Origin: a virus
Length of the DNA stretch: 25,649 nt
Strand: one strand, 5' to 3'
Virus record (IMG/VR): IMGVR_UViG_3300028277_000019
Span: 1-25,649 of that record
This document shows, one piece after another, positions 1 to 25,649 of the stretch. A model generated the notes under the pieces. The model did no database searches. It was not told the DNA's origin and saw only the letters and a program-made list of their open reading frames with translations. Both the position numbers and the translations under genes were made by a program. Position 1 is the stretch's first letter, and every line of letters starts with the position of its first letter.

Positions 1-252
1 GATAGTAAAGACTTTGACAAGAAGGGTAGCAAAAAAGGTGGTGCCGCAAAGGCTGCAGGTAAAATGGGTAAGAAAAGCGATCAGCAGAGACACACCGACT
101 GGCGCGATAACCCAGACGACCAGAATTATGGTCACTATGTATCAAGGGAAGACGCTTCCTTTGATCCAGGTGAAGCAAGTTCAAATGTAGAACTTCCTGA
201 AGGTTCTTTCGTTGCACAAGTTGCATCATACTTGTCTGGAAACCGTAAATAA
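1..252 (+). CDS. C-terminal part of an unrecognised protein (5' end outside window)
   Basis: The reading frame is open from the first base to the TAA at 250-252, so the gene probably begins upstream; an internal ATG at 64 is the first methionine inside the window but has no clear ribosome-binding site. The visible 83 residues start with a Lys/Gly/Ala-rich stretch (KKGSKKGGAAKAAGK), then become polar and acidic (WRDNPDDQN) and end in SYLSGNRK. No domain was recognised. The low-complexity basic start suggests a flexible linker or tail. A hairpin terminator follows directly, so this looks like the last gene of its transcription unit. Confidence 0.55.
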   Translation, partial: DSKDFDKKGSKKGGAAKAAGKMGKKSDQQRHTDWRDNPDDQNYGHYVSREDASFDPGEASSNVELPEGSFVAQVASYLSGNRK

Positions 253-262
253 GAATGTACCT

Positions 263-310
263 AGGAATGGCTGATGCCTTTGGTAAGCACAGCCTTTCCT
301 TTTGCTTTCT
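263..310 (+). terminator. Probable intrinsic terminator
   Basis: AGGAATGGCTG at 263-273 pairs with CAGCCTTTCCT at 290-300 with one mismatch, giving an 11-position stem with a 16-nt loop. A T-rich run (TTTTGCTTTCTT) follows. It sits just after the stop codon at 252, as expected for the end of an operon. The run of T is interrupted, so termination may be partial. Confidence 0.5.
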
Positions 311-328
311 TCGATTTAAAATAATCAA

Positions 329-535
329 ATGAATATTTGGTTAGAGTATTTTAAAGATAAGAATAAAAGTAATAATTATCACGCGCAGATGAAAGAGAAT
401 GTCAAGTGGAGCGCGCCTGATAAAAAAGATATCCAAAGAAGACCCTGCATAGATAGAGAACAAGCACTAAAGATAGCTAAGTCTCTACAAGATCAAGGTT
501 ACCACGTAAGTATAAAAACAGATGGCCCGATTTGA
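329..535 (+). CDS. Small protein of unknown function (68 aa)
   Basis: This 68-residue soluble, charged protein starts MNIWLEYFKDKNK and ends YHVSIKTDGPI. No signal peptide, membrane segment or known motif was seen. The C-terminal half (DREQALKIAKSLQDQGYHVSI) reads like a helix followed by a beta strand, a layout common in small phage proteins. The ribosome-binding site is weak (A-rich leader). Its stop overlaps the start of the next gene by 14 nt, so the two are probably translated together. Confidence 0.5.
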   Translation: MNIWLEYFKDKNKSNNYHAQMKENVKWSAPDKKDIQRRPCIDREQALKIAKSLQDQGYHVSIKTDGPI

Positions 536-938
536 AAATATATTTAAAAAAATATTTTTAGTTTTAATTCTTTCTTCATTGTTAATCTTTTCAGCTTTTA
601 AAGTTCAGGCTCAAGAAGGAAAACACCTACCTCAGTTTAATCCTTATTGGTATCCTAGCGATGCTATATATGGTTTTGTTAAAGGTTGTTGGGAAAAGAT
701 GGAGAACGCACAATCTTTAAATGAATTCTGGCCCGCCGAATTACAATCCATATGTGGTTGCATATTAGACAATATAAGAATAATGATTACATGGAATCAA
801 TTTGTATCTGAATGGGCTGGAACCCTTAAAGGTGAAAAAGCACAAATAGCAGCCAGCTATACAAACATGTGTGTCCAAAGAGCTTTTCAAATAAAACAAT
901 TACAAAAAGAAATGAAAAAAAATGAATCTGGAGATTAG
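522..938 (+). CDS. Exported four-cysteine protein of unknown function
   Basis: This 138-residue protein has a clear Sec-type signal peptide: basic N-terminus (MARFENIFKK), a hydrophobic core at about 11-26, and a likely signal peptidase I site after VQA at 28-30. The mature part is about 108 residues, rich in Trp and Tyr, with cysteines at 56, 78, 80 and 117, a set that could form disulfides in the periplasm. No lipobox was seen. It overlaps the gene before by 14 nt and the glutaredoxin gene after by 17 nt, suggesting coupled translation. The family was not recognised; a periplasmic role is inferred only from the signal peptide. Confidence 0.65.
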   Translation: MARFENIFKKIFLVLILSSLLIFSAFKVQAQEGKHLPQFNPYWYPSDAIYGFVKGCWEKMENAQSLNEFWPAELQSICGCILDNIRIMITWNQFVSEWAGTLKGEKAQIAASYTNMCVQRAFQIKQLQKEMKKNESGD

Positions 939-1170
939 AGGGAATGTTGTGGTTAGGCATCAGTCCGTTCCCGATTGTGAATGGTGTGATAAAGCAAAAG
1001 ATTTATTAGACCAAAAAGGAATTAAGTATTCTATTGTTGAGAGTGATAAGAAGTTATTTTATAATCTCATGAAAGAAACAAATAGTAAGAAAGTCCCACA
1101 AATTATATTAGATGGAAAATTTGTTGGTGACTATAACGATCTATTAGAACATTTTGGTGTTCAAGGATAG
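922..1170 (+). CDS. Glutaredoxin
   Basis: This is a short (82 aa) thioredoxin-fold glutaredoxin, which uses paired cysteines to reduce disulfides and in T4-like phages can donate electrons to ribonucleotide reductase. Visible features are the redox motif CEWC at 19-22 after strand VVVRH, the cis-proline segment KKVPQI at 56-61 and the glutathione-site-like GDYNDLLEHF at 69-78. The length fits the family. ATG 922 keeps the whole first strand; a GTG at 949 with a better-placed AGAGGG upstream would trim it. It overlaps the exported cysteine protein gene by 17 nt, and no ribonucleotide reductase gene lies in the window. Confidence 0.88.
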   Translation: MNLEIRGNVVVRHQSVPDCEWCDKAKDLLDQKGIKYSIVESDKKLFYNLMKETNSKKVPQIILDGKFVGDYNDLLEHFGVQG

Positions 1171-1298
1171 ATTATAATTAACGTCGCTACGTTCGGTCGA
1201 AGGAGGTGTTTTACTTACCGGACACAGACATGATTCGTCTAATATTTTTCTCCCTACATATTTAAAGGAGATATTATGAATAGAAATATTAGACGAAT
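1171..1298 (+). promoter_or_regulatory. Structured leader: 15-bp perfect inverted repeat with the RBS and start codon in its loop
   Basis: ATTCGTCTAATATTT at 1233-1247 is perfectly complementary to AAATATTAGACGAAT at 1284-1298, and a G-U and an A-U pair extend it inward to 17 pairs. The 30-nt loop holds the ribosome-binding site AAAGGAG (about 1264-1270) and the ATG at 1276, so the first codons of the next gene form the right arm. Upstream at 1200-1208 lies AAGGAGGTG, a full Shine-Dalgarno match with no start codon at normal spacing. A TATAAT at 1173-1178 has no good -35. The layout suggests control of translation or mRNA stability; the mechanism is inference. Confidence 0.55.
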
Positions 1299-1488
1299 TT
1301 GGATTGCAAAAGAATTACAAGAATTACAATATGAAGTAAAGACAGCGAGAGTCAAAGACTCAGTTGAATATGAATTGCAAATACTAGATGAAGAATATGA
1401 TGTTATAAAGGCGTTGTCAGAAGATGGAGACTTAACGCCTATTCAATTTGAGCGATTTAATGATATCGATTATATGCGCTCTCTTTAA
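1276..1488 (+). CDS. Small protein of unknown function (70 aa)
   Basis: This is a 70-residue, mostly helical-looking charged protein (MNRNIRRIWIAKELQELQYE...) with a good ribosome-binding site (AAAGGAG, about 6 nt before ATG). No known domain was recognised; acidic residues dominate the second half. Its start codon lies in the loop of a long hairpin, so its translation is probably controlled. The 3' end overlaps the next gene's start by 29 nt, which makes it a possible leader cistron for the glycosyltransferase run downstream. Confidence 0.55.
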   Translation: MNRNIRRIWIAKELQELQYEVKTARVKDSVEYELQILDEEYDVIKALSEDGDLTPIQFERFNDIDYMRSL

Positions 1489-2161
1489 AGGAACCGGAAA
1501 GGGTTTACCACACTCTGCAGAAATATATAACGCTGAATGGGCAGATAAACTTTATCGTGGATTAAAGAGAAACATTACAACAGATTTTGAGTTGGTTTGT
1601 TTAGTTGATGATGATTATAAATTCAACGAACCGATTCGTTCTGTTCCCTTCCTAGACCCTACCACTCCAGGCTGGTCTTTATTAGCTGAATTATTTCGTC
1701 CAGATATTACAACTAATCGTAGAATGATTATTGGCTTAGACACTGTTATAATGTCTAACATTGACGACATTCTATCTTTTCCTTTAGATGTTGGATTAAT
1801 ATCAGATCCAATGATAGAAGGTGATGTTTGTAATGCAATATGTATTGTTAGTGATAAGACATCTAATTATATTTGGGATGTTTGGACTAATAAACGAGAT
1901 TGGGTTTTAAAACATTGTAGATTAGCTCCGTGGAATATTCCTTCTGAATTAGAGATGATGAGAAAGTTATTTAATGAAGATGGAAGAGTACCCAGAATAG
2001 ATATTGGATTTCCTAATCGTATATTATCTTATAAGTGTCATATAATGTCTAATCCAACTTTATTAAATAATGCTTCTATAGTTTACTTTCATGGTAAACC
2101 AAAACCTCAACAACTGAATAGAGTAAAGTTTAATCCTAAAATATTGGACAACTGGATATGA
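1460..2161 (+). CDS. Glycosyltransferase-like protein (GT-A / GT8-like)
   Basis: This 233-residue protein resembles small GT-A-fold nucleotide-sugar transferases. Visible features are an N-terminal strand MISIICALFKG, a conserved LYRGLKRNI (31-39) followed by FELVCLVDDD (43-52), a GT8-like MIIGLDTVIM at 89-98 where the metal-binding DxD is usually found but only one Asp remains, and FHGKPKP at 210-216, typical of the C-terminal end of this family. ATG 1460 has GAG 8 nt upstream; the frame also opens at TTG 1448, which is less likely. The stop overlaps the next start (ATGA at 2158). The sugar and acceptor are unknown. Confidence 0.65.
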   Translation: MISIICALFKGTGKGLPHSAEIYNAEWADKLYRGLKRNITTDFELVCLVDDDYKFNEPIRSVPFLDPTTPGWSLLAELFRPDITTNRRMIIGLDTVIMSNIDDILSFPLDVGLISDPMIEGDVCNAICIVSDKTSNYIWDVWTNKRDWVLKHCRLAPWNIPSELEMMRKLFNEDGRVPRIDIGFPNRILSYKCHIMSNPTLLNNASIVYFHGKPKPQQLNRVKFNPKILDNWI

Positions 2162-2901
2162 ATCCTGTATTAATGATAATGCAGCCAAGAATAATACCTC
2201 CGGCTATAACATCTATGAGAGAGAATTGGAATTTACCTAGAGTATGGTTTAAAGCATTTACTGAACCTCAAGTAGTACATGAAATGAATATGTTTGTTAA
2301 ACAAACTAACTTCAGTCATTATGTTATTATGTCAGATGATGCTATTAGCTATAAAAGAGCTATTGATACTGTATTAGCTAATGCACCTAAGTACGATGTA
2401 TTCACCGGTTGGTGTAATATGGAAATGTACGGAGATAAAATAAGTTCGCACTCTAATGTTTCATTTCATGCATTACCATTAATAGATGAAAATGCATCTC
2501 TTGTTAGACCTTTATATGATGACTATCCTCCTTGGGCTTCCGTTGATGAGGTATTAAGTAAAGAAGGAAATTTTCAAACTGCAATTGCAAGTTTTGCAAC
2601 TAGTTGTTTTACTAGAGATATTTTATTAAAGTATCCTTTAGGAGTTTGGGAGAATGGTAAAGCTTCTGATCATCACATTTCATATAGACTTCAAAAAGAT
2701 AAAGTACCAATATGGACTAATAGAGATGGTTTTGTAAGACACTTACGTCAAGGTAGAGAGTCATATTTAAAAAATACTAAAGCATGGCTAGTAGGTAATG
2801 TCCCATCACAAATAATTTATGAGTTAGATAAAAAGCAGTATCAATTTGATGGACAGAGACAATATGAATATGAACCTTTATTTGTGAGGACAGAGACATG
2901 A
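2158..2901 (+). CDS. Putative glycosyltransferase-like protein
   Basis: This 247-residue protein begins with a strand-like MNPVLMIMQPR and carries YVIMSDDAI at 55-63, which resembles the acidic metal-binding segment of GT-A glycosyltransferases. DHHISYRLQ in the C-terminal third resembles the region where such enzymes bind acceptor or metal. It is locked between neighbours by ATGA overlaps on both sides (2158-2161 and 2898-2901), so it is probably co-translated with the upstream glycosyltransferase and the downstream LpxA-like gene. Homology is weaker than for the upstream gene, and no specific substrate can be given. Confidence 0.5.
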   Translation: MNPVLMIMQPRIIPPAITSMRENWNLPRVWFKAFTEPQVVHEMNMFVKQTNFSHYVIMSDDAISYKRAIDTVLANAPKYDVFTGWCNMEMYGDKISSHSNVSFHALPLIDENASLVRPLYDDYPPWASVDEVLSKEGNFQTAIASFATSCFTRDILLKYPLGVWENGKASDHHISYRLQKDKVPIWTNRDGFVRHLRQGRESYLKNTKAWLVGNVPSQIIYELDKKQYQFDGQRQYEYEPLFVRTET

Positions 2902-3497
2902 CTAGCGATTGGTATTATGTAGGTTCAAATAAAATACATAAGACAGCTCTTATTAATTGGGACGTTGTTGAGATGGGTGAAAATAATATTATAGGAGCTT
3001 ATACTTGTATCGGTACAGATGCTCAAAGTATTAGAGATAAATCTACAGGTGTTATTTCTATTGGAGATAATAATATATTCAGAGAATCTGTTTCTGTAAA
3101 TATGCCAACTGAATGGTCAAAGTTAACAGCTATAGAAGATAATTGTTATTTGATGATTAATTCTAACATAGCACATGATTGTTATGTTGAATCAAATTGT
3201 ATCATTAGTAATAATGCAGCTTTTGGTGGGCACGTATATGTTATGGAAAATACAAATATAGGTTATAGTGTATCAATACATCAGTTCCAAGTTATAGGTT
3301 CATATTGTATGTTAGGTATGGGTTCTATCGTACCTAAGGGAGCTGATATTAAATGTGGTACATTGTGGTATGGAGTCCCAGCAAGATTTAAAAAGTATAA
3401 TGAAGTTGGTTTACAGCGAAACGGTCTTGCTGTAGAGGATATGAAAGGTGAAGATGAAAGAAGACAAAGTATTATCGAAGAAAGATCTAAATACTAA
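2898..3497 (+). CDS. LpxA-like left-handed beta-helix acyltransferase
   Basis: This 199-residue protein matches the hexapeptide-repeat acyltransferases, closest by eye to LpxA (UDP-GlcNAc O-acyltransferase), which adds the first acyl chain in lipid A synthesis. Repeats of the I-G-x-x-x type run from about 20 to 160. Diagnostic segments are NSNIAHDCYV (88-97), with H93 matching the LpxA catalytic His, NNAAFGGHVYV (105-115), VSIHQFQVIG (125-134) and an end resembling LpxA's G-L-x-R-x-G-L (GLQRNGL, 171-177). It is shorter than bacterial LpxA (about 260 aa) because the C-terminal helical domain is mostly missing. It may acylate or acetylate a nucleotide sugar in this cluster; the true donor and acceptor are unknown. 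Confidence 0.8.
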   Translation: MTSDWYYVGSNKIHKTALINWDVVEMGENNIIGAYTCIGTDAQSIRDKSTGVISIGDNNIFRESVSVNMPTEWSKLTAIEDNCYLMINSNIAHDCYVESNCIISNNAAFGGHVYVMENTNIGYSVSIHQFQVIGSYCMLGMGSIVPKGADIKCGTLWYGVPARFKKYNEVGLQRNGLAVEDMKGEDERRQSIIEERSKY

Positions 3498-3738
3498 TAT
3501 GAACAAAGAAGCGTTTTTATCTATTGTAGACGATAAATTGTGTGTGGATACAACTGTGTTTGAATTACATGAATTAAGAGAATGCAAAGAGTATCTACAA
3601 AAAAATAATTATAAATCATCCCAGTTCTTTTCCAAAAATAAAAATGATGTAGATAAATTACATTCCATTATAGAAAAGATGGGTGAACTATCTCCTGAAT
3701 GTGCTGGGAGAGATATTGATAGTTTTTATTTAAACTAA
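3454..3738 (+). CDS. Small protein of unknown function (94 aa)
   Basis: This small charged, helix-rich protein ends SPECAGRDIDSFYLN. The frame opens at GTG 3448, but ATG 3454 has AAGGTG a few bases upstream; an ATG at 3500 (MNKEAFLSIVDDKLCV...) would give 79 residues without the 44-nt overlap. No domain, signal peptide or membrane segment was recognised. Its position between the acyltransferase and the SGNH/carbamoyltransferase genes puts it in the same operon. Confidence 0.5.
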   Translation: MKEDKVLSKKDLNTNMNKEAFLSIVDDKLCVDTTVFELHELRECKEYLQKNNYKSSQFFSKNKNDVDKLHSIIEKMGELSPECAGRDIDSFYLN

Positions 3739-3763
3739 TAGAAAGATAAAAAGAACAGTTCTA

Positions 3764-4483
3764 ATGGAAATATTTCTTAATGGTCCAGGCGGTACAGTAT
3801 CAACTTGGAAATTGACCGAAGCGGCTTATGATTATTGGAAAGAGAAGCCGAGAAAAATGCTATTTGATTTTTCTTGGAATCTACCTGATCTTAGAAGTGA
3901 TAATATTTTTGATGAAGAACATCCTCCTAGAGATAAGCTCGGTGTTCCCAATGAAGCATGGTTTTTTAAACCGTTAGATGGAATATGGAGAAATGGAGAC
4001 TGGTTACAACCGGCTACACCAACTGGCTGGTGCATAGATATTTGTGAGTATGATAAAGCAACGATTTATGTTGAAGAAGATAATGTAGTAACCCAATATC
4101 ATCCAGATGAAATAGATACTATAAGATTTGAGAAGGCATATAAACCACCATCTGAATTATTCTATTCAGCAGTTTCCACAGAAATAGGTAATTGGCAACA
4201 TAAGATGTATAATAAATCTATACCGTTGCACAAGTTCAGATTACATATAATACGTATTAATGATAAGAGATGGATCTTTAATCTCGATACAACTCAAAGA
4301 GAAAGTTGGGATATGTATAGAGAGGTTAGAACTGATTGGGCCTATAGACTCCATGTTAGAAATAAAGTATTTGTTGATGATATGAGTTCATTTACAGGTA
4401 TTGATTTATCATATAATATGAATACTAATAATCACGAACACGATTGCTCTCATTTTAAAGTACATGATACACGTATTCGGTGA
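3764..4483 (+). CDS. Protein of unknown function (239 aa), aromatic-rich
   Basis: No family was recognised. The protein is soluble, unusually rich in Trp and Tyr (WKLTEAAYDYWKEKPRK, WFFKPLDGIWRNGDW) and ends in a His/Asp-rich tail (NNHEHDCSHF). The Trp-rich first half could bind carbohydrate, but that is only a suggestion from composition and from its place among sugar-modifying genes. The ribosome-binding site before ATG 3764 is weak. It overlaps the next gene by 20 nt. Confidence 0.55.
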   Translation: MEIFLNGPGGTVSTWKLTEAAYDYWKEKPRKMLFDFSWNLPDLRSDNIFDEEHPPRDKLGVPNEAWFFKPLDGIWRNGDWLQPATPTGWCIDICEYDKATIYVEEDNVVTQYHPDEIDTIRFEKAYKPPSELFYSAVSTEIGNWQHKMYNKSIPLHKFRLHIIRINDKRWIFNLDTTQRESWDMYREVRTDWAYRLHVRNKVFVDDMSSFTGIDLSYNMNTNNHEHDCSHFKVHDTRIR

Positions 4484-5156
4484 TTCATATTGTGATCCTC
4501 TCAATGGAAAAGGTGGAGGAATATCATCAGAAAAAAGATGGTTCAATCTTTTAGATGAGCCTTCATTTGTTTTTGGTTTAGCGGGTTCTAGTATTGATTG
4601 GTCTTTGAATATTTTTCTTGAAGGGCATAATCATAGAGAAGGTAAAGTAATTTATATCGAATCTATTCCAAGAAGATTTCATTTTGAGTTCTTACAATAT
4701 CCTGGTCATGCAGGTGCGGTTCTATTTGATGATATGAAAGAGTGGGAAAATGATAAATGGCTTTCATCACCTCAAATGACATACCTTAATCAACATAAAA
4801 AGTTTATAGAATATTTTCATATAAATTATAAGGACTATCACAAAGCAACAAAGGCTAGATGTGTATTAAAGGCTTTATCAGAACAATATGAAAAGGTTAT
4901 ATATTTCTCCACTTCACATAATAGAGATTTATATGCCCCTGTGGAAATAGAAAATACAGAAAAATTTATTATACCTGACATAACATTAATGGATATATCT
5001 CGCGCAGAGATAAAGTCCGGTTATGATCCTTCATTTAAAGATTGGAGATCAAATCATTTTACAGAAGAGAATCATAAAAATTTATCATCCTATATAAAGA
5101 GGTTGTTTAATAATGAACCTGTGAATGATATAATATTTAATGAGAACGTGATATGA
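4464..5156 (+). CDS. SGNH-hydrolase-like protein
   Basis: This 230-residue protein looks like an SGNH/GDSL-fold esterase, a fold that removes or moves acyl groups on sugars and lipids. The nucleophile block is at the N-terminus, HVFGDSYCDP (3-12, Ser8), and a block-V-like SNHFTEENH at 196-204 supplies the likely catalytic His198. GLAGSSIDWS (38-47) fits the block II glycine region. There is no signal peptide, so it acts in the cytoplasm. It overlaps the upstream gene by 20 nt and the carbamoyltransferase by 4 nt (ATGA). With an LpxA-like acyltransferase nearby it could act on the same glycan; the substrate is unknown. Confidence 0.65.
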   Translation: MIHVFGDSYCDPLNGKGGGISSEKRWFNLLDEPSFVFGLAGSSIDWSLNIFLEGHNHREGKVIYIESIPRRFHFEFLQYPGHAGAVLFDDMKEWENDKWLSSPQMTYLNQHKKFIEYFHINYKDYHKATKARCVLKALSEQYEKVIYFSTSHNRDLYAPVEIENTEKFIIPDITLMDISRAEIKSGYDPSFKDWRSNHFTEENHKNLSSYIKRLFNNEPVNDIIFNENVI

Positions 5157-6601
5157 TATATTGGGGTATTACTTGTGGATCACATGACGGTGCCTTAGCT
5201 GTTTATGATAGTGTGAAACAAGAGGTGATATTTGCAACCGACGCTGAAAGATTTTCTAGAAAAAAGAATGATCCTCAAATACCTTTAAGCTTGTTAGACT
5301 ATGTGAGAGAAGAATATGATGAACCAGATAAAATTTATTTTTATGAAGATCCTCGTATAAAGATTTCTCGAAGATGGTATGCTGGACAGAAGCCTGCCTG
5401 GAAGCCACCTGTGTTGCCACATCCATATAATACTAAACGTTATAAGATGAAGTATACCCCACATCATAGGTCACATGCGGCATATGGTTATTATACATCA
5501 CCTTTTACTAAATGCATGGTATTATGTATTGATGCTATAGGAGAATGGGAAACATTAACTGCTTGGCATGTTAAAGATCATAAATTTAAAAAATTATGGA
5601 ACTGGAAATATCCTAAGTCGTTAGGATTAATGTATTCAGCATTGACACAGTACTCAGGTTGGAAGCCTAATGAAGAAGAATATATTATGATGGGGGCTGC
5701 TGCTAGACAATCATATCCTTATGATGTAGTAGTAAATAGAATTAGAGATTGTTGGGAAACAAAAAATATGACCTGGCATAAAGGATGTAAAAATATTCCA
5801 GAGTGGAATGTGAAACCAGAAATCCATCCTGAGGATGTGCCCACTGCCGCACAACATGTTTACGAAGAAGAGTTTCGTAAAATATTAAAAGAGTTAAGTA
5901 CTCATAAATTAAATAATGGAAATATAGTATTTGTGGGAGGATGTGCTTTAAATGTTAGTGCCAATAGATTATTATCTGATTATTTTTCTAACATCTATAT
6001 ACCAGCTAATCCAGGTGACTCTGGATCAGCTATTGGATGTATTCTTGCAAGAACAAGAAACCATATTAGTCCTACTCCTTATCTTGGTTATGATATACAA
6101 GGACCATATCCGATCAAAGAAATAATTGAACACTTGATGATCGATCGAGTAGTTGGAGTAGCAAACGGAAGATGTGAATTCGGACCACGTGCTTTAGGTA
6201 ATAGAACACTCTTCGGAGATCCTACTGATAAAAAAATAAAACAAAAAATAAATGAAACAAAGGGTAGAGAACAGTTCAGACCTTTTGCTCCGATGATATT
6301 ACCTGAAGACGTGGCACAATATTTTAATGGTGGATTTCATTCACCTTATATGAGTTGTGCATTATCAGCAACAGAAGAATTTAAACAGAAATATCCTGGT
6401 GTTGTTCATTTAGATGGAACATCAAGATTGCAAGTTGTTGATTCAGAACCTCATATAACATTATTAAAACTTTGGAAGGAAATAACAGGATGTCCTGTAT
6501 TGTTAAACACTTCCTTAAATGTAAAAGGGCAACCAATTGTCAACACAAGAGAAGACGCCGAAGCTTTCACTAAGAGAACGGGTGTTACTGTTCTTTCTTA
6601 A
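5153..6601 (+). CDS. Carbamoyltransferase, NodU/CmcH family
   Basis: This family moves a carbamoyl group from carbamoyl phosphate, through carbamoyl-AMP, onto a hydroxyl of a sugar, antibiotic or nucleobase. The 482-residue protein shows the Kae1-like N-terminal half with GITCGSHDGALA (5-16) and metal-site HHRSHAAYGYY (104-114), then GGCALN (262-267), ANPGDSGSAIG (285-295), and the carbamoyltransferase C-terminal domain with GRCEFGPRALGNR (339-351), FRPFAP (375-380) and NTSLNVKGQPIV (452-463). It is somewhat shorter than bacterial NodU/CmcH (about 550-600 aa). Here it may decorate a surface sugar; related viral enzymes are reported to carbamoylate hydroxymethylcytosine in DNA, but no hydroxymethylase gene is in this window. 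Confidence 0.92.
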   Translation: MIYWGITCGSHDGALAVYDSVKQEVIFATDAERFSRKKNDPQIPLSLLDYVREEYDEPDKIYFYEDPRIKISRRWYAGQKPAWKPPVLPHPYNTKRYKMKYTPHHRSHAAYGYYTSPFTKCMVLCIDAIGEWETLTAWHVKDHKFKKLWNWKYPKSLGLMYSALTQYSGWKPNEEEYIMMGAAARQSYPYDVVVNRIRDCWETKNMTWHKGCKNIPEWNVKPEIHPEDVPTAAQHVYEEEFRKILKELSTHKLNNGNIVFVGGCALNVSANRLLSDYFSNIYIPANPGDSGSAIGCILARTRNHISPTPYLGYDIQGPYPIKEIIEHLMIDRVVGVANGRCEFGPRALGNRTLFGDPTDKKIKQKINETKGREQFRPFAPMILPEDVAQYFNGGFHSPYMSCALSATEEFKQKYPGVVHLDGTSRLQVVDSEPHITLLKLWKEITGCPVLLNTSLNVKGQPIVNTREDAEAFTKRTGVTVLS

Positions 6602-6662
6602 AATTAAAGAAAAGATTTTTGGTAAAAAGAAACAAGATTTAGATCCATTTATATATGATTGA
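6582..6662 (+). CDS. Possible very small ORF (26 aa) bridging two genes
   Basis: In the +1 frame relative to the end of the carbamoyltransferase gene, a GTG at 6582 opens a 26-codon frame (fMet-LLFFLKIKEKIFGKKKQ..., ending DPFIYD) that stops at TGA 6660-6662. It starts 20 nt before the carbamoyltransferase stop and ends 8 nt into the next gene. That next gene (ATG 6655) has no ribosome-binding site of its own, so translation of this ORF could feed it by coupling. A hydrophobic start followed by a Lys-rich segment suggests membrane contact. It could also be chance. Confidence 0.35.
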   Translation: MLLFFLKIKEKIFGKKKQDLDPFIYD

Positions 6663-7143
6663 AAAAGTATTAATCGGACCTGCAGAACGATTAAGTTTTA
6701 TGTTAAGACAGCATCATCTTGATGGTATGTATGATGATAAAGAATTGGGGTTTGATTATCAAGAACATTTGATTCGCAAATGTTTCGAAGAGAGGGGTTC
6801 TGATATTTCTGTATATTTGATATATCAGGATTTTCATAAGAGCATAGGGTTTGATGAAGATAAAATATATCCCAGAGATAGAGAACATGCTGAAGGTAAG
6901 AAGACATTATCTGAAGTAGAAGGACCTCAAGGTAGTAAAATATTAATGAGAAATAAAAACGTAAAAATTAAAAAGAGTCTTCATTGGAAACCTTTTTTGG
7001 AATATTATTGTAATCATGAATTTTGGGAAATTGAATATAATAAATTTTTAAAAACTTTACCTTACTATAAAAAAGTTTTTACTAATTTTAACCATGGACA
7101 TATAAAGGATTATGAAAGTTGGAATAATTGGATGCTCTCATAG
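6655..7143 (+). CDS. Protein of unknown function (162 aa)
   Basis: No family was recognised. The protein is basic, rich in Tyr, Lys and His, with the segments YLIYQDFHKSIGFDEDKIYP and HGHIKDYESWNNWMLS. There is no signal peptide or membrane segment. The start lacks a Shine-Dalgarno site (CCATTTATAT before ATG), suggesting coupling to upstream translation. It overlaps the next gene by 32 nt and belongs to the same tightly packed cluster. Confidence 0.55.
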   Translation: MIEKVLIGPAERLSFMLRQHHLDGMYDDKELGFDYQEHLIRKCFEERGSDISVYLIYQDFHKSIGFDEDKIYPRDREHAEGKKTLSEVEGPQGSKILMRNKNVKIKKSLHWKPFLEYYCNHEFWEIEYNKFLKTLPYYKKVFTNFNHGHIKDYESWNNWMLS

Positions 7144-8020
7144 TGCTGGTGTAAGCCAATCAGGTCTCCTTAATAAATCAGGTGGATTTGATGCTTGGAA
7201 AGGTTGGCCTCGTCAATTAGCAAGGAAATTTCCTCAACATGAGATCCATCTATTTGCATCGCCAGGAGGTGGGCAGAATAATATGGAAGCTGCTTTGAGG
7301 ACTTGCCTTGTTGAAGATTATGAAATGGTGATCCTTCAATTTACAACACAACGTCAAATGTATCCTTTGACAATAGAAAGAAAATCAAAGAAGTATGATG
7401 GTACATTAGATTCATGGTTCCGCACAGGTAGAAAAGGAAACTTCTTTCTACATCAACAAAAGATGAAAAGTCTTTCTGTAAAGAATTATGTTGTAGAAAG
7501 AAAATGTGTTCAGGTAGGACCCCATTGGGATAGCCGCATGGGATTAGATCTTGATGGCACAAAAGTAAATGCAAATGAATTACCTCAAGTTATATTAGAT
7601 GCTCTTATAGATAATGAATACTTTAATGAGATGGCAGAGACATTTTATAATTGTCGAAATATGTATAAGAAATTATTTAAACATTTTTTCTCTATGTTGT
7701 GGGTGCCTACTTATAAGCACGGTCCAACTCATGTTGATCAAGCTTTAATTGAAGTAGAAAATAAAGTTCCAATATTCGTAGAAGAGTTTCTAACAGGTAA
7801 AAATTTAACAAACCAGGTGGATTGGAAATTAACTATATATGATTGGTTAGTTGAATATTATTCAAAAACTATGTCTCGTGAAGATGCCAATAGAATTATA
7901 TATCACGAGTATGCCCTATACAAAGGACACTTAGGGGAAAAGAAACAACATGAAGTTTTAAATCAATACTTATTAAAACATAATGAATTTTACGGAGCTT
8001 TAAATGGAAAAGAAGCATAA
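7112..8020 (+). CDS. SGNH-hydrolase-like protein, second copy type
   Basis: This 302-residue protein begins MKVGIIGCSHSAG, placing a nucleophile-like Ser in a G-x-S-x-S block at 7-11, followed by FASPGGGQNNM (48-58), typical of the glycine/asparagine block in SGNH proteins, and VILQFTTQRQM (73-83) in the place of block III. A clear catalytic His block was not found, so enzyme activity is uncertain. AAAGGA lies 3 nt before ATG 7112. It is the last gene of the 1276-8020 run and has no signal peptide. It is not a close copy of the 4464-5156 protein. Confidence 0.5.
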   Translation: MKVGIIGCSHSAGVSQSGLLNKSGGFDAWKGWPRQLARKFPQHEIHLFASPGGGQNNMEAALRTCLVEDYEMVILQFTTQRQMYPLTIERKSKKYDGTLDSWFRTGRKGNFFLHQQKMKSLSVKNYVVERKCVQVGPHWDSRMGLDLDGTKVNANELPQVILDALIDNEYFNEMAETFYNCRNMYKKLFKHFFSMLWVPTYKHGPTHVDQALIEVENKVPIFVEEFLTGKNLTNQVDWKLTIYDWLVEYYSKTMSREDANRIIYHEYALYKGHLGEKKQHEVLNQYLLKHNEFYGALNGKEA

Positions 8021-8049
8021 ACTACTTTATAATTTATAGAATATCTTTA

Positions 8050-8071
8050 TTCAAAAAAAATTCAAAAAAAA
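8050..8071 (+). repeat. Tandem 11-nt direct repeat with phased A-tracts
   Basis: TTCAAAAAAAA occurs twice back to back (8050-8060, 8061-8071). Two A8 tracts spaced 11 bp apart, near one helical turn, would bend DNA. It lies 60 nt upstream of a perfect promoter and could act as a distant UP-type or architectural element; that role is inferred. Confidence 0.6.
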
Positions 8072-8120
8072 CATCAATGATATCAAAGCGATTGGGTCTA
8101 ACCCATTGTATTCATTGATG
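8072..8120 (+). other. Nested inverted repeat between operons
   Basis: CATCAATGA (8072-8080) pairs perfectly with TCATTGATG (8112-8120), and inside it TGGGT (8093-8097) pairs with ACCCA (8101-8105) around a 3-nt loop. No T-run follows, so it is not a standard terminator. It lies between the end of the modification cluster and the promoter at 8131 and may be an operator, an mRNA end-protecting stem or a weak terminator. Its right arm begins with TCATTGAT, an octamer also present at the same distance from the next early promoter. Confidence 0.45.
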
Positions 8121-8130
8121 ATCATTTCTG

Positions 8131-8159
8131 TTGACATTTTGGTCTAGTTGTGATATAAT
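8131..8159 (+). promoter_or_regulatory. Perfect sigma70-type early promoter (E1)
   Basis: TTGACA (8131-8136), a 17-bp spacer and TATAAT (8154-8159) match the consensus at all 12 positions. It is extended by TTT after the -35 and ATA after the -10, shared with three other promoters in the window. Transcription should begin near 8166 and serve the VWA/peptidase-like gene at 8197. Confidence 0.9.
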
Positions 8160-8196
8160 ATAGGTACAGAATAAGAAACGCGAACGAGAGAGAAAC

Positions 8197-10749
8197 ATGA
8201 GCGAACTACGAGAACAAAAATCAATCCTAGCTAAGTTGATGGTTTCCGAGAATATCACGGTCCGTCATGCTAAAGTTCCTACCGCAGGATTTGATCCTAA
8301 ATCAAGAACCTTGGTTCTTCCAATCCTTAAAGAGATGGAAGGAGAAGTCTATGACTTATTCGTTTGTCATGAGGTTGGACACGCCTTATATACGCCAGCA
8401 GAAGGTTGGCATAAAGTGGTTTCCGAATTCGGACCAAACTACAAAGGGTTTTTAAATATTGTCGAAGATGCCAGAATTGAAAAATTGATCAAACGCAAAT
8501 ATCATGGTGCTGCAAAAGCAATGCATGCAGGTTATCAGGTTTTGATGCATGAACGCGATTTTATGGGATTCAAGAAATATAAAATAGATATCAATACAGC
8601 TCCTCTGATTGATAAACTCAATATACATTTTAAAAGTGGATTACGCGAAGCAGTAAGATTCACTGAAGAGGAAATGTATTTTGTTCGCGAGATGGAAAAT
8701 CTTGAGACATGGGATGATGTAGAGCAATTAACAGGTGAGCTTTGGGATTGGTGTTCAGATCGAGAAGAACAGTTACAACAGTTCGATGAAATGCAGATGC
8801 AAATGGACACTGAAGAAGATTCGGATTGTGAGGAAGATTGTGAATGGGATGATAATGACAATATGCAAGATATTGTACCTCCAAATCCAGATAAGGAAAA
8901 TCCAGAAAACGAAGATCAGGTAAGCAAAGAAGATTGTGATGCACCAGTTGATAGTTGTCCTGAAACAGATGGAGATGGTCCAGAAGAACAACTGAAAGCA
9001 AATGAAGATGGAGAATCACCTGTAGATCAAACCAAAGATGAATCTCAAAAAGAAGCTGCTCCAAAAAATCAAGCTGGTGGTTCAGAAGGTGGAGATGATA
9101 CATGGTACGATGAAGATCCTTGGACGTGGGATAAACCTGAACCTCAATCAATTACTGATAAAGAGTTTAGAGCTCATGAAGAAGAATTAGTTCATGAAGA
9201 TGCGATCGAAATTCGATATTTTAATTCACCGAAACTGAATATCAAAAACAATGGTTTGGTTGTCACATACAAAGAGTTGATGAAAGAACATAAGATCAGA
9301 ATCGAAAAGAAGGCGGAGGTATATGAAACCGAATCACAACTTCCATTTGAATATGCACGCGAGTATTTGAAATTAGTTGATAAGGATAATAAACCAGTTG
9401 TTAATTATCTCGCAAAAGAATTTGAGATGAAGAAGAAAGCAGCGGAATATAAAAGATCACAGACTGCTAATTCGGGAATCATATCTTTAACAGATATTCA
9501 CAAATACAAATATTCAGATAATATTTTCAAGAAAGTCACGATCGTTCCAGAAGGAAAGAATCACGGATTATATATGTTGTGTGATTGGTCAGGATCGATG
9601 CATGATAAGATGATTCCAACATTTATTCAGTTGTTGCAATTAGTAGACTTTTGTAGAAAGTGTGCAATCAAACATGAAGTATATGCCTTCATAGATTATG
9701 CTTATGATGAAGATGGACATGATATAAGTGTGAGACAGGCACAGAGACCTTTAGAAGAAAAGATAGCTGGTAATATTTCATCTGCAGGTGATCACCGAGC
9801 GGTACAATTAGTGGAGATCTTTTCAGATAAAATGTCAGCAAAAGATTTTCGTGATATGAGAGAACAGTTGGTTGTTTCTTTACTTCGATGTGATAGTGAG
9901 TTTCACAACGCTCCTTATCAAGCAAGAAAAAGAATGCAGGCTAAGATAAAAGCAGATGTATATGGTAAGAAGCTTCGCGTAATTAAAGAGACCAAGCAAG
10001 AGATGATTTGGGATAAGATGAGAGAAGAAAAAGAAATATCTACATGGGATTGGAGCGCTATATCGAATCGATATAATTTTCCATTATCACGTCTTTGTGG
10101 AACACCATTAAATTCTGCAATCATGTTTAGTATTCCAAATGTAAATAGATTCAAAAAAGATAATAGATTAGATATTGTTAATACAATTATTTTAACAGAT
10201 GGTGAATCAAATTCAGCTCACAGTTATTGGAAAGCGGACAAGGAAGATGGGAAGATTAGATCTTATAACATTGAGAATCAAATAGGAGGCGATCCTGTTC
10301 GTAATAAGTTAGTAGATACCGAAACAAAAAAAGTATTTGATTGGACACGTAAAAGTAGTTGGGGTGAAACACGTAATACACTTGAGTATTACAAGTATAA
10401 AACATTTTCGAATGTTGTTGGATTCTTCCTTTGTACTAGTGGAGATCAGGCTGGTAGGATAGGATCAAAAGATCAAAGGATAAAAACAGGATCATCATTC
10501 AGCCAAGATGCATATACAGATGCAAAATCAGACTATAATAGGAACGGATTTTTTATAAGTACGAACTTAGGATATTCAGAATTGTATGTGATTAAAGCAA
10601 ACAAGTCAGTTCAGACGGAAGATGAGATTGATCTTGATACCGATAAGCAGTTGACTACAGCGCAGATAACACGTGCATTCAAAAAGTTTCAGAAAGGAAA
10701 ACTTGAGAAGCGCGTTCTGCTTAATCGATTTGCAGAAATGGTAGCATAA
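8197..10749 (+). CDS. CobT-like VWA-domain protein with HEVGH metallopeptidase-like motif
   Basis: This 850-residue protein has three parts. The N-terminal part (1 to about 190) contains VCHEVGHAL with a gluzincin-like zinc motif HEVGH at 58-62 and a downstream NIVEDARIE (87-95) that could supply the third ligand. Then comes a long acidic, low-complexity linker (about 195-310, rich in Asp, Glu, Gln, Pro). The C-terminal part has a von Willebrand A domain with MIDAS motif DWSGS at 463-467 and a later ILTDGES (D668). VWA partners of MoxR/CobS AAA+ ATPases bind substrate through the MIDAS metal; the next gene encodes such an ATPase. No CobN chelatase is present, so cobalt insertion is unlikely to be the whole function. 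Gene starts 37 nt after a perfect promoter. The actual substrate is unknown. Confidence 0.8.
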   Translation: MSELREQKSILAKLMVSENITVRHAKVPTAGFDPKSRTLVLPILKEMEGEVYDLFVCHEVGHALYTPAEGWHKVVSEFGPNYKGFLNIVEDARIEKLIKRKYHGAAKAMHAGYQVLMHERDFMGFKKYKIDINTAPLIDKLNIHFKSGLREAVRFTEEEMYFVREMENLETWDDVEQLTGELWDWCSDREEQLQQFDEMQMQMDTEEDSDCEEDCEWDDNDNMQDIVPPNPDKENPENEDQVSKEDCDAPVDSCPETDGDGPEEQLKANEDGESPVDQTKDESQKEAAPKNQAGGSEGGDDTWYDEDPWTWDKPEPQSITDKEFRAHEEELVHEDAIEIRYFNSPKLNIKNNGLVVTYKELMKEHKIRIEKKAEVYETESQLPFEYAREYLKLVDKDNKPVVNYLAKEFEMKKKAAEYKRSQTANSGIISLTDIHKYKYSDNIFKKVTIVPEGKNHGLYMLCDWSGSMHDKMIPTFIQLLQLVDFCRKCAIKHEVYAFIDYAYDEDGHDISVRQAQRPLEEKIAGNISSAGDHRAVQLVEIFSDKMSAKDFRDMREQLVVSLLRCDSEFHNAPYQARKRMQAKIKADVYGKKLRVIKETKQEMIWDKMREEKEISTWDWSAISNRYNFPLSRLCGTPLNSAIMFSIPNVNRFKKDNRLDIVNTIILTDGESNSAHSYWKADKEDGKIRSYNIENQIGGDPVRNKLVDTETKKVFDWTRKSSWGETRNTLEYYKYKTFSNVVGFFLCTSGDQAGRIGSKDQRIKTGSSFSQDAYTDAKSDYNRNGFFISTNLGYSELYVIKANKSVQTEDEIDLDTDKQLTTAQITRAFKKFQKGKLEKRVLLNRFAEMVA

Positions 10750-10769
10750 TGCAAATTTGTTTTATAATA

Positions 10770-10801
10770 ATTTCAACAAGATATAAGGAACGCGTTGAAA
10801 T
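10770..10801 (+). other. 8-bp inverted repeat between the two promoter-driven genes
   Basis: ATTTCAAC (10770-10777) is perfectly complementary to GTTGAAAT (10794-10801), with a 16-nt loop. It lies 20 nt after the stop codon at 10749 and just before the next promoter. There is no T-run, so it may be a weak terminator, an mRNA 3' stem or an operator. Confidence 0.35.
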
Positions 10802-10819
10802 CATTGATAAACAAAAAGG

Positions 10820-10848
10820 TTGACATTTTGTCAAACTTATGGTATAAT
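10820..10848 (+). promoter_or_regulatory. Perfect sigma70-type early promoter (E2)
   Basis: TTGACA (10820-10825), 17-bp spacer and TATAAT (10843-10848), again followed by ATA, serve the CobS-like gene at 10885. The -35 is part of a small palindrome, TTGACA-TTT-TGTCAA (10820-10834), which could be a repressor site. The octamer TCATTGAT lies 19 nt upstream of the -35, exactly as at promoter E1. Confidence 0.9.
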
Positions 10849-10884
10849 ATATCATAATGAATAATAACTTAGAGAGAGTAGATT

Positions 10885-12045
10885 ATGACACACCGAGACC
10901 AATTAGTTGAAGCCTGGAAGAAAGTACATGGAGATTCAAAAGTGCTTGAGAGATCTGAGGTAAATAGAGTAGCCGAGGAAGCAGGACTTAAAGAGCCGAA
11001 TCAGAATTTTTTGAGTAAACTTAGAGTTGGCCGAAATCAATTTTCGATTGCCAATTATGGACAAGCATTACAAATTATGCCACAAGCAAAGTGGGGCGAT
11101 CAATATCGGAAGCCTAAAGCAATTGATGCACGTGAAGTGCAACATGAGACGGCAGTTAAAAAGGTTAGCGAAGAAGTTTCATTCGTACCTTCCCCCGATC
11201 CTAATTATGTTAAAGCAGGTTATTTTACAGAACTTGTAAGAATCATAAATTCCGGAATGTTCATTCCAACATTCATTACTGGTCTTTCTGGTATGGGGAA
11301 AACCAAAGAGGTTTTCGAAGCAGCAGCAAAAAGTAAACGTGAATTAATTCGAGTCAATATTACAATTGAAACTGATGAGGATGATTTACTTGGTCACTAT
11401 ACCCTTAAAGATGGTGAAACTGTTTGGGAAGATGGACCTGTTATCGTTGCAATGGAAAGAGGAGCAATTCTTCTTCTTGATGAGATTGACCTTGCATCAA
11501 ATAAAATCATGTGTCTACAACCAGTGCTTGAAGGTGGAGACATCTTCTTGAAGAAGATTAACAGACTCGTTAAACCAGCACCTGGATTCAATATTATTGC
11601 GACGGCGAATACTAAAGGAAAAGGATCTGAGGATGGGAGATTCATTGGAACAAACATTCTTAATGAAGCTTTCCTTGATCGTTTCCCATTAACGTTCGAA
11701 CAAGATTATCCAAATGCGACAACAGAGAAAAAGATTATTACCAAGATCCTCGCAAATTATGAAGTCAAAGATGAAACATTTGTTGATCACTTAGTACAGT
11801 GGACCGATGTAATTCGTAGGACTTATGATGACGGTGGCATTGATGAGATTATCTCAACACGTCGTTTGGTAAATATTTGTAATTCATATATGGTATTCAG
11901 AGACAAGATGAAAGCGATCGAATTTTCGATCAATCGTTTTGATGAAGATACTAAAAATGGTTTTATGGATCTATGGAGTAAAGTAGATCCTGCAGCAACC
12001 CCTGAAACAGATGAAGAACCTGCCGAAGAAGCAAAAGAAGAATAA
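10885..12045 (+). CDS. cobS: CobS/MoxR-like AAA+ ATPase
   Basis: This 386-residue AAA+ ATPase is of the type annotated as CobS in marine T4-like phages. After a helical N-terminal domain (about 1-100) the ATPase core shows Walker A GLSGMGKT (133-140), a CobS/MoxR-type segment DDLLGHYTLKDGETVWEDGP (166-185), Walker B ILLLDEID (195-202), sensor 1 in IATANTKG (238-245) and an arginine-finger-like FLDRFP (263-268). The tail is acidic (EEPAEEAKEE). In bacteria CobS drives CobN/CobT cobaltochelatase; MoxR relatives remodel proteins with VWA partners. Here the partner is most likely the upstream VWA protein. The gene has its own perfect promoter, so it is expected to be expressed early. Confidence 0.9.
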   Translation: MTHRDQLVEAWKKVHGDSKVLERSEVNRVAEEAGLKEPNQNFLSKLRVGRNQFSIANYGQALQIMPQAKWGDQYRKPKAIDAREVQHETAVKKVSEEVSFVPSPDPNYVKAGYFTELVRIINSGMFIPTFITGLSGMGKTKEVFEAAAKSKRELIRVNITIETDEDDLLGHYTLKDGETVWEDGPVIVAMERGAILLLDEIDLASNKIMCLQPVLEGGDIFLKKINRLVKPAPGFNIIATANTKGKGSEDGRFIGTNILNEAFLDRFPLTFEQDYPNATTEKKIITKILANYEVKDETFVDHLVQWTDVIRRTYDDGGIDEIISTRRLVNICNSYMVFRDKMKAIEFSINRFDEDTKNGFMDLWSKVDPAATPETDEEPAEEAKEE

Positions 12046-12059
12046 AAATAAAATAGTCC

Positions 12060-12088
12060 TTGACATTTTAAACGTTATCGCCTATAAT
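12060..12088 (+). promoter_or_regulatory. Perfect sigma70-type early promoter (E3)
   Basis: TTGACA (12060-12065), 17-bp spacer and TATAAT (12083-12088) precede the glycosyltransferase/clamp/clamp-loader operon. Genes 12136 to 16313 follow with gaps of 6 nt or less or overlaps, so this is probably the early promoter for the DNA replication operon. It overlaps a dyad and a late-like element described separately. Confidence 0.9.
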
Positions 12089-12108
12089 ATAAATAGATGA
12101 TAACGTTT
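12070..12108 (+). promoter_or_regulatory. 10-bp perfect dyad enclosing overlapping early -10 and T4-late-like TATAAATA
   Basis: AAACGTTATC (12070-12079) and GATAACGTTT (12099-12108) are perfect inverted repeats; a G-T pair extends them. The 19-nt centre holds the early -10 TATAAT (12083-12088) and, overlapping by one base, TATAAATA (12088-12095), the T4 late-promoter consensus. Reading through from upstream, RNA would fold into a hairpin followed by TTTTCTGTTTATTT, a possible terminator of the cobS unit. On DNA the dyad could be an operator. Which of these applies is inference. Confidence 0.55.
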
Positions 12109-12135
12109 TCTGTTTATTTAATATGAAAGGAGTGA

Positions 12136-13134
12136 ATGCAGATCGAAGTTCCAATAGCTGAGTTAAGAAAGAAAAAGATTTTTGTAGCTACACCAATGTA
12201 TGGTGGAATGTGTAGTGGAATGTATACAAAAGCTTGTTGTGACTTAGCAACTACAGCCACCAAATATCAAATCGATTTAAAATTCTTTTATCTATTCAAC
12301 GAATCCTTAATTACAAGAGCACGAAATTATTGTGTTGATGAGTTCTTGAGATCCGGTTATACACATCTCATGTTCATTGATGCAGATATTTGTTTCGATC
12401 CGAATTACGTTCTTACACTAGCAGCGCTATGTGATGAAACGAAACCAATCATTGGTGGTATATATCCTAAGAAGTGTATTGCTTGGGAGAAGGTTCGTAA
12501 TGCTGTTGATAAAGGATTAGCTGATGATGATCCAATGACGCTTGAAAGATTTACAGGTGATTTTGTTTTCAATCCAGTAGGAGGTCAACAAACTATTTCA
12601 TTATCAGAACCAGTAGAAGCTTTGGAAATAGGAACTGGGTTTATGATGCTTCAACGTGAAGTATTAGAAAAGTTCGCAAAAGAATATCCTAAGTTTCGAT
12701 ATAAACCAGATCATAACCGTTCAGAACACTTTGACGGTTCCAGATACATTCATGCATTCTTTGATACTATTATTGATAATGATCATTGGATGGGTGAAGG
12801 TAGATCGGAAAATTCCGATCGTTATCTATCAGAAGATTATATGTTCTGTCAATTAGCACATAAGATAGATATCAAAACTTTTCTATGTCCTTGGATGAAA
12901 TTATCCCATGTTGGAACATATGTATTCTCCGGTAACTTACCAGATATGGGTGCATTGGAATATGCCGCGCATGGATATGATACTGAGAATAGACCTTTCT
13001 TAGAAGACAGAAAAAAGAAAAAGTCTGCAGAGGGAATGAATAGAAAAGAACGTAGAAAGCTCGCGTCGAAAAAACGCAAGGATGATAAGAAGTCAGAGAA
13101 ACCTGATTATTCAAAAAGTCCTAACCATTTATAG
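12136..13134 (+). CDS. Glycosyltransferase (GT-A fold, GT2-like) with basic tail
   Basis: This 332-residue protein shows the GT-A pattern: a first strand KKKIFVATPMYGG (12-24), a conserved LITRARNYCVDEF (58-70), and the metal/nucleotide-binding LMFIDADICFDP (78-89, DAD at 82-84). Later EDYMFCQLA (about 230-238) resembles the catalytic-base ED segment of GT2 enzymes. The last 45 or so residues are very Lys/Arg-rich (RKKKKSAEGMNRKERRK), unusual for a sugar transferase and suggestive of nucleic acid or membrane contact. Strong AAAGGAG precedes ATG 12136. It is the first gene of the replication operon, 6 nt before the sliding clamp. The acceptor is unknown: DNA, a virion protein or a host glycan. 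Confidence 0.78.
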   Translation: MQIEVPIAELRKKKIFVATPMYGGMCSGMYTKACCDLATTATKYQIDLKFFYLFNESLITRARNYCVDEFLRSGYTHLMFIDADICFDPNYVLTLAALCDETKPIIGGIYPKKCIAWEKVRNAVDKGLADDDPMTLERFTGDFVFNPVGGQQTISLSEPVEALEIGTGFMMLQREVLEKFAKEYPKFRYKPDHNRSEHFDGSRYIHAFFDTIIDNDHWMGEGRSENSDRYLSEDYMFCQLAHKIDIKTFLCPWMKLSHVGTYVFSGNLPDMGALEYAAHGYDTENRPFLEDRKKKKSAEGMNRKERRKLASKKRKDDKKSEKPDYSKSPNHL

Positions 13135-13140
13135 GAAAAT

Positions 13141-13827
13141 ATGATTATACATAATGAGACTGTTGAATATTTAAAAAACTTTGCTGAGATTAATCAAAGC
13201 CTGGTTATCGAAAAAGGTAAAGTCATTAAGACAGTTAGTGAACAGACAAATGTAATGGCAAAAGCAGAACTCGGACAAGAGTTCCCACAAGACTTTGCGA
13301 TCTATGATCTCAATAAGTTTCTGGGTGTTCTTTCTTTATTCGTTGAGCCACAGTTTGACTTTAGTGAAAAGTCTGTAAAAGTTCAATCAAGTGTTGATGC
13401 AAATAATTATACAGCTGGAGATCAGATAGCTGAATATCAATTTGCCAACATGTCTTTGTTTGAAAATGAAAAAAAGATTCTTGCAAAAGATATTAAGTTG
13501 CCAGAACCGGAAGCTTCATTTAAACTTGAAGAGAAGTATTTCGTTTCTATTATGAGAGCAGCTTCAGTTATGAGTCTACCAGAAATTGCTGTTATAGCAA
13601 AGGATGGAAAGATTAAATTGCAAGCAATTGATTCCAAAACATCCGTCGACAGTTATGCAGTTGACTTGGGTAATTCTGATTCTAATTTTAAAATGATTTT
13701 CAAACTTGAAAATCTTAAATTGATGAAAGGGACTTATGATGTGAAAATATCAAATAAGGGTCTTGGACATTTTAAGAACACAGAAAAGAAACTTGAGTAT
13801 TGGATTGCAACTGAACAGACAGTATAA
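13141..13827 (+). CDS. 45: DNA polymerase sliding clamp (T4 gp45-like)
   Basis: The sliding clamp is a trimeric ring that tethers the phage polymerase to DNA and, in T4, also activates late transcription. This 228-residue protein has the same length as T4 gp45. Matching segments include TVEYLKNFAEIN near the N-terminus (T4: TALLKNFATIN) and DFAIYDLNKFLGVLSLF at about 51-67 (T4: DVAIYDLNGFLGILSL). The second half is more diverged but keeps the alternating strand pattern. It is followed after 5 nt by the clamp loader gene 44, as in T4. Presence of a gp45 supports the idea that the TATAAATA elements here are real late promoters. Confidence 0.93.
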   Translation: MIIHNETVEYLKNFAEINQSLVIEKGKVIKTVSEQTNVMAKAELGQEFPQDFAIYDLNKFLGVLSLFVEPQFDFSEKSVKVQSSVDANNYTAGDQIAEYQFANMSLFENEKKILAKDIKLPEPEASFKLEEKYFVSIMRAASVMSLPEIAVIAKDGKIKLQAIDSKTSVDSYAVDLGNSDSNFKMIFKLENLKLMKGTYDVKISNKGLGHFKNTEKKLEYWIATEQTV

Positions 13828-13832
13828 GGATT

Positions 13833-14771
13833 ATGACAGATAATATATTATGGGTTGAGGCGTATAGACCTCAAAAGGTAGCAGACTGTATTCTTCCTGA
13901 TCATCTGAAGAATCCATTCCAATCATTTGTAGAAAAAGGAAATATTCCTAATCTATTATTGACTGGAGGGCCTGGTGTTGGTAAAACAACAATTGCGAAA
14001 GCAATGTGTAAGGAGATTGGTTCTGACTATCTTGTTGTGAATGGTTCTCAAGAATCTGGTATTGATTTATTGAGAGTCAAACTAGAAAATTATTGTAGTA
14101 GTGTTTCATTACTGGGTGGTAGAAAAGTTGTTATAATTGATGAGGCAGATTATTTAAATCCTCAATCTACACAACCAGCCTTGAGAGGATTTATTGAACA
14201 GTTTTCTGAAAACTGTAGTTTTATTTTTACATGTAATTATTTACATAGGATTATTGAACCAATTCATTCTAGATGTTCTGTAATTGAATTTAAGATAGAT
14301 AAAAAGGATGCACCTGCGATTGCTCAATCTATGTTAGATAGAACAAAGCAAATCCTTGACGAGAATAATGTTAACTATAATGAAAAGGTTCTCGTTGAAT
14401 TAATAATGAGATATTATCCAGATTTTAGAAGGACATTAAATGAGTTACAACGTTATAGTGCTACAGGTGGTATTGACAGCGGGGTTCTCGGTCAATTGGG
14501 CGATGCTAACTTTCTTGCTCTTATCAACGCATTAAAAGAAAAGAACTTTACAAAGGTTCGTAAATGGGTGAATGATTCAAGTCATACAGATCCAAGAAAC
14601 ATATATAGACAGTTATATGATAATTTACATGAACATTTAACACCTAACACATTACCACCAATTATTTTATTATTGGCTGATTATCAATATAAATCTGCAT
14701 TCGCAGCAGATCAACAAATCAATCTAACCGCATGCTTGATCGAAGTAATGGTTGAAGGACAATGGCAATGA
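13833..14771 (+). CDS. 44: Clamp loader large subunit (T4 gp44-like AAA+ ATPase)
   Basis: This subunit of the 44/62 complex uses ATP to open the gp45 ring and place it on primer-template DNA. The 312-residue protein (T4: 319) carries LWVEAYRPQKVADCI (6-20), typical of clamp loaders, Walker A GGPGVGKT (45-52), Walker B VVIIDEAD (99-106), the sensor 1 region FIFTCNY (130-136) and the arginine-finger motif SRC (146-148). The C-terminal third is the helical collar domain. It lies 5 nt after gene 45 and overlaps gene 62 by 4 nt. Confidence 0.95.
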   Translation: MTDNILWVEAYRPQKVADCILPDHLKNPFQSFVEKGNIPNLLLTGGPGVGKTTIAKAMCKEIGSDYLVVNGSQESGIDLLRVKLENYCSSVSLLGGRKVVIIDEADYLNPQSTQPALRGFIEQFSENCSFIFTCNYLHRIIEPIHSRCSVIEFKIDKKDAPAIAQSMLDRTKQILDENNVNYNEKVLVELIMRYYPDFRRTLNELQRYSATGGIDSGVLGQLGDANFLALINALKEKNFTKVRKWVNDSSHTDPRNIYRQLYDNLHEHLTPNTLPPIILLLADYQYKSAFAADQQINLTACLIEVMVEGQWQ

Positions 14772-15187
14772 ATCCATTTGATTTTGTAAAAGATATAAAC
14801 TATAAGAAAAAAGATTTGTTACAAGATGATCCCGATGGTCATATAGAACGGGATTATAAACCCTTTTTAATTAATAGAACATTAAGTTTTACCTCTGATA
14901 CGGCGCTTCATGCTAACGAAATGAACGTAAGACCGTTTCTAGATAACAAGCTTCAATACCACTATTTGCTAAATATCATTAGACCCAAGAACAGATTTGG
15001 TCGATGGTTAAAAGCCGAGAAGTACGAAGCCATAGATCTTATCGTTGAATATTATGGTTACTCCTTGCAAAAAGCTAGGGAAGTCGTTGATATATTCACA
15101 GATGAGGACTTACGTACTCTCAAGCAAAAATTATTTACAGGTGGATTGAAGGAGTTAAATGAGTATAGAGGTCGAAGCGCTCGTTGA
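14768..15187 (+). CDS. 62: Clamp loader small subunit (T4 gp62-like)
   Basis: This is the non-ATPase partner of gp44 in the clamp loader. The 139-residue protein starts MNPFDFVKDINYKKKDLL and is shorter than T4 gp62 (187 aa), a common difference in marine relatives. NRFGRWLKAEKYEAIDLIVEYYGYS in its second half is a helical segment. ATG 14768 is preferred over 14762 because AAGGA (14755-14759) sits 8 nt from it but only 2 nt from 14762, and it makes the ATGA overlap with gene 44. Identification rests mainly on gene order plus weak sequence resemblance. Confidence 0.82.
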   Translation: MNPFDFVKDINYKKKDLLQDDPDGHIERDYKPFLINRTLSFTSDTALHANEMNVRPFLDNKLQYHYLLNIIRPKNRFGRWLKAEKYEAIDLIVEYYGYSLQKAREVVDIFTDEDLRTLKQKLFTGGLKELNEYRGRSAR

Positions 15188-15584
15188 AATCAAGCTGAAA
15201 CAACCTGATGATTTTTTAAAAGTAAAAGAGACTTTAACAAGAATTGGTGTGGCATCCAAGAAAGATAAGACTCTATATCAGAGTTGTCACATTCTTCATA
15301 AACAAAGTCGGTATTACATAGTACATTTTAAAGAGTTGTTTATGCTAGATGGGAAACCATCTAATTTTTCAGATAATGATGCAGCACGGCGTAATACAAT
15401 AGTTAATCTATTAGCAGAATGGGATTTAGTACAAATTGTGGATAACGATAAAGTTAATGACAATATTGTTCCCATCAATCAACTAAAGATTATATCGTTC
15501 AAAGAAAAGGACGAATGGAATTTAGTGGCAAAATATAATATTGGAAATAAGAAAAGTGACGACACTAAAATTGAAAGTACATAA
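15159..15584 (+). CDS. regA: RegA translational repressor
   Basis: RegA binds near the start codons of many T4 early mRNAs and blocks their translation, including clamp and clamp-loader messages. This 141-residue protein matches T4 RegA (122 aa) closely: DDFLKVKETLTRIGVASKKD (17-36), LYQSCHILHK, YYIVHFKELFMLDGK, and near the end ISFKEKDEWNLVAKYNIGN. It has about 7 extra residues at the N-terminus and about 12 at the C-terminus. A strong AAGGAG precedes ATG 15159. It overlaps gene 62 by 29 nt and the dUTPase gene by 29 nt. Placement right after 62 is the T4 order. Confidence 0.96.
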   Translation: MSIEVEALVEIKLKQPDDFLKVKETLTRIGVASKKDKTLYQSCHILHKQSRYYIVHFKELFMLDGKPSNFSDNDAARRNTIVNLLAEWDLVQIVDNDKVNDNIVPINQLKIISFKEKDEWNLVAKYNIGNKKSDDTKIEST

Positions 15585-16065
15585 GTTATTTGATGATGTT
15601 CAAATTCCCCAATTTTCCACAAAAGGCTCAGCATGCTTTGATATACATGCATACTATAGACGCGAAGTTGGATATAAAGTTTGGAATGAAGATAAAAAAA
15701 CATTTATAGAAAGAAAAGATTCTTCTATAACAATTCATCCATTTCAAAGGGCATTGATTCCAACAGGATTGATTTTAGATATCCCAAATGGATATTCAGT
15801 AAGAATACACCCTAGATCTGGAACAGCAATTAAACAGGGCATGAGCTTAATTAATTGCGAAGGCGTAATCGATTATGATTACGTGGATCCATTGTTTATT
15901 GCTTGTGTGAATCTTTCAGAAGTTCAAACAATTGTTATAAATAATGGCGACAGGGTAGCTCAAGGCGAACTTGTCGAAATGAATCATTACGAAATTGAGG
16001 AGACGTCTAAAAAGCCTACTCAAAAGACTGACCGCGACGGTGGTTTTGGAAGTACAGGCAAATGA
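15556..16065 (+). CDS. dut: dUTPase (trimeric dUTP diphosphatase)
   Basis: The enzyme hydrolyses dUTP to dUMP and diphosphate, keeping uracil out of DNA and supplying dUMP for thymidylate synthesis. The five dUTPase motifs are visible: GSACFDIHA (24-32), HPRSGTA (85-91), GVIDYDYV (103-110, catalytic Asp106), NGDRVAQGEL (130-139) and the C-terminal RDGGFGSTG (160-168). The final Gly usual in motif 3 is Asp here, and about 20 extra residues (37-57) separate motifs 1 and 2. GTG 15556 is chosen because TTG 15541 has no ribosome-binding site; both are in frame. It overlaps regA by 29 nt and the next gene by 4 nt. Confidence 0.92.
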   Translation: MTTLKLKVHKLFDDVQIPQFSTKGSACFDIHAYYRREVGYKVWNEDKKTFIERKDSSITIHPFQRALIPTGLILDIPNGYSVRIHPRSGTAIKQGMSLINCEGVIDYDYVDPLFIACVNLSEVQTIVINNGDRVAQGELVEMNHYEIEETSKKPTQKTDRDGGFGSTGK

Positions 16066-16313
16066 CAAATTTCGTTGATGATAAAACATATGGTTGGAAA
16101 GATAAAGAAGATTATGATGACCGACCCTATGGTATAGCAGGACATAGTTATGACCTCTTGGTTTATGATAGAGTCATAACAGATCCTGAAACAGGTGAGT
16201 ATACAATCGACGAGGTTGGTGAGTATACTGCCGATTCCATATTAGAATTAATATGGATTGTTCTTAAACATCGGTTTGAACATCTGCTCGCTGGTGAGGG
16301 ATGGAGAGACTGA
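16062..16313 (+). CDS. Small acidic protein of unknown function (83 aa)
   Basis: This 83-residue protein is acidic and Tyr-rich in its first half (WKDKEDYDDRPYG) with a helix at the end (SILELIWIVLKHRFEHLL). No family was recognised. Its start forms an ATGA overlap with the dUTPase stop, so it is co-translated with it and is the last tightly packed gene of the replication operon. Confidence 0.6.
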   Translation: MTNFVDDKTYGWKDKEDYDDRPYGIAGHSYDLLVYDRVITDPETGEYTIDEVGEYTADSILELIWIVLKHRFEHLLAGEGWRD

Positions 16314-16339
16314 TAATCTTGCTTTTATAAGGAGATAAT

Positions 16340-16813
16340 ATGTTATATACAAACGCCGCATCACTGTTTACAAATCCCAAACATTTACAACACTTGACTC
16401 AGTCCGCAATTGGATTAGATCATATGTTTGAAAGAGTGTTTGGAGAATTGTCTAATATCAATCAAAATCAAAATCAAACTTCAAGTTACCCACCTTATAA
16501 CTTGAAAAAAGATGGAGATGATTATATAATAGAGTTAGCAGTTGCAGGACTCAATGAAGAAGACATTACAGTGAATGTTGAAAACGGTGTGTTAACCGTC
16601 GAATCAACAACAGATAAATCAGATGAAGATTTTCTCTATCAAGGGATTGCAAAGCGTTCTTTTAAACGTTGTTGGACTCTCTCTGATGATATAATTGTTA
16701 AAGGAGCAGCATTAGACGCTGGGATGTTAACAATTAAAATGGAGAAGATTATTCCTGAGGAAAAGAAGGCAAAGCAGATTAAGATTGTAACAAATCAAAA
16801 GAAGCTTTCCTAA
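16340..16813 (+). CDS. Small heat-shock protein Hsp20 (alpha-crystallin family)
   Basis: Hsp20 proteins are ATP-independent chaperones that hold unfolding proteins; they are common in marine T4-like phages and may help capsid or replication protein folding. The 157-residue protein has a polar N-terminus (1-52, with NQNQNQ at 41-46), an alpha-crystallin domain (about 53-136) with DYIIELAVAGLNEEDITVNV (61-80), the conserved YQGIAKRSFKRCWTL (100-114) and GMLTIKM (128-134), and a C-terminal IKI at 147-149 matching the I-x-I oligomer contact. A strong AAGGAG precedes ATG 16340. Confidence 0.94.
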   Translation: MLYTNAASLFTNPKHLQHLTQSAIGLDHMFERVFGELSNINQNQNQTSSYPPYNLKKDGDDYIIELAVAGLNEEDITVNVENGVLTVESTTDKSDEDFLYQGIAKRSFKRCWTLSDDIIVKGAALDAGMLTIKMEKIIPEEKKAKQIKIVTNQKKLS

Positions 16814-16820
16814 GTTCGAC

Positions 16821-16859
16821 GGGGTCGTTGAGGATAAATACTTTCAAACCAGCGACCCC
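16821..16859 (+). promoter_or_regulatory. Hairpin with a T4-late-like promoter element in its loop
   Basis: GGGGTCGTTG (16821-16830) pairs with CAGCGACCCC (16850-16859), ten pairs including one G-U. The 19-nt loop contains GATAAATACTTTC (16833-16845), one base from the T4 late consensus TATAAATA and followed by CT as in strong T4 late promoters. A transcript begun here would start near the right arm, so late mRNA would lack the hairpin, while read-through early mRNA would have it next to the ribosome-binding site TAGGAG (16864-16869) of the peptidase gene. Confidence 0.55.
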
Positions 16860-16875
16860 ACAATAGGAGTGAAAA

Positions 16876-17361
16876 GTGAATGAAGCTGAAGATATTAGGG
16901 TAGCACCGAACTTTACCCTACCTGAATTACTAAAAAGTTCAACAGCAGATAGAATGGGCTTAGATAATACACCTGCCACAGATCAAATTTTAGTCAATCT
17001 TACCAATGTAGCAAATCATATTTTACAACCAGTTCGAGAAAAATTTGGACCAGTTCGTGTAAATAGTGGTTACAGAGGACCTGCTTTAAATAAGGCAGTT
17101 GGAGGATCTAGTACAAGTCAACATTGTCATGGAGAAGCAGCAGACTTTGAATGTTCAAGAGTTGGCAACGATGAGTTGGCAGAATGGGTCAGAGATAATT
17201 TAGAATTTGACCAGTTAATTCTAGAGTTCTATCAACAAGGGAAACCATCAAGTGGATGGGTTCATTGTAGTTTTAAAACAAATGGCAAAAATCGTGGAAA
17301 GATTAATACTGCTTTGAGAGTTAATGGTAAAACTCAATATAAAGAAGGACTAATCAAATGA
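16876..17361 (+). CDS. M15-family peptidase (endolysin-like, Peptidase_M15_3 type)
   Basis: Zinc peptidases of this family cut D-amino-acid bonds in peptidoglycan and serve as phage endolysins or wall-processing enzymes. The 161-residue protein shows NSGYRGPALNKAVGG (63-77), the zinc motif S-x-H-x-x-G-x-A-x-D at 81-90 (ligands H83 and D90) and the third ligand H130 in GWVHCSF. The size is that of a single catalytic domain, with no signal peptide, so export would need a holin or a signal-arrest route. GTG 16876 is supported by TAGGAG 6 nt upstream. A late-promoter-like element lies 35-45 nt upstream, fitting late expression of a lysis enzyme. Confidence 0.88.
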   Translation: MNEAEDIRVAPNFTLPELLKSSTADRMGLDNTPATDQILVNLTNVANHILQPVREKFGPVRVNSGYRGPALNKAVGGSSTSQHCHGEAADFECSRVGNDELAEWVRDNLEFDQLILEFYQQGKPSSGWVHCSFKTNGKNRGKINTALRVNGKTQYKEGLIK

Positions 17362-17376
17362 GAGGGAGAGTGGAAG

Positions 17377-17541
17377 ATGAAACTTCTTATTTTAATTTAC
17401 CTACAGTTCCTTTATACAATAGGGGCGTTTAAAGGTAGGTGTTGGATAGACCAACAAATATTATGGTGTTATAAAACACTTGAATCAATGGGACATAAAG
17501 TAGAACATTATTATCGCATTCCTGAAAATCAAAATAAATGA
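17377..17541 (+). CDS. Small hydrophobic-start protein (54 aa)
   Basis: An ORF of 54 residues fills the gap between the peptidase and polymerase genes. It starts at ATG 17377 behind GGGAGAGTGGAAG and ends at TGA 17539-17541, forming an ATGA overlap with the polymerase start at 17538. The N-terminus (MKLLILIYLQFLYTIGAF) is hydrophobic, like a signal anchor or uncleaved signal; the rest is polar (GHKVEHYYRIPENQNK). The tight spacing and ribosome-binding site support a real gene. Following a lysis-type peptidase it could be a lysis accessory or a membrane protein, but no family was recognised. Confidence 0.6.
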   Translation: MKLLILIYLQFLYTIGAFKGRCWIDQQILWCYKTLESMGHKVEHYYRIPENQNK

Positions 17542-20042
17542 AATTTTACACCAATGTTCATCAGATTGGTGATCACATATTAGTAAGAGGATATGAGAAT
17601 GGTCAGAAGTTTGATGACCGTGTTGAATATCGACCAACCATTTTTATACCTTCCAGAGAGAAGTCAAGCCATACAACTATTGATGGAAAATATCTGGCTC
17701 CTGTTAAACCCGGAACAATAAAAGAAACAAGAGATTTTATTCGTAGATATGAAGGTGTTGATAACTTTCAAATTTATGGAATGAATACTTATAGGTATAG
17801 TTGGATCTATGATAACTTTCCAAAAGACAAAGGTATAGAATATGATTTTGGTTTATTGTCAATCGCGTCTATTGATATTGAGGTTGGTTCAGAACATGGA
17901 TTTCCTGATCCTGTATCTGCAATTGAAGAAATACAAGCAATCACCGTTGGTAATAATGGGAAGTATTATGTTTTCGGTTGTGGGGATTATAAAGCACATG
18001 AAGACAATATAGAATATTTTCAATGTTCTGATGAGAATCATTTAATACAAGAGTTTCTTGGTTTCTGGGAAAAGTTAGGTCCGGATATTATTACAGGTTG
18101 GAATATTCAAGGTTTTGATATTCCTTATTTGTATAATCGCATAGTCAGGTTATATGATGTTAAAGAAGCACGCAGGCTATCCCCATGGAGATTAATACAT
18201 GAGCGAGTTACTCAGTTTCGTGGAAAAGATGTTACTTTTCATGATATTATTGGCATTTCTGTTATTGACTATATTGACGTTTACAGACGTAATAGTCCCC
18301 CTGCTGAATCTTATCGGCTCGATTACATCGCGTCAATAGAACTAGGGGAAAGAAAATTATCATTTGAAGAGTATGGTAATCTCTATACATTATACAAAGA
18401 AAACTTCCAACTGTTTATTGAATATAATATTAAAGACGTACAATTAGTTGAGCGATTAGAAGAAAAGAAAAAGTTAATCGAAATGGTAGTTGCTCTTGCA
18501 TATGAAGCAAAAGTAAATTATCAAGATACATTTGGGATGGTTATGATGTGGGAAGTGATTCTCGCAAACGATTTAATGAATAGAAATATTGTTGTCCCAC
18601 CAAAGAAAGATAATACAAAGAATAAAGCTTATGTAGGCGCGTATGTAAAAGATGTACAAACAGGTATGCATAAATGGGTTGTTAGCTTCGATTTAAATAG
18701 TCTATACCCTCATTTAATCATGCAATACAATGTTAGCCCTGAAACTATTTTAACAGGCATTACACAGCAATGTGGCATTGATAACCTATTAGATAAGAAG
18801 ATCGATCTAGATAAGTTCTATGAAAAAGATATTACCATTGCAGCAAGTGGTCAAGCATTCAGAAAAGATGTACAAGGATTCTTGCCTAGATTGATGCAAG
18901 AGAAGTATGATAATAGAGTCATCTTTAAAAAGAAGATGATTGAGGCAAAGAAGAAGTTAGAAAAAGAAACAGATCCAAAGAAGATTGATAAACTGCAGAA
19001 AGAAGCAGATTCATATGGCAATAGACAATTAGCTATGAAGTTAATGTTGAACAGTGTTTATGGAGCTTTCGGGAATCCATATTTTAGATTTTATGATTTA
19101 AGAATTTCAGAAGCTATCACATTAGGAGGGCAGCTCAGTATCAGATGGGCGGAAACCACTGTCAATAACTATCTCAATCAAATATTGGAAACAAAGGAGG
19201 TTGATTATGTATTGGCATCCGATACTGACTCCCTTTATATTACTTTGGATGCTTTAGTTAAAAAGGTATTCCCAGAGGATGTGGAGACATCAAAGGTTAT
19301 TGATTTCCTAGATAAGGTTTGTGAAGAGAAGATAACAAAGATAATCGATACAGGATATGCTGATTTAGCAAAGTATATGAACGCCTATGATCAGAAGATG
19401 TATATGAAAAGAGAATGTCTCGCTGATAAAGGAATATGGACTGGTAAAAAACATTATATTTTAAATGTTCATGATAATGAAGGTGTTCGATATACAAACC
19501 CGCGAATTAAAGTTATGGGTATTGAATCTGTTAAATCCTCAACACCAACATCTTGTAGAGATAAGTTAAAGAAGTCTTTTGATATTATTATTAATAAAGA
19601 TGAAACTGCTATACAAGAGTTCATTGCTGATTTTAGAAATCAATTTGAAAAAGAACCTATTGAGAATATAGCTTTTCCTAGATCTGTAAAAGGAATTGAA
19701 AAGTATAATGGTGGTCATACCTTATATGCTAAAGGAACACCTATACATGTGAAAGCAACCCGTTTATATAATCATTTTTTAAAAGAGAAGAAGTTGCAAA
19801 ATAAACATCCTTTTATTCAAGAGGGTGAGAAGATTAAGTTCGTTTATTTAAAACAACCTAATCCCATTAGGGATAGTGTGATAGCCATGATGGAGGGGCT
19901 ACCTGAAGAGTTTGGCCTCCATGATTATATTGATTATGAGAAACAATTTGAGAAATCATTTAGGGGACCATTGAATGAAATATTGAAAGTAATTGGCTGG
20001 TCACCAGAGAAGGTAAGTTCTTTGGAAGCGTTTTTTGTTTGA
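17538..20042 (+). CDS. 43: Family B DNA polymerase (T4 gp43-like)
   Basis: This is the phage replicative DNA polymerase with 3'-5' proofreading. The 834-residue protein (T4: 898) has all expected motifs: Exo I in SIDIEVG (D113, E115), Exo II NIQGFD (189-194), Exo III YNIKD (near 297), polymerase motif A SFDLNSLYP (D385), motif B KLMLNSVYG (501-509) and motif C SDTDSLY (D562, D564). The C-terminus ends SSLEAFFV; a short hydrophobic-aromatic tail like this is where T4 gp43 binds the clamp. It starts with an ATGA overlap with the 54-residue ORF. Compared with T4, dUTPase, Hsp20, a peptidase and two small genes separate it from regA. Confidence 0.97.
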   Translation: MKFYTNVHQIGDHILVRGYENGQKFDDRVEYRPTIFIPSREKSSHTTIDGKYLAPVKPGTIKETRDFIRRYEGVDNFQIYGMNTYRYSWIYDNFPKDKGIEYDFGLLSIASIDIEVGSEHGFPDPVSAIEEIQAITVGNNGKYYVFGCGDYKAHEDNIEYFQCSDENHLIQEFLGFWEKLGPDIITGWNIQGFDIPYLYNRIVRLYDVKEARRLSPWRLIHERVTQFRGKDVTFHDIIGISVIDYIDVYRRNSPPAESYRLDYIASIELGERKLSFEEYGNLYTLYKENFQLFIEYNIKDVQLVERLEEKKKLIEMVVALAYEAKVNYQDTFGMVMMWEVILANDLMNRNIVVPPKKDNTKNKAYVGAYVKDVQTGMHKWVVSFDLNSLYPHLIMQYNVSPETILTGITQQCGIDNLLDKKIDLDKFYEKDITIAASGQAFRKDVQGFLPRLMQEKYDNRVIFKKKMIEAKKKLEKETDPKKIDKLQKEADSYGNRQLAMKLMLNSVYGAFGNPYFRFYDLRISEAITLGGQLSIRWAETTVNNYLNQILETKEVDYVLASDTDSLYITLDALVKKVFPEDVETSKVIDFLDKVCEEKITKIIDTGYADLAKYMNAYDQKMYMKRECLADKGIWTGKKHYILNVHDNEGVRYTNPRIKVMGIESVKSSTPTSCRDKLKKSFDIIINKDETAIQEFIADFRNQFEKEPIENIAFPRSVKGIEKYNGGHTLYAKGTPIHVKATRLYNHFLKEKKLQNKHPFIQEGEKIKFVYLKQPNPIRDSVIAMMEGLPEEFGLHDYIDYEKQFEKSFRGPLNEILKVIGWSPEKVSSLEAFFV

Positions 20043-20048
20043 TAAATA
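20041..20048 (+). promoter_or_regulatory. Possible T4-late-like promoter element
   Basis: GATAAATA followed by CTTAA overlaps the polymerase stop codon (TGA 20040-20042) and lies 21 nt before the phosphoribosyltransferase start. It matches the late consensus at 7 of 8 positions, as does the element at 16833. The expected transcription start would fall very close to the ribosome-binding site GTGGAG, leaving a very short leader, which lowers confidence. Confidence 0.35.
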
Positions 20049-20068
20049 CTTAATAGTGGAGTTTTGTT

Positions 20069-20551
20069 ATGAATAAATTATGGTACACTTGGCAGGAAAT
20101 GTGTCTTGATGTTAATCAACTCTGTAGAGAGATTACATTAGATAAATTTGAGCCAGACGTGATCGTGGGTTTAAGTAGGGGAGGTTTAACGCCTGGCGTT
20201 ATGATGTCCCATTGGTTAAAAAAACCTTTTAAGCCCGTGAAGAGCTCTCTTAGAGATTTTCCAGAATGGGAAGATTATCTCCCTAGGAATACTGATGAGA
20301 GAGTTTTAATAGTAGATGACATATGCGATAGTGGTGAAACGTTTGAACGTATATCATCTTTTATTAAGGGCCCGAAAAAGGACAAGCCCTTAGAAATCAA
20401 TTGTGATGTAAGGTTTGCATCACTTTGGTGGAATAATGAAGTTAATTTTGAACCTCATTATTACGTAAGGGAGGTAGCAAAAGATACCGAGAATCTCTGG
20501 ATTCATTTTCCATGGGAAGCCTGGTGGTCTGCGCCTCTTACTTTTCAATAA
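20069..20551 (+). CDS. Type I phosphoribosyltransferase
   Basis: PRTases of this class join a base to PRPP (or the reverse) in purine or pyrimidine salvage. The 160-residue protein has the diagnostic PRPP loop VLIVDDICDSGETF (79-92), with the paired acidic residues and the GxT-like turn, and an earlier VIVGLSRGG (31-39) matching the first ribose-phosphate loop. It resembles small hypoxanthine/guanine or xanthine-type PRTases; base specificity cannot be read from the sequence. Many aromatic residues fill the C-terminus (WIHFPWEAWWSAP). GTGGAG precedes ATG 20069. It may recycle bases from degraded host DNA. Confidence 0.88.
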   Translation: MNKLWYTWQEMCLDVNQLCREITLDKFEPDVIVGLSRGGLTPGVMMSHWLKKPFKPVKSSLRDFPEWEDYLPRNTDERVLIVDDICDSGETFERISSFIKGPKKDKPLEINCDVRFASLWWNNEVNFEPHYYVREVAKDTENLWIHFPWEAWWSAPLTFQ

Positions 20552-20570
20552 CAATTAAAAGGATAATTTT

Positions 20571-20792
20571 ATGTTAGATAACGTGCTCAGTTGGATTAGA
20601 GGTATAACCGAATTAGGTCTTGCAATAATTGCTCTTGGCGTTGTTCTTCAAGTAATCTTTGGTGCGGCTGTACCATTTCTCGGAATGGATATCGTGGGTT
20701 CAGTAGTGTCACTCGTAAAACAATTAGGTGCAGAAGGATTAATCGGCCTAGTTTCAATATGGGTACTTTGGGGAATCTACTCTAAGAAGTAA
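20571..20792 (+). CDS. Small membrane protein (73 aa, two membrane segments)
   Basis: This 73-residue protein has two hydrophobic helices, about 14-37 (LGLAIIALGVVLQVIFGAAV) and 54-70 (AEGLIGLVSIWVLWGIY), with a charged C-terminal KK. The size and layout are compatible with a class II holin, and an M15 peptidase gene lies 3 kb upstream, but no holin family was recognised and other small membrane functions are equally possible. AAAAGGA precedes ATG 20571. A strong terminator follows 12 nt after the stop codon, so this is the end of a transcription unit. Confidence 0.65.
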   Translation: MLDNVLSWIRGITELGLAIIALGVVLQVIFGAAVPFLGMDIVGSVVSLVKQLGAEGLIGLVSIWVLWGIYSKK

Positions 20793-20803
20793 GACAAAAA
20801 AAT

Positions 20804-20828
20804 AAAAGGCCTCTTCGGGGGCCTTTTT
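20804..20828 (+). terminator. Intrinsic terminator with UUCG tetraloop
   Basis: AAAAGGCCTC (20804-20813) pairs with GGGGCCTTTT (20818-20827, one G-U) around a TTCG tetraloop closed by C-G, the very stable cUUCGg form common in T4 terminators. A T-run is built into the right arm. The A-rich start means it may also work on the opposite strand. Confidence 0.9.
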
Positions 20829-20903
20829 CAAATCGTGAAGGGGTTGGAAGACCTGTTGGTAATGGGCGAGAGAAATTAACAACAATTTTTTCGGAAGGGA
20901 AAG

Positions 20904-21989
20904 ATGAAACGATTAATTTCATTTCTATTAGTATTGGTTGTATCAACAACCTTATTTGGTATTTTAAATGCGAAACAAATTTCAATAGGTTATGTTCTAG
21001 TGGGGCCGCATAATGATGGTGGCTGGTCAATGCGACATCATCAAGGATTTCAATCCTTGACAAAACATGGTTACAAAGTCTCAATGGTTGAGATGGTGCC
21101 AGAGTCAGATTCCAAAAAAGTATTTTCCAAACTTGCAAGAAAACATGACATTGTTTTTGCAACATCGTTTGGTTATATGGATCCAATGGTGAAGGCAGCA
21201 AAGAAAAATAAAGATACTGTTTTCTTACATGCCACTGGTTATAAAGGTAATGATGAAAATATGGACAATTATGTTTGTCATTCATTTCAAGCACGATACC
21301 TTACAGGGATTGCAGCCGGACTGTTGACGAAGACAAACAGTATTGGTGTAGTTGGATCACATCCAATTCCAGAAATCATTCGAAACATTAATGCTCTTAC
21401 TCTAGGAGCTCAAACAGTTAATCCAGATATTAAAGTTAAAGTTGTTTGGATAAACTCTTGGTTTGATCCACCTAAAGATATGGATGCTGCTAAAGCACTC
21501 TTAGATGATGGTAATGATATTCTCTATACAACAACTGATTCACCTAGTGTGGTTTCACTTGCACAACAGGCATGGAAATCTGATGGTAAAGAAGTTTGGA
21601 GTATGGGTAATGATGCGCCTATGGGTGATAATGGGCCAGATCGATACATCACAGGTATGATGTTCAATTGGAACGTTCTTTATAAACATATCGTTGATCA
21701 ACTTGCTAGCGGTAAGTTAGAAATGAATCAACGATGGGCATGGGGTCTACAAGAAAATTGTGTAGGTCTATCTCCATGGGGTAAGAATGTTCCCGGCGAT
21801 GTTGTAAACAAAGTTGAGACAATTAAAATGAATTGGATCAATGATGAGATGGGTACATACTATCCATTTGATCAAGGTGTTACTAAACAAGATGGAACAA
21901 AAGTTCCTGCTGGGGAAATACAAAGACCACAACTCGAGACTATGCAATATTTTGTTAAAGGTGTTGTTTCTCGATTTCCTACAAAATAA
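20904..21989 (+). CDS. Secreted BMP/PnrA-family substrate-binding protein
   Basis: BMP-family proteins are the binding components of ABC importers for nucleosides or related compounds. The 361-residue protein has a signal peptide (MKRLISFLLVLVVSTTLFGI, likely cut after LNA at 21-23; no lipobox Cys), then the first lobe starting QISIGYVLVGPHNDGGWSMRHHQGF with the family's G-P-x-x-D-x-x-W/S pattern (33-48), a linker region YLTGIAAGLLTK typical of BMP proteins, and a second lobe with SMGNDAPMGDNG. No permease or ATPase gene is in the window, so it may work with a host importer from the periplasm. Known phage binding proteins include PstS of cyanophages; this one is a different family. Confidence 0.85.
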   Translation: MKRLISFLLVLVVSTTLFGILNAKQISIGYVLVGPHNDGGWSMRHHQGFQSLTKHGYKVSMVEMVPESDSKKVFSKLARKHDIVFATSFGYMDPMVKAAKKNKDTVFLHATGYKGNDENMDNYVCHSFQARYLTGIAAGLLTKTNSIGVVGSHPIPEIIRNINALTLGAQTVNPDIKVKVVWINSWFDPPKDMDAAKALLDDGNDILYTTTDSPSVVSLAQQAWKSDGKEVWSMGNDAPMGDNGPDRYITGMMFNWNVLYKHIVDQLASGKLEMNQRWAWGLQENCVGLSPWGKNVPGDVVNKVETIKMNWINDEMGTYYPFDQGVTKQDGTKVPAGEIQRPQLETMQYFVKGVVSRFPTK

Positions 21990-21991
21990 TT

Positions 21992-22891
21992 GTGACTATT
22001 CCGATAATCGATTTTCGTAGTAATGCAATAGAACAACAAATGTATGATGTATATACGACTCGTGGTTTTGCTGTATTTACAAATGTCTACGATGAATGGT
22101 TATCGGAATTCCAAGATTGGAAATATCTCACAGAAGAATTCTTTCAACTACCATTAGATGTGAAAAAGAAATATGTATATAATGGAGTAAAGGGTTCATC
22201 AACATGTCGTGCCGGCTGGGGTGAGATGGGATATATTCAGAGTCGAGATGGTGATTCGAAAGAATCATATAATTGGATTGAATCAGCAAGAATGCAAGAA
22301 CAATATTGGCCTACAGAAATTCCAGAGTTTAAACCATTAGCACAATCTATCCTTCAAATCTCTCAACGTCTTTCCCATCAATTTTTCAATAAGTTTGAAA
22401 GTATGTTTAAACATAAAAAAGGATATTTAATAGATAAGCATATGAATGGTTATGTTAATATGAGAATGCTTCATTATCCAGCACACGAGAAGCAAGAGGA
22501 ACACGAGTCTGGAGGAGAACATACTGATTATGGTTCTATTACTTTACTCTTTCGTTTTGATGATGTTGGTGGACTACAAGTACAAGATAGAGAAACAAAT
22601 GAATGGATTGATGTTCCTGTAGTGAAAAATTCAATAGTATTAAACATTGGAGATATGTTTCAAAGATGGTCCAATGATACGTTAAAATCAACCAACCATA
22701 GAGTTGTTAATACAGTCCATACAAAATCTCGCTATTCAATGCCTTATTTTGTGGATCCCGGTAGAGATGTATTAATTAAGAATTTCACAGATGAACCAGA
22801 TAAACATTTACCAATTTCTACCGATGAATATTTTAAACAGACCCTAGCTCAACATAATATTGAACAGAGTTGGGAACAACAGATTAATTAA
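21992..22891 (+). CDS. 2-oxoglutarate/Fe(II)-dependent oxygenase, isopenicillin-N-synthase-like
   Basis: These enzymes hydroxylate or otherwise oxidise small molecules using 2-oxoglutarate and O2. The 299-residue protein has an N-terminal IPIIDFRS block (3-10), the iron ligands H177 and D179 in GGEHTDYGSITLLF (174-187), H236 in STNHRVVN (233-240), and the 2OG-binding RYS at 247-249. Length and order fit the DIOX_N plus 2OG-FeII_Oxy plan. It starts at GTG 21992, 2 nt after the BMP stop, with no clear ribosome-binding site, so it is probably coupled to the upstream gene. The substrate is unknown; it does not look like the TET/JBP base-oxidising branch. Confidence 0.87.
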   Translation: MTIPIIDFRSNAIEQQMYDVYTTRGFAVFTNVYDEWLSEFQDWKYLTEEFFQLPLDVKKKYVYNGVKGSSTCRAGWGEMGYIQSRDGDSKESYNWIESARMQEQYWPTEIPEFKPLAQSILQISQRLSHQFFNKFESMFKHKKGYLIDKHMNGYVNMRMLHYPAHEKQEEHESGGEHTDYGSITLLFRFDDVGGLQVQDRETNEWIDVPVVKNSIVLNIGDMFQRWSNDTLKSTNHRVVNTVHTKSRYSMPYFVDPGRDVLIKNFTDEPDKHLPISTDEYFKQTLAQHNIEQSWEQQIN

Positions 22892-22901
22892 AAAGGAAAA
22901 T

Positions 22902-23207
22902 ATGCTACCAGTATTATTATTTAATGTGATTTCAGGACTTGTTATAGACAAAGCGCAAGACCTCGCGAAGGAGCACGTGGAAGCAATGATTGATAGTATC
23001 ATCCCAGATGATGCAAAAGAAGAGTTAGATGATCTTGTTAAATCCGATCCTACTCACGTGTTTGAAACAGCAAAAGAAGCTTTAGGTGCAGCAGTTGAAG
23101 GAAAGCTCCCTATACCATTAAAAGATGGGACACTTAAACCTATAGAACTTACTTTTAAAGTAAAGTTTGATCCTACCACTATGGATTTAGATATCGAAAA
23201 AGCTTGA
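22902..23207 (+). CDS. Small protein of unknown function (101 aa)
   Basis: This 101-residue protein starts MLPVLLFNVISGLVIDKAQD and is otherwise acidic and helical (PDDAKEELDDLVKSD), ending in a strand-like pattern (IELTFKVKFDPTTMDLDIEKA). ATG 22902 has AAAAGGA just upstream; the frame also opens further upstream but inside the oxygenase gene. No family was recognised. Its stop codon TGA 23205-23207 lies inside the -35 box of the uvsX promoter. Confidence 0.65.
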   Translation: MLPVLLFNVISGLVIDKAQDLAKEHVEAMIDSIIPDDAKEELDDLVKSDPTHVFETAKEALGAAVEGKLPIPLKDGTLKPIELTFKVKFDPTTMDLDIEKA

Positions 23208-23232
23208 CATTTGTTTCAACTTGTGGTATAAT
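23204..23232 (+). promoter_or_regulatory. Perfect sigma70-type early promoter (E4)
   Basis: TTGACA (23204-23209), 17-bp spacer and TATAAT (23227-23232), followed by ATA, precede uvsX. The upstream gene's stop codon is embedded in the -35, so the coding sequence and promoter are fused without a gap. The expected transcription start is near 23239, giving a leader of about 20 nt with AAAGGA as ribosome-binding site. Confidence 0.9.
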
Positions 23233-23259
23233 ATATAATGATTAAATTGAAAGGATTAA

Positions 23260-24315
23260 ATGAGTTATTTTGATGAAATGTTGAAAGTAGCGAACAACAC
23301 TTATGGTTCAAAAGTAAGTGATGGTGTTGAAGCTGGAGATGTCGAAAGTTTTATCGACACAGGATCGTACATATTAAACGGATTATTATCTGGGAGTATC
23401 TATGGAGGATTACCTTCTAATAAAATCACTGCATTCGCAGGTGAAAGTTCTACTGGCAAAACTTTCTTTGTCTTGGGTTGCGTCAGACAGTTTCTCGCAG
23501 ATAATCCTAGCGGTGGTGTTATTTACTTTGAGTCTGAATCCGCTTTAACAAGACAGATGATAGAATCAAGAGGAATTGATTCTAAACGAATGATTATCCT
23601 GCCCGTTGCAACGGTTCAAGAATTTAGAACACAAGCAACAAAAATTTTAGAAAAACATTTAGAAGAATCTGAAAAAGATCGACCGCCAATGATGTTATGT
23701 TTAGATTCATTAGGTAATCTTTCTACTTCTAAAGAGATGGAAGATGTTAGTGATGGTAAGGAAACAAGAGATATGACCAGAGCTCAAATGGTTAAAGGAA
23801 CGTTTAGAGTTCTTACTTTGTTAGGAGGTAAAGCAAAAGTTCCTCTTGTTGTTACTAATCACACATATGATCAAATAGGAACATTGTTTCCTCAAAAGAT
23901 TATGGGTGGTGGAACTGGCCTTCATTATGCGGCATCTAGCATAGTATTCCTATCTAAGAAGAAAGAAAAGGATGGGACTGAGGTAATTGGTAATATAGTC
24001 CATTGTAGAAATTTTAAATCTCGACTCACTAAAGAGAATAAGATGATTGATGTTCTTCTTACATATAAAGAGGGATTAAATCGTTATTATGGTTTAGCAG
24101 AGTTAGCTGAGAAGTATGGAATCTTTAAAAAGGTTTCTACTAGATTAGAAATGCCAGATGGTGAAAAAGTTTTCTTGAAATCAATTCTAAAAAATCCTAC
24201 TAAGTATTTCACCAAAGAGATTTTAGATAAAATAGATGTGGTGGCACATAAAGAATTTCTTTATGGTGAAGTCGGTCTTGAAGAAGAGGTTGTAGAGGAA
24301 GAGAATGGGGAATGA
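23260..24315 (+). CDS. uvsX: UvsX RecA-like recombinase
   Basis: UvsX forms filaments on single-stranded DNA and carries out strand exchange for repair and for recombination-dependent replication. The 351-residue protein (T4: 391) shows [16 protein letters not shown] (31-46), Walker A GESSTGKT (61-68), the catalytic-Glu-type segment IYFESES (88-94), Walker B MLCLDS (145-150) and [16 protein letters not shown], the RecA-type DNA-binding L2/glycine segment. AAAGGA precedes ATG 23260. It heads a unit driven by promoter E4 that continues into an acidic small gene and the helicase gene 41, as uvsX-40-41 do in T4. Confidence 0.94.
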
Positions 24316-24724
24316 ATTAACACAAGAGGATTATGTTAGGATTAATACTTATTATAGATTAGTTCCTCATCCAGAACATCCTAATGATGTTACACAACAA
24401 TGTATAGAGATGACAACCGGACCCTTTAAAGGTGTCACTTATAAGTATGGTAAATTTCAAGTGGCCCCGCCAGATGCAGAAGATGAAAGTACTGCTAAGT
24501 ATGAATATGATATTATAATGGTACCACCCGAATTAGAAGGTGTTGAACACACCGATGAAGAGGGTGAAGAATTTGAATTTATGATTGGTGAAATATTAGT
24601 GAAATTATTATGGGACAGATATTTAGAACAAGACAACGCAGAAATGACAAACCCAATAACTTTTGTGGAGGACGATGAATCAACGGATAGAGCACCTAAT
24701 ACTATCTCATTTGATACACAATGA
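24305..24724 (+). CDS. Acidic protein of unknown function between uvsX and 41
   Basis: This 139-residue protein is strongly acidic ([24 protein letters not shown]) with a beta-rich first half ([10 protein letters not shown]... [21 protein letters not shown]). No family was recognised. It overlaps uvsX by 11 nt and gene 41 by 50 nt. T4 has gene 40 at this place, but no sequence resemblance was seen, so equivalence is positional only. Confidence 0.65.
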
Positions 24725-25649
24725 ACCTTTTTCCCGAAAAGTTTCCCCTTATATAAGGCAAGAATATTTTGAAGATAATGCAGAAAAACTTATCTTCAAA
24801 CAGGTACAAGATTATATTGTTAAACATAATAGTCTACCCACAAAACAAAGTCTTCTAATTGATTTAGATCAACAAGAAGGTTTGCATGAGAATGAATACC
24901 AAAAAGCTACAGAAATAATTAATACCTTAGATAAACCTGAGGATAAAGATGTAACTGCTTGGCTTATTGAACAATCGGAAACCTTCTGTCAAGATAAAGC
25001 AATCTATAATGCAGTTGTTGATGCGATTGCTATTTTAGAAGGTAACGACAATAAAACAAATTTACAAAAAGGCGCTATTCCGTCTTTATTGTCAGATGCA
25101 TTAGCAGTATCATTTGATCCTCATGTAGGTCATGATTTTATTGAAGATGCAAATGAAAGATTTGAATTTTATCATAGAGTTGAAGAGAAGATTGAATTCG
25201 ACCTTGAAATGTTTAATAAGATCACTAAAGGAGGGTTACCTAATAAAACTCTTAATATATGTCTTGCTGGAACTGGTGTTGGTAAGTCTCTTTTTATGTG
25301 CCATCATGCTGCTAGTTGTTTATCCATAAACAAGAATGTTCTTTATATTACTTTGGAAATGGCTGAAGAAAGGATCGCTGAAAGAATAGATGCAAATCTT
25401 TTAGATATACCTATTAGTCAATTAGAAGAACTTTCAAGGGATATGTATCAAAAGAAAATTGATAAGATAAATGCAAAGACTAAGGGTAAAATTATTATTA
25501 AAGAATATCCTACTGCATCAGCAAGCGCAATGCATTTTAAAAATCTTTTATCAGAATTAAAGTTGAAACGTAATTTTACTCCTGATATAATATTCATAGA
25601 TTATTTGAATATATGTTCAAGCGCAAGAATTAGAACAGGAGCAAACGTA
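24675..25649 (+). CDS. 41: Replicative DNA helicase (T4 gp41-like, DnaB family), 3' end outside window
   Basis: gp41 is the hexameric 5'-3' helicase that unwinds DNA ahead of the phage polymerase. The frame runs from ATG 24675 without a stop to the window edge (325 codons; T4 gp41 is 475 aa). The N-terminus matches T4: [20 protein letters not shown] followed by EYFE. Later come Walker A AGTGVGKS (198-205), VLYITLEMAEERIAERIDAN (T4: VLYISMEMAEE...RIDAN), KEYPTASASAMHFKNLLSEL and Walker B IIFIDYLNIC (D309). The start has GGAGG 3 nt upstream, inside the preceding gene, which it overlaps by 50 nt. Confidence 0.95.
   Translation, partial: MNQRIEHLILSHLIHNEPFSRKVSPYIRQEYFEDNAEKLIFKQVQDYIVKHNSLPTKQSLLIDLDQQEGLHENEYQKATEIINTLDKPEDKDVTAWLIEQSETFCQDKAIYNAVVDAIAILEGNDNKTNLQKGAIPSLLSDALAVSFDPHVGHDFIEDANERFEFYHRVEEKIEFDLEMFNKITKGGLPNKTLNICLAGTGVGKSLFMCHHAASCLSINKNVLYITLEMAEERIAERIDANLLDIPISQLEELSRDMYQKKIDKINAKTKGKIIIKEYPTASASAMHFKNLLSELKLKRNFTPDIIFIDYLNICSSARIRTGANV

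Follow-up and report, generated by a model that had tools for sequence, protein, structure and literature searches.

A CobT/CobS-type gene pair with an invariant zincin-like motif in T4-like marine phages

Introduction

The cobaltochelatase CobNST of Alphaproteobacteria (TIGR01650, TIGR01651) contains an AAA+ plus VWA pair, and DUF2201-type proteins are metallopeptidase/VWA proteins. Gene pairs resembling the former occur in numerous phages and plasmids, often named after a vitamin B12 enzyme, and the phage pair is commonly classed among the auxiliary metabolic genes for vitamin B12. cobS is a cyanophage core gene (PMC3037559), and two opposed readings of the pair have been published. In its treatment of the cyanophage pair, PMC8651126 names it viral CobST, reads it as hijacking the CobN of the host, and regards CobT as "mistakenly annotated as a peptidase." As described in PMC7824862, group 2.2 jumbo phages carry the same three-domain architecture and pairing, there termed a MoxR-vWA pair with an N-terminal metallopeptidase and proposed to serve virion assembly.

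Here we analyze such a pair in a 25,649-nucleotide stretch of viral DNA (the window; IMG/VR record IMGVR_UViG_3300028277_000019). The original prediction, made from this stretch, had singled out the combination of an AAA+ ATPase with a VWA protein bearing a peptidase-like motif; that combination is not new and was already in print under both of the above descriptions.

Results

The pair, its promoters, and the replication genes downstream are arranged on one strand as follows:

8131-8159, + strand: perfect sigma70-type promoter ahead of ORF A (TTGACA-N17-TATAAT, 0 mismatches)
8197-10749, + strand: ORF A, 850 amino acids, ATG start, CobT-like, with a zincin-like N-terminal domain and a C-terminal VWA domain
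10820-10848, + strand: perfect sigma70-type promoter ahead of ORF B (TTGACA-N17-TATAAT)
10885-12045, + strand: ORF B, 386 amino acids, ATG start, CobS/MoxR-type AAA+ ATPase
13141-15187, + strand: sliding clamp gp45 (from 13141) and clamp loader genes gp44 (from 13833) and gp62 (from 14762); PHROGs 223, 168, and 225

Profile matches placed ORF A in PHROG 459 ("peptidase"; E = 3.8e-165) and ORF B in PHROG 249 (CobS; E = 4e-108). The PHROG 459 and 249 pair of T4-like cyanophages (S-PM2 T4-GC 146 and 150) is alike in families, gene order, and location ahead of gp45 and gp44. Among the matches listed, ORF A was about 29 to 36% identical to proteins of the isolates over most of its length; it is longer (850 amino acids) than its counterparts in S-PM2 (740) and Mosig (769). 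The predicted two-component arrangement held in related phages: both genes were present in 149 of 167 loci, always in the order A then B and on the same strand. Of the 18 loci lacking a full pair, 15 lay at contig ends and 3 were too distant for that search. Among T4-like marine phages, ORF A and ORF B are conserved as a pair.

Each gene has its own perfect promoter, as the original prediction had stated, with 66 nt (ORF A) and 65 nt (ORF B) separating the first promoter base from the start codon. Further perfect TTGACA-N17-TATAAT sites occur in the window at 12060 and 23204. Promoter-like sites with at most one mismatch numbered 7 against 0.69 expected, a count reached in 0 of 100 shuffles. 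Among relatives, a perfect promoter within 200 nt upstream was found for 9/94 A genes and 15/99 B genes, compared with 6/300 random stretches; own promoters are therefore frequent yet far from universal. Judging from promoter sequence, the pair may be expressed early and abundantly; a targeted literature search found no published expression data on it.

The ATPase assignment of ORF B was borne out by two motifs:

11281-11304, + strand: Walker A, GLSGMGKT, residues 133-140
11467-11484, + strand: Walker B, ILLLDE, residues 195-200

Across 50 representatives, Walker A residues G133, G136, G138, and K139 were at least 98% conserved, as were D199 and E200 of Walker B. Pfam matches were AAA_5 (E = 4.3e-18) and CbbQ_C, the latter at its cut-off of 20.6. 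ORF B matched midasin, CobS, and NorQ among PDB sequences (CobS, E = 1.3e-23), and the CobS model TIGR01650 at 82.2 bits (E = 3.6e-23), short of the curated cut-off of 558.55 bits.

The C-terminal part of ORF A comprises a linker and a VWA domain:

8812-9129, + strand: acidic linker, residues 206-311 (pLDDT below 50 in 206-306 and 308-311)
9550-10746, + strand: VWA domain, about residues 452-850 (MDN1-MIDAS, Z = 15.7; NorD VWA, Z = 15.5)
9583-9597, + strand: MIDAS motif DWSGS, residues 463-467
10195-10203, + strand: TDG, residues 667-669, probable MIDAS partner loop

The DxSGS residues (D463, S465, G466, S467) were kept in 65/65 relatives, and residue 667 was T in 62 and S in 3, followed by D and G in all 65. 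The VWA fold is shared with NorQ-NorD and midasin (Z = 14.0 to 15.7). An AAA+ protein with Walker motifs thus stands next to a VWA protein with a MIDAS, the composition of a MoxR-VWA pair.

The N-terminal part carries the peptidase-like motif:

8197-8811, + strand: zincin-like domain, residues 1-205 (predicted model; top Foldseek matches are zincins, with weak E-values)
8368-8382, + strand: HEVGH (HExxH motif), residues 58-62
8455-8481, + strand: NIVEDARIE, residues 87-95

The predicted positions of HEVGH, NIVEDARIE, and DWSGS within a single 850-residue protein were correct, and HEVGH proved to be conserved, as that prediction required: H58, E59, and H62 were invariant in the 59/59 phage relatives with that alignment column, and N87, E90, D91, and R93 in 60/60. 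Both motifs were also unvarying across 31 N-terminal domains, 6 of them from bacterial genome contigs, and HExxH was present in 55/55 members of the phage ORF A family (A1).

Sequence searches with ORF A gave no PDB match at E = 1 (phmmer), no NCBIfam match at E = 1, and a sole, chance-level Pfam match (EbsA, E = 0.36). The A1 profile matched 21 PDB sequences at E ≤ 1 (best, 0.18), with the alignments shown being acidic low-complexity or short. Structure searches with the full-length protein were dominated by VWA matches, and the N-terminal domain was folded separately (mean pLDDT, 87.4). In this model HEVGH and NIVEDARIE sit on two helices, with E90, which we propose as the third metal ligand, on helix 80-101. 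The first 12 of 42 Foldseek rows against the PDB were all zincins, from five proteins (jannalysin, abylysin, ArdC, selecase, and IrrE; best E = 0.063). In the VIA structure search, the first 18 rows were zincins, the best being ArdC (Z = 6.5 over 120 residues), a level at which, by VIA's own warning, Z may reflect merely a common arrangement. The model did not refute the peptidase idea, as both motifs lie on helices of a fold whose top matches are zincins; the scores were weak throughout, with no Foldseek E below 0.001 and no Z of 8 or more. The nearest folds in VIA include ArdC and IrrE/PprI, with Wss1 far weaker. ArdC, IrrE/PprI, and Wss1 are families that act with DNA, and the title of a PprI-ssDNA entry among the structures supports this association for PprI.

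Among CobT-type proteins more widely, the site varies. Of the 14 annotated CobT-type proteins from mobile elements that were examined, 3 (hairong, an Acinetobacter plasmid, and a Paraburkholderia plasmid) lacked HExxH, and 2 of the 11 that bear HExxH (ICP2 and Hello) lacked NxxED; in some lineages, therefore, the pair does not depend on a complete site. In A3, a plasmid/bacterial VWA family, 2 of 10 members have HEGVGH in place of HExxH. Within the CobT part of 31 cellular CobT proteins, HExxH was found in none. We also asked whether the HDxxxH of cellular CobT corresponds, residue for residue, to HExxH; two hhalign alignments disagree on the placement, and our claim is therefore limited to the absence of HExxH from cellular CobT.

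The absence of HExxH from cellular CobT and from the three mobile proteins favors the reading that HExxH...NxxED is only a structural or regulatory metal site and the pair a pure AAA+ remodelling machine, a reading that we find unlikely. The catalytic-type E59 is as invariant as both histidines (59/59) and is also kept in the 6 relatives from bacterial genome contigs, which counts against a purely structural site because such a site would not need E59.

ORF A was connected to CobT by profile comparison. The A1 profile matched A3 in the N-terminal domain (99.6%, E = 8.5e-25), and A3 matched cellular CobT over nearly its full length (99.8%, E = 5.5e-29); the direct comparison of A1 with the CobT profile was weak (30.5%, E = 5e-4), hence the chain through A3. 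By these profiles, ORF A belongs to the CobT superfamily in the wider sense and, through the intermediate family, shares its N-terminal domain with CobNST. The two systems differ in other respects: the CobT model TIGR01651 had no match in the window at E = 0.01, HExxH is lacking in 31/31 cellular CobT, and CobN, which the original prediction had failed to see at the locus, was likewise not found in related phages (PF02514 in 0/7 records, some of them fragments).

These comparisons bear on whether the pair serves as the motor for a CobN of the host and so increases the cobalamin supply, for example for a B12-dependent ribonucleotide reductase (RNR) of the phage itself. Besides the homology of ORF B to CobS, this is favored by a near-complete record of 167,436 bases (L008/G001) that is 100% identical to the window in A and B and encodes a TIGR02505-type AdoCbl-dependent RNR (E = 6.3e-90, although its 302 bits fall short of the cut-off of 340). 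The window's own clade thus has a B12-dependent-type RNR, which fits a cobalamin role, and an AdoCbl-dependent-type RNR frame was present in 8/22 pair-bearing records. In Prochlorococcus, the genus named in the title of the L180 genome, 24/26 genomes have PF02514 proteins (CobN or ChlH). However, 6/22 pair-bearing records (Mosig, XG4, hairong, S-PM2, SSU5, and G004) instead carry the beta subunit of a class I RNR, and neither type was seen in the remaining 8/22. We therefore rejected a general rule tying the pair to B12-dependent RNR; with an RNR that may be either B12-dependent-type or iron-dependent, cobalamin is not a general explanation of the pair. That no CobN was found in the 7 related phage records also speaks against this reading, as does a control genome, E. 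coli, without a PF02514 match, even though four Escherichia phage records match the ICP2 CobT within its VWA portion. Among 76 alphaproteobacterial genomes, of which completeness was not established, CobT and PF02514 were positively associated (Fisher p = 0.008), yet 20 of the 41 with CobT over the cut-off had no PF02514 match. Lending a motor to CobN also leaves HExxH unexplained, and overall we regard it as unlikely.

The genes directly flanking the pair (7112-8020 and 12136-13134) have no assignable function. Farther downstream, gp45 followed the pair in 74/74 T4-like loci (median distance, 1.2 kb; largest, 4.2 kb) and gp44 in 72/74, a position that represents a single inherited arrangement rather than many independent events. 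Other mobile lineages place the pair between DNA ligase and DNA polymerase, or by polymerase and primase. In plasmid lineages, pair members lie in RecT/Bet-exo modules: VWA proteins encoded on IncC-type plasmids and on other plasmids of the MOBH group (L208, L209, and L213) keep HEAAH and NxxEDxR, and a gene annotated as an AAA or MoxR ATPase lies nearby. They differ from the window in an intervening DUF3150 gene and in length (595 to 637 amino acids). Gordonia phage Hello and the Paraburkholderia plasmid had no replication neighbors within the stretch fetched.

A chaperone-protease for virion assembly or maturation, as proposed for the same architecture in the jumbo phages (PMC7824862), would be in keeping with an hsp20 gene near the pair (16340-16813), a similar gene lying downstream in 27/74 loci. 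We nevertheless hold this role to be very unlikely: the nearest downstream genes of assignable function are replication genes in 74/74 T4-like loci and in several other lineages too, and the promoters appear to be of the sigma70 type. Neither metal loading of a host protein nor a host protein as the target, both offered in the original prediction, found support; the genomic position is as suggestive of phage DNA replication as of a host target.

Discussion

We put at about even the chance that the locus encodes a CobT/CobS-type (MoxR-VWA) pair with an intact zincin-like site that serves replication- or recombination-linked protein remodelling or cleavage, not tetrapyrrole metabolism. In such a machine, ORF B would assemble into a ring powered by ATP, and the VWA MIDAS would attach a ligand or an adaptor to that ring in the manner of midasin and NorQD. 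The N-terminal HExxH...NxxEDxR domain, presumably zinc binding and carried on the flexible acidic linker, could then cleave or grip the substrate. The machine would act on proteins at DNA during replication or recombination; we infer a DNA-linked target because of the clamp and clamp loader genes downstream and the replication and recombination modules around the pair in other mobile lineages.

Our results suggest that the two opposed published readings are each half right: CobS/CobT homology is evident, as in PMC8651126, and the HExxH that belongs to the peptidase label deemed mistaken there is intact and invariant here. Most of the mobile copies examined retain the protease-like motif, which was not found in any cellular CobT examined. 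A more speculative view, which we think improbable, is that mobile elements have in common an AAA+/MIDAS/zincin machine, linked to replication and recombination, that both pulls on and cuts proteins bound to DNA or stuck there and that is often misfiled as a B12 enzyme, with cellular CobST as a protease-less descendant of such machines; that the change ran in the direction of loss is a guess. Such a machine may recycle the replisome, remove roadblocks or DNA-protein crosslinks, or disarm a defense protein at DNA. Should the protease-like site prove genuine and the target lie at DNA, many phage and plasmid genomes carry a mistaken B12 label, and ecological conclusions resting on phage "cobS" would have to be revised. 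The motif contrast between mobile and cellular CobT also yields a single-residue prediction, at E59, that separates the two published readings.

The gene pair in a T4-like phage

The window, a virus record of 25,649 bases, belongs to a T4-like phage; PHROG matches identified the sliding clamp gp45, the clamp loader gp44 and gp62, and a T4-type DNA polymerase. The original prediction had singled out a VWA protein and an AAA+ ATPase, here ORF A (CobT-like, with a zincin-like N-domain and a C-terminal VWA domain) and ORF B (CobS/MoxR-type). It had located both genes and the HEVGH, NIVEDARIE, and DWSGS motifs correctly.

Features of the window
7112-8020, neighbor of the pair, no PHROG match, without known function
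8197-10749, ORF A, 850 aa, PHROG 459 "peptidase" (3.8e-165)
ORF A residues 58-62, HEVGH
ORF A from residue 87, NIVEDARIE
ORF A residues 463-467, DWSGS
ORF A residues 667-669, TDG
10885-12045, ORF B, 386 aa, PHROG 249 (4e-108)
12136-13134, neighbor of the pair, PHROG 1574, without known function
16340, Hsp20
23260, RecA-type protein

ORF B carries Walker A and Walker B motifs. The claim that each gene has its own perfect promoter was borne out: TTGACA-N17-TATAAT sites begin 66 nt before the start codon of ORF A (at 8131) and 65 nt before that of ORF B (at 10820). The window contains four perfect sites (8131, 10820, 12060, and 23204) and seven with at most one mismatch, versus 0.69 expected. All four perfect promoters begin alike (TTGACATTT); the one at 12060-12088 precedes the PHROG 1574 gene and the one at 23204-23232 precedes the RecA-type gene. 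An IMG/VR record of 167,436 bases was 100% identical across A and B, with the same series of ORF lengths around them as in the window.

Distribution and pairing

By tblastn over 50,697 phage records, A had matches in 462 and B in 554; compared as totals, the counts for three record names agreed between the two (Synechococcus, 365; Cyanophage, 61; Prochlorococcus, 24). A and B occurred together in 149 of 167 loci among the matches listed (IMG/VR loci from two scans with shared contigs plus nine window or annotated-record pieces), in the order A then B on one strand every time. Of the 18 loci without both, 15 reach contig ends (A alone in 4, B alone in 11); the other three, from Vibrio phage ICP2, Pseudomonas phage hairong, and Gordonia phage Hello, have an annotated CobT too distant for the pairing search. 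We conclude that A and B are a real, conserved, paired system, already described in outline. In the literature, cobS belongs to the cyanophage core (PMC3037559), phage DLP6 has CobS and a peptidase (PMC5349666), and MoxR-vWA systems have been reviewed (PMC7159879); passages of PMC12456174 and PMC12583661 yielded nothing on the phage pair.

Conservation and predicted fold of the N-domain

Motif conservation was assessed in 65 cluster representatives, window included, out of 156 sequences. H58, E59, and H62 were unchanged in all 59 representatives with HExxH columns, so the HEVGH motif on which the peptidase idea depended is kept in homologues, and N87, E90, D91, and R93 were unchanged in all 60 with the second motif; the gaps (6 and 5 of 65, respectively) arise because contigs are cut there. 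D463, S465, G466, and S467 were kept in 65/65. Across 31 aligned N-domains, including six from bacterial genome contigs (L200, L202-L205, and L207 of the nine loci L199-L207), P42, H58, E59, H62, N87, E90, D91, R93, and G104 were invariant; L200 has an insertion within the motif (HEGVGH).

The full ORF A model (mean pLDDT 73.8) assigns the two N-terminal motifs to separate helices, HEVGH to 50-65 and NIVEDARIE to 80-101, and shows a low-confidence acidic linker at residues 206-311. Its VWA part aligned with MDN1-MIDAS (Z 15.7, 225 residues, 3.4 Å) and the NorD VWA domain (Z 15.5, 257 residues, 6.1 Å). For the N-domain modeled alone (residues 1-205; pLDDT 87.4, pTM 0.85), no strong PDB match was found among 42 Foldseek rows. 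The top 12 rows were all zincin metallopeptidases, from five proteins: jannalysin (4jix_B, E 0.063, probability 0.96), abylysin, ArdC, selecase, and IrrE. Zincins also filled the first 18 rows among 217 chains compared in VIA (ArdC, Z 6.5 over 120 residues; abylysin, 5.8; BlaR1, 5.8; ZMPSTE24, 5.3; PprI, 4.7), none reaching Z 8, below which a score may reflect common arrangement alone. Fifteen predicted viral proteins matched at E ≤ 0.001, among the named ones a "Cobalt chelatase, CobT subunit" (E 7.8e-4) and other phage proteins named VWFA or cobalamin; weaker matches came from the haloarchaeal tailed viruses HHTV-2 (function unnamed, E 3.6e-3) and HCTV-2 (VWFA protein, E 8.1e-3).

CobT or peptidase

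Two readings of this architecture have been published: a CobT whose peptidase label is mistaken (PMC8651126), and a MoxR-vWA pair, found in jumbo phages of group 2.2, whose vWA protein is fused to an N-terminal metallopeptidase domain and for which a role in virion assembly is proposed (PMC7824862). ORF A may, in part, be both. Compared directly, the phage profile matched cellular CobT weakly (30.5%, E 5e-4). However, it matched ten plasmid and bacterial VWA proteins (99.6%, E 8.5e-25, residues 9-194), which in turn matched cellular CobT over nearly full length (99.8%, E 5.5e-29; 29 of 31 CobT, two being left out for long upstream frame extensions). These ten intermediates have HExxH (8/10) or HEGVGH (2/10), and NxxEDxR (10/10).

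The cellular CobT sample comprised 31 of the 41 proteins over the cut-off in 76 alphaproteobacterial genomes (the 30 best-scoring plus that of genome G017). In contrast to the phage representatives (59/59), none of the 31 had HExxH in its CobT part; the L226 frame has HEPAH far upstream of that region. The first His was invariant; the residue after it was D in 27, N in 3, and E in 1, and the second His stood at +5 rather than +4 in 28/31. By alignment, the Glu of NxxED and R93 were kept in 31/31, and D91 was replaced by Gln in 21/31. Among 14 annotated phage and plasmid CobT-type proteins, two of them T4-like (Mosig and S-PM2), 11 had HExxH (ICP2, Hello, IncC, Microbulbifer, SSU5, Citrobacter, Mosig, S-PM2, RHEph10, CRP-810, and T5S1); it was not found in those of hairong, Acinetobacter, and Paraburkholderia. 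NxxED followed within 60 residues in 9/11 (exceptions, ICP2 and Hello), and R93 was kept in 5 of these 9. A narrow literature search did not find this contrast in HExxH between mobile and cellular CobT stated. The most useful addition is a way to reconcile the two published readings, with E59 as the single residue at which they can be tested. The peptidase idea of the original prediction gained support from conserved motifs and from top-ranked, though weak, zincin matches; its novelty did not, the pair being already described in outline.

In Pseudoalteromonas phage XG4 (L161), the zincin-like and VWA halves are two separate ORFs, possibly through sequencing error because the record is marked unverified.

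Genomic context

In 74 loci with 3 kb downstream, which differ from one another over 300 bases of A and include Mosig, gp45 lay downstream of the pair in 74/74 (median 1.2 kb; 71 within 3 kb; farthest 4.2 kb) and gp44 in 72/74. Among 29 loci with 4 kb upstream, 16 have gp46 and 6 have gp47 on that side; the S-PM2 order is gp47, gp46, peptidase, CobS, gp45, gp44. Lineages outside T4-like phages were hand-picked from search rows and are illustrative, without statistics. There, DNA ligase and a DNA polymerase flank the pair in hairong, SSU5, RHEph10, and an Acinetobacter phage-like plasmid; the pair adjoins polymerase and primase in ICP2 and T5S1, and endonuclease V in CRP-810. Plasmid modules, with ATPases assigned by annotation, contain RecT or Bet, a lambda-type exonuclease, and DUF3150, with ssb in 2/3. 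No replication or recombination neighbors were found within the stretch read for Gordonia phage Hello and the Paraburkholderia plasmid. In three conjugative or mobilizable plasmids (L208, L209, and L213), the genes beside RecT/Bet and exonuclease encode an AAA/MoxR ATPase, a DUF3150 protein, and a VWA protein that has HEAAH...NxxEDxR.

Cobalamin and ribonucleotide reductase

The remark that no CobN is visible held more widely: PF02514 (CobN or ChlH) was found in none of seven related phage records, a set that includes fragments. It was present in 24/26 genomes of the genus of L180, whose genome is titled Prochlorococcus, and absent from an E. coli control; four Escherichia phage records match the ICP2 CobT within its VWA part. 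In the 76 alphaproteobacterial genomes, which may be incomplete, CobT and PF02514 were associated (Fisher p 0.008), with CobT over the cut-off in 41, of which 20 lacked any PF02514 match, and PF02514 without any CobT match in 1/28. Caulobacter vibrioides, a control, likewise had CobT over the cut-off and no PF02514 match; therefore, cellular CobT, too, often turns up without the chelatase subunit.

B12-dependent ribonucleotide reductase (RNR) is described in cobaviruses (PMC6775973). A monomeric AdoCbl-dependent-type RNR (TIGR02505) was detected in 8 of 22 pair-bearing records, the window's near-twin included; the three tested whole scored 292, 302, and 318 bits, under the curated cut-off of 340. 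Below-cut-off RNRs of this type occur in the window phage's relatives L218, L217, and L219. A ninth match, in hairong, was a short piece (E 1.5e-5), and hairong has a class I beta subunit, as do Mosig, XG4, S-PM2, SSU5, and G004 (6/22). Neither type was found in 8/22, and in none of the 22 records did a class I beta subunit accompany a full-length class II frame.

Elsewhere in the window, a hexapeptide transferase gene (2898-3497) lies upstream of a NodU-type carbamoyltransferase gene (5153-6601; PF16861, 1.7e-50), and a phage-encoded Bmp/PnrA-type ABC transporter substrate-binding protein (20904-21989; PF02608, E 2.9e-46) is followed by a 2OG-Fe(II) oxygenase (21992-22891).
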